From an uncultured Eubacteriaceae bacterium (GTDB lineage Bacteria; Bacillota; Clostridia; Lachnospirales; CAG-274), in contig CAMVJD010000006.1 in the NCBI GenBank assembly GCA_947167715.1, positions 1 to 64,000 on the forward strand: a DNA stretch of 64,000 nucleotides, in the 5' to 3' direction. Positions 1-64,000 of the stretch are shown here, one piece after another (within the stretch, counting starts at the first letter, position 1; every line of letters starts with the position of its first letter). The notes under the pieces were generated by a model. The model ran no database searches, was not told the DNA's origin, and saw only the letters and a list, made by a program, of their open reading frames with translations. The position numbers were made by a program, and so were the translations under genes.

Positions 1-224
<224 letters not shown>

Positions 225-258
225 TAAAAAAGAGATGCCCGAACGTGAGCATCTCTTT
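225..258 (-). terminator. Rho-independent terminator of the aspS-gatCAB operon
   Basis: On the minus strand an 8-bp stem (AGAGATGC paired with GCATCTCT, plus flanking A-T pairs) is followed by a run of six T, directly after the gatB stop codon. It closes the operon. Confidence 0.9.
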
Positions 259-262
259 ATCA

Positions 263-1702
263 TTATCCAAGTACTTCTTTTAACTTTTCGTCAAGCACCT
301 TATTTACGGTCTGCGGGTTGGCTTTGCCTTTAAGTGCCTTCATAGTCTGGCCCACAAGGAAACCTTTAGCCTTTTCCTTGCCTGCCTTAAGGTCCTCTAT
401 AGACTTGGGATTGTCTGCGATCACCTTTGCAACAACTTCTTCAACAAGCGAAGAATCGTCTACCATAGCAAGGTTGTTTTCCTCGATATATTTTTCGGGA
501 TCTACATTCTTTTTGAATACAGCCTCGAATACTTCCTTGGCAACACTTCTGTTTATCTTGCCGTCGGAAACAAATTTTATGATATCCGCAATTTTCTTGG
601 GCTCTATTTCAAGCTCCTCTGCAAGGGTGCCCGTTTCGCTCATCAAGCGCATCAGCTCGCCCATAACGTAGTTTGCCGCCTCTTTAGGCTTGCCGCAAAG
701 TGCAGCGGTGTCCTCAAAGATATAAGCAACCTGTCTTTCGGCCGTGATAACCGATGCATCATACTCGGAAAGTCCAAACTCGGACATATATCTTTTACGC
801 TTTGCCTCGGGAAGCTCGGGCATATTGTCCTTGGTATCCTTTATCCAATCGTCGCCGATCTCTATGGGCAGAAGGTCGGGCTCGGGGAAATAACGGTAAT
901 CCTGTGCGTTTTCCTTGCTTCTCATTGCAAAGGATGCATCCTTGTTATCGTCCCAGCGGCGTGTTTCCTGCACCACTCTGCCGCCGCTTTCAAGCACCTC
1001 TATCTGACGCTTTGCCTCGTAATTGATAGCGCGGTAGATAGCCTTAAAGCTGTTCATATTCTTCATCTCGGTACGGGTACCGAACTTTGCGGAGCCTACG
1101 GGCATGACCGAAATATTGACATCGGCACGCATTGAGCCCTCCTGCATTTTACAGTCTGAAACGCCGAGATACATCATAGTTTCACGGAGTTTTGTCAAAT
1201 ATGCGATAACCTCGTCCGCACTTCTGAAATCGGGCTCGGAAACTATTTCCAAAAGCGGCACACCGCAGCGGTTATAGTCTACAAGTGTACAATCGTCCCA
1301 GGGGTCGTGTACCAGCTTACCTGCATCCTCCTCCATGTGTATCTCGTGGATGCCGATATATTTTTTCTTGCCCTCTACCTCTATTTCGACTTTACCGTTG
1401 CGGCAGATAGGCAGGTACAGCTGGCTGACCTGATATGCCTTGGGAAGGTCGGGATAGAAATAGTTTTTACGGTCGAATTTATTGTAGCGCGTTATCTCGC
1501 AGTTTGTTGCAAGACCTGCGCGGATAGCAAAATCCACTACCTTTTTGTTTAAAACGGGAAGCACACCCGGCATACCCGAGCAAACGGGGCAAACATGTGT
1601 ATTGGGCTCGCCGCCGAACTCCGTTGTACAGGAGCAGAAAATTTTTGATTTGGTCGAAAGCTCAACGTGGACCTCCAGACCTACTACTGTTTGGTAATTC
1701 AT
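263..1702 (-). CDS. gatB: Asp-tRNA(Asn)/Glu-tRNA(Gln) amidotransferase subunit B
   Basis: GatB is the kinase and tRNA-binding subunit of the GatCAB amidotransferase: it phosphorylates the side chain of Asp or Glu misacylated on tRNA so that ammonia from GatA can amidate it. The 479-residue length is normal. The N-terminus carries the family hallmark GLEVHVEL near residues 9-16, cysteines of the zinc knuckle (CSC near 23-25 and CPVC near 38-41), and the C-terminus has the YqeY-like tRNA-binding tail ending in a GQTMKALKGKANP stretch. An AGGG ribosome binding site precedes the ATG. It is the last gene of an aspS-gatC-gatA-gatB operon, one base after gatA, and a terminator follows. Function is firm; whether Asn, Gln or both are made depends on the tRNA synthetases elsewhere. 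Confidence 0.97.
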   Translation of the reverse strand: MNYQTVVGLEVHVELSTKSKIFCSCTTEFGGEPNTHVCPVCSGMPGVLPVLNKKVVDFAIRAGLATNCEITRYNKFDRKNYFYPDLPKAYQVSQLYLPICRNGKVEIEVEGKKKYIGIHEIHMEEDAGKLVHDPWDDCTLVDYNRCGVPLLEIVSEPDFRSADEVIAYLTKLRETMMYLGVSDCKMQEGSMRADVNISVMPVGSAKFGTRTEMKNMNSFKAIYRAINYEAKRQIEVLESGGRVVQETRRWDDNKDASFAMRSKENAQDYRYFPEPDLLPIEIGDDWIKDTKDNMPELPEAKRKRYMSEFGLSEYDASVITAERQVAYIFEDTAALCGKPKEAANYVMGELMRLMSETGTLAEELEIEPKKIADIIKFVSDGKINRSVAKEVFEAVFKKNVDPEKYIEENNLAMVDDSSLVEEVVAKVIADNPKSIEDLKAGKEKAKGFLVGQTMKALKGKANPQTVNKVLDEKLKEVLG

Positions 1703-1703
1703 A

Positions 1704-3179
1704 TCAGTTGCCCTCCTTTACTATAGCGGGCTTTTTTGTGTGAAAGTCCGTTGACTGCTGGAATGCGTAAGCCGCCTTAACAAGCTTTGCCTCGCTGAAT
1801 GCGGGGCCGATAAGCTGGAAGCCTACGGGCATATCGCCCCTGCCAAAGCCGCAGGGCACGGAAACACCCGGCAGACCCGCAAGGTTTACCGATACTGTAT
1901 AGATATCGCCAAGGTACATCTTTAACGGGTCGGAGGAATTTTCGCCTATCTTGTATGCGACCGTGGGCGCAACGGGCGAAATTATCATATCGTAATCGTT
2001 AAAGGCCTGGTCAAAGCTCTTTTTGATAAGACCGCGAACCTTTAAGCTCTTGTTGTAATAAGCATCGTAATAGCCGCTGCTCAAAACGAAAGAACCGAGC
2101 ATTATACGGCGCTTTACCTCCATACCGAAGCCCTCGCTTCTGGATGTGTAGTAAACATCAAGAAGATCCTCGCAGTCCTTTCTGCGGTAGCCGTACTTGA
2201 TACCGTCATATCTTGAAAGGTTGGAGCTGGCCTCTGCGCAGGCAAGAACGTAATATGTGGGGATAGCATAGTCAACTATCGTCATTTCAAATTCCTCTAC
2301 CTGTGCGCCAAGTTTTTTCAAGGTCTCGACAGCCTCCAGAACAGGCTTTTTAACGTCCTCGTCAAGACCCTTGCCAAAGTAGTTGGTGGGCAGACCTATT
2401 TTTACGCCCTTTAAGTCCTTTGTAAAGCTCTGTGAAAAATCAAAAGTCTTGCCCTTAACGGATGTGGAATCCTTGGGGTCGTGACCCGAAATAACGCTTA
2501 ATACCTCTGCACAGTCGCGGATATCGCGGCCTACGGGGCCTATCTGGTCAAGTGAAGAAGCGAATGCGACCAAACCAAAACGGCTTACAGCGCCGTAGGT
2601 AGGCTTTATACCGCTGACACCGCAAAACGAACAGGGCTGACGGATAGAACCGCCCGTATCGCTGCCGAGAGAGTATGCACATTCATCGGCCGCAACACTT
2701 GCCGCAGAACCGCCCGACGAACCGCCCGTGACTCTTTCCAGATCAAAGGGGTTGTGTGCCGCACCAAAATAAGATGTCTCGGTAGAGCCGCCCATGGCAA
2801 ACTCGTCCATATTTAATTTACCCAGTACAACAGCGCCGTTATTTAAAAGCCTTTCGGTAACGGTAGCATTGTAAACAGGCTTGAAATTATAAAGCATTTT
2901 GGAACCGCAGGTGGTAAGGATATCCTTTGTACAGATATTGTCCTTTATAGCCATAGGCACGCCCGCAAGCGGAGCTGTAAGCTCACCGCTGTCGATTTTG
3001 GCCTGCACGGCAGCTGCCCGAGCCAAAGCCTCGTCCTCCAAAACGGTGATATATGCATTTATTTTTTCGTCTGTCTTTTTAATATTTGCAAGAAAGTCCT
3101 TTGTAAGCTCAACGCTGCTGACTTCCTTATTTTTTATCATTTGTCCCAATTCAAGGGCAGTTTTAGTTGAAAAATCCAT
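1704..3179 (-). CDS. gatA: Asp-tRNA(Asn)/Glu-tRNA(Gln) amidotransferase subunit A
   Basis: GatA is the glutaminase subunit that releases ammonia from glutamine and channels it to GatB. The amidase-signature core is complete: the catalytic lysine in PMAIKDNICT (near residue 79), the Gly/Ser-rich GGSSGGSAA with the cis-serine near residue 154, and the nucleophile serine in GSDTGGSIRQP near residue 178. At 491 residues it is the standard length. The start ATG has a GGGGGAG ribosome binding site. It sits between gatC (12 bp upstream) and gatB (1 bp downstream) in one operon, which fits obligate complex assembly. Confidence 0.97.
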   Translation of the reverse strand: MDFSTKTALELGQMIKNKEVSSVELTKDFLANIKKTDEKINAYITVLEDEALARAAAVQAKIDSGELTAPLAGVPMAIKDNICTKDILTTCGSKMLYNFKPVYNATVTERLLNNGAVVLGKLNMDEFAMGGSTETSYFGAAHNPFDLERVTGGSSGGSAASVAADECAYSLGSDTGGSIRQPCSFCGVSGIKPTYGAVSRFGLVAFASSLDQIGPVGRDIRDCAEVLSVISGHDPKDSTSVKGKTFDFSQSFTKDLKGVKIGLPTNYFGKGLDEDVKKPVLEAVETLKKLGAQVEEFEMTIVDYAIPTYYVLACAEASSNLSRYDGIKYGYRRKDCEDLLDVYYTSRSEGFGMEVKRRIMLGSFVLSSGYYDAYYNKSLKVRGLIKKSFDQAFNDYDMIISPVAPTVAYKIGENSSDPLKMYLGDIYTVSVNLAGLPGVSVPCGFGRGDMPVGFQLIGPAFSEAKLVKAAYAFQQSTDFHTKKPAIVKEGN

Positions 3180-3191
3180 TTTGCTCCCCCT

Positions 3192-3653
3192 TTACTCTAC
3201 CGTTGTGGGCACCTTAAAGCAGCCGTCCTTTTGCTGCGGTGCGTTTTTAAGTATAAGCTCTCTGTCCTCGGAGGGCTTTACCTCGTCGGGACGGAAATTG
3301 TTTGTATACTGGAACGGGTGGCTCATAGGCTCTACATTGTCGGTATCAAGCTGATTAAGCGTGTCAATGTAATCAAGTATCTTTGTAAGGTCCTCTTTGG
3401 CCTTTTTCTCCTCGTCCTCGGTAAGTGTAAGGCGTGAAAGCTCTTCAAGATATTTGATAAGCGCATCATCAATGCCGTTTGCGCCGGGAGCGGGCTTTTC
3501 GCCGTCCTCTGCCGCAAAGGCCTGTCCCTCTTCATAGCCCAGATAATCAAATATCATATTTATACGCGACTTGACCGCGTCAATTTTTTCCTCCGTCACA
3601 GAAATGCCCGTAGCTTCTTCAATGGCGGTAATGATTTTTTCTTCTGCTGTCAT
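3192..3653 (-). CDS. gatC: Amidotransferase subunit C with N-terminal extension
   Basis: GatC wraps around GatA and GatB and stabilises the amidotransferase. The C-terminal ~95 residues are a typical GatC: the helix with LEELSRLTLTEDE (near 68-80), the ILDYIDTLNQLDTDNVEPM segment (near 92-110) and the C-terminal RELILKNAP. The protein is 153 residues, whereas GatC is usually close to 95. The extra ~58 N-terminal residues contain a predicted helix and a charged, Pro/Gly-rich linker of unknown role. The start ATG has a good GGGGG ribosome binding site at 5-8 bases, so the extension is probably real rather than a start error. It overlaps no neighbour and lies 12 bp after aspS. Confidence 0.93.
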   Translation of the reverse strand: MTAEEKIITAIEEATGISVTEEKIDAVKSRINMIFDYLGYEEGQAFAAEDGEKPAPGANGIDDALIKYLEELSRLTLTEDEEKKAKEDLTKILDYIDTLNQLDTDNVEPMSHPFQYTNNFRPDEVKPSEDRELILKNAPQQKDGCFKVPTTVE

Positions 3654-3665
3654 TGCAATACCCCC

Positions 3666-4988
3666 TTACGGATTTAATCTTGTCGTATCTCTCGGGAACA
3701 TGGATGTTGCCCTGATATTCTTCTCGTCGATAAGCTTCATTACAAATCTTTCAAGACCCATACCCAGGCCGCCGTGCGGAGGACAGCCGTATTTGTGAAG
3801 CATTAAATAGCTTTCAAAATCCTCGGGGTAAAGACCCTTGAATATCATTTTCTTTACCTGCGTGTCATAATCGTGTATACGCTGACCGCCCGTGGTTACC
3901 TCAAGACCGCGGAAAAGAAGGTCAAAGCTTAAGGTGTACTTTTCGTTTTCGGGGTCGTCCATAGCATAGAACGGACGCTTTTTGATAGGATAATGTGTTA
4001 CGAAAACAAAATCGCTGTCATAGTCCTCCTTGAAAAGCTCGCCTATAAGACGCTCTTCCTCGGGCTCCAAGTCATAGGGGTCCTTTATTTTTCTGTTGTA
4101 CTTTTCGGCTACCATTTCCTTTGCATCCTTAAAGGTAACGCAGGGAATATCCTTTACAACGGGCAGTTCAATGCCAAGCTTTTTGATAACGTCAGGGTAT
4201 TTTTCCTTTAAAAACTCCATAGCGTACTTTATCATACCCGTTTCCATATTTATAACATCATAAAAGCTGTTTATAAAGCCCATTTCAAAGTCCACGCCGA
4301 TATATTCGTTAAGATGTCTTGTGGTGTCGTGCTTTTCCGCACGGAATACGGGTGCTATCTCAAACACACGCTCGTAAACGGGGATAAGCATCTGCTTGTA
4401 GAACTGGGGACTCTGTGCAAGATAAGCCTTTTTGCCGAAGTAGTCCAGCTTGAATATATTTGCGCCGCCCTCTGCGCCCGATGCAACGATCTTGGGTGTC
4501 ATTATTTCGGTAAAGCCGTTTTTGCCCAGGTATTCCCTGAACGCCTCAACAAGTGCCGACTGCAGCTTAAATACGTTTCTTCTCTGCTCGTTTCTTAAGG
4601 TAACGGGGCGCAGACCCAGCTCGTTTTCAAGCGCAATATTAAGTCTGTACTTATTTATGCTTAAGGGCAGCTCCTCCTTGGGCTTGCCTAAAAGCTCTAC
4701 CTTTTCAACCGCGATCTCAACACCGTTTACCGCACGTTCTTCCTTGCGTATCTGACCTGTCACGCGCACAGATGCCTCGTCACGCAAAAATTCCTTTTCC
4801 TCTTCACTGCCGGTCTTTTCATAGAAGCACTGAATAAGGCCGCCTATCTTTCTTAAAATAATAAATGCAAAATCACCCATATCACGCACATTGTAAACAA
4901 CGCCGTGTGTAGTGACCGTACCCTCTGCCGTCTTAAGCTCCTCAATGCTTAAATCGGCAATAGTTCTTTCGCCGCTTGCTTTGATCAT
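3666..4988 (-). CDS. aspS: Aspartyl-tRNA synthetase, archaeal/short type (probably non-discriminating)
   Basis: Charges tRNA(Asp) and, in this type, probably also tRNA(Asn) with aspartate. The 440-residue length and the lack of the bacterial insertion domain mark it as the short archaeal-type enzyme. An OB-fold anticodon domain (residues ~10-100) is followed by a class II core with FTEIMTPKIV (motif 1), FRAEKHDTTRHLNEY (motif 2) and the GMGLERFVMKL motif 3 near the C-terminus. Being first in an operon with gatCAB strongly suggests that it makes Asp-tRNA(Asn) for GatCAB. The ATG at 4986-4988 is preferred over an in-frame TTG three codons upstream because of ribosome binding site spacing. Expression is likely controlled by the T-box leader just upstream. 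Confidence 0.93.
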   Translation of the reverse strand: MIKASGERTIADLSIEELKTAEGTVTTHGVVYNVRDMGDFAFIILRKIGGLIQCFYEKTGSEEEKEFLRDEASVRVTGQIRKEERAVNGVEIAVEKVELLGKPKEELPLSINKYRLNIALENELGLRPVTLRNEQRRNVFKLQSALVEAFREYLGKNGFTEIMTPKIVASGAEGGANIFKLDYFGKKAYLAQSPQFYKQMLIPVYERVFEIAPVFRAEKHDTTRHLNEYIGVDFEMGFINSFYDVINMETGMIKYAMEFLKEKYPDVIKKLGIELPVVKDIPCVTFKDAKEMVAEKYNRKIKDPYDLEPEEERLIGELFKEDYDSDFVFVTHYPIKKRPFYAMDDPENEKYTLSFDLLFRGLEVTTGGQRIHDYDTQVKKMIFKGLYPEDFESYLMLHKYGCPPHGGLGMGLERFVMKLIDEKNIRATSMFPRDTTRLNP

Positions 4989-4997
4989 CTTTCTCAA

Positions 4998-5266
4998 CCT
5001 TTCTTTAAAAATAAAAAAGTCCTCAAATACATAAGTATTTAAGGACGAATTACCGTGGTGCCACCTTAATTCGGTACAAAAGTACCCTCTTGCCCTTAAC
5101 GCGGGAAACGTGCAGCATTACTTGGCAAAAGCCTTTCACACCGCAAGCTCGGAAGTGTTCTTCACAAATAAGTGTCAAGAATAAGGCTCTCAGTCCATGG
5201 CCCTATATCCCTGTCAGGTTTCTTTTTGCTACTTTTCTTCGTCTTTGCCTTTTATTATAAACACTA
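4998..5266 (-). promoter_or_regulatory. T-box riboswitch leader of the aspS-gatCAB operon
   Basis: The minus-strand leader holds the conserved T-box core AAGGTGGCACCACGG (about 5053-5067) followed by the terminator at 5013-5046. Stem I starts with GACGAAGAAAAGTA (GAAG at 5237-5240, AGTA at 5230-5233). Its 3' closing strand CTTC lies at 5152-5155. Immediately before that, the specifier position reads GAAC then A (5156-5160). GAAC holds overlapping GAA (Glu) and AAC (Asn) codons. Uncharged tRNA bound here should stabilise the antiterminator and switch on the transamidation operon. The core call is certain; the exact specifier triplet is inferred from pairing of GAAG with CTTC. Confidence 0.93.
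5013..5046 (-). terminator. T-box leader terminator hairpin
   Basis: On the minus strand, GTCCT...AGGAC forms a long A/T-rich stem with a short loop followed by six T, directly downstream of the T-box sequence and upstream of aspS. It is the conditional terminator of the leader: the 5' arm overlaps the sequence needed for the antiterminator. Confidence 0.9.
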
Positions 5267-5272
5267 AAAGTT

Positions 5273-5301
5273 ATTATATCATAACCAAAAAACTTTTGCA
5301 A
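5273..5301 (-). promoter_or_regulatory. Promoter of the aspS-gatCAB operon
   Basis: TTGCAA (5296-5301), 17-bp spacer, TATAAT (5273-5278) on the minus strand, placing the start of the T-box transcript near 5266. It lies immediately downstream of the stop codon of the 198-residue gene. Confidence 0.85.
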
Positions 5302-5316
5302 TACAAATTTAAAATT

Positions 5317-5913
5317 TTATCCAACCATAGCCATAATAAGATCCTCTGTGGTATTGCGTCTGTCATAATTTTGTATATAATATGCAGTTTTCACGGAATC
5401 CCAGGGAGTCATAATATAAATATATCTGTCAAAAATTTTCATTATTGTATTTTTTCCGTTTTCATTGACGGCAATACTTACACACTTGCCGTTATAGCTT
5501 TCCCTGTTATAGATCTTCTCAGTATTTTTGTCTTCGTCTATTTCAGCCAGCTCCAGAGTGTTAAGTGCATTTATTATGCCGCTTACCTTTACCATATCCA
5601 CAGTAACAAGGTTTTCGCCGTCGCCGCCCCAATATGCAGACAGCTTATCGCGCTCTGCCTCGTTTGCGGCATAGTATTTTACGCCGCCCTTGACCTCGGG
5701 ATAATACCTTACGCCGCCGATTATAAGCGGATCATACACCGTTACCAATGAAACCTGCTGAACATCATAGTTAAAGCCCGTTGTAGGTAAGGTCTTCATT
5801 TTATGATAGCGGTACAAAAGGTAGCCGCCTCTGCCTGCCAAAGCCACTGCAAGCAAGATAAGCACAACAAGGCCAAAATACGAAATCCTTCTCAAAACTA
5901 TTTTTTTATCCAA
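5317..5913 (-). CDS. Hypothetical membrane-anchored protein
   Basis: Not recognised. The 198-residue product has a basic N-terminus, one hydrophobic segment (about residues 12-35, rich in V, L and A), then a predicted mostly beta extracytoplasmic domain of about 160 residues with several Tyr-rich strands (IGGVRYYPEV, GGVKYY). No lipobox cysteine and no catalytic motif were seen. It follows the HD-domain gene by 27 bp and so probably belongs to the tkt operon. The stop codon is only 15 bp from the -35 box of the aspS promoter. Confidence 0.75.
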   Translation of the reverse strand: MDKKIVLRRISYFGLVVLILLAVALAGRGGYLLYRYHKMKTLPTTGFNYDVQQVSLVTVYDPLIIGGVRYYPEVKGGVKYYAANEAERDKLSAYWGGDGENLVTVDMVKVSGIINALNTLELAEIDEDKNTEKIYNRESYNGKCVSIAVNENGKNTIMKIFDRYIYIMTPWDSVKTAYYIQNYDRRNTTEDLIMAMVG

Positions 5914-5940
5914 AAATAAATCTCCTCTCGTCTTCGGCCG

Positions 5941-6528
5941 TCAGCCTTTAAGATAACCGTTTTCCACTGCATTTTTAAGAAGATCCAGCACAAAACTCTT
6001 AAGTTTTGGATGTGAAAGCCTTGTCAGCCTGTAGGCGTGTTCCTCCACATTCTTCACCGTTATATTATTTTCAAGCCATATACTGCCTTTATTTGCATAA
6101 TTAAGCAATATCGGCTGAAGCCTGTCAAGTGCGTTTGCAAAAAGCGCCTCATTGGTATCACAGCGCTCAAACTCGTACCACAACTGCTTCATATCCTCGC
6201 CCTGACCGTCGGGCAGCAGCGAATAAAGCTTGTCAGCCGCATCATGCTCACGCTTTGACTTTGTTTTGTTGCCCTCCTCGTCATAAAGATAGGTATCGCC
6301 TGCATAGACCTCTACCAGATCGTGTACAAGAAGCATTTTTATAACATGGGATATGTCGGTATCTTCGGGCGCATATTCGGCCAAGGTAAGCGCAAACATA
6401 CATAAATGCCAGCTATGCTCCGCCGAATTTTCACGCCTGCTGCCGTCTGTTACCGATGAACGCCTTAATACATTTTTAAGCTTGTCAACTTCCAATAAAA
6501 AGCTTATTTGTTTTTCAAGTCTGTCCAT
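5941..6528 (-). CDS. HD-domain phosphohydrolase, YfbR/HDDC2-like
   Basis: A 195-residue HD-superfamily metal-dependent phosphohydrolase. The metal ligands are visible in order: His in ENSAEHSWHL (near residue 38), the HD pair in LLVHDLVEVYAGD (near 68-69) and a distal Asp in ANALDRLQP (near 137). This arrangement matches the YfbR/HDDC2 group, whose characterised members are 5'-deoxynucleotidases, so removal of phosphate from dNMPs is the likely reaction; substrate is inferred. It starts three bases after the transketolase stop, with its ribosome binding site inside that gene's end, indicating translational coupling. Confidence 0.88.
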   Translation of the reverse strand: MDRLEKQISFLLEVDKLKNVLRRSSVTDGSRRENSAEHSWHLCMFALTLAEYAPEDTDISHVIKMLLVHDLVEVYAGDTYLYDEEGNKTKSKREHDAADKLYSLLPDGQGEDMKQLWYEFERCDTNEALFANALDRLQPILLNYANKGSIWLENNITVKNVEEHAYRLTRLSHPKLKSFVLDLLKNAVENGYLKG

Positions 6529-6531
6529 TTG

Positions 6532-8517
6532 TCAGCCCTTTGCTATCCTTTCCGCAACCTCTGCGATATGCTCGGGTGTAAAGCCAAAATAATCAAACAG
6601 CTTGGCAAAGGGTGCAGAGATGCCAAAGCGGTCTACCCCAATAAACTCGCCGTTTATGCCGATATATCTGTACCAATAGTTATCGCTTGATGCCTCAACG
6701 GCAACGCGCTTGTCAACATTTTTGGGCAGGACAGAATTTTTATATTCCTCGCTCTGTTCCTCAAAAAGCTCTACACAGGGCATACTTACTACTCTTGCGT
6801 CAATGCCCTTGTTTTTAAGCAGCTCCCACGAATCGTAAGCGGGGCCTACCTCTGAGCCCGTAGCTATGATTATAACATCGGGGGTCTCTTTTTCGCTGTC
6901 CTTTATTATATAACCGCCCTTTAAGGCATTTCTGCCGTCAACGCCGATATTTTTTGTGGTTTGACGGGTATATGCCATAATGGTGGGCTTTTTGCCGTTA
7001 AATACCGCCGTATACCATGCCGCAGCCGCCTCGTTGGTATCGCAGGGGCGGAAGGTATAGCTGTTAGGCATACTTCTGAAAGCCGCAAGCTGTTCTACGG
7101 GCTGATGCGTGGGGCCGTCCTCACCAACGCCGATACTGTCATGAGTCAAAATGCCAATAACAGGCAGACTTGAAATAGCCGAAATGCGAAGTGCGGGCTT
7201 CATATAATCGCTGAATACAAAGAAGCTTGCTATATAGGGCTTAACACCGCCGTGAAATGCCATACCGTTTGCAATTGCTGTCATTGCAAGCTCTCTGATA
7301 CCGTAGTGCATATTCGCACCGCCGCGGTTTTCCCTTGAATAGAAATCAGCATCCTTCATTATGGATTTGTTTGAAGGTGCAAGGTCCGCCGAACCGCCTA
7401 TAAGGTTGGGTACGATATCCTTTATCTTATTAAGTATTTTTTCGGAGGACTGGCGTGTTGCACAGTCACCCTCGTAATTCCAGAAAGAATCGTCATTTAT
7501 AAGGTCATTTTCAAATTTGCCGTCAAACCAGTTGATAAGCTGCTTTGCAAGCTCTGGGTACTTTGCCTTATATTCCTCAAACAGCTTGTCCCACTGCTTT
7601 GAGTATTCGTTTATTTTGCCGCAGACACCCGACATATATCCCTTGACCTCGTCGGGTACGGTAAAGGGCTCTGCCGTCCAGCCGAGATTTTCCTTTGTAA
7701 GCGCAAGCTCTTCCTCGCCGAGAGGCTCGCCGTGAGCCTTGTTTGTGCCTGCCTTATTCGGCGCACCAAAGCCTATCTGTGTTTTAATTTCAATTATAGA
7801 GGGCTTGCTTGTTTCTGCCTTTGCGGCCTCGATAGCCTTTCCTATCGCAGCCATATCGGTGCCGTCATCAACCAGCTGATAATGCCAGTTTACAGACTCA
7901 AAGCGCTTTTTGATATCCTCTTTAAAGGCAAGGTCTGTGCTGCCCTCTATTGTAATATCGTTGGAATCATAAAGAATAACGACCTTTCCGAGACCCATAA
8001 GACCCGCAAACGATGCAGCCTCATAGGAAATACCCTCCATAAGACAGCCGTCACCGCAAAGCGCATAGGAATAATGGTCTATTATATCAAAGCCGGGCTT
8101 ATTGAATTTTGCCGCAAGAAAGCTCTCGGCAACTGCCATACCTATAGCATTTGTAAAGCCCTGCCCGAGAGGACCCGTGCTTGCCTCAACGCCTACCGTA
8201 TGCCCAAATTCGGGATGACCCGGAGTTTTGGAGCCAAACTGGCGGAAATTTTTAATATCCTCCATAGTAACGGGATAACCGAAAAGATGCAAAAGCGAAT
8301 ATAAAAGCATGGAGCCGTGACCCGCGGAAAGCACAAAACGGTCGCGGTCTATCCAATTTGGACAAGCGGGGCTGTGCTTTAAATGGTTTGCCCAAAGCTC
8401 AAGGCCTATGGGTGCCGCGCCCATGGCAACGCCGGGATGACCCGATTTTGCCTTTTGGATAGCCTCTGCGCTTAAAACTCGTATACAATTAACAGTCATA
8501 TTTTCTGCCGAACTCAT
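6532..8517 (-). CDS. tkt: Transketolase
   Basis: Thiamine-diphosphate enzyme of the non-oxidative pentose phosphate pathway that moves two-carbon units between ketoses and aldoses. At 661 residues it has the complete architecture: GHPGVAMGAAP (near 27-37), the ThDP/metal motif GDGCLMEGISYEA (near 154-166), the pyrimidine domain with GVGEDGPTHQPVEQ (near 460-473) and the C-terminal domain with ATGSEVG. An AGGAGG ribosome binding site precedes the ATG. First gene of a three-gene operon with its own promoter. Confidence 0.97.
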   Translation of the reverse strand: MSSAENMTVNCIRVLSAEAIQKAKSGHPGVAMGAAPIGLELWANHLKHSPACPNWIDRDRFVLSAGHGSMLLYSLLHLFGYPVTMEDIKNFRQFGSKTPGHPEFGHTVGVEASTGPLGQGFTNAIGMAVAESFLAAKFNKPGFDIIDHYSYALCGDGCLMEGISYEAASFAGLMGLGKVVILYDSNDITIEGSTDLAFKEDIKKRFESVNWHYQLVDDGTDMAAIGKAIEAAKAETSKPSIIEIKTQIGFGAPNKAGTNKAHGEPLGEEELALTKENLGWTAEPFTVPDEVKGYMSGVCGKINEYSKQWDKLFEEYKAKYPELAKQLINWFDGKFENDLINDDSFWNYEGDCATRQSSEKILNKIKDIVPNLIGGSADLAPSNKSIMKDADFYSRENRGGANMHYGIRELAMTAIANGMAFHGGVKPYIASFFVFSDYMKPALRISAISSLPVIGILTHDSIGVGEDGPTHQPVEQLAAFRSMPNSYTFRPCDTNEAAAAWYTAVFNGKKPTIMAYTRQTTKNIGVDGRNALKGGYIIKDSEKETPDVIIIATGSEVGPAYDSWELLKNKGIDARVVSMPCVELFEEQSEEYKNSVLPKNVDKRVAVEASSDNYWYRYIGINGEFIGVDRFGISAPFAKLFDYFGFTPEHIAEVAERIAKG

Positions 8518-8571
8518 TTATGTTCCTCCTATAAAACTAAAACTCTTCCACATAAAATGGCAATTATATTT

Positions 8572-8600
8572 ATTATACATTATTTTTATTCATATTTCAA
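8572..8600 (-). promoter_or_regulatory. Promoter of tkt
   Basis: TTGAAA (8595-8600), 17-bp spacer, TATAAT (8572-8577), about 55 bases ahead of the tkt start codon on the minus strand. Confidence 0.8.
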
Positions 8601-8634
8601 TATACTATATTATTAAATTTTTCGATAGCTTTTT

Positions 8635-9447
8635 CTATTTTTCCGTTACTTCTATACTTTCCTCAAAGCCGACTGCATTGCACAGATAAGAAATATCCTT
8701 TGTATAATACAAATTTCCGAAAGCTTTTTGCACAACACCTATCTTTATTTTTATAACTATCCTGCCAAGCATTTTTGAAAGATACAGCTTTTTGTTATTG
8801 TTTTTTGCTATACATTCGCACATTTTTGCCGTATTGACATATTCTTCATTCTGCGGCAAAACAACGCCCTCTATCGTACCTTTTATAATGTCCTCCACAC
8901 ACTTTGCAAGATTTTCTATATATATCATGCTTTTTTTGTTTTTTGTATCGGGAAAAACCTTAAGTATTTTGGCAATTTTTGAAAGCCGCCTGTAATTACC
9001 GGGGCAGTTTTTTCCGTAAACAACGGGAGGTCTGATAACGGTTATCTTAAAATCCTTATCCTTTAATGCAAAAAGTCTTTTTTCTGCCTCAAGCTTGCTT
9101 TTCCCGTAATCATTTTTTGGTCTTTCGGGGGTATTTTTTGATATTTCTCCCGTTACAAGCCCGTAAACACTCATTGTGCTGAAAAATATAAAATGCCTTA
9201 CGCCGCTTTTTTTTGCAATAAGCGCAAGCCTTTCGGTAAGATCGGCATTTACGCTTTTATACAGCGCGGCATCCGCCTTTTTATTGTGTACTATACCCGC
9301 AGTATGTATCACTATATCGGCATCCCCGAATATGTCATCCTTAACGCTTCCCCTGACATCCTTACAGCATACCTCGCAGCCCCTTTTTTCCAGATACTTT
9401 TTTAAATATGATCCTATGTATCCGTTTTTTCCGGTTATTACTATCAT
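8635..9447 (-). CDS. NAD-dependent epimerase/dehydratase family protein
   Basis: Extended short-chain dehydrogenase of the sugar-nucleotide epimerase type, 270 residues. The Rossmann signature GKNGYIGSYL is near residues 6-15 (GxxGxxG), and the active-site set is STMSVYG with YGKSK (Tyr-xxx-Lys, near residue 133). Such genes commonly sit beside an initiating sugar transferase and modify the 4-position of UDP-HexNAc, but the substrate here is inferred. It overlaps the sugar transferase gene by one base and is the last gene of this three-gene polysaccharide module. Confidence 0.85.
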   Translation of the reverse strand: MIVITGKNGYIGSYLKKYLEKRGCEVCCKDVRGSVKDDIFGDADIVIHTAGIVHNKKADAALYKSVNADLTERLALIAKKSGVRHFIFFSTMSVYGLVTGEISKNTPERPKNDYGKSKLEAEKRLFALKDKDFKITVIRPPVVYGKNCPGNYRRLSKIAKILKVFPDTKNKKSMIYIENLAKCVEDIIKGTIEGVVLPQNEEYVNTAKMCECIAKNNNKKLYLSKMLGRIVIKIKIGVVQKAFGNLYYTKDISYLCNAVGFEESIEVTEK

Positions 9448-10031
9448 TACTGTTTTCCTTCTTTAAAGCCGGTCCTGTTTACTACTATGCCAAATGTTTT
9501 AAGTATAATGCCCAGATCCATAAGAAAGCTTATTTTTTGCGCATAAACGCCATCGTACATTGCCTTTCCTTCTATTGAAAGCTCGTCCCTGCCGTTGATC
9601 TGCGCGTGTCCGGTAAGGCCGGGGCGAATATCGTTTGCACCGTATTTATCGCGTTCGGCAATAAGGTCATACTGATTGTACAAGGCGGGGCGCGGTCCCA
9701 CTATGCTCATATCGCCCTTTATTATATTGATAAGCTGCGGTAATTCGTCCAGACTGAACTTTCGCAAAAAATCGCCCACTCTTGTTATATAGCTGTTTGG
9801 ATCCTCCAACAGATGCGTGGGAACATCCTTTGGTGTATTCATTTTCATTGTCCTGAATTTGTAAATATCAAATTCTTTTTTGTTTTTGCCCACCCTGCGC
9901 TGTTTAAATATAACAGGGCCCTTGTCATCACATATTATTAAAACCGATATAACAACAAACACCCACCAGAACATCAAAAGCGCAATAACACATAAAAAAA
10001 CATCAAGTACACGTTTTACTTTTAAATACAT
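9447..10031 (-). CDS. Undecaprenyl-phosphate sugar phosphotransferase (PglC/WcaJ catalytic core)
   Basis: Membrane enzyme that starts glycan synthesis by moving a sugar-1-phosphate from a UDP-sugar to undecaprenyl phosphate. The 194-residue protein is the minimal catalytic form: an N-terminal hydrophobic re-entrant helix (residues ~9-34), the conserved FKQRRVGKN and YKFRTMK basic motifs, the catalytic-type LDELPQLINIIKGDMSIVGPRP block, and DIRPGLTGHAQINGR. It is the only initiating transferase in the window and may prime the large polysaccharide locus located 20-44 kb away. Confidence 0.93.
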   Translation of the reverse strand: MYLKVKRVLDVFLCVIALLMFWWVFVVISVLIICDDKGPVIFKQRRVGKNKKEFDIYKFRTMKMNTPKDVPTHLLEDPNSYITRVGDFLRKFSLDELPQLINIIKGDMSIVGPRPALYNQYDLIAERDKYGANDIRPGLTGHAQINGRDELSIEGKAMYDGVYAQKISFLMDLGIILKTFGIVVNRTGFKEGKQ

Positions 10032-10053
10032 AGTTTTTCTCCCCGAAAAAAAA

Positions 10054-11877
10054 TCAATCGCAGCTTTGGTCTATATCGGACAGTTTATTTAAGGCGAAGC
10101 CCAGGCCAAGCAATACCCAAAATACGGGTGAAACACTTACAACGCTGTCCGTTGTCGTTACGGCAGCAAGATACCCTATCACACCCGCCGCGGCGCCAAG
10201 CCTTAAGCCGACAAGCATATTGCTGCCGCCCCGCATAACACAGCGGACAGTATTTACAATATACATCAAAAACAACGCTGTAAGCACAAGCAGGGATATA
10301 AGCCCCGTATTAACAGCGACCTGCAGATAAAAGCTGTGCGGCTTGTCAATAATAACATTTGGGTTGCCCAAAAATATCAATTTGCTTAAAACATCTTTTT
10401 GCGGAAATTTAAACACATAGCAATCAGGCCCCGCACCTATAATTATGTTTTTTGAAATAAGCGGTATGCTTCTTGACCATATATAGCCGCGGTTGCTGCC
10501 AAGCCTTTCCATACCCTTAAAGCCTATTGCAGGATACTCTTTTTCAAGATCTATAGGGTTTGAAAACATATCGGTATACACCAGATCGCCGCTTGAAATA
10601 TCAAAATAAAAGCTGGTAAAGCTTTTTTGTCCGTCTCCGGCCTTAAACTGCATAAAGCCCGATTCGGTCGTGCTTAATGTGCTTTTTGCAATACCCGGCA
10701 CCTCGCAGGTCAGGGTCTCCGCAAAGCCGCTGTCGGGCTGTGTTTTAACAAGCTCCAGTTCTTTTCTTTCACCGTCGGCATAAAATTCTATCTTCTTTTT
10801 GCCGTTTTCAACGGTAATTTCAATATCGCCTGTCTGTGTACTGATAACAGCAGTATGTCCGTTTTCGCCCTCCATTGCTATATATTTAAAGAAATACGGA
10901 CTTTCGGCAGCCGCAGGATTTTTTATGCTTTCTTTTATAACATTTATCTTTTCTGCTATCTTTGAGCTGCCGGACAATACCAAAACCGCCGAAACCACCA
11001 TACACAAAACCGCCGCTGCTGCCGCTGCCGCACCCTTTTTGCCGCCTTTTTTAACAAAGTAGACTACCGCCGTCAAACCGGAAAAGCCCATGCACGCCGC
11101 AAGGCCAAGCAAGCCGCCAAGCGACTCGCAGCCGAAAAGATTTACCAGCATAAGCGCAGAAAGAGCCAACAGCACATATTTATACCACTTTTTTACGGGT
11201 GCCGCAATACCCGCGGTCAGGAAAAACGGGCAAAGCATACCCGTATATATGCCAACACAGTTAGGATTGTACAATGTGGAAAAAACAGAGCTGAAGCGCA
11301 TTGAAAAGCTGCCGTTTATATTACCCAGCACAAGTTTTTTAAAAAGCTCCGTTTCATAGGGATTTTTGCCGATAAACTGCAAAAAGCCTATACCGCCCAC
11401 AAGCAGGGCGCCAATTGATATAGACCCGACCAAAACGGCCACACTTTTTTTGTTTTGCGTAAAGACCCTTGCCTCAACAAACAAAAGCATATACGCAGAC
11501 CACATCCAAAAGCCCTCAAAGCGCTCGCTTGCGCCAAAAAATGCCACGGTTTTATACGGCGATGCCAATGCCGATACAAGGCTCAATACCAGAAATGCCA
11601 GCGGCAGATAATTTTCGGGACGCTTTATTGCCTTTTTAGGCTCTTTATCCCACATATCCGTAAGCGCATAAAGCGCAAGCAAGGATGACAATATCATTAT
11701 TACCGACATTTTATAATAACTGAATGCATCGGATATATCCCATTGCGCACGCACAACGCCGTATTCGTCGGCGCGGGGATGAAGCTGCACCATTTTTACT
11801 ATCACGGGCACAACAGCCGTTATTATACATAAAACAGCGCCTTTTATCCAATCTATGCTCTGTTTTTCATTATTCAT
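10054..11877 (-). CDS. O-antigen ligase/polymerase-like membrane protein
   Basis: A 607-residue polytopic membrane protein with roughly a dozen hydrophobic segments, a large soluble insert of about 150 residues (near 310-460), and the C-terminal Wzy_C-like stretch with GAGPDCYVFKFPQ and KPHSFYLQVAVNTGLISLLV. That PHS...N motif after GxGPxxF is characteristic of the WaaL/Wzy superfamily. In a Gram-positive cell it more likely polymerises or ligates wall glycan than lipid A O-antigen. It is first in a module with the initiating transferase and epimerase and has a GAGGTG ribosome binding site. Confidence 0.85.
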   Translation of the reverse strand: MNNEKQSIDWIKGAVLCIITAVVPVIVKMVQLHPRADEYGVVRAQWDISDAFSYYKMSVIMILSSLLALYALTDMWDKEPKKAIKRPENYLPLAFLVLSLVSALASPYKTVAFFGASERFEGFWMWSAYMLLFVEARVFTQNKKSVAVLVGSISIGALLVGGIGFLQFIGKNPYETELFKKLVLGNINGSFSMRFSSVFSTLYNPNCVGIYTGMLCPFFLTAGIAAPVKKWYKYVLLALSALMLVNLFGCESLGGLLGLAACMGFSGLTAVVYFVKKGGKKGAAAAAAAVLCMVVSAVLVLSGSSKIAEKINVIKESIKNPAAAESPYFFKYIAMEGENGHTAVISTQTGDIEITVENGKKKIEFYADGERKELELVKTQPDSGFAETLTCEVPGIAKSTLSTTESGFMQFKAGDGQKSFTSFYFDISSGDLVYTDMFSNPIDLEKEYPAIGFKGMERLGSNRGYIWSRSIPLISKNIIIGAGPDCYVFKFPQKDVLSKLIFLGNPNVIIDKPHSFYLQVAVNTGLISLLVLTALFLMYIVNTVRCVMRGGSNMLVGLRLGAAAGVIGYLAAVTTTDSVVSVSPVFWVLLGLGFALNKLSDIDQSCD

Positions 11878-11898
11878 AATTAAAGCACCTCATATTCC

Positions 11899-11918
11899 GC
11901 CGAAAAATTTTTTTCGGC
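11899..11918. terminator. Inverted repeat between rex and the ligase-like gene
   Basis: GCCGAAAAA paired with TTTTTCGGC over a 2-base loop. It could act as a weak terminator in either direction, but the T-run is inside the stem and no free U-tract follows. Confidence 0.45.
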
Positions 11919-11927
11919 ACGCCTTAT

Positions 11928-11950
11928 AAAAAAGGGGCAGAAACTGCCCC
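11928..11950 (-). terminator. Rho-independent terminator of rex
   Basis: GGGGCAG, 3-base loop, CTGCCCC followed by six T on the minus strand, eight bases after the rex stop codon. Confidence 0.95.
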
Positions 11951-11958
11951 CTGATATT

Positions 11959-12600
11959 CTATCTTTTTTCGCCCTTATCGTTTCTGCTGAGTTTATAGGA
12001 AAGCGTAAGCAGGCTGTCGGTAAGGTGTACATTTTCCACAGTTATACTTTCAGGCGTTTTAAGATCAACGTGTGAAAAATTCCATATACCGCTTATATTG
12101 TTCTGCACCAATATCGGCAGGACCTCCGATACATTTGTTTTAGGCAGCGCCAGCACCGCAATATCAACGCTGTTTGTTTTAAGGTAGGTGTCAAGCGTTG
12201 AAACATCAAGTATCTCTATGCCGCGTATATTAAGCCCTATAAGCCTTGGATTTTTGTCAAACACGGCTGTAAACTTAAACCCGCGTTTTTGAAAATTACC
12301 GTAGTTTGCAAGAGTCTGTCCCAGATTTCCGCCGCCTATTATAATAAGATTATAGGTGCGCTGAAGCCCGAGTATAGCCTTTATCTCCTCATAAAGTAGC
12401 TCCACATTATAACCGTATCCCTGCTGACCGAAGCAGCCGAATTTGTTAAGATCCTGCCTTATCTGTGATGCAGTTAAATTCATACGTCTTGCCAGGTCGT
12501 TTGAGGATATGCGTGTAACGCCGTGTTCAAGCAGATCGCCCAAATAACGGTAGTATCTTGGCAAACGCTTGATAACTGCTATTGAAATGTCCTTTTGCAT
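11959..12600 (-). CDS. rex: Redox-sensing transcriptional repressor Rex
   Basis: Rex senses the NADH/NAD+ ratio and represses fermentation and respiration genes when NADH is low. The 213-residue protein has an N-terminal winged helix (ISSNDLARRMNLTASQIRQDLNKFG, written in two pieces: IDs near residues 31-45 and QIRQDL near 46-51) and a Rossmann domain with the dinucleotide-binding IIGGGNLGQTLANY near residues 86-99, then the swapped C-terminal helix. It has its own consensus promoter and terminator, so it is monocistronic. I saw no obvious Rex operator (TTGTTAA-type palindrome) in its own leader. Confidence 0.96.
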   Translation of the reverse strand: MQKDISIAVIKRLPRYYRYLGDLLEHGVTRISSNDLARRMNLTASQIRQDLNKFGCFGQQGYGYNVELLYEEIKAILGLQRTYNLIIIGGGNLGQTLANYGNFQKRGFKFTAVFDKNPRLIGLNIRGIEILDVSTLDTYLKTNSVDIAVLALPKTNVSEVLPILVQNNISGIWNFSHVDLKTPESITVENVHLTDSLLTLSYKLSRNDKGEKR

Positions 12601-12658
12601 TTTACTTCACCTTAAGCGGCGCCTGCCGCCTTTTTTCCTTATATTTTTATACTTTTTG

Positions 12659-12687
12659 ATTATATACTTTTTTTCGCATTATGTCAA
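12659..12687 (-). promoter_or_regulatory. Consensus promoter of rex
   Basis: TTGACA (12682-12687), 17-bp spacer, TATAAT (12659-12664): a perfect match to the housekeeping consensus. A GC-rich hairpin (GGCGGC/GCCGC) lies in the leader just ahead of the AAGGTG ribosome binding site. Confidence 0.9.
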
Positions 12688-12698
12688 TAAAATTATGC

Positions 12699-13409
12699 TT
12701 ATCTTCTTCTGCGGCCGCCGTTTACCATAGCCAAAAGCCTTAACAGGGTTATGATCGACGATGCCGCTGCCGCAACATAGGTAAGTGCCGCCGCCGTAAG
12801 CACCTTTCTTGCGCCGTCAGCCTCACTGTCGCTTAAAAAGCCGTAGCCTCGCAGCATATCCATTGCTCTATGCGATGCATCAAATTCAACGGGAAGCGTC
12901 ACCAGCTGAAAAGCCACAACAAAGGTAAACAGCAATATACCCGCATACGCAAGGAAAAGGCTGTTTGTAAAATAACCGATCAGTATGCCAATGATAACCA
13001 GCGGCACGGCAAGCCTGCTGCCTATATTTACAGCGGGGAAAATGCTGCTTCTTATTGCAAGCGGTGTATAGCCCTTGTTATGCTGAATAGCGTGACCCGT
13101 TTCGTGTGCCGCAACGCCCAGAGCCGCAACGCTGTTTGATGCGTAAACGCTCTGCGAAAGCCTTATTACCTTTTTTGTCGGGTCGTAATGGTCGGTAAGA
13201 TTGCCGCTTATCGCTTCTACCGACACATCCTCAACGCCGGATCGTTCAAGCAGCATACGCGCAACATCAGCGCCCGTATAGCCCCTTGAATTTACTATCT
13301 TTGAGTATTTTTCAAATGTACTTTTTACATTGAACTGCGCAAAAAGCGTAAGTATTGCAACAGCAATAAATAAAATGTATAAAAAACCTTCACCCATATA
13401 ATACGGCAT
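12699..13409 (-). CDS. YugP-like membrane zinc metallopeptidase
   Basis: A 236-residue protein of the neutral zinc metallopeptidase family (YugP type). An N-terminal hydrophobic helix (residues 6-25) is followed by a soluble part with the HExxH motif in AAHETGHAIQHNKGY (near 115-129), then two to three membrane segments and a distal Glu in LPVEFDASHRAMD that probably completes the metal site. Substrates are unknown in this family. It is 15 bp downstream of fmt, in the def-fmt operon, an arrangement found often in Clostridia. Confidence 0.88.
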   Translation of the reverse strand: MPYYMGEGFLYILFIAVAILTLFAQFNVKSTFEKYSKIVNSRGYTGADVARMLLERSGVEDVSVEAISGNLTDHYDPTKKVIRLSQSVYASNSVAALGVAAHETGHAIQHNKGYTPLAIRSSIFPAVNIGSRLAVPLVIIGILIGYFTNSLFLAYAGILLFTFVVAFQLVTLPVEFDASHRAMDMLRGYGFLSDSEADGARKVLTAAALTYVAAAASSIITLLRLLAMVNGGRRRR

Positions 13410-13423
13410 AAGTCATCTCTCCT

Positions 13424-14356
13424 TTACTCATTTTTAAATACGTCTCCGGCTTTTATCTCGTGTCCGCGCATATAATCGGCAGAGGCCATTCTTTTGCCGC
13501 CCTTTGCCTGCATCTCGCGCACCAGCACAGCCTTGTCGCCCGCGGCAACGGCAAAGCCCTTTTTCTTGTCGGTAAACACAACCTCGCCTGCCCTGCCCTT
13601 ATAGCCGTCAAGCACACAGGCCGACCAAATTTTTATCTGCTCGCCGTTTAAAAAGCTGTAGGCACCCGGAACGGGGTCAAGTCCTCTTGCAAGGTCAACT
13701 ATCTCCTTTGCGCTTTTACTCCAGTCAATAAGTCCCAGGGACTTGTTTATTACCGAAACATAGCTTGATTTTTCGTCGTCCTGCTTTTCGGGCTTAACTT
13801 CACCCTTTTCAAGCATATCCAGGGTCTCGATAAGCGCCTTTGCACCTATGGGTGCCATTTTGTCGTGCAGACTGCCGTAGGTATCCTCGGGGTCAATGGG
13901 TATTTCACGCTTTAAAAGCATATCCCCCGTATCAAGGCCCTTTTCCATATACATAATGGTCACGCCCGTTACCTCTTCGCCGTCTATTATGGACCACTGT
14001 ATAGGTGCGGCACCTCTGTACTTCGGCAAAAGCGAGCCGTGTACATTAATGCAGCCGTATTTCGGCATATCCAGTACAGCCTGCGGCAATATCTGACCGT
14101 AGGCCACAACAACAAATACATCTGCCTCTATATTTTTCAGTATTTCCATAAATTCGGGGTCTTTTATCTTTTCGGGCTGGTAAACGGTTATCCCCGCCTC
14201 CTCTGCCGCAATTTTAACGGGAGTGGGCTGTAATTTCTTACCTCTGCCTTTTGGCTTATCGGGCTGTGATATAACGGCAAGGACCTCGTGTTTTTCAATA
14301 AGTGCCTTCAAGGTAGGCACAGCAAAATCGGGTGTCCCCATAAATACAACTTTCAC
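13424..14356 (-). CDS. fmt: Methionyl-tRNA formyltransferase
   Basis: Transfers a formyl group from 10-formyl-THF to Met-tRNA(fMet). The 310-residue protein has the formyltransferase core with VFMGTPDFAVP at the N-terminus, the SLLPKYRGAAPIQWSI catalytic region (His-Gly-Ser motif near 107), and the C-terminal OB-like tRNA domain. I place the start at the GTG at 14354-14356, which has GAGGAG 8 bases upstream; an in-frame GTG three codons earlier would sit directly on that ribosome binding site. It follows def after 5 bp, the usual pairing of formylation and deformylation. Confidence 0.95.
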   Translation of the reverse strand: MKVVFMGTPDFAVPTLKALIEKHEVLAVISQPDKPKGRGKKLQPTPVKIAAEEAGITVYQPEKIKDPEFMEILKNIEADVFVVVAYGQILPQAVLDMPKYGCINVHGSLLPKYRGAAPIQWSIIDGEEVTGVTIMYMEKGLDTGDMLLKREIPIDPEDTYGSLHDKMAPIGAKALIETLDMLEKGEVKPEKQDDEKSSYVSVINKSLGLIDWSKSAKEIVDLARGLDPVPGAYSFLNGEQIKIWSACVLDGYKGRAGEVVFTDKKKGFAVAAGDKAVLVREMQAKGGKRMASADYMRGHEIKAGDVFKNE

Positions 14357-14361
14357 AGGTC

Positions 14362-14871
14362 TCACTCCTCTTCGATATATTCAATATCCTCTTCCTCGTC
14401 GTCCTCCTCGTCTGCGGGCTTAACATCATAAAGCTCGTCACAAAGGTCCGTGTAAAGAATACCGTCAAGGTGGTCAAGCTCGTGGCAAAGCGCACGCGCC
14501 ATAAGCTCCTCGCCCTCGGCCTCGTATTCGTTGCCGTTTCTGTCAAAGGCGCGTACCTTAACATAATTCGGTCTTGTAACATTGCCTGCCTTGCCGGGTA
14601 CGCTAAGGCAGCCCTCCGAGCCCGTCTGCTCGCCCGAGGTCTCGATAATTTCGGGGTTTATAAGCTCCAAAAGGCCGTCGCCGATATCTATAACAACCGC
14701 CCTTTTAAGCATACCCACCTGCGGTGCCGCAAGCCCCACGCCGTTGTAAACGCGCATAGTCTCGGCCATATCGTCAAGCAGTGTATGCAGCTTTTCGTCA
14801 AATGCCTTTACGGGCTTGCACTTTTTTCTTAATATTTCGTCGTCCGATTCTCTGATAATTCTTATTGCCAT
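14362..14871 (-). CDS. def: Peptide deformylase
   Basis: Metal hydrolase that removes the formyl group from nascent proteins. All three family motifs are present: [10 protein letters not shown] (near 45-54), EGCLSVPG (near 91-98, metal-binding Cys) and CHELDHLDG (near 132-140, two metal-binding His and the catalytic Glu). At 169 residues it is somewhat long for a type 2/3-like clostridial enzyme because of a very acidic C-terminal tail (about 20 residues rich in D and E). Confidence 0.96.
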
Positions 14872-14907
14872 TGTCGTATTCTCCTCAAATTTTTATCCTT
14901 TTCATTA

Positions 14908-14937
14908 ATTATAACATAACTTTGTTACAATGTCCAA
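14908..14937 (-). promoter_or_regulatory. Promoter of the def-fmt operon
   Basis: TTGGAC (14932-14937), 18-bp spacer, TATAAT (14908-14913), about 35 bases before the def start. Confidence 0.75.
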
Positions 14938-14987
14938 CAAAATAAGCATTTTTTTATCAATCTTAATCAAAATGTAAGATATTATCT

Positions 14988-16571
14988 TTATAAAGCCGCA
15001 ATAATGTCCAGTATATCAATATTTCCGTTACCGTTAAAATCAAAATCGTTTCCGTATTTTTCAAGTTCTTCGGCATTTATTATATTGGCAAGCTTTTTTA
15101 AAAGCATTTCAGGGGCCTTTTTTTCTATGACCCTGAAGCTGCCTATGTAATTTGCCCCCGTTTCGCTGTCCCATTGCGAGGCATCGTTTGCAAAGCGTAT
15201 GCAGCCGTAATTATTGTCGCTGTTATATTCGCCGTATTTTGATATACGCATATATACGGCGCACTCGCCCGCAGCAATATCCTGCGGCAGTTCAAGCCCT
15301 GCCGAAACATTGTTTTTTCCGGATAACAGCCTTTTGGGGTCTGTGACATTTTCCGGTGACAGCTCAAATATATTTCCTTTTGAGTCCTTTAAAATATAGG
15401 TGATTTTTTCGTTTGCGGTAATATTTCCGAAGCCCACATTTTCAAGGCTTATCTGCGATAAAATATTTTTGCCCTTTTCGGCCGCAAACGGCAGCCTGCT
15501 CTCTCTTAAAACAAAACGGTATCCAAGATGGTCACGAATATATTTTTGCGCAGTTTGGCCGTTATATTCGTCATCACCCAAATAAATTTCCTTTACCCAG
15601 GCATTTTGGGTAAGGTTGTAGTTCCATTCCAGATTCAGGTAGCTTGTATGGGTCAAAAATCCCTCTTTTGAAACAAAATTAACGCTGTTCCACTCGCTTA
15701 CCTCCGTGCCGCCGATAGCCTCCCCGCCGTAGGGAGTATTTTGACCGTACTTATTTAAAAACCTTACGCACATATCGCGGGTTATGCCGTTGTCGTATGT
15801 TCCCAGATCACTTGACGAGCCCAAATATCCGTCGTTAAATATGCCCACTCTGTACATAAGGCTCCCCTTTTCCTCTGCGGCCGCCTTAAAGCTGTCGTTT
15901 TCAATATCAAATTCGCTGCCCTTTATTCCCATCCACGCGGCAATAAATCTCGGCCGCCTTACGCCCACACAAAGGCTGTCCGGCGTTGCCTTAAGCATAG
16001 CATCAAGCGCCGTTGCGGCATTTTCGTCCGTGCAGCACTTGCTTGTATGCATCTCGCCCCAGGGTCCGAACATTCCAAGCTCTATATAGGCTATCGCATC
16101 GGCGTGCTCCGTATACAGCTGACCAATCTGCTTGATATGCGTTAAAAGCATTTCCATATCCGGCTCGCAGTTGCCCGCCCCGCCGTAATTTTTATCATAG
16201 CAAAAACGCACGATCGCCATATGCCCGCGCTTTTTAACATTATCAAGGGTCTCTCCCGCAGCCTTTAAAGCATCATCGCTTATGGGCGCACTTTTGCCGT
16301 AAACATTGTTTTCCTTATCTACAAGCGCATTTGAAGAAAAAGCCGCTATATCAAACCGCAGATGAACAAGGTTCACATTATAGTCAACAGCCTTATTCCC
16401 GCTCTCCTTAAGGCTTATGCCTATAGGTCTGTAAAAGCCTATGCCGGGATTATTGATACTGTCAAGACTGTCCGTATAGCTTAAATTTTGCACCTTTTCC
16501 GCCGCCAAGCAGTTTGCCGCCGCAGAAAAAACAAGTGCAAGGGTCAAAACAAAAGCAAGTATTTTTTTCAA
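14988..16571 (-). CDS. Secreted DUF4874/DUF4832-type protein with a dockerin-like C-terminus
   Basis: A 527-residue exported protein. A Sec signal peptide (KKILAFVLTLALVFSAAANCLAA, here described as residues 2-24, with an AxA-type cleavage site) leads into a TIM-barrel-like DUF4874 region (NPGIGFYRP near 41-49, LRFDIAAFSSN near 71-81) and a beta-rich DUF4832 domain (after about residue 340). The last 20 residues (DFNGNGNIDILDI) form a single EF-hand-like calcium loop as in dockerin repeats; a full dockerin needs two. The start is a TTG with AGGA upstream. Function is unknown; the fold suggests glycan processing or binding at the cell surface. It follows the YezG-like gene by 2 bp. Confidence 0.8.
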   Translation of the reverse strand: MKKILAFVLTLALVFSAAANCLAAEKVQNLSYTDSLDSINNPGIGFYRPIGISLKESGNKAVDYNVNLVHLRFDIAAFSSNALVDKENNVYGKSAPISDDALKAAGETLDNVKKRGHMAIVRFCYDKNYGGAGNCEPDMEMLLTHIKQIGQLYTEHADAIAYIELGMFGPWGEMHTSKCCTDENAATALDAMLKATPDSLCVGVRRPRFIAAWMGIKGSEFDIENDSFKAAAEEKGSLMYRVGIFNDGYLGSSSDLGTYDNGITRDMCVRFLNKYGQNTPYGGEAIGGTEVSEWNSVNFVSKEGFLTHTSYLNLEWNYNLTQNAWVKEIYLGDDEYNGQTAQKYIRDHLGYRFVLRESRLPFAAEKGKNILSQISLENVGFGNITANEKITYILKDSKGNIFELSPENVTDPKRLLSGKNNVSAGLELPQDIAAGECAVYMRISKYGEYNSDNNYGCIRFANDASQWDSETGANYIGSFRVIEKKAPEMLLKKLANIINAEELEKYGNDFDFNGNGNIDILDIIAAL

Positions 16572-16573
16572 TT

Positions 16574-17104
16574 TTAATTTTCCTTTCTGTGTATCTCTAT
16601 AAAGCTTGCGGAAACGCTGTCTTTTTTATGCTTTTCATGTACCTTAAGCCTGTCCTTTTTCCAATTTTCTATCCTTTCCTGCGGAGTAAGATCATTATCT
16701 ATTTTATCGATAAACTCCGCCGTATATTCCCCGTTTTGGCTGAACATAAGCGACAAAGCCTCCCATTTGCCGCCAAATTCGGCGTATTTTTCATACAGAC
16801 GTTTTATTGCCTCCACAAGACAGGCCTTTCTGTCCTCATAAAGCTTGCCCGTATAAAGATTTTTTTCCGCCGCCTTTGCCGTTTTATTTGCATATCCGTC
16901 CGCCGTATATATTATCCGAAACGATATCCCCACACGGGATACCTCGGCATAAACAGCCGCCTTTGACCATTCCGACGGTATCAGCACCACAACACATTCC
17001 AGAATATCAAGTATATGCTCCTTTATTATCTCTTTTTTCTCCTCAAAGGTCTGCTCCTTCGGTATCAAAGGCTTGCCGTCGGGACCTTTTATGTATATCT
17101 GCAT
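16574..17104 (-). CDS. YezG/DUF600-like immunity-type protein
   Basis: A 176-residue protein resembling the YezG (DUF600) antitoxin/immunity family: IPSEWSKAAVYAEVSR (near 35-50), a central F.IIYT strand, a W..LSLMFSQNGEYTAEFID region (near 118-136) and the family-typical SPxER...W...R ending, here TPQERIENWKKDRL. I start it at the ATG 17102-17104 with AGGAGC 8 bases upstream, not at the in-frame TTG 13 codons earlier. Family members neutralise LXG or other polymorphic toxins. No toxin gene is adjacent, so it may be an orphan immunity gene or have been recruited beside the secreted protein downstream. Confidence 0.7.
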   Translation of the reverse strand: MQIYIKGPDGKPLIPKEQTFEEKKEIIKEHILDILECVVVLIPSEWSKAAVYAEVSRVGISFRIIYTADGYANKTAKAAEKNLYTGKLYEDRKACLVEAIKRLYEKYAEFGGKWEALSLMFSQNGEYTAEFIDKIDNDLTPQERIENWKKDRLKVHEKHKKDSVSASFIEIHRKEN

Positions 17105-17226
17105 ATTTATGCTCCTATCTTTTAAAAAGCTCGGTACAGGCAATATTTCATTGCGCGTATGCCCTTTCTTTTTATTTTAACACCTGCGGCGGTATAAGGC
17201 AATAGAATTTTATATTTGGCTTTTCC

Positions 17227-17378
17227 CGTTTATTTCTGCCGTTTATTTCTGCAAGCACCGCAAATAATTTCGGCTTACAGCGGGATATACGCTGACGCCG
17301 AAAAACATTTGCGGTGCTTGCCGATAAAGTCAACGATAAGGCCAACAATAAAGCCAACCGTAAAGTCAACGATAAAAA
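17227..17378. repeat. Long imperfect palindrome flanked by short tandem repeats
   Basis: Two tandem copies of a 13-mer (CGTTTATTTCTGC, 17227-17252) run into a perfect 15-bp inverted repeat (GCAAGCACCGCAAAT at 17251-17265, its complement at 17307-17321). Nested inside is a second perfect arm pair, TTTCGGC (17268-17274) and GCCGAAA (17297-17303). Directly after the palindrome come four 12-bp tandem units of the form CGATAAAGTCAA (17322-17369). No real gene overlaps this. It lies in the 350-bp gap between ileS and the YezG-like gene. Confidence 0.85.
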
Positions 17379-17403
17379 CGGGAAAACTCAAAATTTTTTC
17401 TAT

Positions 17404-17440
17404 ATAAAAACGGTGTGCATGATCGCTCACGCACACCGTT
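17404..17440 (-). terminator. Rho-independent terminator of ileS
   Basis: AACGGTGTGC paired with GCACACCGTT (10 bp, 12-base loop) followed by five T on the minus strand, just after the ileS stop codon. Confidence 0.93.
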
Positions 17441-17457
17441 TGATAAGTTTGTGTTAA

Positions 17458-20400
17458 TTAATTTTTCTTTACGCCAAGGGTAACGGTCTCGCCGTTGATA
17501 TCCCATTCCTTGCTGTAGGCATCGGATGTACCCTCGGTAATGCTGTCGGCAAGTACATCATTTGCGATGCTGTCCTTATTGGCCTCAAATACCTTTTTGA
17601 TATTCTCGTTGCCGCTGTAGAATACGCTTATTCTGTCAAGCACCTCAAAGCCGGCATCCTTACGCATATTCTGTATTTTGGATATAAGCTCTCTTACAAA
17701 GCCCTCCTCGATAAGCTCGGGAGTGAGGTTGGTATCAAGCACAACTGTGGTAGTCTTGTCGCTTTCGGCAACAAAGCCCTCCATCTGTGCTGTCTCGTAA
17801 AGCACATCCTCCTCGGCAAGTTCTATTGCCGTGCCGTCTATCTCAAATTTGATAGCGCCGTTTTCCTTAAGCTGTGACATAAGCATATTGCCGTCGTTTG
17901 ACTTAAGATACTCGCCTATAGCGGGCACCAGCTTGCCGTAGCGCTTGCCCAGTGTACGAAGCTGCGGCTTGAACGAATAGCTTGTAAAGCCCGAAACATC
18001 GTCCTTAAACTCAACATTCTTGACATTGAGCTCCTCGCGGATTATATCAACATACATATCCTCCAGCTTTTTGTCGGCCTTGATAAACATATTGCCGATA
18101 GGCTGACGGTTTTTGATATTAGCCGTATTTCTTGCCGCACGTCCCGCAACAACAGCCGAAAGCACAAGGTCCATATTATGCTCGAGCTTTTCGTCTATCA
18201 TATCCTCGTTTGCAGCGGGGAACGAGCAAAGGTGTACGGATTCCTCCGAATTTTTGTCTACCTTTCTTACAAGGTTCTGATAAATGCTCTCTGCCATAAA
18301 CGGTGTGAACGGCGCCGAAAGCTTTGCCATAGTCACAAGCACGGTGTAAAGGGTCATATAAGCATTTACCTTATCCTGCGGCATATCCTTGCCCCAGAAG
18401 CGCTCTCTCGAGCGGCGTACATACCAGTTTGAAAGCTCGTCCACAAAATCTGCCATAGCCCTTGCGGACTCGGTTATCTTGTAGCTTTCCATATTTGTAT
18501 CTACGGTCTTTACAAGTGTGTTCAGCTTTGAAAGCACCCACTTGTCCATAGCCGAAAGCTTGTCATATTCAAGCTTGTAGTTTGTCGGGTCAAAATTGTC
18601 GATATTAGCATAAAGCACAAAGAACGCATAGGTATTCCAAAGCGTACCCATAAACTTGCGCTGATACTCGTTTACAGCCTTGTCGTCAAAGCGGTTGGGC
18701 AGCCACGGTGCGCTGTTTGCATAGAAATACCAGCGTGCGGCATCTGCGCCCTGCTTGTTGAGCACATCCCACGGGTCAACAACATTGCCGATGTGCTTAC
18801 TCATCTTGCGGCCGTCCTTATCCTGTACAAGACCCAAAACAATTACGTTTTTATAGGGGCTCTTGTCAAAAATAAGGGTCGATATCGCCATAAGTGTATA
18901 GAACCAGCCTCTTGTCTGGTCGATAGCCTCGGAGATAAAGTCCGCAGGATAATTCTCGTCAAAAATTTCTTTATTTTCAAAGGGATAATGCCACTGTGCA
19001 AAGGGCATTGAGCCGCTGTCGAACCAGCAGTCGATAACCTCGCTCACACGCTGCATCTTCTTGCCGCACTTGGGGCAGTTAAGGTGCACATTGTCGATAT
19101 AAGGCTTGTGAAGCTCGATATCCTCCGGGCAGTCGTCGCTCATAGCCTTTAACTGCTCGATAGAGCCGACAGCCTCACGGTGGCCGCACTCACATTCCCA
19201 GATGGGGAGCGGAGTACCCCAATAACGCTCTCTTGAAAGACCCCAGTCAATAACATTTTCAAGGAAGTTTCCGAAACGTCCGTGCTTGATATTATCGGGC
19301 ATCCAGTTTACTGTCTCGTTATTCTTTAAAAGCTTGTCCCTAACCTTTGTCATAGCGATGAACCAGGTATCGCGTGCATAGTACAAAAGCGGGGTGTCAC
19401 AGCGCCAGCAGAACGGATAGTCATGCTCGAAAGGAAGCGCAGCAAAAAGCTTTCCGCTTTCCTCAAGGCGCTTTAATATCTCCTTGTCGCCGTCCTTTAC
19501 AAAGGTGCCCGCAAGCCCCTCTACCTCCTCGGTAAAGCAGCCCTGCTCGTTTACAAGCTGAACAAAGGGCAGGTCAAAGCGGCGGCCGACATTGGCATCG
19601 TCCTCACCAAAAGCGGGAGCGATATGAACGATACCGGTACCGTCGGTAAGAGTAACATAGTTGTCCTCAACAATGTAAAATGCCTTTTTGTCGCCCGTTT
19701 TAGCGTAGGGGAACAGGGGCTCGTACTCGGTGCCCACATAGTCTGCGCCAAGCTTGGTTTCTATTACCTCGTAGCCGTCCTTAAGCACCTCTTCAAGAAG
19801 AGCCTCGGCCATAATATAGATCTTGCCGTCATTTGCCTTTACCTTTGAGTAGTTCTCGTTTTTGTTCACACAAAGGGCAACATTTGACGGAAGTGTCCAA
19901 GGTGTTGTTGTCCATGCAAGGAAATAGGTGTTTTCCTCGCCCTTAACGGCAAAGCGTGCTATACAGGATGTTTCCTTTACACGCTTGTAGCCCTGTGCCA
20001 CCTCATGACTTGAAAGGGCGGTACCGCAGCGGGGGCAATAGGGAACTATCTTGTGACCCTTGTAAAGAAGGTCCTTGTCCCAAATTTGCTTTAATGCCCA
20101 CCAAACGGACTCTATATAGCTATTGTGATAGGTGACATAAGGATCGTCCATATCCGCCCAAAAGCCCACGCGGTCGCTCATATCGCGCCAAAGGCTCTCA
20201 TAGGTGAATACGCTTGCCTTACATTTTTTGATAAACGGCTCCACACCGTAGTTTTCTATCTGCGGCTTGCCGCTTATGCCAAGCTGCTTTTCTATTTCAA
20301 GCTCAACGGGGAGACCGTGTGTATCCCAGCCGGCCTTTCTTAAAACCTTATAGCCCTTCATTGTTTTGTAACGGGGGATAAGGTCCTTTATAACACGGGT

Positions 20401-20580
20401 AAGAATATGTCCGATGTGCGGCTTGCCGTTTGCTGTGGGCGGGCCGTCGTAAAAGGTGAACACGGGGCAGCCCTCGCGTGCCTTTACACTCTTGCCGAAA
20501 ATATCGTTTTCCTTCCAGAATGAAAGAACTTCTTTTTCTCTTTCAACAAAGTTCATATCCGAACTGACTTTATCGTACAC
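17458..20580 (-). CDS. ileS: Isoleucyl-tRNA synthetase
   Basis: Charges tRNA(Ile). At about 1040 residues it belongs to the longer, eukaryote-like IleS2 group rather than the ~930-residue bacterial type. Class I signatures are GPPTANGKPHIGHIL (HIGH region, near 43-57) and KMSKHIGNVVDP (KMSKS region, near 595). The CP1 editing domain shows AWTTTPWTLPSN, and the C-terminus has the extended anticodon-binding region. I choose the GTG at 20578-20580, which has AGGAGG at 8 bases; the frame extends 19 codons further upstream but without a ribosome binding site. IleS2 enzymes are often naturally mupirocin-tolerant; this is family knowledge only. Confidence 0.96.
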   Translation of the reverse strand: MYDKVSSDMNFVEREKEVLSFWKENDIFGKSVKAREGCPVFTFYDGPPTANGKPHIGHILTRVIKDLIPRYKTMKGYKVLRKAGWDTHGLPVELEIEKQLGISGKPQIENYGVEPFIKKCKASVFTYESLWRDMSDRVGFWADMDDPYVTYHNSYIESVWWALKQIWDKDLLYKGHKIVPYCPRCGTALSSHEVAQGYKRVKETSCIARFAVKGEENTYFLAWTTTPWTLPSNVALCVNKNENYSKVKANDGKIYIMAEALLEEVLKDGYEVIETKLGADYVGTEYEPLFPYAKTGDKKAFYIVEDNYVTLTDGTGIVHIAPAFGEDDANVGRRFDLPFVQLVNEQGCFTEEVEGLAGTFVKDGDKEILKRLEESGKLFAALPFEHDYPFCWRCDTPLLYYARDTWFIAMTKVRDKLLKNNETVNWMPDNIKHGRFGNFLENVIDWGLSRERYWGTPLPIWECECGHREAVGSIEQLKAMSDDCPEDIELHKPYIDNVHLNCPKCGKKMQRVSEVIDCWFDSGSMPFAQWHYPFENKEIFDENYPADFISEAIDQTRGWFYTLMAISTLIFDKSPYKNVIVLGLVQDKDGRKMSKHIGNVVDPWDVLNKQGADAARWYFYANSAPWLPNRFDDKAVNEYQRKFMGTLWNTYAFFVLYANIDNFDPTNYKLEYDKLSAMDKWVLSKLNTLVKTVDTNMESYKITESARAMADFVDELSNWYVRRSRERFWGKDMPQDKVNAYMTLYTVLVTMAKLSAPFTPFMAESIYQNLVRKVDKNSEESVHLCSFPAANEDMIDEKLEHNMDLVLSAVVAGRAARNTANIKNRQPIGNMFIKADKKLEDMYVDIIREELNVKNVEFKDDVSGFTSYSFKPQLRTLGKRYGKLVPAIGEYLKSNDGNMLMSQLKENGAIKFEIDGTAIELAEEDVLYETAQMEGFVAESDKTTTVVLDTNLTPELIEEGFVRELISKIQNMRKDAGFEVLDRISVFYSGNENIKKVFEANKDSIANDVLADSITEGTSDAYSKEWDINGETVTLGVKKN

Positions 20581-20651
20581 TGTGAGTACCTCCTGATTCT
20601 TTTTCGGTATAATAAAGTGGATTTCATATAAAAACACTACTCTAAAATAAT

Positions 20652-20680
20652 ATTATACCCCTTTTTAATGTGTTTGTAAA
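20652..20680 (-). promoter_or_regulatory. Promoter of ileS
   Basis: TTTACA (20675-20680), 17-bp spacer, TATAAT (20652-20657). The short leader to the GTG start holds no T-box motif, so this ileS is not T-box regulated. Confidence 0.85.
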
Positions 20681-20778
20681 GAAAAACTTTGAAATATTTG
20701 CCTTTTGCGCTTTCATGCGGTAATAATGCCGTTTTTATACGGACGGAGGGTATTTCTTCCGATAATAAAAACAAAAAT

Positions 20779-20808
20779 TTGACAAAGAGGCGATATAAGG
20801 TATATAAT
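20779..20808 (+). promoter_or_regulatory. Promoter of the 214-residue membrane protein gene
   Basis: TTGACA (20779-20784), 18-bp spacer, TATAAT (20803-20808), about 40 bases ahead of the start codon. Confidence 0.85.
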
Positions 20809-20849
20809 ATAAGAAACTTTTTGTATATTTACGGCGCGAGGTGATAAAT

Positions 20850-21494
20850 ATGGCAGATAAAAACGAGCAAAACGATTTTACGGGCGAAAGGGTCACGCTT
20901 TGCGGTGACGGCAAATACCGCTGGCTTTATCCGTTTGATATGCTTAAAAACCCCGTTATTCTTTTTACGGTATGGCGGGTGCTTGGTATGTCATTTTTTT
21001 TGATATATGCCTTTACCCTTTGTATGAGTTTTTTCGAAAACGGCATAGACCTTAAGGAATTTATCGACATTTCAAAGGGCTTTTTGCTGCTTTCTTTGTT
21101 TTTTTGCGGGCTTGGTGTTATAGCCTATCTTATTGTCGCCAAGCAGTACGGTCTGCGGTATATGGTGATTTTTGAAATGGATGAAAAAGGCATCATCCAC
21201 CGTCAGATGAAGTCGCAGTTTGATAAGGCAAAGGCTATAGGCTGGCTGACAGCTGCAGCGGGCGGCTCCCTTACGGCAAAAGGCGCCGGTATTCTGGCCG
21301 CCACGCGCGACAGCTTAAGCACCGACTTTGACAAGGTAAAAAAGGTAAAGGCAGTAAAACGGCGCAGCACCATATTTGTAAACGCACCGTTAAGCCATAA
21401 CCAGGTTTATGTCAAGCCGGAGGATTATGAGTTTGTGCTTAATTATATTTTAGAGCATATACCGCCCGAGGTAAGCCAAAAAGTAAAAAAATGA
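20850..21494 (+). CDS. Hypothetical two-helix membrane protein
   Basis: Not recognised by name. The 214-residue product has two strong membrane helices (about residues 28-50 and 67-90 with a short extracytoplasmic loop containing FFENGIDL) and a cytoplasmic C-terminal domain of about 110 residues. That domain is predicted to be mixed alpha/beta, with VKAVKRRSTIFVNAP and EDYEFVLNYILEHIP near the end. The two-helix plus C-terminal domain plan recalls bacterial PH-domain membrane proteins, but this is only a resemblance. The ATG at 20850 is chosen because GAGGTG lies 6 bases upstream. Monocistronic with its own promoter. Confidence 0.75.
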   Translation: MADKNEQNDFTGERVTLCGDGKYRWLYPFDMLKNPVILFTVWRVLGMSFFLIYAFTLCMSFFENGIDLKEFIDISKGFLLLSLFFCGLGVIAYLIVAKQYGLRYMVIFEMDEKGIIHRQMKSQFDKAKAIGWLTAAAGGSLTAKGAGILAATRDSLSTDFDKVKKVKAVKRRSTIFVNAPLSHNQVYVKPEDYEFVLNYILEHIPPEVSQKVKK

Positions 21495-21513
21495 AATTTT
21501 TTTCAAAAAACAG

Positions 21514-21542
21514 TTGAATTTATACTTAAAAAGTTTTATACT
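21514..21542 (+). promoter_or_regulatory. Promoter of ilvE
   Basis: TTGAAT (21514-21519), 17-bp spacer, TATACT (21537-21542), 42 bases upstream of the chosen ilvE start. Confidence 0.75.
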
Positions 21543-21584
21543 GTTTGTAGCTAATACTTAATGAAAAGAAAGAAGGAACAGTTA

Positions 21585-22655
21585 ATGTTAAATATCAAGT
21601 ATGAACTGACAAAGACACCCAAGGCAAAGCCCGATCAGAAAAACCTTTCCTTTGGCAAATACTACACAGACCATATGTTTATCATGGACTGGACAGAGGG
21701 TACAGGCTGGCATGATGCGCGTATAGTGCCTTATGCACCTATTTCTCTCGATCCCGCTGCTATGGTTTTGCACTATGCACAGGAGTCCTTCGAGGGCTTA
21801 AAGGCTTACCGCAATCCGCAGGGCGGCATTCAGCTTTTCCGTCCCGAAAAGAACGCTCAAAGAATGATAAACACAAACAAGCGTATGTGCCTTCCCTCGC
21901 TGGAGGTAGAGGACTTTGTTCAGGCAGTTAAGGCCCTTGTTGAAACAGAAAAGGATTGGGTACCTTCCGAGCCCGATACATCCTTATATTTAAGGCCCTT
22001 TATCATCTCTACCGAGCCTCACCTTGGTGTGCGCCCCTCAAGCAGCTATCTGTTTATGATAATCGCTTCTCCCGTTGGCGCTTACTACGAGGAGGGTATG
22101 AACCCCGTTAAGATATTTGTTGAGGATGAGTATGTTCGTGCAACTCCCGGCGGTACGGGCTTTACAAAGTGCGGCGGCAACTACGCTGCATCCCTTGCAT
22201 CACAGGTAAAGGCTCACGACCTTGGCTATTCACAGGTACTTTGGCTTGACGGCGTTGAAAGAAAGTATGTTGAAGAGGTCGGCTCTATGAACTGCTTCTT
22301 TAAGATCGACGGCACGATCTATACAGCACCTACAGTAGGTACTGTTCTTCCCGGTGTTACAAGAATGTCCTGTATCGAGCTTTTAAAGAAATGGGGCTAC
22401 ACAGTTTCCGAGGAAAGACTGCCTATCGTTGACATTATGAAGGCATCAAAAGAGGGCAAGCTGGAGGAAGTATTCGGTACAGGTACTGCCGCTGTTATCT
22501 CCCCCGTTGGCGAGCTTCGTTATGAAAACGATGTTGCCGTTATCAATAATTTTAAGACAGGCGAGCTTACACAGAAGCTTTACGATACCCTTACAGGCAT
22601 CCAGTGGGGTAAAATACCCGATGATATGGGCTGGATAACAAAGGTTTGCGATTGA
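21585..22655 (+). CDS. ilvE: Branched-chain amino acid aminotransferase
   Basis: PLP fold-type IV transaminase for the last step of Val, Leu and Ile synthesis. The 356 residues (from the ATG at 21585) match the standard BCAT length of the eukaryote-like subgroup: YAQESFEGLKAYR (near 61-73), the PLP lysine in GTGFTKCGGNYAASL (near 196-210), LWLDGVERKYVEEVGSMN (near 222-239), and GTGTAAVISPVG (near 304-315). I use the ATG eight codons inside the longest frame because an AAGGAA ribosome binding site precedes it. No leader T-box or attenuator was found. Confidence 0.96.
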   Translation: MLNIKYELTKTPKAKPDQKNLSFGKYYTDHMFIMDWTEGTGWHDARIVPYAPISLDPAAMVLHYAQESFEGLKAYRNPQGGIQLFRPEKNAQRMINTNKRMCLPSLEVEDFVQAVKALVETEKDWVPSEPDTSLYLRPFIISTEPHLGVRPSSSYLFMIIASPVGAYYEEGMNPVKIFVEDEYVRATPGGTGFTKCGGNYAASLASQVKAHDLGYSQVLWLDGVERKYVEEVGSMNCFFKIDGTIYTAPTVGTVLPGVTRMSCIELLKKWGYTVSEERLPIVDIMKASKEGKLEEVFGTGTAAVISPVGELRYENDVAVINNFKTGELTQKLYDTLTGIQWGKIPDDMGWITKVCD

Positions 22656-22674
22656 TCTAAATAAATAAAAAACA

Positions 22675-22725
22675 AGAGGGTGTCGCATTAAGCTCCACCC
22701 TCTGGCAAAAAACAGGTTTTTTGCC
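22675..22725 (+). terminator. Tandem hairpins after ilvE
   Basis: First hairpin AGAGGGTG/CACCCTCT (22675-22703) is followed immediately by GGCAAAAAAC/GTTTTTTGCC (22704-22725). They probably terminate ilvE transcription. The first loop holds TGTCGCATTAAG, a 12-mer seen again in the terminator at 57731-57780. Confidence 0.75.
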
Positions 22726-22926
22726 AATTTTGCAGTCATACTGCGTGCCAGCAGGCTGTCACTTGATGCCTGTAATGTATGAAAAATCAAGTTTTTCTCC
22801 TCGGCGAAAACGCGGTTTCCGCCTGCGGATATAGTTGCGTGAGCTGAAGCTCGCGCAATCCCTACGGGATTTGAGCAGCTTTTGTGAACCACCCAAATAG
22901 GCACAACTGTTTGGGTGGCTTTACAA
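22726..22926. repeat. Intergenic structured sequence, possible dispersed repeat
   Basis: About 200 bp without a credible gene between ilvE and the serine recombinase. It holds several GC-rich short inverted repeats and ends in a 9-bp hairpin CCACCCAAA/TTTGGGTGG (22889-22918) directly at the recombinase stop codon, which can serve as its terminator. The long open frame on the minus strand here looks like a by-product of this structured repeat. Confidence 0.5.
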
Positions 22927-24579
22927 TCAAGCTGTAGTGTTGTTATGCAGCGTTCTTTTATTCGACAATGGTTTGTCGATAAATTTATAATAGATATTGA
23001 TCTCTCGAGGCTTATCGTCTGTTTTGGCGTTTACGGTCACATATTCGATAAGTTCGAGACAAATCTCTCTTGTAAGTTCCTGAACATTAAAATACTTTTT
23101 CAGTCTGCGGATAAACTTATCAACATCTTCTTTATCCTGCTTTTCTTCCGAAAGTTTTTCTTCAAGTTCAGATATGTATGCTTCAAGGTTTTGCTGCTCG
23201 GTTTCATATTTTTGCAGAAGATTTATACATATTTGTTCGGGAATTTTGCCCATAACCTTATCTTCATAGACCGACTGCATCAGTTTTTCGAGTTCTTCAA
23301 GGCGGTGTTTGCTTTCGTTCAGCCTTTTGGTATCATTTTTTGTTTGGCGAGAGGTGCGCTGTTGCTTTTTTGAAAGAAAAGAATTTCTTGCCGTGTTTTC
23401 ATCTTCTATCACAAGTTTTGCCATTGAACGAATATCGGCTAAGATTACCGCTTCAAGTTGGGTTCGCATTATATAATGCGAAAAACAATGTTCTTTTCCG
23501 TACAAAGCGTAAGATGAGCAGTTATAAAAATCATAACGTGTACTTTTTCCGTTTTTGTAACGCCTTAAAGATGTGTTGCTTTTCAGTTTGTAACCGCAAT
23601 CGGGGCAAAAAAGCAAGCCGCTTAACGGTCTTTTTATCCCATCATTTGAACGTTTTCCGTAGCTGACTGCATTTTCGGTCTCGCGAACCTTATCCCACAA
23701 TTCCTGTGATATTATCGGCTCGTGTGTATTTTCCGTAACCACCCATTCCGACGGGTCTTTTCGTATCACTTTATGGTTTTTATATGATACAGTCGTAGCC
23801 CTCTGCATTACCAATTTGCCAAGATATATCGGATTTTTGAGAATATCCCGCACATTAAGATTTGACCACAGATGTCGGGTAAATCGTTTATTTTCTTTTC
23901 CGCTTTGTTGAGCACGATAATCAGATGGAGTGGGTATTTTGTCGGCGTTCAATTTTTCGGCAATAGAACGAAGTGATTCTCCCTCTGCACGAAGTTTAAA
24001 AATGCGTTTTACAACTTCTGCCGACTCGGGGTCGATCATTGGTGTGTGCATATCGTCCTTTGCTTTGGTGTAGCCGTAGGCAGGGACGGAACAGGTATAC
24101 TTTCCCGCCTTTGCGTTTGCCAAAAACACCGCTTTGATTTTCTTGCTCGTAGATGCTGCATGCCATTCATTGAAAAGATTTATTATCGGCATCATTTCCA
24201 TAGCGTTGCTGTCCCTGTCGGCGGTATCCACATTGTCGTTTAAGGCGATAAAACGGATGTTGTTTATCGGAAAAATGTAATCTATGTACTGTCCTACCTC
24301 GATATAATTTCTTCCGAAACGGCTTAAATCTTTAACGATAATAAGATTTATCTTTCCCGTCTGGGCATCGTCAAGTAAACGCTGTACGCCCGGTCTTTCA
24401 AAACTTGTACCGGAGAAACCATCATCAACGTATGTGTCGACCAAGTTCCAACCTTGTTCTTTTACATATTTTGTGAGTATAAGTTTTTGATTTTCTATCG
24501 ACAGAGATTCGCCTGCTCTCATATCTTCCTGTGATAAACGAACATAGATCCCCGCGTTATATATTGTCTGCTTTGCCAT
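22927..24579 (-). CDS. Large serine recombinase (TnpX-like)
   Basis: Site-specific recombinase that excises and inserts mobile DNA. The 550-residue protein has an N-terminal resolvase domain with the catalytic serine in YVRLSQED (near residue 14), the VKDLSRFGRNYIEVGQY helix (near 82-98) with the active-site arginines, a recombinase domain (near 180-290), a zinc ribbon (CPDCGYKLK near 322 and CSSYALYGKEHC near 350) and a C-terminal coiled coil (370-500). The ATG at 24577-24579 has AAAGGAG upstream; the frame runs 34 codons further without one. It pairs with the small TnpW-like gene upstream and marks a short integrated or decayed element beside ilvE. Confidence 0.93.
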   Translation of the reverse strand: MAKQTIYNAGIYVRLSQEDMRAGESLSIENQKLILTKYVKEQGWNLVDTYVDDGFSGTSFERPGVQRLLDDAQTGKINLIIVKDLSRFGRNYIEVGQYIDYIFPINNIRFIALNDNVDTADRDSNAMEMMPIINLFNEWHAASTSKKIKAVFLANAKAGKYTCSVPAYGYTKAKDDMHTPMIDPESAEVVKRIFKLRAEGESLRSIAEKLNADKIPTPSDYRAQQSGKENKRFTRHLWSNLNVRDILKNPIYLGKLVMQRATTVSYKNHKVIRKDPSEWVVTENTHEPIISQELWDKVRETENAVSYGKRSNDGIKRPLSGLLFCPDCGYKLKSNTSLRRYKNGKSTRYDFYNCSSYALYGKEHCFSHYIMRTQLEAVILADIRSMAKLVIEDENTARNSFLSKKQQRTSRQTKNDTKRLNESKHRLEELEKLMQSVYEDKVMGKIPEQICINLLQKYETEQQNLEAYISELEEKLSEEKQDKEDVDKFIRRLKKYFNVQELTREICLELIEYVTVNAKTDDKPREINIYYKFIDKPLSNKRTLHNNTTA

Positions 24580-24629
24580 TATTTTTATCTCCTTTCGACT
24601 AAAACAAAGCAGCCAATATCGACAAAACT

Positions 24630-24657
24630 CAACGAAACCTTCGGCTTCGTTTCGTTG
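24630..24657. repeat. Hairpin in the recombinase leader
   Basis: A perfect 9-bp inverted repeat CAACGAAAC/GTTTCGTTG with a 10-base loop lies in the transcribed leader of the serine recombinase gene. It may affect message folding or mark an attachment core; neither is shown. Confidence 0.7.
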
Positions 24658-24706
24658 AATGGGGTCGAGTCTAAAAAGCAAGCTTTTTATTCTCTAACCC
24701 ATTCAA

Positions 24707-24735
24707 ATTATAACTCATTTTGCCGATATTGACAA
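24707..24735 (-). promoter_or_regulatory. Promoter of the serine recombinase gene
   Basis: TTGTCA (24730-24735), 17-bp spacer, TATAAT (24707-24712) on the minus strand. The -35 region (24721-24735) is echoed by a 12-of-15 direct repeat at 24611-24625. Confidence 0.75.
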
Positions 24736-24752
24736 GGCTTTGAAATAAAATT

Positions 24753-24941
24753 TTATCCTGCGTTCAACGTTTCCGACATTGCTTTTTTATAAGCTATATC
24801 ATATAGAGTTTTGTTCAGGTCTTTCGTGCCGACAAAATGACTTTTTACAATAAACTTCTTGCCGTTTATGTAATACTCAGCCATTCTTGTCGGGCAATCC
24901 TTGAATTTTTCGTTTAATTCTGTAAGTGTTGTTTTGGTCAT
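24753..24941 (-). CDS. TnpW-like small transposon protein
   Basis: A 62-residue protein resembling the TnpW family found next to TnpX-type serine recombinases. The conserved order is visible: CPTRMAEYYINGKKFIV, SHF, then a C-terminal helix KTLYDIAYKKAM. GGGAGGG lies five bases before the chosen ATG (24939-24941); the frame is open upstream but lacks a ribosome binding site. Function in the family is not established. It reads into the recombinase promoter region 18 bp downstream. Confidence 0.65.
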   Translation of the reverse strand: MTKTTLTELNEKFKDCPTRMAEYYINGKKFIVKSHFVGTKDLNKTLYDIAYKKAMSETLNAG

Positions 24942-25447
24942 TAAATCCCTCCCATTATTTTTTGTTTGTTTTGTTTTCGTATCTCTCGGAAATAATGCGG
25001 CACAAAAGTATTCATCAGCGAATACCATATCCCCCTTGCTGATATTTCACGAAATAATTTTTACAAGTTTATTTTATCTCTCACTCCCCTTAAAAGTCAT
25101 TGTTTAGGCTTTGCATAGAAATTGCGTAATTTTTCCCAAAAAAATATTTAGGCATATTGTAAAACCTCCCCATAATATAGACAAAATGGACTATCTTGCG
25201 GAGCATTAAACTTGTAATTTATAAAAGAAAAAAATATCCCCTCACTTAATAGCAAAAAAAGGGCATTTTGCGGACTGTCATTTTAATAAAAAATCGAAAA
25301 ATTAATAAAATGTTTACAATCATTCGCAGAATTAAGCGATGGAACCTATATGCATATTTTTTCCCTCCATTAAATGCTAAAATAAGTGCAATTTGCGGAG
25401 TAGATTTTTCTGTTTTTATTTATGTAATGTGTTTGGATATAAAAAAT
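24942..25447. other. AT-rich region without genes
   Basis: No credible coding sequence. Three copies of TTGCGGA (25197, 25268, 25393) occur in an AT-rich background; they are too short and irregular to call iterons. Confidence 0.5.
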
Positions 25448-25505
25448 GCTCCCTTGTACGCCGACCGACATAGCCTGTGGCGAGCTATGTCAATCGGCTG
25501 GGAGC
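25448..25505 (-). terminator. Long imperfect hairpin with T-tract
   Basis: Three nested perfect arms: GCTCCC/GGGAGC (25448-25453, 25500-25505), GCCGA/TCGGC (25460-25464, 25494-25498) and GACATAGC/GCTATGTC (25467-25474, 25484-25491) with a 9-base loop. On the minus strand it is followed by six T, so it can terminate leftward transcription. Its size and bulges also fit a structured RNA or a palindromic mobile-element end. Confidence 0.6.
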
Positions 25506-25865
25506 AATTGATTTATATTTCTATTTGATAAAATGACTATTCATGCTTATAAGATGTGTTAAAAAATGGTGGAATTATTCTTTAAAACTGTTATGTCAAA
25601 AATAAAATTTTTTACTCTGTTTTTAAGGGTCTAATTTCTAGTTGCCAGCATAGCGACGGGTCGACCACTTGAATTTTTTGATACCCCGAAAATGTAATTT
25701 TCACTTTCAAAAAATGTGGCAGACCTGTCACATATCGGTTAGAGTTTCACTCTAAGACTGGATTGGGACGAACTCCCAAACCCTTTGTTTTGCTTCGCAA
25801 AAATTTTTGTTACTTTTATATCGATATAGGTATATAATGAAATTAAGGAAAGTTGGTGACAGGAT
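25506..25865. other. Intergenic region upstream of the nuclease gene
   Basis: No gene seen. It contains a small TTAGAGT/ACTCTAA hairpin (near 25739-25755) and a TATAAT (25833-25838) that probably serves the nuclease gene, though no well-spaced -35 box was found. Confidence 0.45.
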
Positions 25866-26663
25866 ATGTGTTCTACTGAACAAGACCTTGCAAAAGCAAG
25901 AGAGGTCGTAAGGAAACTCAGACCGATAGACGATACACTTTTTCGCAAGATGTTTAATGAAAATATAGAGCTTACGCAGTTTGTGCTACGAATATTTCTT
26001 GATAAGCCCGATTTAATTGTTGAAAATGTAAATACACAGTTTGACCTTAAAAAGTTGATGGGCGCAAGGTCTTTGGTACTTGATGCATATGCAACCGATT
26101 CAGAAGGAAAAAAATATAATATCGAAGCAGAAAAAACAGAAGATCGTGCCGACCCGCACAGAGCAAGATACCATTTATCTGCATTGGGTACCGAACATTC
26201 AAAAGCATGTAAAGAGCCTAAAGAGTTACCAACAACATATATAATTTTTATAACCGAAATCGATATATATGAAGCCAATAAACCTATATATCACATTGAT
26301 AGAATGGTTCGTGAAATAAATGAAGAATTCAAAGACGGGGAGCATATAATATACATAAATGCTTCTTATAAAGATGATACCACAATATTGGGCAACTTGC
26401 TTCACGACTTTATGTGCAGCAAGCCGGAAGATATGATTGTACCTGAAATTGCGGAATGTGCAAACGAGTGGAAGAATACTAAAAAGGGGGAATCAGAAAT
26501 GTGTAAAGCAGTTGAAGAATACGCAAATGCAAAGATAGTAGAAATTGCATTAAATCTCTTAAAGTCAAGGCAAACTGTAACATTTACTTCTACAATAACA
26601 AAATTAGCTGTTGATTATGTAAAGCAGCTTGCTATCGACAACAACATAGCCTACACCATGTAA
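25866..26663 (+). CDS. PD-(D/E)XK nuclease family transposase (Rpn-like)
   Basis: A 265-residue member of the PDDEXK-type transposase-like nucleases related to Rpn (recombination-promoting nuclease). The N-terminal LRPIDDTLFRKMF is typical, followed by the nuclease core with LVLDAYATDSEGKKYNIEAEK (split here: Asp in LVLDAYA near residue 76, the E-A-E-K motif near 91-95) and HRARYHLSAL. The C-terminus carries EYANAKIVEIALNLL. Such genes are often solitary, multi-copy and mobile. A terminator follows. Its opposite strand shows a 179-residue open frame that is only a shadow. Confidence 0.85.
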   Translation: MCSTEQDLAKAREVVRKLRPIDDTLFRKMFNENIELTQFVLRIFLDKPDLIVENVNTQFDLKKLMGARSLVLDAYATDSEGKKYNIEAEKTEDRADPHRARYHLSALGTEHSKACKEPKELPTTYIIFITEIDIYEANKPIYHIDRMVREINEEFKDGEHIIYINASYKDDTTILGNLLHDFMCSKPEDMIVPEIAECANEWKNTKKGESEMCKAVEEYANAKIVEIALNLLKSRQTVTFTSTITKLAVDYVKQLAIDNNIAYTM

Positions 26664-26671
26664 CAAAAAAG

Positions 26672-26704
26672 CCCGCAGATATACTCGAAATATATATCTG
26701 CGGG
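26672..26704. terminator. Bidirectional terminator between nuclease and helicase genes
   Basis: A 12-bp stem CCCGCAGATATA/TATATCTGCGGG between convergent genes, with A-run on the left and a short T/A tract on the right, suiting termination on both strands. Confidence 0.88.
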
Positions 26705-26739
26705 TAAAAATAATTGCGCTCACCGACTATATAGCTGCC

Positions 26740-28965
26740 TTATTTTGTAACTCCAATATCGGCAAGTAATTTTACTCTTTCAGGCGGTAAAGTCCCGTCT
26801 CTCAAATAGTTTTTTTGATTCCATATCCAAGTGCCCAAATCTCTGCCCTTATACCTTACTTTTTGTTTGGGTTCTTGATTATACAGACTTTTGTATTCGA
26901 TATAAAGTGTATAAGCGCTCATCCATTTTTGCGTAAATTTTGTATCCGAGAAATTTACCCCAAGAGCCTGCAGTTTTTCTTTCTGCTCATCGGAAAGTTT
27001 TAGCCTATGGTTCGGTTTTGTTTTTTGTATCTGGCTGTTCAGCCACATATTAATATTCACGCCTTTGTATACATCGCCTTTTTTCGGAAGTCTGCCGTTT
27101 ACTTCCACAAACTCCTTTAAAACTTCAAAATTTTTGTTCCATTGAACATCGTTCAAATTCCACACAAAACCTATGTCTTCAAGTTTCTTTATTTTTTCTT
27201 CACTCAATTTCCCGTTTAAATGTGATTTTCTTTGAGAATTTACCCAAGTCAAAAGTGTTTTTACGGATGAATTATTAAAAGTATCGGCATTTTCGGGAAA
27301 TCTACCGTTTTGGGCAATAAATTCCTTGAGCTGCTCGAACCTGTCCTCCCATTTGGCTGTTTCGTTTATCTTCATCTTGCAGCCAAGAGCCAAAAGAAGC
27401 TGTGCTCGTTCTTCTTCCAAAATCCCACTTCGGAATTTACTTCTTTGAGCCTGCACCCACGAAGCCAATTCTGGAGGCATATCTTTTTTAGCTGGGAATT
27501 TTCCAAGCCTTTCGGCTATTTTCTTGACTTCCTCGTAAGCTGAGAACCAGCTTAATTCGTTCAGATCCCAAGGGAAATCTATATCTTCCAACTTTTTGAT
27601 CTGTTCCTCGGATAAATTCCCCTGACGGTACAATGCACGTTGATTTTTGCACCATTGGCCTAATTTAAGCCCGTCATAGTCCTCTGTTCCGAGAGGGAAA
27701 CGATTATATTTTTGCTTAAATTCAACAAGCGCCTCATAAACAATATCCCACGAATTTTCAAAAGTTTCGCTAAGTTCTTCGAGAATCTGACGAATATCAC
27801 GGACATAATCATAGAGTTCAAACTCGATATCGTCATCCTCGCCCATGCCATCGCGGGAAATCTCCATAATTGCATAGTATTCCTGCGCCGTATCGCCTGT
27901 TTCAAAGTTATTTACAATGTCAAAAATAACGGGGTGCAAAGCCTTTTCGGAACAAGCCAAAGCACGTCCAAGCTGCTGATAAAACACGTTTGCCGATTGA
28001 GTCGCACGCAGCATAATTACGCCGCTGACATCATTGATATGTACGCCCTCGTTCAGCATATCCACGCAGAACAACAGCTTCAAAGCATCGGAATCATCTT
28101 CCGAGAATTTTTTGAATTCATCTTCAGAATTGGCATTATGTGAGTAAACGCTGTATTTATGTATATCATCGGTTATTCGTTCAAACCACTTGTCACACTT
28201 GCCATATATTTTGACCAACTCTTCTATATTCGGGCAAAAAACTATATACTTGCCTGATTTGTTGGGTATATGCTTTTCAAAAACCTTATCCAACCCACAA
28301 TCAAGCTTCGCCACACGCCGCTTTGCCTTGCGTATCTTCTCACGCATAGCTTCTTTTAAACGCGGATTTTGGCTTCTTTCAGCCCGAATTCCAAACTGTT
28401 CCAACTTTCCGCGAAAACTGTACCAAGAAGTCACATAAATCGGCAGAGGCAGGATTTTTCGCTTAATAGCCTCGTGTAAAGACATATTTACGGCATATAC
28501 CGAGTTAAATAACTCCTCCGCCATGTTTCTGGAGGAATCAAGATAACGAATAGGCGTAGCGGAAGTGCCGAGGACTTTGGCGGCTGATTTTAAACTCAAA
28601 AGCGTATCTATCCCTCGTCCCCACTCCGCAGCCCCGCAGCGGTGGAATTCATCAAGCACAATGTAATCACATTTAAGCTCCTTTATTTCTTCCTCACTCA
28701 TGTTGGCAAGCTTCATATAAGTGAGAAATTCAACATTGTTCAACTTTAACCTGCTCTCATCCGCATGTGTCTCTATCTGCTTGAAAATATAAACCGACGG
28801 CGAGAGAATAAGAAACCGCTTGTCCGTATTGTCGAAAATCAACTTCAATATAATAAATGACTTCCCCGTCCCCGTAGGCTGCACCACAGCCACTCGTTCA
28901 TTAGACGCAAAAAGCTGTGTCAGCCTTTCATAAGTTTCTTTGTTATGTTTATGAAGTCGTAACAC
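26740..28965 (-). CDS. DEAD/DEAH-box helicase with five helicase-associated repeats
   Basis: A 741-residue SF2 ATPase. Visible motifs are Walker A VQPTGTGKSF (near 28-37), the DEFH box in YIVLDEFHRCGA (near 105-116), GTSATPIRY (motif III, near 132) and motif VI in FYQQLGRALAC (near 333). After residue ~400 come five tandem helicase-associated (HA) domains of about 65 residues, each with the pattern W...L.....G..P.......LG.W...QR......L.......L...G. The HA repeats probably bind DNA. It lies 57 bp downstream of the 247-residue gene and is probably cotranscribed with it. Function unknown; phage defence or mobile-element maintenance are both possible. Confidence 0.88.
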   Translation of the reverse strand: MLRLHKHNKETYERLTQLFASNERVAVVQPTGTGKSFIILKLIFDNTDKRFLILSPSVYIFKQIETHADESRLKLNNVEFLTYMKLANMSEEEIKELKCDYIVLDEFHRCGAAEWGRGIDTLLSLKSAAKVLGTSATPIRYLDSSRNMAEELFNSVYAVNMSLHEAIKRKILPLPIYVTSWYSFRGKLEQFGIRAERSQNPRLKEAMREKIRKAKRRVAKLDCGLDKVFEKHIPNKSGKYIVFCPNIEELVKIYGKCDKWFERITDDIHKYSVYSHNANSEDEFKKFSEDDSDALKLLFCVDMLNEGVHINDVSGVIMLRATQSANVFYQQLGRALACSEKALHPVIFDIVNNFETGDTAQEYYAIMEISRDGMGEDDDIEFELYDYVRDIRQILEELSETFENSWDIVYEALVEFKQKYNRFPLGTEDYDGLKLGQWCKNQRALYRQGNLSEEQIKKLEDIDFPWDLNELSWFSAYEEVKKIAERLGKFPAKKDMPPELASWVQAQRSKFRSGILEEERAQLLLALGCKMKINETAKWEDRFEQLKEFIAQNGRFPENADTFNNSSVKTLLTWVNSQRKSHLNGKLSEEKIKKLEDIGFVWNLNDVQWNKNFEVLKEFVEVNGRLPKKGDVYKGVNINMWLNSQIQKTKPNHRLKLSDEQKEKLQALGVNFSDTKFTQKWMSAYTLYIEYKSLYNQEPKQKVRYKGRDLGTWIWNQKNYLRDGTLPPERVKLLADIGVTK

Positions 28966-29022
28966 AGCTTTTCACCTCGCTTTATATTACTATTTTTTAA
29001 CCATTCTTAAAACAGCAAAAAA

Positions 29023-29766
29023 CTATTTATTAAATGCATTATTTACTGATTCATTTATTTCATCATTACCAATAGATTCGAGGCCAGTTTCAAAATAACG
29101 TTCTTCATAACTATTATTAATATCCTTGTGTCCTTTCTGGCGAACATCGGATTTATAGCTTAAAGCAAAACGGTCTATATTTCTGCCAAATTCTGTTATA
29201 TAGTAGTCTTGCCTTTCAACATCTGCCTCGGGCTTATTGCCTGCACTTATCATCGCACCAATACCAACAAGTGAATAAACTTCATTACATCCGGGTATTT
29301 TTTCAATATTAAGTGCCTGAGATTTTAAAAATTCTAAATCCATATCTAAAACCTTTGAAATGGCATCAATAATTCTAAAATACAACTTCCTATCGATTTC
29401 ATCGTTTAATAATGCTCTTGTGGTATCAACTATATAATCAACTTTGTTTATTTCGTTAATTTTATATATTATCGATAAAATATGCTCCGTTGTTGCAATA
29501 TTTGTTTTAAAATCGGTATCAGAAAAAAGTTTAGATGATACTTTAGAAGCTATACTAGAATCTTCTTGTATTCCTGTTATAAATTTTTCCAGTTTATGTA
29601 AAAATATAATATTAGGTATATATGGAATGCTTTCTTTTGCTCTTTCAACAAGCTTGATACGACTTCCATAATCTCCGCATAAAGCCGAAAGAGCAGTCTC
29701 AAGAAATTCCATAATATATTTTTCAATATTTTTATCTATAACAGCAACCTTATCTTTTCTTTCCAT
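29023..29766 (-). CDS. Hypothetical 247-residue protein
   Basis: Not recognised. It is predicted to be almost entirely alpha-helical in the first 190 residues (VVAVIDKN-type basic N-terminus, IPYIPNIIFLHKLEKFI near 47-63, LDMDLEFLKSQALN near 142-155), has a small Gly/Ala segment VGIGAMISAG near 168-177, and a charged, probably disordered C-terminus. No membrane segment or catalytic motif was seen. It starts 47 bp after rmlA with no obvious terminator between, and precedes the HA-repeat helicase, so it may be read by polysaccharide operon transcripts. Confidence 0.7.
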   Translation of the reverse strand: MERKDKVAVIDKNIEKYIMEFLETALSALCGDYGSRIKLVERAKESIPYIPNIIFLHKLEKFITGIQEDSSIASKVSSKLFSDTDFKTNIATTEHILSIIYKINEINKVDYIVDTTRALLNDEIDRKLYFRIIDAISKVLDMDLEFLKSQALNIEKIPGCNEVYSLVGIGAMISAGNKPEADVERQDYYITEFGRNIDRFALSYKSDVRQKGHKDINNSYEERYFETGLESIGNDEINESVNNAFNK

Positions 29767-29812
29767 AAATATTTTCCTGTGTTAATAACAATTATTCAAA
29801 GTTTAATAGATT

Positions 29813-30706
29813 TTACTGCTTGTCTATATATTTTCCACTAATAACATCTTTTAAATACTGTCCATACTGGTTTTTCATCATATCTTTACAGTTTTCAAGC
29901 ACTTCATCTGAGCTTATCCAACCGTTAAGATATGCGATTTCCTCTAAACAAGCCAATTTTCTATGCTGATGCTGTTCTATTGTTTTTACAAAGTTAGAAG
30001 CATCGACAAGGCTTTCGTGTGTACCTGTATCAAGCCATGTAAAGCCCTGACCGAGCAATTCAACATTCAACTCACCTTTTTCAAGGTAAAGTCTGTTAAG
30101 GTCGGTTATTTCAAGTTCGCCTCTTACTGATGGCTTTAAGTTCTTTGCAAGGTTAACAACTCTATTGTCATAGAAATACAAGCCCGTTACACAATAGTTG
30201 CTCTTGGGCTTTTCGGGCTTTTCTTCTATACTTATAGCTTTGCCGTTTTCATCAAACTCAACGATACCGAAGCGTTCGGGATCATCGACATAGTAACCGA
30301 ATACCGTCGCACCCTTACCCGTCTCTGCATTTTCTACAGCTTTTTTCAGGCGTTTCTTTAAACCGTGTCCTGAAAAAATGTTGTCACCAAGTACCATCGC
30401 CGCGGTATCGTCGCCAATAAAACCTTCTCCAATGATAAACGCCTGTGCAAGTCCGTCGGGACTTGGCTGAACAGCATAACTAAGGCTAATTCCAAACTGT
30501 GAACCATCACCCAAAAGTGCCTCGAATCTCGGCGTGTCCTGCGGTGTAGAAATAATAAGTATATCTTTAATTCCTGCTGTCATCAAAACCGATAAAGGAT
30601 AATAAATCATAGGCTTGTCATATATAGGCAAAAGCTGCTTTGATGTTACTTTCGTAAGAGGGTAGAGACGTGTGCCCGAACCGCCCGCTAAAACTATACC
30701 TTTCAT
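29813..30706 (-). CDS. rmlA: Glucose-1-phosphate thymidylyltransferase
   Basis: First enzyme of dTDP-L-rhamnose synthesis: glucose-1-phosphate plus dTTP to dTDP-glucose. The 297-residue protein shows the nucleotidyltransferase signature [12 protein letters not shown] near residues 7-18, [17 protein letters not shown] (near 23-39), LGDNIFSG (near 107-114) and [12 protein letters not shown]. The ATG at 30704-30706 has AAGGAGG upstream. It is the last gene of rmlB-rmlD-rmlC-rmlA. Confidence 0.97.
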
Positions 30707-30718
30707 ACGCAAACCTCC

Positions 30719-31273
30719 TTAAAACTTGAATGTTTCCTTGATGCCTTTCCAAAGCTTGTCCTTTTCGGAAAGAATAGGCTCCATACCATCTGGAATAGGC
30801 CAATCTATACCAATATCAGGATCATTCCAAAGAACGCCGCCCTCATCACCGGGATGATAGAAGTCGGTACACTTGTAAACAAATTCAGCCTCATCGCTAA
30901 GCACAACAAAACCATGTGCAAACCCCTCGGAAATATAGAATTGCTTTTTGTTATCGGCACTTAATTCAACGCCAAACCATTTGCCGTATGTTTTGGAGTT
31001 TGCTCTTAAATCCACAGCCACATCAAAAACTGTACCTCTTACAACCCTGACAAGCTTGCCCTGAGGGAACTCTTTCTGAAAATGAAGTCCTCGTAAAACA
31101 CCCTTAGTACTCATAGATTGATTGTCCTGTACAAAAACCATATCAAGACCTTCCTCATGAAAATCATTCTGGTTGTAAGTTTCCATAAAATAGCCCCTGT
31201 TATCACCAAAAACAGACGGTTCTATAACATAAAGTCCCTCTATATCACATTTTGTTACTTTTATCTTGCTCAT
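30719..31273 (-). CDS. rmlC: dTDP-4-dehydrorhamnose 3,5-epimerase
   Basis: Cupin-fold epimerase that inverts C3 and C5 of dTDP-4-keto-6-deoxyglucose. At 184 residues it is standard, with NQSMSTKGVLRGLHFQ (catalytic His near residue 63), FDVAVDLRANS (near 83), EGFAHGFVVLSDEAEFVYKCTDFY (catalytic Asp/Tyr region) and the C-terminal LSEKDK. It overlaps rmlD by four bases. Confidence 0.96.
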   Translation of the reverse strand: MSKIKVTKCDIEGLYVIEPSVFGDNRGYFMETYNQNDFHEEGLDMVFVQDNQSMSTKGVLRGLHFQKEFPQGKLVRVVRGTVFDVAVDLRANSKTYGKWFGVELSADNKKQFYISEGFAHGFVVLSDEAEFVYKCTDFYHPGDEGGVLWNDPDIGIDWPIPDGMEPILSEKDKLWKGIKETFKF

Positions 31274-32184
31274 TGCTCTATCTCCTTTAAGTATCTACTC
31301 AGCGCATCCTGCCACGTTGGTAATGGTGTAAATCCCATTTCTACAAGTTTGCTTTTGTCAAGTCTTGAATTAAAAGGCCTTGCAGCTTTTGAAATTCCGT
31401 ATTCGGCAGTAGTAACAGGCTCAACAATAGTTGAATAGCCCGCCTGACGATAAATCTCTTTGGTAAAATCGTACCAGCTTATAAAACCGCCCTCATTGGT
31501 AGCGTGATAATAGCCATATTTTTCGGTTTCCGCCATATCAACAAGCAGTCTTGCCAAATCAAGAGTATATGTCGGCGTACCGATCTGATCGTTTACAACA
31601 CGTACTTTATCATGTGTTTTGCCTACACTAAGCATCGTCTTAATAAAGTTTTTTCCATTCAAACCAAACACCCATGCAATACGCACAATAAAGTATTTAT
31701 CTAAAGTACCGCTGACGGCCAATTCACCGCCAAGCTTGCTTTCTCCGTAAACATTAAGAGGCTTATAGTCCTTACAATCAGCTTTCCAAGGTTCCGTACC
31801 TTGACCATCAAATACATAATCGGTGCTTATGTAAATCATTTTTGCATCAACAGTTTTGGCTGCTTCCGCTATGTTTTTTGTTCCCTGCTCATTTATTGCA
31901 AAAACTTTTGCCTTGTTTTCTTCATCTTCGGCAGCATCAATAGCAGTCCATGCAGCGCAATGGACAATAACATCGGGATTTACATTCTCTATTACCGCAC
32001 TTACAGCATTTTTATCTGTGATATCAAGAGCAATATATTCCGCTTTGATTACTGCCGAATTATCATTTATACCGCTGTATTGCGGTGCAATATCACTTCC
32101 GACCGCATTATGACCTCGCTTCGCAAGCTCATTTACAACGTCGTGTCCAAGCTGACCGCCGACACCTGTAACAAATATCTTCAT
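31270..32184 (-). CDS. rmlD: dTDP-4-dehydrorhamnose reductase
   Basis: Final reduction to dTDP-L-rhamnose. The 304-residue SDR protein has GVGGQLGHDV (NAD(P)H site, near 7-16), CAAWTAIDAAEDEE, STDYVFDG, the YGESKLGGE catalytic Tyr-xxx-Lys (near 139), and AWVFG. It overlaps rmlC and lies four bases after rmlB. Confidence 0.96.
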   Translation of the reverse strand: MKIFVTGVGGQLGHDVVNELAKRGHNAVGSDIAPQYSGINDNSAVIKAEYIALDITDKNAVSAVIENVNPDVIVHCAAWTAIDAAEDEENKAKVFAINEQGTKNIAEAAKTVDAKMIYISTDYVFDGQGTEPWKADCKDYKPLNVYGESKLGGELAVSGTLDKYFIVRIAWVFGLNGKNFIKTMLSVGKTHDKVRVVNDQIGTPTYTLDLARLLVDMAETEKYGYYHATNEGGFISWYDFTKEIYRQAGYSTIVEPVTTAEYGISKAARPFNSRLDKSKLVEMGFTPLPTWQDALSRYLKEIEQ

Positions 32185-32188
32185 ATTA

Positions 32189-33208
32189 TCACCTGTTTGT
32201 GTACATTTTTTCGTAGTAATTCTGATATTCGCCGCTGATTATTTCTTCCCACCATTCACGATTGTCAAGATACCATTGAATCGTTTTCTTGATACCATCC
32301 GCAAACTTCGTTTCGGGAAGCCAACCAAGCTCGTTATGTATCTTGGTCGGATCGATGGCATAACGCATATCGTGGCCTTTTCTGTCTGTAACATAAGTTA
32401 TAAGGCTTTCGGGCTTGTCCAATTCTTTGCAAATAAGCTTAACAATATCAATGTTTCTCATCTCGTTGTGACCACCGACGTTGTAAACCTCGCCAACTTT
32501 ACCATTATGAATAATAAGGTCGATAGCACGGCAGTGATCCTCAACATAAAGCCAATCACGCACATTCAGTCCCTCACCGTAAACAGGTAAAGGTTTGTCA
32601 TTCAGCGCGTTTGCAATCATCAATGGTATAAGTTTTTCGGGGAAGTGATATGGACCGTAATTGTTTGAACAGCGTGAAATTGTCACAGGCAAGCCGTAAG
32701 TCCTGTGATAAGCCAAAACAAGTAAGTCGGCAGAAGCCTTCGAGCTTGAATATGGGCTCGAAGTATGTATAGGTGTTTCCTCCGTAAAGAATAAATCGGG
32801 TCTGTCAAGCGGCAGATCTCCGTATACTTCATCGGTTGAAACCTGATGATAACGTTGAATACCAAACTTGCGACATGCGTCCATAAGTACAGCTGTACCC
32901 ATGATATTAGTACGAAGGAAAATCTCGGGATTTTCAATAGAACGATCCACATGAGATTCCGCTGCAAAGTTTACAACGACATCAGGCTTCTCAGACTCAA
33001 ATATCCTATAAATTGCCTCCCTGTCCGCAATATCAGCTCTGTAGAACTTAAAATACGGATGGTTCATTATTGATTTTAATGTTGATAAATTGCCTGCATA
33101 GGTCAACGCATCTATGCAGATGATGTCATATTCCGGGTGTGCATTAAGCATATGGAATATGAAGTTTGAACCAATGAAACCGGCACCGCCGGTGACGATA
33201 ATTTTCAT
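32189..33208 (-). CDS. rmlB: dTDP-glucose 4,6-dehydratase
   Basis: NAD-dependent dehydratase making dTDP-4-keto-6-deoxyglucose. The 339-residue protein has GGAGFIGSNF near residues 7-16, FAAESHVDRSIENP (near 80), the STDEVYGDL catalytic segment (near 122), YSSSKASADLL (Tyr-xxx-Lys) and RCSNNYGPYHFPEKLIP. First of the four rhamnose genes and just downstream of the flippase gene. Confidence 0.97.
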   Translation of the reverse strand: MKIIVTGGAGFIGSNFIFHMLNAHPEYDIICIDALTYAGNLSTLKSIMNHPYFKFYRADIADREAIYRIFESEKPDVVVNFAAESHVDRSIENPEIFLRTNIMGTAVLMDACRKFGIQRYHQVSTDEVYGDLPLDRPDLFFTEETPIHTSSPYSSSKASADLLVLAYHRTYGLPVTISRCSNNYGPYHFPEKLIPLMIANALNDKPLPVYGEGLNVRDWLYVEDHCRAIDLIIHNGKVGEVYNVGGHNEMRNIDIVKLICKELDKPESLITYVTDRKGHDMRYAIDPTKIHNELGWLPETKFADGIKKTIQWYLDNREWWEEIISGEYQNYYEKMYTNR

Positions 33209-33264
33209 TTTTTAGTTCCTTTCGCCATAATTAATAAAACCCATTAATGCAGCCACCATTTTAT

Positions 33265-34710
33265 TTATATGAAATATTTTTTCTTTATACCATCTATTAT
33301 ATCATTTGCCAACTCATTTTTTCCTATAATCATAACTAATCCATATACAATAATACTTACAGAAATGCTAAGAATTATTCTTAGAAACAATGTCGAAATA
33401 TTTGCAAATACAATACATATCCCAACTATAAATATGCACCCAACAACTGGAGTAATAAATATTTTCCATATTGACTCAATTTTTATATTTTTGTCTCTTT
33501 TTATAATCAGCATGACAAAAATAAGCAAAGCACAAAATACGGTAGTGCCCGCTGCAGCAATCGAACCAAAATACGGGATTAAAATATAATTAGATACAAC
33601 ATTAACGATTGCCGTTATCCAGCAAATAATCATATATATTTTTTCTTTACCTGAGGGTAATAGAATTGCATTTCCTAAAAAATTACTTCCGAAGAGATTT
33701 ATCACAAAAGCAACCATAAGTATTTGCAACACCGGAACGGCTTCGATATATTCAACGCCTGCAATAATAAGAATAATATCTTTAGCAAGAACGCAACATC
33801 CCACAGCGCAAGGCACGCCCAATATTGCATTAAACCCAAGCATTTTCCTCAGCAAATGATTGATATTCTCATAATCCCCCTCCGAAAAATAAGTTGACAT
33901 TCTCGGCATTATAACCCAAAATAAAGAGCCAACAGTTTGGGTAATGATAACTGACATCCTATGAGCTGTACTATAAATTCCAACTTCCCAATCACCTCGC
34001 ATAATCCCTAGCATTGTGGAATCAATAGTATTGAATATATTTTGCGCAATAATCATAACAAACAAATACAGAATTGGCTTTGTATGTTTTTTCCAATCGA
34101 TTTTTGCAGTAAACTTTATCCTACAGTATCGTCTTCTATACCAAATATTGGCAATACTAGCACCGCTGTTTGAAATCAAACTAATCAATGCATATTTCAT
34201 ATAATCTTCTTCTTGTCGAACGAAGATAAACAATAAAAACAATGATATAAGCTGAAATATGACTGTCCTTATAGTAACAAATCGAAAATCCTCCATTACA
34301 GTGTTAAGCCAATCCGCACCTAAAGTAGTCGCTCCGATATAAACACTTTGAATTATTATAAGGGTTCTGTAATTTTCTAGTTTGTTGTAAAAAACAAGTG
34401 TCAAGCTCAAGAGTATATACGCAACAATTGTTGTTATAATATTTATAGAAAACAATTCACTGGCTATCCACCCCAATTTTTTTTTATTATCTCTAACAAC
34501 CGAACATACTCGAATAGCATATGTTGAAATACCTAAAGTAGCAATGTAAGAAAAAAAACTAATAATTGATAAACCAAAATTGATTTTTCCAACATTATCT
34601 GGAAGCAGTACCCTTGAAATATATGGAAATGCTATTAACGGATAAAGAATAGATGAACACGATTTTATTATATTATATATTGTATTTTTTTTGATGCTTC
34701 TTGTTCCCAT
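33265..34710 (-). CDS. Polysaccharide flippase (Wzx/MATE-like)
   Basis: A 481-residue integral membrane protein with about 12-14 hydrophobic segments and the N-terminal signature of oligosaccharide flippases (NTIYNIIKSCSSILYPLIAFPYISRVL in overlapping pieces, near 9-35). It should flip undecaprenyl-linked repeat units to the outer face. It lies between a decayed gene region and rmlB, in the same direction as all polysaccharide genes. Confidence 0.9.
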   Translation of the reverse strand: MGTRSIKKNTIYNIIKSCSSILYPLIAFPYISRVLLPDNVGKINFGLSIISFFSYIATLGISTYAIRVCSVVRDNKKKLGWIASELFSINIITTIVAYILLSLTLVFYNKLENYRTLIIIQSVYIGATTLGADWLNTVMEDFRFVTIRTVIFQLISLFLLFIFVRQEEDYMKYALISLISNSGASIANIWYRRRYCRIKFTAKIDWKKHTKPILYLFVMIIAQNIFNTIDSTMLGIMRGDWEVGIYSTAHRMSVIITQTVGSLFWVIMPRMSTYFSEGDYENINHLLRKMLGFNAILGVPCAVGCCVLAKDIILIIAGVEYIEAVPVLQILMVAFVINLFGSNFLGNAILLPSGKEKIYMIICWITAIVNVVSNYILIPYFGSIAAAGTTVFCALLIFVMLIIKRDKNIKIESIWKIFITPVVGCIFIVGICIVFANISTLFLRIILSISVSIIVYGLVMIIGKNELANDIIDGIKKKYFI

Positions 34711-35044
34711 AAATCCCTCACAAAATCACTTTTCATGAATCATTAACTAAAAAAAACAATCTAATTTCATCCAATCCAAGCGATTATAAATTTCTATAAA
34801 AAGTTTTAGAATTTAAAATCATATTATTTTTGAATAGTCTACTGTTTTAATAAAACTAATCATATTATCACTAATGCATTCTTATAAATTTAACTAATAC
34901 AACACATAGAAGAATCTATTTTTAAGAATTAATCCACAACAAACAATAGCACTATACTTGTTCATAATATAACTCTCTATCAATGTAAACTACTATTTCC
35001 CACAACATTAGCATCACATTTAAAATACCAAATCAGTTCATAAC
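34711..35044. other. AT-rich gap with no gene
   Basis: About 330 bases between the WbsX-like pseudogene and the flippase gene. No ORF with a ribosome binding site, promoter or terminator hairpin was recognised; it is probably gene decay. Confidence 0.5.
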
Positions 35045-36148
35045 ATCTTTGTTATTACCCTGTTTAGGCTTACCTAATATACTGATGTCCGAATTACAAA
35101 TTGGAGTTCATATTGACAAGTTCAAAATAAGCGCCTTTCCTATTCATTCCATACATTCAAAAAATCAATCTATGAACCATATCACATTCTTGAACACAAG
35201 AAAAAGCTTTCTCTGTTACAATTTCAATAAGCCCCTGTTTTCTGTCATAATAAATGATTGCATTTCATCCGGATTTAGGAGAGCGATTTCTTTCCTGTAT
35301 CTGCGTGGGATACATTTTTTCCAGAATAATTCCATTTAATAATTTCCTAGCAGTTGAACTAATTGCTTTTATCATATAGGCAGACGCTTTTAATTCTGCA
35401 TATTTTAGTGTAACAGAATTTATACCATTAAATCCTTTTTTAAGATCATCATATTTTTCCCTTGTGGATTTTCCAATACCAATTAAATCCATAGCGCTAA
35501 TTTTGCTAATACGTTACGTCTTCCTATAAAATATATGCCAGATAATCCATTTTCTTTAGCAATCTTATTCTACAATTCAATAAAATGAGTTGGCCAGACA
35601 AAGATTTGAGTGAAAAAAGGCTTATCCTCGACCTCCATATAGCGTTCATCTTTAAACACCGGCAATACATCATAAAAAAGACTAATATAGTCTTCATCAC
35701 CCAAATATTTTTTTCAAAAATTTAGGGGTCAGTAGTATATTTTTCTCACTTTCCACGTTTTCATTGTCTAACTTTGATTGGCCCATCCCAAACAAAAAAG
35801 AAAATCAAGTTCACAGACTTTAATGCTTCATTAAACGACATTTCTAAAACTTTTTTCTCCATTTCCAAACCCAAAATACCAATAGCAAAAACCTTCAACG
35901 TCCTTCTCCTTGGCCAATTCAGCTTGCACCAATCTAACTTCTGGTGATCTCAAGTCATAAAGTCCTAAATCCGCCAGAATTTGTGACTGATAATGACCCT
36001 TAAATAATGGCTTAGCTTTAGCCGCATTAGTCCATTCTATAAACACTTTTCCCCAAAAGCCATCATTCACACCACCGTATGATACTGAAGTAAGTAGAAT
36101 GAAATTATTCGTTCTCTTGCAATTTACACTTATTTTACAGCTTTTCAA
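35045..36148 (-). pseudogene. Decayed WbsX-like (GH99-like domain) glycan gene
   Basis: Fragments of one WbsX-type protein can be read in changing frames along the minus strand. First is WTNAAKAKPLF and GHYQSQILADLGLYDLRSPEV (36148-35831). Then VLEMSFNEALKS in another frame (near 35830-35790), DEDYISLFYDVLPVFKDERY (near 35700-35640), ENGLSGIYFIG (near 35560-35520) and KAISSTARKLLNG with YPTQIQERNRSPKSG (35492-35270). It ends with HRLIFLNVWNE and GAYFEL (near 35180-35100). Several frameshifts and in-frame stops break it, and the N-terminus is altered. The start overlaps the end of wzy by four bases, so it was once part of the operon. WbsX proteins modify or build surface glycans. Confidence 0.85.
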
Positions 36149-37359
36149 TATTTTGGGACGTTATCGAAGAGTAATGCTCTTACTATTATAGCCAATCCGA
36201 AATATCTAATCGTTCCAGCCACACCGGTCAGATCTGCTGAGGCTAAGGTGCTAAACATAAGAGAAAAAAAAATCAACAAAACACCAGTTTTCGCAAATAT
36301 GTCCTTTGTAGAATCATTTACAATAAACAGCTCGTTATATAAAACCACACCAATCGTAAGTATGCCCATAATACCAAATTGTGCCATTACCATCGGCCAA
36401 AAATTATCATTAGCTGTACCACCATATTCTAAATTAAGGCCCCAATGATTTAAAAAACCAAACTCCTGATATAAAGGCGAATAATATGTATATGCCATTT
36501 GAGAACCATAACTTGCAAAACCCGAACCAAATGGAAAATATCTTTTAAAAACAACATAACCATATTTTAACAGCAAGAATCTATTAGATTGTTCATCGAC
36601 AATGTAAAATTCTCCAACCATTTGCCACCCTACAAATAAGCCTATTATTAGAAGAAGCATAACATGATACCATCTTATTTTTTTAGAAAATTTAAAAAAC
36701 AATGTAATTGCAACGTAAATCACAATTGACATACACACAACAGCTCTTAATGTCATAATCATTGAAATAAACGCAAGATACCTTATTATTCCTTTATAAT
36801 GAACGTAATCTAAAAAAGCTATACATACTATCATTGTAATCCCGACCATTGCAGGATTAGTAAATAAAAATTGATATGCCCTTATTCCATATCTTGTCCC
36901 ATAATTCATACCTATATCATAAAAAATATTTATTACTCCAAATAAAAAAATAATAATTATATATATTTTGATTAACGGAACTAATGCCTTAATAATTTTA
37001 TTCATTTGTACATTTGGAATCGCAAATACCATTGCTACAAATATTATATGATTTTTTATTAAACCAAAAGCATCAATCAAAATTGCCGAAAAAGAAGGAA
37101 TAATACCTGAATATATGTTATAGGATACTCCTGCTATGCAAAGTATTATAAGCGATATCATGATTGATCTGTTCTCTTTTTTCTTTGTCCAATTTTTACA
37201 ATGTGTCAAAAGATATAAAAGCATTACCATTGCAATCACCTCATCAAAATACTTAAAAAAGTCGAGTGTGGGTGGAAGTGCATTGATCAACAATAAAATT
37301 ATCATGCTGATAAAAATCATAAACTCAATTACATTAAATTTTAATATTTTTATCTTCAT
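36145..37359 (-). CDS. O-antigen/polysaccharide polymerase (Wzy-like)
   Basis: A 404-residue protein with about 11 predicted membrane helices and a large periplasm-side-type loop (near residues 225-300) that contains FGSGFASYGS and YGGTANDNFWPM. This topology and the GSGFxSYG-type motif in a loop, plus its place between glycosyltransferase and flippase genes, mark it as the repeat-unit polymerase. Sequence conservation in this family is low, so the call rests on topology and context. Confidence 0.8.
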   Translation of the reverse strand: MKIKILKFNVIEFMIFISMIILLLINALPPTLDFFKYFDEVIAMVMLLYLLTHCKNWTKKKENRSIMISLIILCIAGVSYNIYSGIIPSFSAILIDAFGLIKNHIIFVAMVFAIPNVQMNKIIKALVPLIKIYIIIIFLFGVINIFYDIGMNYGTRYGIRAYQFLFTNPAMVGITMIVCIAFLDYVHYKGIIRYLAFISMIMTLRAVVCMSIVIYVAITLFFKFSKKIRWYHVMLLLIIGLFVGWQMVGEFYIVDEQSNRFLLLKYGYVVFKRYFPFGSGFASYGSQMAYTYYSPLYQEFGFLNHWGLNLEYGGTANDNFWPMVMAQFGIMGILTIGVVLYNELFIVNDSTKDIFAKTGVLLIFFSLMFSTLASADLTGVAGTIRYFGLAIIVRALLFDNVPKY

Positions 37360-37378
37360 TCTTGTACCTCAATTTTCA

Positions 37379-38599
37379 CTAACAATCATAATCTTTAGAC
37401 CCGAAGTTGTTTTGATTCATACCGAAATAATCATTTAGTTCTTTCGCACATTTCCCAAGCATGTATCTATCATTCATCATCATTCTTGATTTTTCACAAA
37501 TATCCAAATAGTTATCCTTATTCGATAAGAACTCTAAACCTTGTACATAATCATAGACGCTTTCACAATGAATATACTCAACACCAGACTTTGCCCCTAT
37601 ACCTTCAATTCCGATATTATTAGAAAGTACAGGCAATCCACATTTTAATGCAGATAAAACTTTGGTTTTAATTCCACTACCTAATAATAAAGGTACAACC
37701 ATACAAAATGATTTTTCATAATAATCTTTTACTTTATCTTCAGGTAAGAAACCCGTTATCAGTATTTTTGAACTGGCTTTTTGTTTGAGCTTTTCAATGG
37801 GCTTTCCACCCATAACAACGAATCTGTATTTTTCTGGCAACATTGGCATAACGTTATCAATAAACCATAGTGCCGCTGTATAGTTTTCAGGTCGACTCAT
37901 TAAACCATAAAAAATGATATCATTGCTATGCAATTCATCTTGATGATTATACTGCATTGAATAGTAAGGAACAATCGGTATCATCTTTTTTGATTTTAAT
38001 TGATCATATCTACGTAGTATTGTTTCATTTCCGGCATTATGTGGGCATATTAAATCCACGCGACTTAATGCATTAACTTCAACTTTTTCTGCACATTTTA
38101 AGTATCTTTTTCGGAATAATTTTTTTATTACATTTCTCTCCAATTCTGCTTTTCTTTTACTTCCCTGAAAAGCATAATCGTGCAATGATGCGATAATTTG
38201 AGCATTTGGAAACAATTCTTTTATATCATCATACAACAATATAGCTGAAGTTGTTTCGAGCATAATAACATCTGGTGTCTTGTCATTTTTTCGTAGTTCT
38301 TGGAGCTCAATAAATATATTTTTTCTTAGCCATGGTGTTGTTTTATAAAGATACTTTTCTTGTGGATATAATATCCATCCTAAAAATTTGTAAAATTTCT
38401 TTATTATATTTTGTATTTTATTATCAGTTTTTATTTTATAGTAGGTAATATTTTCGGATGAATACCTGCCACTTGTGTATGCTATAACATCTATATCATT
38501 GCCCATAATAGCAAACGCATTAATGTAATAATTGATTGTCTCGGCTCCAGCGCTTGCATTAGGGCATATGTTAATCGGAGCTATAAATAAATATCGCAT
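37379..38599 (-). CDS. Glycosyltransferase family 4-like protein
   Basis: A 406-residue GT-B glycosyltransferase. N-terminal Rossmann half begins FIAPINICPNASAGAETINYY with the Gly/Ala-rich acceptor loop; the C-terminal half has FYGLMSRPENYTAALWFIDNV (near 230-250), GFLPEDKVKDYYEKS and VVPLLLGSGIKTKVLSALKCGLPVLS, the GT4 donor-binding region with the E/K-type motif replaced by SGIKTK. Sugar specificity cannot be told. Confidence 0.85.
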   Translation of the reverse strand: MRYLFIAPINICPNASAGAETINYYINAFAIMGNDIDVIAYTSGRYSSENITYYKIKTDNKIQNIIKKFYKFLGWILYPQEKYLYKTTPWLRKNIFIELQELRKNDKTPDVIMLETTSAILLYDDIKELFPNAQIIASLHDYAFQGSKRKAELERNVIKKLFRKRYLKCAEKVEVNALSRVDLICPHNAGNETILRRYDQLKSKKMIPIVPYYSMQYNHQDELHSNDIIFYGLMSRPENYTAALWFIDNVMPMLPEKYRFVVMGGKPIEKLKQKASSKILITGFLPEDKVKDYYEKSFCMVVPLLLGSGIKTKVLSALKCGLPVLSNNIGIEGIGAKSGVEYIHCESVYDYVQGLEFLSNKDNYLDICEKSRMMMNDRYMLGKCAKELNDYFGMNQNNFGSKDYDC

Positions 38600-38808
38600 T
38601 TTATAAATTATCCTTTCAATTTCATGGAGTATCTTCTTAAAGATTTCAAAGTCATGAGAGTAAAAATTATGTTTACTATATTATAAACATTTTTCATTTA
38701 TGTATAATACTCAACAATTATGAAGTATGGTTTTCAGCTATAGTTAGTTCACAAAACAATCAAATACACAATATCATAGGTGATTTTTTCATATATGAAA
38801 TTATAATT

Positions 38809-39321
38809 TTATACTTCCAATCGCATTCGCGTTCGCTTTAAAACATATTCATCAAAGGTACAAATTTTTTTTGCAGGGTTTCCGCCAACAACAGAATTTT
38901 CTGGAACGTCCTTGGTTACGACTGCACCTGCTGCTACTATTGCGTTTGGGCCAATTTTTACTCCGCCCATAATTATAGCATGAGCCCCTATAAAACAATT
39001 GTCGAAAATCTCGATATGTTTGCGTAGATATGCGAATTGACCGTGCTTTCTTACTAGTTCTGGTATATTGTTAAACAAATGATTCATAACATCATGATCG
39101 CAAAAATATACTTCTGTTGCTATATTTACATTATTATGTATAAAAATCATGTTGGGTTCTGCTGGCAGTTTTTTTGGATACCAATAGCAATTTTCACCAA
39201 ATAGCCCGAATATTTCGCAATTTTTAATATATTCTGCACGGTTAACTCCGCCTTTAAAAGCTAACATTGTAAGCATAACGTACTTTCTGTCTTTTTTCAA
39301 TTTTCGGATTAGCCCATTCAT
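38809..39321 (-). CDS. Left-handed beta-helix O-acetyltransferase
   Basis: A 170-residue hexapeptide-repeat acyltransferase. The C-terminal half has the repeat coil FDNCFIGAHAIIMGGVKIGP and AIVAAGAVVTKDVPENSVVGGNPAKKI, the standard acetyl-CoA-binding end of this family, and HNNVNIATEVYFCDHDVM holds the catalytic His region. It likely acetylates a sugar of the polysaccharide. Confidence 0.88.
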   Translation of the reverse strand: MNGLIRKLKKDRKYVMLTMLAFKGGVNRAEYIKNCEIFGLFGENCYWYPKKLPAEPNMIFIHNNVNIATEVYFCDHDVMNHLFNNIPELVRKHGQFAYLRKHIEIFDNCFIGAHAIIMGGVKIGPNAIVAAGAVVTKDVPENSVVGGNPAKKICTFDEYVLKRTRMRLEV

Positions 39322-39418
39322 TATTTGTTATCTTCCTTTTGTAGAATTATATCATTAAATAAATATTACTTTTTAAAGATGAATATCTCCAATTTTATCT
39401 AAACCCCATCGTTCTATT

Positions 39419-40084
39419 CTAGTTAATAAAGTTCAAAAAAAATTTATCTTCTAACATCAAACACAAGCAATGATAAACAGGTAAATGCAATTCCTGAATC
39501 ATATAAGTCTCCGTTTCGGGAACCTTTACGCATACATCCGCTGCCTGTGACAATTTACTTTTCTTTTGCCCCGTTAGGCCTATAACTTTCATGCCTTTAC
39601 TCTTTGCTACTGTTGCCGCAAAGAGTATATTTTTACTGTTTCCCGATGTCGAGATACCAAGGAAAACATCATTTTTATTACCAAAGCCGTTTACTTGTTG
39701 CGCAAAACACAGAAGCGGCTCACAGTCATTCATATAAGCTGTTGTCAGCGCAGGATGACCGTCAAGAGCTATCGTCGGAAGTGCGCCCTGAAGTTTTTCC
39801 GCAAGAATTGTTCCCAGTTCTTCGTCAACTTCCTTGAGTTTCTTTGCAAACTCATCACTTGTTTTTCTTGGCAGTTTAAAACCCTTCATCAGTTCTCCGA
39901 CTATATGTTCCGCATCAGCAGCAGAACCGCCATTACCCGCAACAAGCAACTTACCGCCGTTTTCATAGCATTCCTCAAGCACAAGATAAGCATTTATGAT
40001 ATCATCTTTGCATACTTCAAGCTGAGGATATCTTTTTATAAGTAAATCAATGTGCTTATTCAATTTGGTATCAAGCGTTTTCAT
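39419..40084 (-). CDS. gmhA: Sedoheptulose 7-phosphate (phosphoheptose) isomerase
   Basis: SIS-domain enzyme converting sedoheptulose 7-phosphate to D-glycero-D-manno-heptose 7-phosphate. The 221 residues contain GNGGSAADAEHIVGELMKGF (near 50-69), FLGISTSGNSKNI (near 140) and the C-terminal EQEL-like ETYMIQELHLPVYHCLC. The ATG at 40082-40084 has GGAGAG upstream; the frame opens four codons earlier. It carries an insertion of ~20 residues (near 72-95) common in GmhA. Next to hddC-gmhB and hddA, it completes the GDP-heptose pathway. Confidence 0.94.
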   Translation of the reverse strand: MKTLDTKLNKHIDLLIKRYPQLEVCKDDIINAYLVLEECYENGGKLLVAGNGGSAADAEHIVGELMKGFKLPRKTSDEFAKKLKEVDEELGTILAEKLQGALPTIALDGHPALTTAYMNDCEPLLCFAQQVNGFGNKNDVFLGISTSGNSKNILFAATVAKSKGMKVIGLTGQKKSKLSQAADVCVKVPETETYMIQELHLPVYHCLCLMLEDKFFLNFIN

Positions 40085-40096
40085 AATTCTCTCCAT

Positions 40097-41389
40097 TTAC
40101 TGCAATACAGTTTCCACAAAATCAATAAGTGAACTGCAGGACAAATTCTGTCCGAAATCTTCATTCTCGGTTATCAGAGCTGTTTTGCATCCGGCATTTT
40201 CGCCTGCCTTAACATCATTTTCACCATCACCGATCATCCATGATCGAGACAGATCGATATTAAAGTCCTTGGCAGCCTTTATAAGCATACCCGGCTTTGG
40301 TTTCCTGCACTCGCAATCAAATTTCAACTCTTTTATCTCGCCCTCATAGCCACTATGCGGATGATGCGGACAATAGTAGAGTGCATCAACGTAAGCACCA
40401 TCAAAACCGAGAAGAGTTTCCATTTTGTTATGTATCTCAGTCAACTCATCTACTGTGACTTCGCCTCTTGCAATAACCGGTTGATTTGTTACAACAACCG
40501 CGAGATAACCGCTCTGGTTTATCTTTTTTATTGCCTCTGAAACTCCGTCAAGCAGTTCAAAATCATCTATATTTCTTAAAAACCCAACATATTTGTTTAT
40601 CGTACCATCGCGGTCGATAAACACAGCTTTTTGTTTGTTTACAAGGTTTTTATCCTTGACAACACCATTTTCATAATCACGGCTTACTGCCGCAAATCTG
40701 TCGGGAGTGCCCATATCCTTCACATATTCGGGACTGTCATAAACAAACATTTTGCCTGTACCGGCAAGCGGTTTAAGCAGCTGTCTGTCTAAATCTATCT
40801 TCGGTGTATTTATTGTCACATCCAAAATTCTGGGTGACAATATATGCAGACCTGCATTTACTCTGTTCTTATAGAACTTGGGGCGAGCATCCTCTTTTGT
40901 AAGCCACTTTTCGACAGCACCTTTTTTATCTGCAATTATTAAACCGCTATCATAAGGATGACTGTTGGGGTGAGTAAATAAAGTCACCAAACCATCGTGG
41001 TTTCTGTGAAATTCTACGAAACGGTTAAAGTCTATATCAAACACCGAATCGGCATTCAAAAGCAGAAAATCTTCCGTAAGCTTGTCCTTTAAACGGAATA
41101 GTGCCCCTGCATTTCCAAGCGGTACCTTTTCCTCAAAGTATTCTATATTTACACCGAATGGTTTATTGGTAACAGGCGAGATACCCGATCCATCACCGAA
41201 ATAATCCATGATTATATGACCCAAATGACTTACCGTTATGATAATATCGGTAAAACCTTGATCTCTCAAGCATTCAATTTCATGTTCAAGTACAGGCTTA
41301 CCGCATATTTTTATCATCGGTTTGGGAATATCGCTTGCAACGGAGGAAATGCGAGTGCCTTTGCCTCCTGCCATAATAACTGTTTTCAT
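40097..41389 (-). CDS. Fused heptose-1-phosphate guanylyltransferase and heptose-1,7-bisphosphatase
   Basis: A 430-residue two-domain protein. Residues 1-235 form a nucleotidyltransferase like HddC (AGGKGTRI near 7-14, PKPMIKICGKPVLEHEIE near 23-40, LLNADSVFDIDF near 108). Residues 248-430 are a HAD-IIIA phosphatase like GmhB (VFIDRDGTINKYVG near 250-263 with the Asp nucleophile, VVVTNQPVIARGEV, the zinc loop CPHHPHSGYEGEIKELKFDCECRKPKPGM in overlapping parts, and SWMIGDGENDVKAGENAG). It should do two non-consecutive steps of GDP-D-glycero-alpha-D-manno-heptose synthesis. The start overlaps hddA by four bases. Confidence 0.92.
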   Translation of the reverse strand: MKTVIMAGGKGTRISSVASDIPKPMIKICGKPVLEHEIECLRDQGFTDIIITVSHLGHIIMDYFGDGSGISPVTNKPFGVNIEYFEEKVPLGNAGALFRLKDKLTEDFLLLNADSVFDIDFNRFVEFHRNHDGLVTLFTHPNSHPYDSGLIIADKKGAVEKWLTKEDARPKFYKNRVNAGLHILSPRILDVTINTPKIDLDRQLLKPLAGTGKMFVYDSPEYVKDMGTPDRFAAVSRDYENGVVKDKNLVNKQKAVFIDRDGTINKYVGFLRNIDDFELLDGVSEAIKKINQSGYLAVVVTNQPVIARGEVTVDELTEIHNKMETLLGFDGAYVDALYYCPHHPHSGYEGEIKELKFDCECRKPKPGMLIKAAKDFNIDLSRSWMIGDGENDVKAGENAGCKTALITENEDFGQNLSCSSLIDFVETVLQ

Positions 41390-42399
41390 AACTGAACTTC
41401 CTCAACCGGAACATAATCTTCGGGAGTGTAGTGAATCACCCTTGTTCCGCCGTTTTCAAATTCAAATGGTATGTAAAGCAGGTCTTTAAAAGCCTCAAAC
41501 ATAGCTTTGCGATTTTCGGGCTTAACATAGAACAGCAGAAATCCGCCGCCTCCTGCGCCCAAAAGTTTGCCGCCTAAAGCACCCGCTTTTATTCCTTTTT
41601 CATAAAGCGCATCAATCCCATCGGTAGAGACCGCCTTGCCAGTCTGTCGTTTTAACTTCCATGTATGGTCAAGCATACGACCAAACTCATCCAAATCGGA
41701 ATACTTGTCCGTCAGAATTTCTTCCGCTGTACCGACAAGCTCGTACATTTCACGCAGTTGTTTGCTTTTATCTTGCTTTGTCGCGTTATTAGCTTTCTGC
41801 ACATCCGATGAAAAACGAGTAAATCCCGTGAAGAACATCATAAGATTGTTGTTAAGCTCTCGTTTTCTTTCCGGCGATATAACAATCGGCAAAACCTCAT
41901 AACCATCAGCATCAAAGTTTATTCTGTTCAGGCCGCCATAAGCTGCGGCAATCTGATCCTGCCATCCTCCGGATTCGTTGCATAACACTCGTTCGAGATA
42001 AATAGCTTCATCAGCAAGTTTTTTCTTGTCAGCGTATTTGCCTTTTAATGCATAAAAAGCATTAAGCATACCAACAGCAAATGAGGAACTTGTACCAAGA
42101 CCGGAACGAGCAGGAAGATCCGCTTCATAAGTAAGTCTTATTTCATGCATATCCAACTGCTTCATTGCATTCCTTATTGCCGGATGTTGAATATCATCTA
42201 CACTTGTCACTCGTTCCGTTTTTGAATATGATAACTCCGTAGAATAATCAAAAAAACGAGGTAAATGTCGTACATTTACATAGCAATATTTGTCAAAGGT
42301 CGTGGATAAAACCGCACCTTTGTTTTCTTTAAAATAGTCTTCCATATCTGTTCCGCCGCCAAAGAATGACATACGGAATGGGGTTTTTGTTATAATCAT
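41386..42399 (-). CDS. hddA: D-glycero-D-manno-heptose 7-phosphate 1-kinase (GHMP kinase)
   Basis: GHMP-family sugar kinase, 337 residues, with RMSFFGGGTDMEDYF near residues 8-22, the ATP loop LPARSGLGTSSSFAVGMLNA (near 94-113) and the C-terminal GGKLLGAGGGGFLLFY (near 275-290). In this context the substrate is D-glycero-alpha-D-manno-heptose 7-phosphate. It begins four bases before the capsule-synthesis transferase stop and overlaps the fused gene. Confidence 0.93.
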   Translation of the reverse strand: MIITKTPFRMSFFGGGTDMEDYFKENKGAVLSTTFDKYCYVNVRHLPRFFDYSTELSYSKTERVTSVDDIQHPAIRNAMKQLDMHEIRLTYEADLPARSGLGTSSSFAVGMLNAFYALKGKYADKKKLADEAIYLERVLCNESGGWQDQIAAAYGGLNRINFDADGYEVLPIVISPERKRELNNNLMMFFTGFTRFSSDVQKANNATKQDKSKQLREMYELVGTAEEILTDKYSDLDEFGRMLDHTWKLKRQTGKAVSTDGIDALYEKGIKAGALGGKLLGAGGGGFLLFYVKPENRKAMFEAFKDLLYIPFEFENGGTRVIHYTPEDYVPVEEVQL

Positions 42400-42402
42400 T
42401 TG

Positions 42403-43350
42403 TCACTCCTTGATTATTGCATTATAATATGTGTTTTTTTGTTTTAAATGCTCTTCATTAAATTTGTAAGTTAGTTTATGAATAGGCGTTTGAGCTGCGA
42501 TTATTTTCCACACACCTTCATCATACTTTTCAAACAATCTTAGAAGCAATATATGTGGCAATTCATTACTAAACGGTACAACATTATCCCATTTTTCAGG
42601 ATAGGCTTCAATTGCAAGTTGAAAAAAATCATGAATAAGAAAATAATCCACCATTTTTTTGTTATCCTTCCAATATTCATAAAGCAAAGCCAATGTAAGC
42701 TTCAAAATACAATTTTCCTTTTTAGAAGTTATATACCAACTGGATATACATTTAGCATGTCCGTCTAATCCGGGCTTTAATGTCTGAAACAAAAACAAAT
42801 CGGAATCAATCATATAGTCATATGGTCTTGATGTACAAAAAATTGTTGCGTCCATCCATGTACCGCCGTATTTTATTAACAATTCTAAACGAAGTAAATC
42901 TGACATATGAGTCTTTGTAATTATTCCTGCATCAATTTTTTTTTGAATATAAGACGGAAACTGAACATAGTTTTTGTAATTATCTTCTGTTATCAAAACA
43001 ATTTCCCTATCAGTTATATTTTCACAAACTGATTTATAACATTTTTGAACAATCTCCGGAGCGTTTTCAATGCCTTGAAACCAGCATATCCATATTTTTC
43101 TCTTGGTTTCGTTTTTTATATCTTCAGATTTATTTTCTTCTACAAATGCGGATATAAATTTACTATATTTTTTTCTTAATTTTTTTAACAATTTGTTTCC
43201 AACAGCTAATCTTAAGATTTCTAAAGATTTTTTATCATATCCAAGTGACAGAAACATAAATAATGCATATATAAACACATGTCCTTGAAAATATTGTCTT
43301 AAAATTTCTCTTCCATTAACTTTTTTAAAAATCGTAATAAATTTTTTCAT
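42403..43350 (-). CDS. Capsular polysaccharide synthesis glycosyltransferase (GT32-like)
   Basis: A 315-residue protein of the capsular polysaccharide synthesis/GT32-like type: IWICWFQGIENAPEIVQKCYKSV (near 85-107), the DxD-like region SDLLRLELLIKYGGTWMDATIF (near 140-161) and the C-terminal YKFNEEH. The TW-x-D element is the metal-binding site of the family. I use the ATG at 43348-43350 (GGAG at 8 bases); the frame opens at a TTG five codons upstream. Confidence 0.88.
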   Translation of the reverse strand: MKKFITIFKKVNGREILRQYFQGHVFIYALFMFLSLGYDKKSLEILRLAVGNKLLKKLRKKYSKFISAFVEENKSEDIKNETKRKIWICWFQGIENAPEIVQKCYKSVCENITDREIVLITEDNYKNYVQFPSYIQKKIDAGIITKTHMSDLLRLELLIKYGGTWMDATIFCTSRPYDYMIDSDLFLFQTLKPGLDGHAKCISSWYITSKKENCILKLTLALLYEYWKDNKKMVDYFLIHDFFQLAIEAYPEKWDNVVPFSNELPHILLLRLFEKYDEGVWKIIAAQTPIHKLTYKFNEEHLKQKNTYYNAIIKE

Positions 43351-43407
43351 TGCTACACTCCACAAACATCACATATACTAATACCATTACTGCCTATATC
43401 ATGCGAA

Positions 43408-44745
43408 CTATAGTGTTATTATATCTTTCCTATTATTAAAGTCTTCAATTATTTTTACAATCGCACTTGAAACTTGCTCTGATATGTATCGATTATTTTT
43501 TCTTGATTCAATAGCTTTAGCAAATGAAACTATTTCATATCGTATTCCTTCTCCGTCAAGTTGATAAAAGAAACGCCTATTTTCCGCGGAATCTTCAAAA
43601 CGTAATTCAAAATAGTCAGTTTTCCACCAGGGAGCTGGCACATAAATATAACCTTTTGTTCCTGTTATTACCAATTCGCCTTCTGCTTTTGCTGCTTTTG
43701 CAACTTTGATTGAAGCAACACTTCCCGGATATGTAAAGTCTATTTTGGTAAATGCATCAATATTTGCTTCTTCATCTAGAAATTTTGTCGTAATTACTTT
43801 CTTATTGTAGTTAACTCCCAAAATCTGAAAAACGGGAAGTAATGCTACTGGTGCCCATCCACACATGCTGTTCCATTTGGTAGAAAGATCCACTCCTTCA
43901 GCTGCAATACCATCTCTAAGGCTTGTACACACGCTATCAACTGATATGACATCACCTATACTTCCTGTTTTAGCTAATAAAACCAGTCTCTCATAGGCTG
44001 TAGAATAGGCTGTTTTGATTGCATCCATTAATATCAAATTCTTTTCCGCGGCTATTTGATATAGCTCTAAACATTGTTCTTGACTAAATGCGATAGGTGA
44101 TTCGCAAAGTACGTGTTTTCCGGCTAAAAGTGCTTTCTTTACATCTTGATAATGTTTTTCTGGTTTAGATACAACGTATACTGCATCAACTCTTTCAAGA
44201 AGAATGTCAATTTTATCGGTTACTAATAAGTTCTCATTTTCTGTTTTTATATCTGCTTGAGATGTACAAATCCCAACAATCTCAACTCCATTAACATATT
44301 TTGCTTCATTAATAAACTTTGTTTTAAAAACCGCATTTCCTATCAAGCCTATGTTTAATTTTCGTTGTTCAGCTCTTACTTCCGAACTGGAAATCCCTTC
44401 AGTTCTAGGCAAATAAATAACATTGCAGTATTCATTTAAATAATCAAACTTTCCTTTCCAATCTGAACCAATAGCAAATATGTCTACTCCAAACTTTCGT
44501 ATATCATCGATCTTCTGACCGTCATATTCTTCTACAACTATTTCATCTACGAGACCGGTTTCTTTTACCGCTCTGATTCTATCCATCAAGGGCTGAGTAT
44601 TATTAATTTTCCCTCTGGTTTTGTCATAATCATCACTGGTTACACCGACAATTAAATAATCTCCTAAGGCTTTTGCGCGCTCAAGAAGTCTTATATGTCC
44701 ATAATGTAATAAATCGTATGTACCGTATGTAATAACCTTTGTCAC
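43408..44745 (-). CDS. TagD-like cytidylyltransferase fused to a Gfo/Idh/MocA-type oxidoreductase
   Basis: A 445-residue fusion. Residues 1-130 match glycerol-3-phosphate cytidylyltransferases closely: TYGTYDLLHYGHIRLLERAK (with the HxGH element, near 6-25), SDWKGKFDYL and VIYLPRTEGISSSEVR. Residues 133-445 are an NAD(P)-dependent Gfo/Idh/MocA oxidoreductase: a Rossmann fold starting NIGLIGNAVFKTKFI (with a weakened glycine motif), AVYVVSKPEKHYQDVKKALLAGKHVLCESP, and LMDAIKTAYS around the catalytic lysine. GTG start with GGAGG 8 bases upstream. It probably supplies a CDP-activated alcohol for the LicD protein encoded nearby; the substrate is unknown. Confidence 0.9.
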   Translation of the reverse strand: MTKVITYGTYDLLHYGHIRLLERAKALGDYLIVGVTSDDYDKTRGKINNTQPLMDRIRAVKETGLVDEIVVEEYDGQKIDDIRKFGVDIFAIGSDWKGKFDYLNEYCNVIYLPRTEGISSSEVRAEQRKLNIGLIGNAVFKTKFINEAKYVNGVEIVGICTSQADIKTENENLLVTDKIDILLERVDAVYVVSKPEKHYQDVKKALLAGKHVLCESPIAFSQEQCLELYQIAAEKNLILMDAIKTAYSTAYERLVLLAKTGSIGDVISVDSVCTSLRDGIAAEGVDLSTKWNSMCGWAPVALLPVFQILGVNYNKKVITTKFLDEEANIDAFTKIDFTYPGSVASIKVAKAAKAEGELVITGTKGYIYVPAPWWKTDYFELRFEDSAENRRFFYQLDGEGIRYEIVSFAKAIESRKNNRYISEQVSSAIVKIIEDFNNRKDIITL

Positions 44746-44766
44746 GCATTTCACCTCCGTATGTTC

Positions 44767-45840
44767 TTATATGATCCTTCGTTTTTGCAAGTCCTTAAAT
44801 GCATTGATCAAAGTAGTGTTGTTCTCTTTCGTTAATGCCCCTATATGACCTACTCTGAAAACCTTATCAGCCATTTCACCCCCATTGGGACATATCCATA
44901 TTCCATATTCATCTTTTAATACAGTAAAAATATCATACGCAGAAGCCGTCAGCGGATGTATTGCAGTTACTGCATTTGACATGGACTCCGAAAAAAGTTC
45001 AAACGGTAAATCTTTTATCTTGCTCCTGAAATCTTTTGCTATATCGGAGATCTTTTTGATTTCACTTTCAACACCGCCAGCTTCTTCGATTTCTTTCAAC
45101 CGTAAATTTATTTGACGCAAAATACCCACAGCAGGTGTAAACGGTGTTTGTCCACGTTCTCCATTTTTCAGTGCGTTTTTAAGATCCAAATACATACAAC
45201 CGCAATTATGGGCATTGACCCTTTTAACGGCTTTTTCAGATAAAACAATAACAGAGATGCCGGGAGGACAAGCCAAAGCCTTTTGTGAACCCGTAAGCAT
45301 TATATCAACACCAAGTTCCTTCATATTAAACTCATCAGCTAAAAACGAACTTATTGCATCCACTACCAAAAAGATATTATTTCTCCTGCAAAATGCACTT
45401 ATCATATCAATATCATAATGAACGCCCGTAGATGTTTCGTGTACATTCACTAAAAAACCCGTATAGCCTGCGTTTTCATATTTTTCAAGCATTTCGGGTC
45501 TTAATGTTTTTCCTGCTTCAATTGTGATCTCCGTATACGGGATATTATGTATTTGGCACAATTCCACAAAACGATGACCAAAGCTTCCTCCGTTTACTAC
45601 AAGCACTTTATCGGTTTCGTCATAAACATTTATTATAGACGCTTCCATAGAAGCCGTTCCCGAACCGGTAAGAAATACCACCCTTGCATTTTCATCTGCT
45701 TTTGCAAATTTCTTCATCAGCCTTTCGTTTTCAAACATAACTTCCGAGAATTCGGGTGTTCTAAAATAAGGCACCTGTTCCGCGCCCATAGAGCAAACGG
45801 TTTCGCTTGACATAACAGGTCCTACTGTAAAATTAAGCAT
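44767..45840 (-). CDS. Class V aminotransferase (AGXT/PhnW-like)
   Basis: A 357-residue PLP enzyme of fold type I class [14 protein letters not shown] begins the protein, [12 protein letters not shown] (near 60-71) and [14 protein letters not shown] (near 131-144) bind substrate and PLP, DAISSF holds the PLP aspartate, and the PLP lysine is in [16 protein letters not shown] (near 197). The family includes alanine-glyoxylate and 2-aminoethylphosphonate transaminases. Its position between the cytidylyltransferase fusion and the SDR suggests that it aminates a small aldehyde used as a glycan substituent; that is inference. Confidence 0.87.
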
Positions 45841-45853
45841 CTTTATCCTCTCC

Positions 45854-46669
45854 TCAATATCTTACATCGTCATAAGTTGTAACCGCTGAACCGCCTGTGA
45901 TCTTTACGACATCTCCAACGATCATACGTCCCATTGAAGAAGTCAAGAACACCGCTAAATTTGCAATTTCCTGCGGTAAAATATAACGTCCGGCAGGAAC
46001 ACCTCCATGATGAAGGCTATCTCCTTCTTTTTTATGAAGCATAGGTGTAAATGTAGGTCCTGGCGCAATTCCGTTTACAACAATTCCATGTACTATTAAC
46101 TTTTTCGCCATTCCAAGTGTCAATCCGCTCATTCCAAGTTTGGATAACATATAAGGATCAATGGAAGGTCTATAAGATGAAGAAGAACACAAATTAAGAA
46201 TATTACCTTGAATTTTATGTTCAACCATATAATTAGATACGATTTGTGAAATAAAGTACTGTGCCTTCAGATTGATATTCATTAAATTGTTCCATTCTTC
46301 ATCGGTAACTGTTCCAAATTTTGTTCCCTGATAAATACCGGCATTATTCACTAAGATATCAAGCGTCTCGTTCCCTAAATATTCAAGTACGTTTTTTAGC
46401 ACATTTTCAAAATTGTTAATATCAGCAAGATCCATTATAACTCCGAAAATGTTTTTTTCTTTTTCGGGATGCATTTCCTTCAACTTGCAGACAGCATTAT
46501 CAAGTTTTTTTGTGCTTCTGCTTGTAATAACAATATTCCGGATGTCGGCACATAAAAAAGTATTTGCCATTTCAAATCCAATGCCGCTTGTACCACCTGT
46601 AATCAACGCATTGCGATTGGAAAGCACTTTCTGATTCCAAACAGGAATAATAATATGTGTGTCATTCAT
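45854..46669 (-). CDS. Short-chain dehydrogenase/reductase
   Basis: A 271-residue classical [17 protein letters not shown] cofactor loop (near 24-37), NNAGIYQG (near 109), the catalytic serine in [12 protein letters not shown] and the [11 protein letters not shown] Tyr-xxx-Lys (near 170), then [10 protein letters not shown]. The ATG at 46667-46669 is chosen because GAGGAG in the end of the preceding gene is 10 bases upstream. It probably reduces or oxidises an intermediate of the CDP-substituent set. Confidence 0.87.
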
Positions 46670-46678
46670 TTTTACCAA

Positions 46679-48370
46679 TCACTCCTCAACTAACGGTCTG
46701 ATACACTTTTCAAGTTCTCTGTAAACCGATAAGGTGAATTCTCCGTCTTCTTTCATTTCAGTAAATGTTTCAAGTACAACAGGTCTGCTGTGGTCAGTCG
46801 ATACAAATATCGGAAGCACATTTGACAGTTCTTCTTTATTGAAAGCACTCATATATTCATATCCCATTGATTCGACCCACCCCTTGACTGACCTGTCATG
46901 TGAACATCCGATATGCTGGTCTATAGTAGGAATTGCATTGCTGTCTGGCATAATATGGAATTCCGCTCCACCGCCGTTATTCAGCACTAAGATACGGACA
47001 TTATTTCTTCGGTGTTTAATCGCTGCTGCATTCATGCCATAGAAGAAACTAAGGTCACCAATAAGCAGAAATGCAAGCTGATCTGTGACCGCAGCCTGTC
47101 CCATAAATGTAGGTAAACATCCATCGATACCAAACGAATTAACATTACTGAAACAGGTTATTGACGGATTCAACTTAAAGAACTGCATCAACCGTGTCGA
47201 ATTCAGAATAGCTGTGTGCAGAATTGAATTATTCGGAATAACCTTGCTAAATTCCTGTGTAACATAGAAATTTGTAAACGGCATTTCCGGCATTACAAGA
47301 TAAGCCTCAAGCTGTTTCCACTGATTAAGGTAAGCATCAGAATAATCACCATCGGCAGCCTCTGTCAGTGAACTGAAAAAATGCAACGGCGTACATTCAA
47401 ATAATGCGCTTTGGCACTTAAACACATCGCGCACAATTCCTTCAGCCTCAATAGACCAATGCTCGATTTTCTCTTTATGAGCTCTGAACAAGTCCTTCAA
47501 TCTTTCTTGAAAATTTGCACCAAATGAAATTATAATGTCAGGTACATATTTTGCAACGGTTTTGGAATTCAGTGCTTTGCCGACACCCTCTGCAAAAATC
47601 ATTTCATCACATCTGAAATTGGATAGATTGTCCGCAAGTATCGGAATATGATAAGTCGAACAGAACTCTTTGATTGCAAACTGTGTATTTTGAGGCAGAG
47701 GTATTGACTGTCCCATGACAATAATTGTCTTTCTGCCATTGAGCTTTTCTGCGTATTCTCTGAATTTTTCAGCATTGTTTTGATCAATGTAATCAATCAC
47801 ATTTACACCGTCAACAATATCCTTATGAACACTTTCTTCAACCAGTTTGTTCATAGCTCCAACTAACGGAATATTGATATGAACCGGTCCATCCTGATGC
47901 TGGCGCATTGCAATCAAAGCCTCATTGATTAGACGTTGACAATACCACACATCATCTTCATCCTTAATTAATGGAAGGGTAACAGATTTTTTTACAACAC
48001 TACCGAAAATAGCGGGTTGGTCAATTTTCTGTGTCTCTATCTGATTCAGAAGATACGGACTTCGGTCAAATGTAAGAACCGCAATCGGTGAATGCGAATA
48101 AAACGCTTCCGTTACTCCGGTCAGATAATTGGAAGCAGCAGTTCCGCTTGTGCAGGCAATTGCTACAGGCACATTCAGTTGCTGGCTGATTCCAAGCGCA
48201 AAGAAAGCTGCACTTCTTTCATCAATTACTGAATAACACTGAAACCTTTCATCCGTTTCAATCGCACTTACAAAAGGGATATTACGTGCACCGGAAGAAA
48301 GCACAATGTGTTTGATTCCGTATTCTGCCATTAAAGATATCAGTATACTGTTTGTCACATATTTAGGCAT
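46679..48370 (-). CDS. MenD-like thiamine diphosphate enzyme
   Basis: A 563-residue ThDP enzyme that most resembles MenD (SEPHCHC synthase): LSSGARNIPFVSAIE (near 24-38), the cofactor-activating Glu in VIDERSAAFFALG (near 50-62), CTSGTAASNYLTGV (near 73-86), and the ThDP/metal region LLIGDLSFFYGMNAAAI with LVLNNGGGAEF (near 440-475). No other menaquinone genes are present, and it lies in the polysaccharide operon, so it probably performs a related decarboxylation/carboligation for a sugar substituent rather than vitamin K synthesis. It overlaps the pyruvyl transferase gene by one base. Confidence 0.88.
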   Translation of the reverse strand: MPKYVTNSILISLMAEYGIKHIVLSSGARNIPFVSAIETDERFQCYSVIDERSAAFFALGISQQLNVPVAIACTSGTAASNYLTGVTEAFYSHSPIAVLTFDRSPYLLNQIETQKIDQPAIFGSVVKKSVTLPLIKDEDDVWYCQRLINEALIAMRQHQDGPVHINIPLVGAMNKLVEESVHKDIVDGVNVIDYIDQNNAEKFREYAEKLNGRKTIIVMGQSIPLPQNTQFAIKEFCSTYHIPILADNLSNFRCDEMIFAEGVGKALNSKTVAKYVPDIIISFGANFQERLKDLFRAHKEKIEHWSIEAEGIVRDVFKCQSALFECTPLHFFSSLTEAADGDYSDAYLNQWKQLEAYLVMPEMPFTNFYVTQEFSKVIPNNSILHTAILNSTRLMQFFKLNPSITCFSNVNSFGIDGCLPTFMGQAAVTDQLAFLLIGDLSFFYGMNAAAIKHRRNNVRILVLNNGGGAEFHIMPDSNAIPTIDQHIGCSHDRSVKGWVESMGYEYMSAFNKEELSNVLPIFVSTDHSRPVVLETFTEMKEDGEFTLSVYRELEKCIRPLVEE

Positions 48371-49494
48371 TATTGTTTCTCCTTTTGTAAAAGTGCAAGT
48401 TCCATCTTAAGAAACTGAAGTGATTTTTCCCTTGCTGTAGCGATATTTCTGTGAACAGTTTCATAATCTATCTCATTACGGAATGATTCTGTTCCGTTGA
48501 CTAACATCCGATCAGACAAGTCAAACAGACCAAGAAGTTCTCCAATTTTAGTATCACATTGCTCGCGCGAGAATATAACAAACGGTCTGCAATACTGTAC
48601 GCTGAATATCATACCGTGAAACGAATTTGTCACCACATATTCTGAATGCTTTACCAACGAAAGGAATTCCTCCACGCCGGCTTCATAGAACATCTGATGT
48701 CCGCGTTCTGCATTAGTAGCACGGAGGCTAATCTCAATTATTTGCCAACCGTTCTTGTCAGCAATCTTTTCTGCGTATGCTTCCATTTGCGGTGAGTAAC
48801 GCCTTGAATACAAAAGCAAGTATTTATCCTGCTCCTGCTTTTCGGCAGTAATTGTACTATATTCATCTGCCGTTAGCAATAAAGTCGGATCAATAACTCT
48901 CTGCACGGGAACATTTGTATGCTCTTTAACATAGGGCACCATTTGTTCCTCTCTTAAACCAAAGGCCTTGAAATTCTGCAATCGCTCGTTTAATATTTTA
49001 CAGTTTTCTTCTGTCAAAGTAGGATCTCCGAAACTTGCGGCATACGCAACCGAACGGTCTTTCATACAGTTGTAATTTGCGTAATATCCGTCATCAAACC
49101 CGAATTCATCCATACAAAAAATCGTATCGCTGCCGCAAACAAAGCCATCTATTTTTTCATCCCAAACGATATCGTCAAAATTATTCGATGTATATTTTTT
49201 CTTTGTCTTAGTGAATTTTGTATTATAAAAATCGTTGAATTTATAATAATTTTCACGAATCGCAGGCATTGTCAGTTCGCACATCTTGCGTGATTCTTCA
49301 TCCTTATCCCACATATTATCAAATGGATTTAAAGGATCTTTATCTGCTAAAACATCCGGACAGTAATCTATCAAAATAGGATGGTAATTTCCAATTTTTT
49401 TTATAGTTTGATGTAAAGCCCATGATTGTAATGCTGAACCATAATTTGTAAAATTGCCATAAATATTATAACTTACTATTCCGATGGTTTTCAT
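48370..49494 (-). CDS. Polysaccharide pyruvyl transferase family protein
   Basis: A 374-residue protein with the family layout: N-terminal GIVSYNIYGNFTNYGSALQS (near 4-23), VCGSDTIF near 118, SVAYAASFG near 147, VIDPTLLLTADEY (near 200), and TNSFHGMIFSVQYCRPFVIF (near 290-309), the PEP-binding-type SFHG motif. It should transfer a pyruvate ketal from PEP to a sugar of the repeat unit. Confidence 0.9.
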   Translation of the reverse strand: MKTIGIVSYNIYGNFTNYGSALQSWALHQTIKKIGNYHPILIDYCPDVLADKDPLNPFDNMWDKDEESRKMCELTMPAIRENYYKFNDFYNTKFTKTKKKYTSNNFDDIVWDEKIDGFVCGSDTIFCMDEFGFDDGYYANYNCMKDRSVAYAASFGDPTLTEENCKILNERLQNFKAFGLREEQMVPYVKEHTNVPVQRVIDPTLLLTADEYSTITAEKQEQDKYLLLYSRRYSPQMEAYAEKIADKNGWQIIEISLRATNAERGHQMFYEAGVEEFLSLVKHSEYVVTNSFHGMIFSVQYCRPFVIFSREQCDTKIGELLGLFDLSDRMLVNGTESFRNEIDYETVHRNIATAREKSLQFLKMELALLQKEKQ

Positions 49495-49520
49495 ATATCA
49501 AATACCTTTCTTAACCTTTA

Positions 49521-50351
49521 CTATCGCTTATAAATCTTGTAAAAATGTTGAGCCTTTCTATCCTTTTCCGGTGGTAGTTTCATATAATCTCCATATGAAG
49601 CATTTAATACTTCATGGTAATTTGTGGGAACTTTAAATTTTAAGTTTTCGAAGGACATTTCCGAAACTGATTCAAATATCTTCCTCTTGTATATTACGAT
49701 TTTGGCAACACTAGCCCATTGATTATTAGCAATATATTCACTATTATCAAAATCAAACTTGTTTTCATATTTTTTCAGTTTTTTCAAAAAGTAATCTTTT
49801 CCCATAATCTTTGCATAAATAAACACAAAAAATTTGAAAAGCATTTTCAAATTACCTTTTGTATTATCCCTAGCAAAACTTTTCCTTGTTGATAAAAACA
49901 CTAACGATGCCAAAGCGGCTGTCTTTTTTTGATAACTATAAGCAGTCTTATAGTCATTCCCCAATCCGTCTAACACATAAATATCAACAAAAGTTCCCAT
50001 CCCACATTCTTTTTCATTCTCCGGAACCATTCTAAATCTAACGTCACTTATGCGTGATAAACCATAAGGATAGTCTTTATTGATATCATAATCAAACAAT
50101 TTAAAAGGATATAATTTATCCGCATTGTTTCGGAAATATCTTATAAACTTATCATAATCTTTTCTGGGCATCATGATATCTAAATCATCATCCCAAGGAA
50201 TAAAACCTTTATGGCGTACGGCACCAATTAACGTGCCATATGCTAAATAATATGTAAACCCTTCTGAATCACATATTTCTGCTATCTTTTTCAGTATTTC
50301 TAAAGATGACATTTGTATCTCTTTTAAACTTAGCTCTATATCATTACTCAC
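49521..50351 (-). CDS. LicD-family phosphotransferase
   Basis: A 276-residue LicD/FKTN-type nucleotidyltransferase-fold protein: LAYGTLIGAVRHKGFIPWDDDLDIMM (in overlapping parts, near 35-60) holds the active-site DDDLD aspartates, followed by ISDVRFR, MGTFVDIYVLDGLG (near 120) and the C-terminal YGDYMKLPPEKDR. LicD proteins move phosphocholine, phosphoethanolamine-like or glycerophosphate groups from CDP donors onto glycans. The donor may come from the TagD-like fusion six genes away. Confidence 0.93.
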   Translation of the reverse strand: MSNDIELSLKEIQMSSLEILKKIAEICDSEGFTYYLAYGTLIGAVRHKGFIPWDDDLDIMMPRKDYDKFIRYFRNNADKLYPFKLFDYDINKDYPYGLSRISDVRFRMVPENEKECGMGTFVDIYVLDGLGNDYKTAYSYQKKTAALASLVFLSTRKSFARDNTKGNLKMLFKFFVFIYAKIMGKDYFLKKLKKYENKFDFDNSEYIANNQWASVAKIVIYKRKIFESVSEMSFENLKFKVPTNYHEVLNASYGDYMKLPPEKDRKAQHFYKIYKR

Positions 50352-50370
50352 AGATTTGCCTCCTACTTTA

Positions 50371-51402
50371 CTACTTGAATTTTTCGAATATTATTCCAGC
50401 AAATTTTTTGTATATCTCAATAAAAAAAACTAATCCAACTGTTATAAATAAAAAAGCTATAATAAAAGAAATCCACCCATATCCAAATAAATACAGTAAT
50501 TTAAACTTTTCTACTGCACGAAATATCACCATTTGCGCTAAATACATTTCTAAACTAATTCCACTTAAATACTTCATTACTCGGTTACATAAAATATGAC
50601 TTTCAACACTTATCGCATAACACAACCACGGTATAAACAATACCAAATTTTTAAATGCTATAAATTCAATATTAAAAAATTTTGATGGTGTAAGCAAAAA
50701 AAGGATGTATAGAAGGATGCACAGTATCGGAAATGCATACCTAAATCTATTAACAATCAGTTTAATTGTATTTCTATAAAGATATATTAATCCGCCGATT
50801 AAAAACAAAGGTGTGCAAAACAAAAAGTTATGTCTGAAAGCAAAATCTTCTATAACAAATTTTTCCGAAAAAAAGTATATACTACAAAACAAATTAAGCA
50901 CCAATGAAATCATAAACGAAAACCATGCCCTACGTTTTGTACTGCATAGAAAACAAAAAAACGGAAAAAGCATATAAAATAAAAAAATAACCCCAAGTGT
51001 CCAGCAAACACCTATAACATCAGGTTGATTATTTGGTAACAAGCCGTAAACAAGAGTCAACTCCGTAATACCCTCTATAACATGATCGAATGAATGATAA
51101 ACAATAACATCAATCAAAATTAAAAGTGAAAAAAAGGGCAATATCTTTTTATATCTTTTTAAATAAAATGTATCCAGATCTATTTTGCAATTTTTAATTT
51201 TTTCGTAGTAACCACAAAACATCCCAAATCCGCTTATCATCAAAAAAAGATATACAAAATTTGTCCATGATGCCACAACCGTTTCATATAAAAAGCCGGT
51301 TATTTTATAAGCCGTGTTTGCTTTTATATGCATTGCAATAATCCCCAAGCAACTAAGCGCTCTAAGACCATCAAGATTATTATATCTTTCTTTAGTACCC
51401 AT
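50371..51402 (-). CDS. Acyltransferase family 3 membrane protein
   Basis: A 343-residue integral membrane acyltransferase with about ten helices. It begins YNNLDGLRALSCLGIIAMHI, the conserved R-x(10)-H arrangement of the acyltransferase-3 fold, and has CWTLGVIFLFYMLFPFFCFL near 142. It probably O-acetylates the polysaccharide. I start it at the ATG 51400-51402, which overlaps the previous gene's stop context (TAAAATG), indicating coupling. Confidence 0.9.
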   Translation of the reverse strand: MGTKERYNNLDGLRALSCLGIIAMHIKANTAYKITGFLYETVVASWTNFVYLFLMISGFGMFCGYYEKIKNCKIDLDTFYLKRYKKILPFFSLLILIDVIVYHSFDHVIEGITELTLVYGLLPNNQPDVIGVCWTLGVIFLFYMLFPFFCFLCSTKRRAWFSFMISLVLNLFCSIYFFSEKFVIEDFAFRHNFLFCTPLFLIGGLIYLYRNTIKLIVNRFRYAFPILCILLYILFLLTPSKFFNIEFIAFKNLVLFIPWLCYAISVESHILCNRVMKYLSGISLEMYLAQMVIFRAVEKFKLLYLFGYGWISFIIAFLFITVGLVFFIEIYKKFAGIIFEKFK

Positions 51403-51403
51403 T

Positions 51404-52603
51404 TTACACACCACATAATACAGCATATTCATCAGCTATGAATTGCCAAGAATATGCCTTTTCTATTCTTTCTTTTGCTTTTAGCCCGTTTTCTACGGCT
51501 TCAGATAAAGCAATGTTGTCTGTTTTATCAATAAGATCTGCAAGGTTTCCATCCGATTTATTCCAGTATAACGCTGCATTCTCGCCAACCTCATGATTAA
51601 ACCCAACATCAAGCAACAAATTTAAATCAGTACTTCCCAATGCCTCTAACAAACTCGGATTTGTTCCTCCAACTTCGTGTCCATGTAAATAACCATAAGC
51701 ATTTTCTCTTATCTTCTTAAGAAGCTCTTTATCATAAACTGTTCCTACAAATTTAATTCTTGGATCACTCTTAAAACCAAGCTTTGCTTCGAGATCATCC
51801 ATAAGTTTATCGTTTGCTGTCGTTATAATAGCAAAGTCCTTCTTACTATTGCTTTTCATAAACTCCCTTATCATTATCTCGTAGTTGTTTTCCGGAACAA
51901 ACCTTCCTACCACAAGATAGTATTCTTTGGGTTTTAAGCCCTTTTCGGAGTACCATTTAAGCAAGATTTCATCATCATCGGCAAGTTTGCTTTTTTCAAC
52001 ATCTGCACCATAAGCAATATATGTTGTCTTTGGTGAATACTTTTTATATTCTTCTTTTATGTACTTTTCTATGTTTATACTGTCACAAACAAGCAAATCG
52101 GAATGTTTTACCATTCCTTCTTCGCTTATCTTCCAATACTTTCTGACTGGAGCAGACCATTTTGCGCGCATCCATTCATGTCCATCAGGGTTAACAAAAA
52201 GCTTGCCGCCCAGCTTTACTATTTTATTTTTTAGAGTGCCAATGAACGGACCGATACGGCAGGCAAGCACATAAAAAATAGGATGTTCTATCTTATTTTT
52301 CTCACAATATTTAATACAATACTTCAATGCAGCAATATCGTAATAAATTGCCTGTGCAGAGCCTATGTTTGGCACTTTCACTTTAAAACAGTGAGCGTTA
52401 TGATATTCAAACTCTGTATCACTGATCTTAGTGACACCTTCAAGCTTGTTTTCATCCATAAAACCATCACCATTGCCTTTACATGCAATATGGTATTTTA
52501 TGTTTTTATTATTTTGATGATACTCTGTCAGCTTGTCCACAAAAGTCTCGTAACCGCCATAATTACCCAAACCTTTTGCTCCGACAATAAATACATGCTG
52601 CAT
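51404..52603 (-). CDS. DUF1972-type rhamnosyltransferase
   Basis: A 399-residue GT-B glycosyltransferase of the DUF1972/Cps2T group, usually adding rhamnose to the first lipid-linked sugar. Visible: FIVGAKGLGNYGGYETFVDKL (near 5-25), NPDGHEWMRAKW (near 137), VVGRFVPENNYEIMIREF (near 230) and YLHGHEVGGTNPSLLEAL (near 310-327). The rml genes in the locus supply the dTDP-rhamnose donor. Confidence 0.92.
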   Translation of the reverse strand: MQHVFIVGAKGLGNYGGYETFVDKLTEYHQNNKNIKYHIACKGNGDGFMDENKLEGVTKISDTEFEYHNAHCFKVKVPNIGSAQAIYYDIAALKYCIKYCEKNKIEHPIFYVLACRIGPFIGTLKNKIVKLGGKLFVNPDGHEWMRAKWSAPVRKYWKISEEGMVKHSDLLVCDSINIEKYIKEEYKKYSPKTTYIAYGADVEKSKLADDDEILLKWYSEKGLKPKEYYLVVGRFVPENNYEIMIREFMKSNSKKDFAIITTANDKLMDDLEAKLGFKSDPRIKFVGTVYDKELLKKIRENAYGYLHGHEVGGTNPSLLEALGSTDLNLLLDVGFNHEVGENAALYWNKSDGNLADLIDKTDNIALSEAVENGLKAKERIEKAYSWQFIADEYAVLCGV

Positions 52604-52621
52604 TGTGTTCGACCTTCCGTG

Positions 52622-53776
52622 TTATTTTTTGTTATTTTCTTTGAGAGCTCGTTTTAAGCGTTGCATACAAGCTTTAAATCCCATCATTTTTACATATTGC
52701 AAAAGCTGATACAGCCATGCAAACGGTCTCAAAAACCTATATTTTGTGCAGAGTTTCCAATTCAAAAGTCCATTTCGTTGCAAAAGGACAAATACATCTC
52801 TTGTTCCGGAAACAAGAATTATGTTATTATTCTCACCTTTGCCTGAATCAAAATACTCCGATGCTTTATTACCGAAGTTACCCATGTGCGAAATATGTTC
52901 GTAAAACTCATCACACACCTTGTCAGAAGCAACTGTACACCACTTAAGTTCCGGATTTAATCCGAAATTTTTTTGACAGACCTTTGTGACGATACATGAT
53001 AGTTTCAAAAGATTTCTTTGTTCAAACAAGGATTTGTACGTTTTGTTCCAGTTTTCGTCATCAATGTATTTATCTACGAACAGCATCCAGTCTATTATTT
53101 GCCTAAAGCCAAGACCACCTAACATGTGATGCTTAATGTGAAGCAACAATACCATGCCATTGTATTCGGGCGAAAACATTGGGAAAGTACAATCGTCAAC
53201 AGTAGCATCTATTCGATATTCCAATCCTTTATCAAAAAAAATGCGTAAATCTTCGTCATTACCATCAACACCACTTATCCTGTTGTGTAATTCAAAGACA
53301 ACACCATTCTTATGAAATTCAGCCTGATGAAATGTCTCATCGTACGGCTCTGCAAGCGAATAGCCGTTATCCTTTAATAAATCAAAAGCTTGACTAAACT
53401 GCTCTTTTTTTACATAGAAATCTATATCCCCATATGCCCTTAATTCCGGTCTGGGATAGTTAACACTCGCTGCTGTTCCTTTGATTATCACAAAAGAAAT
53501 ACTATGCGTATTCAACAGACTCACGAGTTTTTTTTGCTCTTCAAGCATTCTGTAATAAGTTACAATTTGCTTTAAAATGCTGTTTTTCCAGATCTCGCCA
53601 ACCGGCAGCGGCGGAAAAACCGTTTTTTCAAAATAGCTTGCTGCCAACCCCGATATAGATTGACTTACCATTTCTTTGTAAACTTCATCCCAATTCACAA
53701 ATTCATTGAATTTTACGACTTTTCCAAATGAATAAGTCAATACCAAACTATTAATTACATCATATTTAGAAATCAT
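52622..53776 (-). CDS. Nucleotidyltransferase-fold protein (NTP_transf_5)
   Basis: A 384-residue protein of the uncharacterised nucleotidyltransferase family found at the head of many polysaccharide loci. The fold core is FVIIKGTAASVNYPRPELRAYGDIDFYV (read in overlapping parts, near 94-121; Gly-Thr and D-x-D). Helical N-terminus and a HHMLGG/ RQIIDWMLFVD region follow. Its role is unknown. It is the first gene of the polysaccharide operon, 90 bases downstream of the promoter. Confidence 0.85.
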   Translation of the reverse strand: MISKYDVINSLVLTYSFGKVVKFNEFVNWDEVYKEMVSQSISGLAASYFEKTVFPPLPVGEIWKNSILKQIVTYYRMLEEQKKLVSLLNTHSISFVIIKGTAASVNYPRPELRAYGDIDFYVKKEQFSQAFDLLKDNGYSLAEPYDETFHQAEFHKNGVVFELHNRISGVDGNDEDLRIFFDKGLEYRIDATVDDCTFPMFSPEYNGMVLLLHIKHHMLGGLGFRQIIDWMLFVDKYIDDENWNKTYKSLFEQRNLLKLSCIVTKVCQKNFGLNPELKWCTVASDKVCDEFYEHISHMGNFGNKASEYFDSGKGENNNIILVSGTRDVFVLLQRNGLLNWKLCTKYRFLRPFAWLYQLLQYVKMMGFKACMQRLKRALKENNKK

Positions 53777-53865
53777 CTTATCCGCTTCAAAATCTTTCTC
53801 AAAGTTTTACCCTTTACAATTTTTCATATGTGCCGAGTTATACTCTGTCGCATAAATTCCCTATT

Positions 53866-53894
53866 AGTATATACCATTTTTTGAAGTTTTACAA
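53866..53894 (-). promoter_or_regulatory. Promoter of the large polysaccharide operon
   Basis: TTGTAA (53889-53894), 17-bp spacer, TATACT (53866-53871) on the minus strand. It is separated from the first gene by one arm of the 15-bp inverted repeat. Confidence 0.78.
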
Positions 53895-54074
53895 GTATTT
53901 ATTTGATTTTCTGTGCTTAAAAATTTTTCCTGTTATTTTTCGCTAAACTGTACAAATTCAACAAATAACTTTAAAATTTTCTTGCAAAGGACGGTATTTA
54001 CGGCAGTTTCATTGCCTTTTGTTATTACCGTCATTTACTACCGTCAAAATTTATTTTGGAAAGGAATGGTTTTT

Positions 54075-55145
54075 ATGCCAAGAAGAGGCAGAAACATCTA
54101 CAAGAGAAAGGATAACCGTTGGGAAGCGAGGGTATATTTCAACAGCGGGAAAAAGTACAAATCCGTATATGGCAAAACCTACAAAGAAGCCGCAGAAAAA
54201 CAGGATAAACTGAGGCTTGAAATGGGTTCCTCAAATAATGCCGATCATCTTTTCAATACGATTGCAGAAAATTGGTATATCGACAAAAGTTTTACCGTCA
54301 AAGAGGGCACATTATTTTCGTATTCAACCAAGCTGAAAAAGCATATTTTGCCGTATTTTTCGGAAATATTGGTGTCAAAGCTGACAGAACAAATGCTCGC
54401 GGGATTTATAGCGACAAAACGTGCAGAAGGCTTATCGGACAAATACATATCGGATATGGTAATTATTATCAAATCAATATCCGCATGGGCACACAAAAGA
54501 TACGGAATAACCAATAAAATCGCTGATTTCAAAAACATCAAACTGACGGTAAAAGAACCTAAAATGCTTGATACCACAGAACAGAAAAAGTTACAGCAAC
54601 ACCTTTTGCAACAAGCTGATAGTGTTTCGCTCGGTGTGTTTTTGAATATGTTCACAGGGCTTCGTATAGGCGAAATGTGTGCGCTGAAATGGTCGGATAT
54701 TGACCTTGAAAGTGGCATTATCAGCGTAAACAAAAGCGTTCAGCGGCTTCCCAACAGCAAAACAGGCAAAACGGAAGTTAAAATCAGTAGACCAAAAACA
54801 GCCACATCGGTGCGTATGATACCGATGCCCCAATTTGTGTGCGATAGGCTCAAAAGCCTAAAACAAGCTGATAACTGCTATATTCTGTCAAGTACAGAAA
54901 AATTGATCGAGCCCCGTTCTTTTACAAATAAATTCAAGCGTATTCTTTCTGATGCAGGCGTATCTCCTGTAAAATATCACTCACTCCGTCATGTTTTTGC
55001 CACAAATTGTATGCAAAACCACTTTGACATAAAAACTTTAAGCGAAATATTGGGACATTCGAGCCCCAATATCACATTGAAAATGTATCTGCATTCTACT
55101 ATGGAACAGAAAAGAAACTGCATGAATAGGTTATCTCTTTTGTGA
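54075..55145 (+). CDS. Tyrosine recombinase/integrase
   Basis: A 356-residue phage-type integrase. An N-terminal AP2-like arm-binding segment (RRGRNIYKRKDNRWEARV and YKSVYGKTYKEA) precedes a SAM-like core-binding domain (near 65-165) and a catalytic domain with the first Arg in FTGLRIGEMCALKWSD (near 196), the H-x-x-R in YHSLRHVFATN (near 299), LGHSSPNITLKMY with the second His, and the nucleophile Tyr in MYLHST (near 339). The ATG at 54075 follows GGAAAGGAATGG. It lies inside the inverted-repeat pair and is divergent to the polysaccharide operon, so it is the prime candidate for the invertase. Two TGACGGTA copies lie just before its start and two beyond its stop. Confidence 0.94.
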   Translation: MPRRGRNIYKRKDNRWEARVYFNSGKKYKSVYGKTYKEAAEKQDKLRLEMGSSNNADHLFNTIAENWYIDKSFTVKEGTLFSYSTKLKKHILPYFSEILVSKLTEQMLAGFIATKRAEGLSDKYISDMVIIIKSISAWAHKRYGITNKIADFKNIKLTVKEPKMLDTTEQKKLQQHLLQQADSVSLGVFLNMFTGLRIGEMCALKWSDIDLESGIISVNKSVQRLPNSKTGKTEVKISRPKTATSVRMIPMPQFVCDRLKSLKQADNCYILSSTEKLIEPRSFTNKFKRILSDAGVSPVKYHSLRHVFATNCMQNHFDIKTLSEILGHSSPNITLKMYLHSTMEQKRNCMNRLSLL

Positions 55146-55290
55146 TTTATTACCGTCTTTGTTACCGTCAAAGATGTTTTGAAAATGGCTTAAACTCCGC
55201 GATTCAGAAACAAACCGCAAAGGGTAAAACTTTATGTAAAATAATGCTTATTAAGGGTATAGCAAAATTCGATGCTATACCCTGTTTTTA

Positions 55291-55743
55291 TCACCTTTTT
55301 GTATATTCAGAAATGTTGTATACACGCAATCTTTGCTTTTTCGCGTAATCAACGGTATATGCCGTCCCACCTGTATTTTCCGTAAAATAGCAGATACAAT
55401 AACTGCTGTTATCTACAAGAAAGCGATTTCTTATATGAAAACAGCCTTTTCTGTACTTTTCCGCAATGCAGACACACTCATCATACGAGATTTTTACATC
55501 TTGACGGTACGGAAGTACCAGTACAAGTTTAATGTGTGGATATTCCTTTTTCAGTTCATTTACCGTCAAGGCTGCTTCCGCATCAAACCCGCTTGCATAG
55601 CCATTGTAAAAGGTATGCACACCTTCATTTATAAGCCTTACAACTTCATATTTTAGTCGTTCCTTTATTTTTTCAAGCTGTCCTGACGGTAATTCTCTAT
55701 GCCCCGAAAAGCAGCAGGAATATTCTTTATTGCTTATTTCCAA
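55291..55743 (-). CDS. SLOG-family protein (YpsA/DUF1273-like)
   Basis: A 150-residue Rossmann-like SLOG protein: CCFSGHRELPS (near 10-20), NGYASGFDAEAALTVNELK (near 47-65), VLVLPYR (near 74) and the C-terminal TGGTAYTVDYAKKQRLRVYN. SLOG proteins bind nucleotide-derived ligands and often sense them in defence or mobile-element settings. The likely start is a TTG with a distant AGGCGG, so the N-terminus is uncertain. It is placed between the invertible segment and a resolvase. Confidence 0.78.
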   Translation of the reverse strand: MEISNKEYSCCFSGHRELPSGQLEKIKERLKYEVVRLINEGVHTFYNGYASGFDAEAALTVNELKKEYPHIKLVLVLPYRQDVKISYDECVCIAEKYRKGCFHIRNRFLVDNSSYCICYFTENTGGTAYTVDYAKKQRLRVYNISEYTKR

Positions 55744-55826
55744 ACCTGACGGTACACCGCCTTTCTCGTTAAATTTCTATAGTTTTTCGGAGTGCGGGTT
55801 TTCCCGTAAAAATCCTGTATTTTATA

Positions 55827-55856
55827 TTGACATTTCACTAAAAATAAGGGTATAAT
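55827..55856 (+). promoter_or_regulatory. Consensus promoter without a gene downstream
   Basis: TTGACA (55827-55832), 18-bp spacer, TATAAT (55851-55856). On the plus strand it fires into the 3' end of the resolvase gene, which runs the other way, so the transcript would be antisense to it or a small RNA. No ORF with a ribosome binding site follows for about 780 bases. Confidence 0.7.
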
Positions 55857-55870
55857 AATTGTGAGATTTG

Positions 55871-56524
55871 TTAAGAGTAGACATAATTGAAAAAGTATGA
55901 TATATCAACGAGATTTGTTGAAATATAACAATGCTTTTTATCGAGTTCACGCATAAGGCTTAAAAAGGTGCTTTCACCGCAGCCGATGCGCTGTTTTGCC
56001 TCTTTTTTTGATATTTTCTTCTGACGGTATAACTTGTGTATTTCTATATAGTTATTGGATATAAATTGTTTCGGTCTGCCAAATTTTACGCCTCGTGCTT
56101 TAGCTGCCGCAATGCCCTCGGCTTGCCTTTGGCGGATATTTTCCCTTTCGCTTTCAGCCACAAATCCTAAAATCTGCAATACCATATCCGCTACGAAAGT
56201 ACCGAGCAAATCTTTGTGTTGACGAGTATCAAGCAGCTCCATATCCAGTACGACAATATCGGCTCCAATATCCTTTGTAATATATCGCCATTGCTTCAAA
56301 ATCTCATCATAGTTCCTGCCCAGACGGTCTATACTTTTTACAACAAGCACATCGCCGCTTTTCAGCTTTTTAAGCAGTTTTTGATAATTTGTTCGATTAA
56401 AGTCTTTCCCCGACTGCTTATCTACCATTATCCTTTTTGACGGTACTCCCCATTCCTTTAAGGCTATAAGTTGCCTGTCCTCGTTTTGCAAATGGGTCGA
56501 TACTCTTGCATAACCATATTCCAT
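55871..56524 (-). CDS. Serine resolvase/DNA invertase
   Basis: A 217-residue small serine recombinase: catalytic Ser in YGYARVSTHLQNEDRQ (near 9), VVKSIDRLGRNYDEIL (near 62-77), AESERENIRQRQAEGIAAAKARGV (near 124-147) and a C-terminal helix-turn-helix (KEAKQRIGCGESTFLSLMREL, near 178-198). GGGAGG precedes the ATG. Its own recombination sites are not evident. Proximity to the invertible segment means it could cooperate with or replace the tyrosine recombinase. Confidence 0.93.
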   Translation of the reverse strand: MEYGYARVSTHLQNEDRQLIALKEWGVPSKRIMVDKQSGKDFNRTNYQKLLKKLKSGDVLVVKSIDRLGRNYDEILKQWRYITKDIGADIVVLDMELLDTRQHKDLLGTFVADMVLQILGFVAESERENIRQRQAEGIAAAKARGVKFGRPKQFISNNYIEIHKLYRQKKISKKEAKQRIGCGESTFLSLMRELDKKHCYISTNLVDISYFFNYVYS

Positions 56525-56587
56525 ATAATATTACCTCCCAAATTTTTAAAATGTAGAATACAAGAATATTTTATCGAAATTTTATTA

Positions 56588-56616
56588 TTGACACGATACC
56601 TTAAGGATTTTATAAT
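56588..56616 (+). promoter_or_regulatory. Consensus promoter of the small coiled-coil gene
   Basis: TTGACA (56588-56593), 17-bp spacer, TATAAT (56611-56616), a perfect housekeeping consensus, divergent from the resolvase. Confidence 0.9.
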
Positions 56617-56650
56617 AAATATATACATATACAGAAAGGACAAAATAACA

Positions 56651-56863
56651 ATGGCAAGAAGACCTAAAAATTTAAGTATCGAAGAACTGATCTCAAACAA
56701 AGAAAATGAAATTGAAAACCTCTCTTCACAGCTTAAAGCTGCAAAAGCAGAGTTAAAACAATTAAAAGAAGAAAAATTACTGACTGACAGCCAGCGTATT
56801 ATGGATGCTCTCGCCGCAAGCGGCAAGTCCGTTGATGATGTTATAAATTTGATAAACCAATAA
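56651..56863 (+). CDS. Small basic coiled-coil protein
   Basis: A 70-residue protein that starts ARRPKNLS (basic, DNA-contact-like), has a heptad-type coiled coil (near 10-42, with ENEIENLSSQL and ELKQLKEEK) and a C-terminal helix IMDALAASGKSVDDVINLI. GAAAGG lies before the ATG, and a strong promoter and a terminator bracket it, so it is a real monocistronic gene. Function unknown; a recombination directionality or regulatory role for the adjacent resolvase is possible. Confidence 0.75.
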   Translation: MARRPKNLSIEELISNKENEIENLSSQLKAAKAELKQLKEEKLLTDSQRIMDALAASGKSVDDVINLINQ

Positions 56864-56868
56864 AAAAG

Positions 56869-56911
56869 ACAGGTGCATTGCCAAGCCGTTATGGCTTAAC
56901 AACGCACCTGT
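56869..56911 (+). terminator. Terminator-like hairpin after the coiled-coil gene
   Basis: ACAGGTGC paired with GCACCTGT, with an inner GCC/GGC pair, placed just after the stop codon. The T-tract on the plus strand is weak; on the minus strand it is followed by a six-T run, so it may also block incoming transcription. Confidence 0.7.
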
Positions 56912-57730
56912 TATGTTATGCAGATTGTCTTGTGATTTTTTTTGCGTTTTAAAGCAGAACATCGTTTTTAACATCGTTTTTTGCAATTACGCAAAACGCA
57001 GACAGTAATTCTTTATAACGAATTGGTTAAACGCTTTATTACATATGTTATTATATTTGCCGTTGTACTGTGCAAATCCGTATGAAATTTTCTTTTTTAT
57101 ACGGATTTGATATATATAAGTACATTTCCTTTTCTAAGTTCTGGCAATTATAAGGCAAGGAATAAAGGCATATTTAGGCGGCGTGAGCCGCCATCCAATA
57201 GGGGATTGAAGGGGATTTACCCCTCACAAGCTCGAAGTGAACGCATTTGGCGTTCACTTTGGGGAGCTTGCCGTTTCGATGGCACAATTTACACTTAAAA
57301 AAAAGCGGTAGCCCTCGTTCTTTTAATGGTAATGTGAATTGTAACAGCGAAACGTGAAATGGGCGGATAAAAGATTGTTTTTCTCAGAATAATACCGTTA
57401 TGCAATATATACTGTTATTGCAAGAATGCTTTGCCGCCCATTTTCAAAACGACAGGAATCACGAAAATATTTCCCCAAAAAATTCTCTGCTATAAAAATA
57501 GTCCGATCAGCAGAATATCGCTGTATCCGACTGCGACATATCTTAACGCAAATCAGGCGCAAAATAAAAGCATTTGCAAAAGATGAGTTCACGATCATCC
57601 CTGCAAATGCTTTTTATTATGGTATTAAATGTCGATATTTGGCTGCTTTTATTAATGTATCTATTTGGTGTATCTGCTTTAGCTGCTCAAACAATGTCTG
57701 CGACGCTAATAATGTTAATAAAAATGTTAA
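56912..57730. other. Gene-free stretch with a structured island
   Basis: About 820 bases without a credible gene. The structured element at 57177-57270 is the only clear feature; the open frames on either strand lack ribosome binding sites and have implausible compositions. Confidence 0.5.
57177..57270. repeat. Cluster of perfect hairpins (oriT- or repeat-like)
   Basis: Three hairpins in 94 bp: GGCGGC-gtga-GCCGCC (57177-57192), GGGG-attta-CCCC (57211-57223), and a two-part stem CAAGCTC...GAGCTTG (57227-57233 with 57264-57270) enclosing AAGTGAACGC/GCGTTCACTT (57235-57259). Such arrays occur in transfer origins and in dispersed repeats of gut Firmicutes; no relaxase gene is near. Confidence 0.7.
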
Positions 57731-57780
57731 AAGGGGCTTATTCGCTGATTTTTGTAAAAAATCTTAATGCGACAGCCCCT
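57731..57780 (-). terminator. Rho-independent terminator of the lexA-like/pnp operon
   Basis: On the minus strand AGGGGCT...AGCCCCT with an inner ATTTTTT/AAAAAT arm, followed by four T. The 5' arm continues into TGTCGCATTAAG, the same 12-mer as in the hairpin after ilvE. Confidence 0.85.
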
Positions 57781-57790
57781 TGTTTTTATT

Positions 57791-58249
57791 TTACAGCAAT
57801 TTTATTTCAAAGACAAGCGCATTAAAATCGCTGTCTTTGACCGCATCATTACAATAATAGGTATAAATATTTCCGTTTTGTTCAAGCAGCATACCCGAAT
57901 AACCCGTCTGAGACTGTACACCAAACGGCGGCCATTCATAAACCGGATATATACTTAAATAGCCCTCCTCGGAGACGCACTTTACATTTATTTCGGCCGG
58001 AGCGTTGTTTTCCCACAAATAAAAATCGCGTCCGCTTTTTCCGTTTATTACAAGCTCGCCTTTTCCGACATCTATGGCAAGGCGTATACCCTGATCGTAT
58101 TTTGAGTTTTTCTCTAAAAATCTTATTTTTATATCCTGTTTGGGCTTTACCCTTAATACCTCCCACAAAATTATATCATCCCGTATATCGGATAAATTAT
58201 GGTTGTAAAGGCGTTTCTTGGCAAAATCATCGGGCAGCTTTATTGGCAT
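57791..58249 (-). CDS. Hypothetical 152-residue protein
   Basis: Not recognised. The first residues (MPIKLPDDF) look like the start of MetA, but the rest does not follow that family. The remainder is predicted to be mostly beta strands with many aromatic residues (YPVYEWPPFG near 103-112, YTYYCND near 130-136) and ends NALVFEIKLL, suggesting a compact jelly-roll-like domain. No signal peptide. Last gene of the operon, 12 bp after pnp. Confidence 0.7.
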   Translation of the reverse strand: MPIKLPDDFAKKRLYNHNLSDIRDDIILWEVLRVKPKQDIKIRFLEKNSKYDQGIRLAIDVGKGELVINGKSGRDFYLWENNAPAEINVKCVSEEGYLSIYPVYEWPPFGVQSQTGYSGMLLEQNGNIYTYYCNDAVKDSDFNALVFEIKLL

Positions 58250-58261
58250 ATATATTTCTCC

Positions 58262-59071
58262 TTAAAACTTCTTTATGCTTTCCACTATCAGTTTTCGCAG
58301 CTGCGGGCCTCTTATATCTGCCATTTCCTTTACCTCATCGTGAGAGAGCGGCTTTGTGCTCATACCCGCGGCAAGGTTTGTTATACAGGATATGCCGCAG
58401 ACACGCATACCGCACTGGACAGCCGCCATAGCTTCACAGGCGGTGCTCATACCAACAGCATCCGCGCCCAAAAGGCGGCACATACGCACCTCTGCGGGGG
58501 TCTCGTAATTGGGTCCCGACAACTGGATGTATACGCCCTCTTTTAAGGGCAGGCCTATCTGTGCGGCGGTATTTCTTATAATATCGGTAAGCTCGGTATC
58601 GTAAACATTGCTCATATCGGGAAAGCGTGTGCCCTCGGGGTAGTTTTCACCTATAAGCGGCGAGGGTACAAGGCTTGATATATGGTCGCGTATAAGCATA
58701 ATATCGCCTGCATTAAAGCTGAAATTCACACCGCCTGCGGCATTTGTCAGCATTATGGTCTTACAGCCCATTTTGTGCAGCACACGCAGTGGCATTACAC
58801 ATTCCTTTATGGGGTAGCCCTCGTAATAATGCACGCGCCCCTGCATAAAAGCAACATTTTTTTCGCCTATTTTGCAAAAGTAAAAGCGTCCCCTGTGTCC
58901 TGCCACGGTAGAAACGGGAAATCCCGGTATATCGCGGTAATTTATCACGGCTATCTCCTCGATAGAATCCGCCACATCTCCAAGGCCGCTGCCGAGAGTT
59001 ACGGCTATTTCGGGCTTAAAATCCGTTATTGTTCTTATATATTCGTAAGCCTTGTCTATATTTTCAAACAT
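58262..59071 (-). CDS. punA: Purine-nucleoside phosphorylase
   Basis: Trimeric-type PNP that phosphorolyses inosine and guanosine. The 269-residue protein shows VTLGSGLGDVAD (phosphate-binding Ser, near 24-35), VAGHRGRFYF (catalytic His region, near 56-65), FMQGRVHYYEGY (near 73-84), LTNAAGGVN (substrate Asn/Glu region near 111-119) and SGPNYETPAEVRM (near 184-196). It lies one base after the lipoprotein gene. Confidence 0.95.
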   Translation of the reverse strand: MFENIDKAYEYIRTITDFKPEIAVTLGSGLGDVADSIEEIAVINYRDIPGFPVSTVAGHRGRFYFCKIGEKNVAFMQGRVHYYEGYPIKECVMPLRVLHKMGCKTIMLTNAAGGVNFSFNAGDIMLIRDHISSLVPSPLIGENYPEGTRFPDMSNVYDTELTDIIRNTAAQIGLPLKEGVYIQLSGPNYETPAEVRMCRLLGADAVGMSTACEAMAAVQCGMRVCGISCITNLAAGMSTKPLSHDEVKEMADIRGPQLRKLIVESIKKF

Positions 59072-59072
59072 A

Positions 59073-59687
59073 TTATTTTCCTTTCATATCCTCCGTCAGA
59101 TCCTTCATTACCACGTTTTTATAATAATAGGTCATATATCCGCCGGTTATATCGTCATATATCATTATATTGCTTTCTATAGCCCATTTTCCGTCCTGTT
59201 CTATAAGGTTAAAAACGGTATCATGCTCGACGCGCTCGTTGTCTGTGGAATCAAAGCAAAATTTAGTGGTCTGCAAAAGCAGCTCGTCCTTGTCAAGATT
59301 GTTTTCGGTGTCCTCCTCACAGGCCTTTATATAGGTCGCGGCAATTTTGTTAAGCACCTTTTCGGCATCTATATTGGAAGTATGTACGGTCACGACCGCC
59401 TCGCCCTTTTCAAGCTTAACGTCTTTTATCTCGTAGCCAAGGCTTCGGCTGAAAGCCCCAAACATATAGCTGTTTGTAGGCACCTCGGCGGAATATATCC
59501 CCTTAAAATATTGATATTTGTCATGTGTCAGCTCATACATGGCATCATATTTGCATACGCGAAAATCCTCAAGAAATTCGGTAACAAGATCGCTTGCGTT
59601 TTCTTTTGAAAGATTTTTGTTAAAGCACGCCGTAAGCGTAAGCGAAAATATCAATACAGGTATTATCAGATATTTTTTTATATTCAT
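59073..59687 (-). CDS. Predicted lipoprotein
   Basis: A 204-residue lipoprotein with a short hydrophobic signal and the lipobox LTAC (Cys near residue 21). The mature part has repeated helix-strand elements with VTEFLEDFRVCKYDAMYELTHD (near 36-57), VTVHTSNIDAEKVLNKI (near 103-119) and FNLIEQDGKWAIES (near 162-175). The layout recalls NTF2-like DUF lipoproteins, but I do not recognise a specific family. Sits between the S24 repressor and pnp. Confidence 0.82.
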   Translation of the reverse strand: MNIKKYLIIPVLIFSLTLTACFNKNLSKENASDLVTEFLEDFRVCKYDAMYELTHDKYQYFKGIYSAEVPTNSYMFGAFSRSLGYEIKDVKLEKGEAVVTVHTSNIDAEKVLNKIAATYIKACEEDTENNLDKDELLLQTTKFCFDSTDNERVEHDTVFNLIEQDGKWAIESNIMIYDDITGGYMTYYYKNVVMKDLTEDMKGK

Positions 59688-59702
59688 AGTTTTTCCCCTT
59701 TA

Positions 59703-60323
59703 TTACAGTTTTGTCTGCACGGCCACAGCCTTGCCGAGTATCCTTATATTATCCAGCTCGCTGCCCACATAGACAAGGTCGTTATATGTCGGATTTTCGG
59801 GCTTTAAAATAAGCATATTTTTTTCCGGATAATAGGCTACCCTCTTAAGCGTTACATCATTGCCGATAATGACCGCGGCGATCTCGCCGTTTTCCACCAT
59901 ATCCTGACGGTGTATAAAAACCATATCTCCGTCTTTTATATTGGCATTTATCATGCTGTCGCCCCTGCACCGCAGGCAAAAGTCAAATCCCTCCTCGCCC
60001 GTATCCATAACATCGTAGGTCTCCTGTGCAAATATAGGCTCTCCGCAGGCTATACTGCCTAAAACATGAAGCTTTTTGCGTTTTACCGGTATCACATTTT
60101 CAAATTGACTAAAACCATCCGTTTCTTCTCCTTGTAAAAGATAATTCATATCGGTATCAAAAAACCTTGTCAATTTGTCAAGCATTTCAAAATTGGGCTG
60201 ACGCTGCCCCGATTCGTACATACCTATGCTGCTTTGCGATGTACCAAGCCTTTGCGCCAGCTCACCCTGGGTAAGCCCGGCTTTAAGGCGTAATTTTTTC
60301 AGGTTTTCTTTAAACTCGGTCAT
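59703..60323 (-). CDS. HTH-XRE repressor with S24 peptidase domain
   Basis: A 206-residue LexA/CI-like repressor. N-terminal helix-turn-helix LRLKAGLTQGELAQRLGTSQSSI (in overlapping parts, near 10-35), then a S24 domain: VLGSIACGEPI (cleavage-site region with Cys-Gly in place of Ala-Gly), RCRGDSMINANIKDGDMVFI with the catalytic Ser (near 144), and the catalytic Lys in VTLKRVA (near 182). Divergent from dnaE, and the first gene of the operon with the lipoprotein and pnp. It may be RecA-cleavable. The ATG at 60321-60323 and an in-frame GTG six bases upstream are both possible starts. Confidence 0.9.
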   Translation of the reverse strand: MTEFKENLKKLRLKAGLTQGELAQRLGTSQSSIGMYESGQRQPNFEMLDKLTRFFDTDMNYLLQGEETDGFSQFENVIPVKRKKLHVLGSIACGEPIFAQETYDVMDTGEEGFDFCLRCRGDSMINANIKDGDMVFIHRQDMVENGEIAAVIIGNDVTLKRVAYYPEKNMLILKPENPTYNDLVYVGSELDNIRILGKAVAVQTKL

Positions 60324-60431
60324 ATGCACACCCTGTATGAAAATACAGCCCCGTTTAAAAACGGCAATATATTTTCGATCCCTTATTATCCTTTATTATT
60401 CTTTGCTAATTTTAACACAAAACGTGTGAAT

Positions 60432-60507
60432 TGTAAAGAAATATATTTTCATTTGTCTTTTTACCCAAAATATGTTATAATAAATATGATTTTAAAATTT
60501 CTTTACA
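60432..60507. promoter_or_regulatory. Inverted repeat bracketing the dnaE promoter
   Basis: TGTAAAGAAAT (60432-60442) and its exact complement ATTTCTTTACA (60497-60507), 11 bp each, on either side of the dnaE promoter. Candidate operator pair for the adjacent S24 repressor or a leader hairpin. Confidence 0.55.
60453..60481 (+). promoter_or_regulatory. Promoter of dnaE
   Basis: TTGTCT (60453-60458), 17-bp spacer, TATAAT (60476-60481), 41 bases upstream of the dnaE start; GAAAGGGG ribosome binding site follows. Confidence 0.85.
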
Positions 60508-60522
60508 GAAAGGGGTAAAAAC

Positions 60523-63500
60523 ATGGCATTTACGCATTTACACGTTCATACAGAATACAGCTTGCTTGACGGTGCCGCCAAAATAAAGGACCTTATTGCA
60601 CGCACAAAGGAGCTTGGTATGGACTCTATCGCAATTACAGACCATGGCGTAATGTATGGCGTTATCCTTTTTTACAAGGAAGCACTCAGCCAAGGCATAA
60701 AGCCAATAATAGGCTGTGAAACATATATCGCTACAGGCTCACGATTCAGCAAGGAAAAAGGTGACGGCTATAACCATCTTGTGCTGCTGTGCAAAAATAA
60801 CGAGGGCTATAAAAACCTGATAAAAATGGTGTCATACGGCTTTACGGAGGGCTATTACAGAAAGCCGCGTATCGACCTTGACCTTTTAAAAAAATATAAC
60901 AAGGGGCTTATTGCGTTAAGTGCCTGCCTTGCAGGACCCGTATCGCGCGCCGTGCTTGACAAGGGCTATGAAAGCGCAAAGGAGACCGCCCTTATGTACA
61001 GCGAAATAATGGGCGAAGGGAATTTTTATCTTGAACTTCAGGACCACGGCATACCCGAGCAAAAGACAGTAAATCAGGCGCTTATCCGTATAAGCAAGGA
61101 AACAGGCCTCCCCCTTGTCTGCACAAACGACACACATTACATCAATGCGGACGATGCACAGGCACACGACCTTTTGCTTTGCATACAAACAGGCAAAACG
61201 GTAAATGATACCGACCGTATGCGCTACGAGGGCGGCCAGTATTATGTCAAAAGTCCCGATGAAATGTCAAGGCTTTTTTCCTATGCGCCCGAGGCATTGG
61301 AAAACACGCAGAAAATTGCCGAGCAATGCAATGTTACCTTTGAGTTTAATAAATACAAGCTGCCTGTTTTTGACGTGCCAAACGGCAAAACCGCGCTTGA
61401 ATATCTTACGGAGCTTTGCCGCAGCGGTCTTGAACGCCGCTATGGCACACAGCATGACCCCGCACTTGACAAGCGCCTTGAATATGAAATAGGCGTAATA
61501 AAACAAATGGGCTTTGTGGATTATTTTCTTATAGTCTGGGATTTTATACGCTATGCAAAGGAAAACGGCATAAGCGTAGGCCCCGGGCGAGGCTCGGCGG
61601 CGGGCAGTATAACGGCATATACCCTTGGCATAACAGATATAGAGCCAATACAGTATGACCTGATCTTCGAGCGTTTCCTTAACCCCGAGCGCGTAAGCAT
61701 GCCCGATATAGATATTGACTTTTGCTACGAACGCAGGCAGGAAGTAATTGAATATGTAAACAAAAAATACGGCGCCGACCACGTTGCGCAGATAATAACC
61801 TTTGGTACCATGGCCGCAAGAAACGCCATACGCGATGTCGGACGTGTGCTTGATATGCCCTACGCCGATGTGGATAAAATAGCAAAAATGGTGCCCGAGG
61901 AATTAAAAATTACAATAAAAAAGGCGCTTGAAACAAGCCCCGACCTTCGTGATATATACGAAAAGGACGAAAACGTGCGTTTTCTTATAGATATGTCAAT
62001 GAAGCTTGAGGGGCTGCCCCGCCACTCCTCCACGCACGCCGCGGGCGTTGTTATCTGCGACAAGCCCGTTATGGAGTATGTGCCGCTTAACACAAATGAC
62101 GGCCTTATAACCACCCAATTTAATATGACCACCTGCGAGGAGCTTGGTCTATTAAAAATGGATTTTCTTGGCCTGCGTACACTTACGGTAATAAAGGATG
62201 CCTTTATTGAAATAAACCGCGGCCGCGAAACACCGCTTACCATAGAGGACATAGATTATTCCGACCCCGCCGTTTATGCAATGATACGTCAGGGCAAAAC
62301 AACGGGCGTATTCCAGCTTGAAAGTGCGGGTATGCAAAACTTTATGAAAGAGCTTGCCCCCACCTGTATGGAGGATATCATCGCGGGTATATCGCTTTAC
62401 CGTCCCGGCCCTATGGATTTTATACCCAAATATATAACAGGCAAAAACAATCAAAACAAAATAGAATATACACATCCCGCCCTTGAAGGCATATTAAAGC
62501 CAACCTACGGCTGTATAGTTTACCAGGAGCAGGTTATGCAGATAGTGCGTGAGCTTGCGGGCTATTCTCTCGGCCGAAGCGACCTTGTGCGCCGTGCGAT
62601 GAGCAAGAAAAAAGAGGATGTAATGGCAAAGGAACGCCATAACTTTATTTACGGTATCGAGGGTCAGGTAAAGGGCTGTCTTGCAAACGGCATTTCCGAA
62701 AATGCCGCAAACGAGATATTTGACGAAATGACCGATTTTGCAAAGTACGCCTTTAACAAATCCCATGCGGCAGCCTATGCGGTGGTCGCATTCAGGACAG
62801 CCTGGCTAAAGACCCACTACCCTGTTGAATTTATGGCAGCCCTGCTTACCAGCGTTATGGACAATCCAAAAAAAATAGCGGGATATATGGAGGAATGCCG
62901 CAGGATGAAAATAAGGCTTTTGCCGCCCGATATAAATGAAAGCTACGGCAATTTCAGCGTTTCGGGCAATAATATACGCTTTGCGCTTTCGGCAATAAAG
63001 CATGTGGGCAAAAACAATATTGATTTTCTTGTAAGGGAACGCGAGCTTAACGGTAGCTTTATATCCATGACCGAATTTTTGGACAGGATGGGTCCCAACG
63101 TAAACTCGCGTATGATAGAAAGCCTTATACTCGGCGGCGCCTTTGACTCATTGGGCGGTAAAAGGCAGCAGTATTTCAAATCGTATGATGCCATTTACAA
63201 GGGCCTTAGCCAAACCAAGAAAAACAGCATAGAGGGGCAGCTTTCGCTTTTTACCGATTTTAATGACAATAAAAGCTCCGCCTACAAGGACGAGCTGCCA
63301 AATATAAGCGAATATTCAAAAAAAGCCCTGCTCTCGCATGAAAAAGATGTGCTTGGCATATATTTAAGCAGTCATCCGCTTGACGAATACGCCGATATCA
63401 TTGATATCTGCACCACCAACCGCCTTATCGACATAGACAACGAAAACACGGACCCGCAAAAAAAAATAGAGGACGGTCAGCAGCTTAAAATAATAGGCAT

Positions 63501-63978
63501 AATAACCGAGATAAAGACCAAAATAACCAAAAACGGCCAGCAAATGGCCTTTATTACGATAGAAGATACCTCGTCCTCGGCAGAGATACTTGTTTTCCCA
63601 AAGATATACGCACTTTCATCGGCCGTTATACATCCCGACCAAGTGGTTTATATAAGCGGCCACGCAAGCATATCCGAGGACCGCGGCAATTCCATCATTG
63701 CCGAGCAGCTGTGTTCCATCGAGCAGCTTAAGGCGCAAAACACGGAGCTTTGGCTAAAGATCACCGCCGATACCGCAGAGACCCCCGACACCATTTGCGA
63801 CTACATTGCCGCACACAGGGGCTTCTCCCCCGTTATAATCTATGACGAGGCTTTGAAAAAAAAGCTTTACCTTACCGAAAAATACCGTGCATATATAAAT
63901 GACGAGCTTTTGGATACCCTTACAAAAAAGCTTGGCAGCGGTAATGTGGCAACTAAAAATAAGCTGAAGAAAAATTGA
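60523..63978 (+). CDS. dnaE: DNA polymerase III alpha subunit (DnaE type)
   Basis: Replicative or lagging-strand C-family polymerase without a 3'-5' exonuclease domain. The 1151 residues have a PHP domain (HLHVHTEYSLLDGA near 5-18, TDHGVMYG near 39, ALSACLAG near 130), the polymerase palm with VGPGRGSAAGS (near 353) and the catalytic PDIDIDF aspartates (near 393-399), fingers with HAAGVV and RPGPMDFIPKYI, a tandem helix-hairpin-helix region, and an OB fold (near 985-1060). Strong GAAAGGGG ribosome binding site. The stop codon lies at 63976-63978, so the gene is complete in the window. Confidence 0.97.
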   Translation: MAFTHLHVHTEYSLLDGAAKIKDLIARTKELGMDSIAITDHGVMYGVILFYKEALSQGIKPIIGCETYIATGSRFSKEKGDGYNHLVLLCKNNEGYKNLIKMVSYGFTEGYYRKPRIDLDLLKKYNKGLIALSACLAGPVSRAVLDKGYESAKETALMYSEIMGEGNFYLELQDHGIPEQKTVNQALIRISKETGLPLVCTNDTHYINADDAQAHDLLLCIQTGKTVNDTDRMRYEGGQYYVKSPDEMSRLFSYAPEALENTQKIAEQCNVTFEFNKYKLPVFDVPNGKTALEYLTELCRSGLERRYGTQHDPALDKRLEYEIGVIKQMGFVDYFLIVWDFIRYAKENGISVGPGRGSAAGSITAYTLGITDIEPIQYDLIFERFLNPERVSMPDIDIDFCYERRQEVIEYVNKKYGADHVAQIITFGTMAARNAIRDVGRVLDMPYADVDKIAKMVPEELKITIKKALETSPDLRDIYEKDENVRFLIDMSMKLEGLPRHSSTHAAGVVICDKPVMEYVPLNTNDGLITTQFNMTTCEELGLLKMDFLGLRTLTVIKDAFIEINRGRETPLTIEDIDYSDPAVYAMIRQGKTTGVFQLESAGMQNFMKELAPTCMEDIIAGISLYRPGPMDFIPKYITGKNNQNKIEYTHPALEGILKPTYGCIVYQEQVMQIVRELAGYSLGRSDLVRRAMSKKKEDVMAKERHNFIYGIEGQVKGCLANGISENAANEIFDEMTDFAKYAFNKSHAAAYAVVAFRTAWLKTHYPVEFMAALLTSVMDNPKKIAGYMEECRRMKIRLLPPDINESYGNFSVSGNNIRFALSAIKHVGKNNIDFLVRERELNGSFISMTEFLDRMGPNVNSRMIESLILGGAFDSLGGKRQQYFKSYDAIYKGLSQTKKNSIEGQLSLFTDFNDNKSSAYKDELPNISEYSKKALLSHEKDVLGIYLSSHPLDEYADIIDICTTNRLIDIDNENTDPQKKIEDGQQLKIIGIITEIKTKITKNGQQMAFITIEDTSSSAEILVFPKIYALSSAVIHPDQVVYISGHASISEDRGNSIIAEQLCSIEQLKAQNTELWLKITADTAETPDTICDYIAAHRGFSPVIIYDEALKKKLYLTEKYRAYINDELLDTLTKKLGSGNVATKNKLKKN

Positions 63979-64000
63979 CCAAATAATAAAAGTCAAAAAG

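Follow-up and report, generated by a model that had tools for sequence, protein, structure and literature searches.

Known invertible switches

In the Hin system of Salmonella an outward promoter lies inside the invertible H segment, as it also does at the locus described here. The enzyme of this flagellar phase variation system turns with its switch, as it would in our case, and Hin is the named example of a recombinase located inside its own switch, a situation which is known but occasional (PMC5903667). An earlier note on the present DNA had pointed to Bacteroides for precedent; for a recombinase inside the flip unit this does not fit, and the Salmonella enzyme does (PMC5903667). Hin is, however, a serine recombinase, whereas the gene enclosed here codes for a tyrosine recombinase and so does not belong to the Hin-type invertases; the site anatomy, the polysaccharide cargo and the host group (Clostridia) are different as well.

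The invertible capsule promoters of Bacteroides fragilis (Mpi) are comparable in that inversions control polysaccharide loci, as proposed here (PMC5903667), but Mpi is one serine recombinase working on distant sites. Tyrosine-recombinase switches are known in Clostridia from the RecV system of Clostridioides difficile (cwpV, flgB; PMC5903667). One RecV serves several scattered switches, whereas here each cassette has its own enzyme and its own arm sequence. In gut Clostridia, inverton group 139 together with tyrosine invertase group 35 shows a nearby tyrosine recombinase and measured orientation shifts (PMC11892184). Coordinates are printed for two group 139 examples; these measure about 255 bp, too short to contain a recombinase gene (PMC11892184), and we have therefore rejected these invertons as being the same thing. 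In the cases checked, both for RecV and for group 139/group 35, the enzyme is located outside the switch or elsewhere, unlike the present one. The PsrA/CreX recombinase of the Streptococcus pneumoniae cod locus is a tyrosine recombinase within the locus which is rearranged through inverted repeats, as proposed here, but it swaps hsdS coding pieces and does not switch a promoter (PMC11709252). The present locus differs from these switches in having tyrosine recombinase, promoter and sites in one Clostridia unit; the self-carried recombinase as such is known from Hin.

Anatomy of the locus

The window is the whole stretch of 64,000 nucleotides which was analysed. The features of interest are the following.

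29023..34710, minus strand: second block with flippase and dTDP-rhamnose genes, beyond about 1.1 kb of apparently decayed sequence
36145..53776, minus strand: nearly gapless polysaccharide cluster, judged from its gene content (see below)
52622..53776, minus strand: head gene of the cluster, an NTP_transf_5 nucleotidyltransferase (Pfam, E 2.5e-38)
53801..53815, plus strand: putative left recombination site (arm), AAAG-TTTTACC-CTTT; exact inverted repeat with a centre of about 7 bp that is the same in both arms
53816..55218, no strand: segment of 1403 bp between the arms, predicted to invert; homologous cassettes are inverted at the same sites
53894-53866, minus strand: candidate outward, leftward sigma-70-type promoter, TTGTAA-17-TATACT (consensus scan 9/12; leftward bias in relatives)
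54022..54048, plus strand: putative arm-type integrase binding sites, two TACCGTCA repeats directly before the gene (CCGTCA enrichment)
54075..55145, plus strand: tyrosine recombinase, intact ORF of 356 aa (Pfam, catalytic motifs, nearest solved structure)
55147..55172, plus strand: putative arm-type sites after the gene, TACCGTC and TACCGTCA (CCGTCA enrichment)
55219..55233, minus strand: putative right recombination site, the same 15 bp in inverse orientation (exact inverted repeat)
55254..55283, plus strand: predicted intrinsic terminator just beyond the right arm (11-bp stem and T-run)

The sequence AAAGTTTTACCCTTT at 53801-53815 has its exact reverse complement at 55219-55233, and the homology ends sharply after 15 bp, a stretch of 31 columns being 77% complementary; the earlier note had described these perfect repeats around the recombinase gene correctly. 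Both arms have the half-sites AAAG and CTTT separated by 7 bp with an identical centre, which is the core-site layout of tyrosine recombinases, whose inverted half-sites flank an overlap of 6-8 bp shared by both partners, and the left arm has the wider half-sites CTCAAAG / CTTTACA. The arms are the sole exact copies in the 3.23-Mb genome, and two copies with one mismatch found elsewhere are both unpaired. A chance origin had been called very unlikely, which for the 15-mer alone was too strong: a perfect inverted pair less than 2 kb apart anywhere in 64 kb is not very rare, and the window holds two of them, the second being a short hairpin, so the arms by themselves are suggestive and not decisive. 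At the recombinase gene itself, in the 300 bp preceding it and the 200 bp following it, a perfect 15-bp inverted pair was obtained in 2 of 5000 shuffles, which is again suggestive and not decisive; it is the relatives that decide the question.

The recombinase consists of a Phage_int_SAM_3 and a Phage_integrase domain (Pfam; catalytic domain E 7.8e-25), and its N-terminus is weakly AP2-like (E 3.5e-4, which is under the Pfam cut-off). The catalytic motifs TGLRIGE, RPKTATS, HSLRH, LGHSS and KMYLHS are in place, starting at residues 194, 239, 302, 326 and 336, and the R, K, HxxR, H and Y of the tyrosine recombinases/phage integrases are all present in an alignment to Tn1549 Int, whose structure (6emy) is also the closest solved one. 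The ORF between the arms is intact. Four distant integrases in the same genome were inspected and no notable inverted repeat was found around any of them; nor was near-identical DNA found in plasmids.

It should be noted that the promoter had been presented as the only good one of the operon. Its 9/12 match equals the mean of shuffled sequences (9.0) and is among the weakest of the cassettes, and its quality is not established by the sequence alone; position and direction are what the relatives support. When 40 cassettes were scored for their best leftward sigma-70 match in the stretch from left arm to gene, the mean was 11.0/12 against 8.7 for shuffles (Wilcoxon p 6.6e-8), with a perfect match in many of them, whereas rightward matches were not above shuffles; the leftward match exceeded the rightward one in 36 of the 40. 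An outward promoter opposite to the recombinase is strongly conserved over the 40 cassettes. Because the match in the window is no better than shuffles, we infer activity of its promoter from place and direction. The arrangement is that of an inverton, with inverted repeats enclosing an outward promoter next to the target operon, the promoter match in the window being weak. Of 45 upstream regions, 28 contain the hexamer CCGTCA, where shuffles would give 0.2; downstream the count is 29 of 45 against an expected 0.25. These repeats are probably arm-type integrase binding sites.

The head gene of the cluster starts about 25 bp from the left arm. Further genes in 36145..53776 are DUF1972, acyltransferase, LicD, pyruvyl transferase, Caps_synth and glycosyltransferase genes, and heptose-nucleotide-type genes (GHMP kinase, NTP transferase/HAD and SIS), a content which by annotation is capsule-type. 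The operon had been given as 24 kb long. The co-directional block is real and nearly gapless from 36.1 to 53.8 kb, but at 34.7-35.8 kb it is broken before it continues from 34.7 down to 29.0 kb. Over about 1.1 kb the break (34711-35830) shows no convincing gene and probably consists of what is left of decayed genes. Because this apparently decayed sequence separates the two co-directional blocks, a single transcript reaching beyond 36 kb is only a candidate. To the right of the cassette lie the terminator and then convergent genes.

Conservation among relatives

Within the same family and order, homologues of about 32-56% identity were gathered. The arm survey covered the 46 homologous integrase genes whose flanks were long enough on either side, and an inverted repeat was accepted when it scored above all 60 shuffles. 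The earlier note had asked whether the arms are conserved in relatives that keep the recombinase: paired arms enclose the gene in 37 of the 46, a few of these being near-copies of each other, and no significant inverted repeat was seen around the remaining 9. The distances are stereotyped, mostly about 160-300 bp on the upstream side of the gene and 55-150 bp on its downstream side, and the segments are 1.2-1.7 kb long.

The arms match within a unit, where they also share the centre, and differ between units. Most consist of short half-sites, inverted about a centre of roughly 7 bp. In the branch of the window cassette, besides the window arms themselves, these read AAAG-TATTTCA-CTTT or GTTT in the paralogue from the same genome (read by hand) and CCTAAAG-TTACCCC-CTTTAGG in G031 and G010; in many other units they read TTCGTAAAA-7 bp-TTTTACGAA. 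When the centre length was fitted automatically, values from 5 to 9 bp were obtained, for the most part around one dyad axis, and "7 bp" is the most consistent layout by eye. Judged by these sequences, the arms are built as tyrosine-recombinase core sites are expected to be, and in the opposite way to transposon ends.

The tree places the pair of C3 and G014 as sister group to the window recombinase (99/93). The six cassettes marked as polysaccharide-linked all group on a single branch, separated from the marked mobile-element integrases with 100/100 support, and the unmarked L016 joins this branch. The closest cousins of the window cassette are located in glycosyltransferase clusters. The cassettes of G031 and G010 each stand between a pair of divergent polysaccharide operons, and in G031 the first genes of the two operons begin alike, as near-copies of one sugar transferase; because of this arrangement the cassette is read as an either/or selector in these genomes. 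In the window the right exit meets a terminator and convergent genes, so an on/off switch is the most likely function there.

Two loci show the divergent arrangement in detail (L055, G031 C3, 7606-10570; L056, G010 C14). The operons of L055 start with inverted near-copies of the sugar transferase gene; exact repeats reach 136 bp, and the similarity extends over several hundred bases.

Cassettes on other branches precede NRPS genes, genes for cohesin/dockerin or SdrD-like giant proteins, or FtsK/SpoIIIE-type genes. Named relatives are found on the Ruminococcus albus 7 plasmid pRUMAL02 and on Enterococcus gilvus pCR1A, where the cassette is located before a WxL cluster. The viral and phage collections contained distant relatives only (at most 37% identity), including one phage-labelled faecal scaffold with matching 24-bp arms.

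Inversion between homologous loci

Natural inversion of homologous cassettes at equivalent sites is seen in two pairs of loci. The first consists of the C3 cassette of the window's own genome (G000, L053) and a decayed cassette from another genus (G014 C98, L070), now without its right arm, which weakens this pair as evidence. The cassettes align plus/plus from the core site with 80% identity over 1273 bp, but the NTP_transf_5 head gene and its leader align plus/minus from the same site with 77% identity over 408 bp, the gene being located past the 3' end of the recombinase in L053 and on the promoter side in L070. Because the two alignments have opposite orientation and meet at the site, the loci are seen from the alignments to differ by inversion about the recombination site. 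In the second pair (G299 C48 and C6) the homologous flank is inverted exactly, from the right arm of one to the left arm of the other. The opposite orientation in related assemblies, for which the earlier note had suggested a search, is thus present with breakpoints at the arms.

The promoter points toward a drivable gene in L059, L070 and L089 and away from it in L062, L087, L091 and L100. Both orientations are found for homologous loci of different genomes and for paralogues; the assembly of the present strain shows one, and no flipped copy of the cassette was found elsewhere in it. Closely related orthologous cassettes (G220/G133/G334/G273 and G348/G368) have the same orientation throughout each set, and among the closely related orthologues of genus g78 no differences in orientation were found. 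Because the orthologous sets share one orientation, flipping may be rare or one state may be favoured.

Two other signals were considered. An initial "inversion" in the g78 flanks was discarded, as it came from a repeated gene family in direct orientation. Contig ends near several cassettes, taken as a sign of mixed orientation, are circumstantial, and the best case (G334 C16/C12) fits a nearby insertion difference instead, so this sign was set aside.

Proposed mechanism and alternative explanations

The locus is very probably a self-contained invertible promoter cassette with its own tyrosine recombinase, and most likely a heritable on/off switch for surface polysaccharide. The view of the earlier note that an invertible promoter switch stands at the head of the operon was largely right, as most relatives keep the arms, the outward promoter is conserved and turned cassettes occur. 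The model proposes that the tyrosine recombinase binds the two arms of 15 bp (AAAG-7 bp-CTTT) as its inverted core sites, probably together with the CCGTCA repeats flanking its gene, and inverts the 1.4-kb segment carrying this gene and the outward promoter. The assembled state would be ON, with the promoter pointing left, through the left arm, into the polysaccharide cluster, and the recombinase message ending at the terminator right of the cassette. In the inverted state, which would be OFF, the promoter would point right into that terminator (55254-55283) and the recombinase gene toward the polysaccharide cluster. The model assumes that the window recombinase acts on the window arms, that the strain flips the cassette and that expression of the cluster follows its orientation.

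The alternative that survives best, improbable as we find it, is a recently decayed or locked switch, in which the descendant of a flipping cassette is now fixed and its promoter has become an ordinary one. Such a fate is suggested by the G014 cassette, where the recombinase is broken, the right arm gone and the promoter fixed in the direction of the cluster, and by the closely related orthologues elsewhere which hold one orientation; in the window, however, the arms are still identical and the reading frame and catalytic motifs of the recombinase are intact. The decay in L070 (G014 C98, 8400-9670) comprises a recombinase with stops and truncation and the loss of the right arm, with the promoter side toward the NTP_transf_5 cluster, and this locus is possibly an example of a switch frozen in the ON position.

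Very unlikely is a small mobile element resembling an insertion sequence, the inverted repeats being transposon ends. The element would have a single recombinase gene bounded by inverted repeats, and the nearest solved relative is the integrase of the conjugative transposon Tn1549. Arms which vary between units and agree inside each unit are, however, the opposite of transposon ends; no near-identical copy exists in the genome, the outward promoter and the flanking operons are conserved, and homologous loci differ by inversion. With neither conserved terminal repeats nor multiple near-identical copies, we do not count the cassette as an insertion sequence.

Equally hard to credit is inversion of the segment by the neighbouring small serine recombinase (55871-56524) in place of the tyrosine recombinase. 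It has a low-score resemblance to the Mpi invertase family and lies about 640 bp from the right arm, but other surveyed cassettes keep the arms around the tyrosine recombinase, and the arm layout with its centre of about 7 bp fits this type of enzyme. The serine recombinase gene, which adjoins the cassette, is apparently intact and only weakly Mpi-like, and no inverted-repeat targets were seen near it.

That the 15-bp repeat is coincidental and the recombinase an unrelated phage or ICE remnant is the least credible reading, for although such a pair is not very rare in 64 kb, its position (2 of 5000 shuffles), the equivalent arms around most relatives and a sister cassette with the same AAAG-7-CTTT layout and a different centre speak against it, and the family survey contradicts it.

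Possible reach of the cassette family

Beyond the self-flipping cassette proposed for the window, we consider it rather probable that there is a large, apparently undescribed Clostridia family of portable self-flipping promoter cassettes of 1.2-1.7 kb (arm, outward promoter, integrase, arm), one branch acting as either/or selector between divergent polysaccharide operons and others standing before NRPS, giant surface-protein and secretion-type genes. A limited search of the open-access literature found no paper describing this family. In one inverton study the inverted regions overlapping coding sequences were dropped (PMC8748976), and because of this step pipelines of that kind would miss cassettes such as that of the window. 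A search rule demanding an integrase gene within matched arms should uncover switches overlooked by searches for short or intergenic invertons.

With recombinase, promoter and sites in one unit, the cassette would give gut-type Clostridia a compact design for phase variation that needs a single gene. It predicts that polysaccharide, NRPS and surface-protein loci differ between sister cells in many unstudied genomes, and the naturally varied pairs of recombinase and site offer material on how tyrosine recombinases choose their sites.

Some minor observations may be added. In three genomes (L060, L061 and L086) related cassettes stand before an NRPS-type cluster of two genes (about 1149 and 2700 aa), with the promoter facing away in all three. 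On pRUMAL02 of Ruminococcus albus 7 (L178, 3885-11321) the cassette-type integrase is located beside two more tyrosine recombinases and a run of three "recombinase family" genes. In the window the octamer TACCGTCA is present, on either strand, in 11 copies within 2.4 kb (54026-56438), six of which lie in or beside the two genes to the right, beyond the cassette; genome-wide there are 215 copies, about one per 15 kb.
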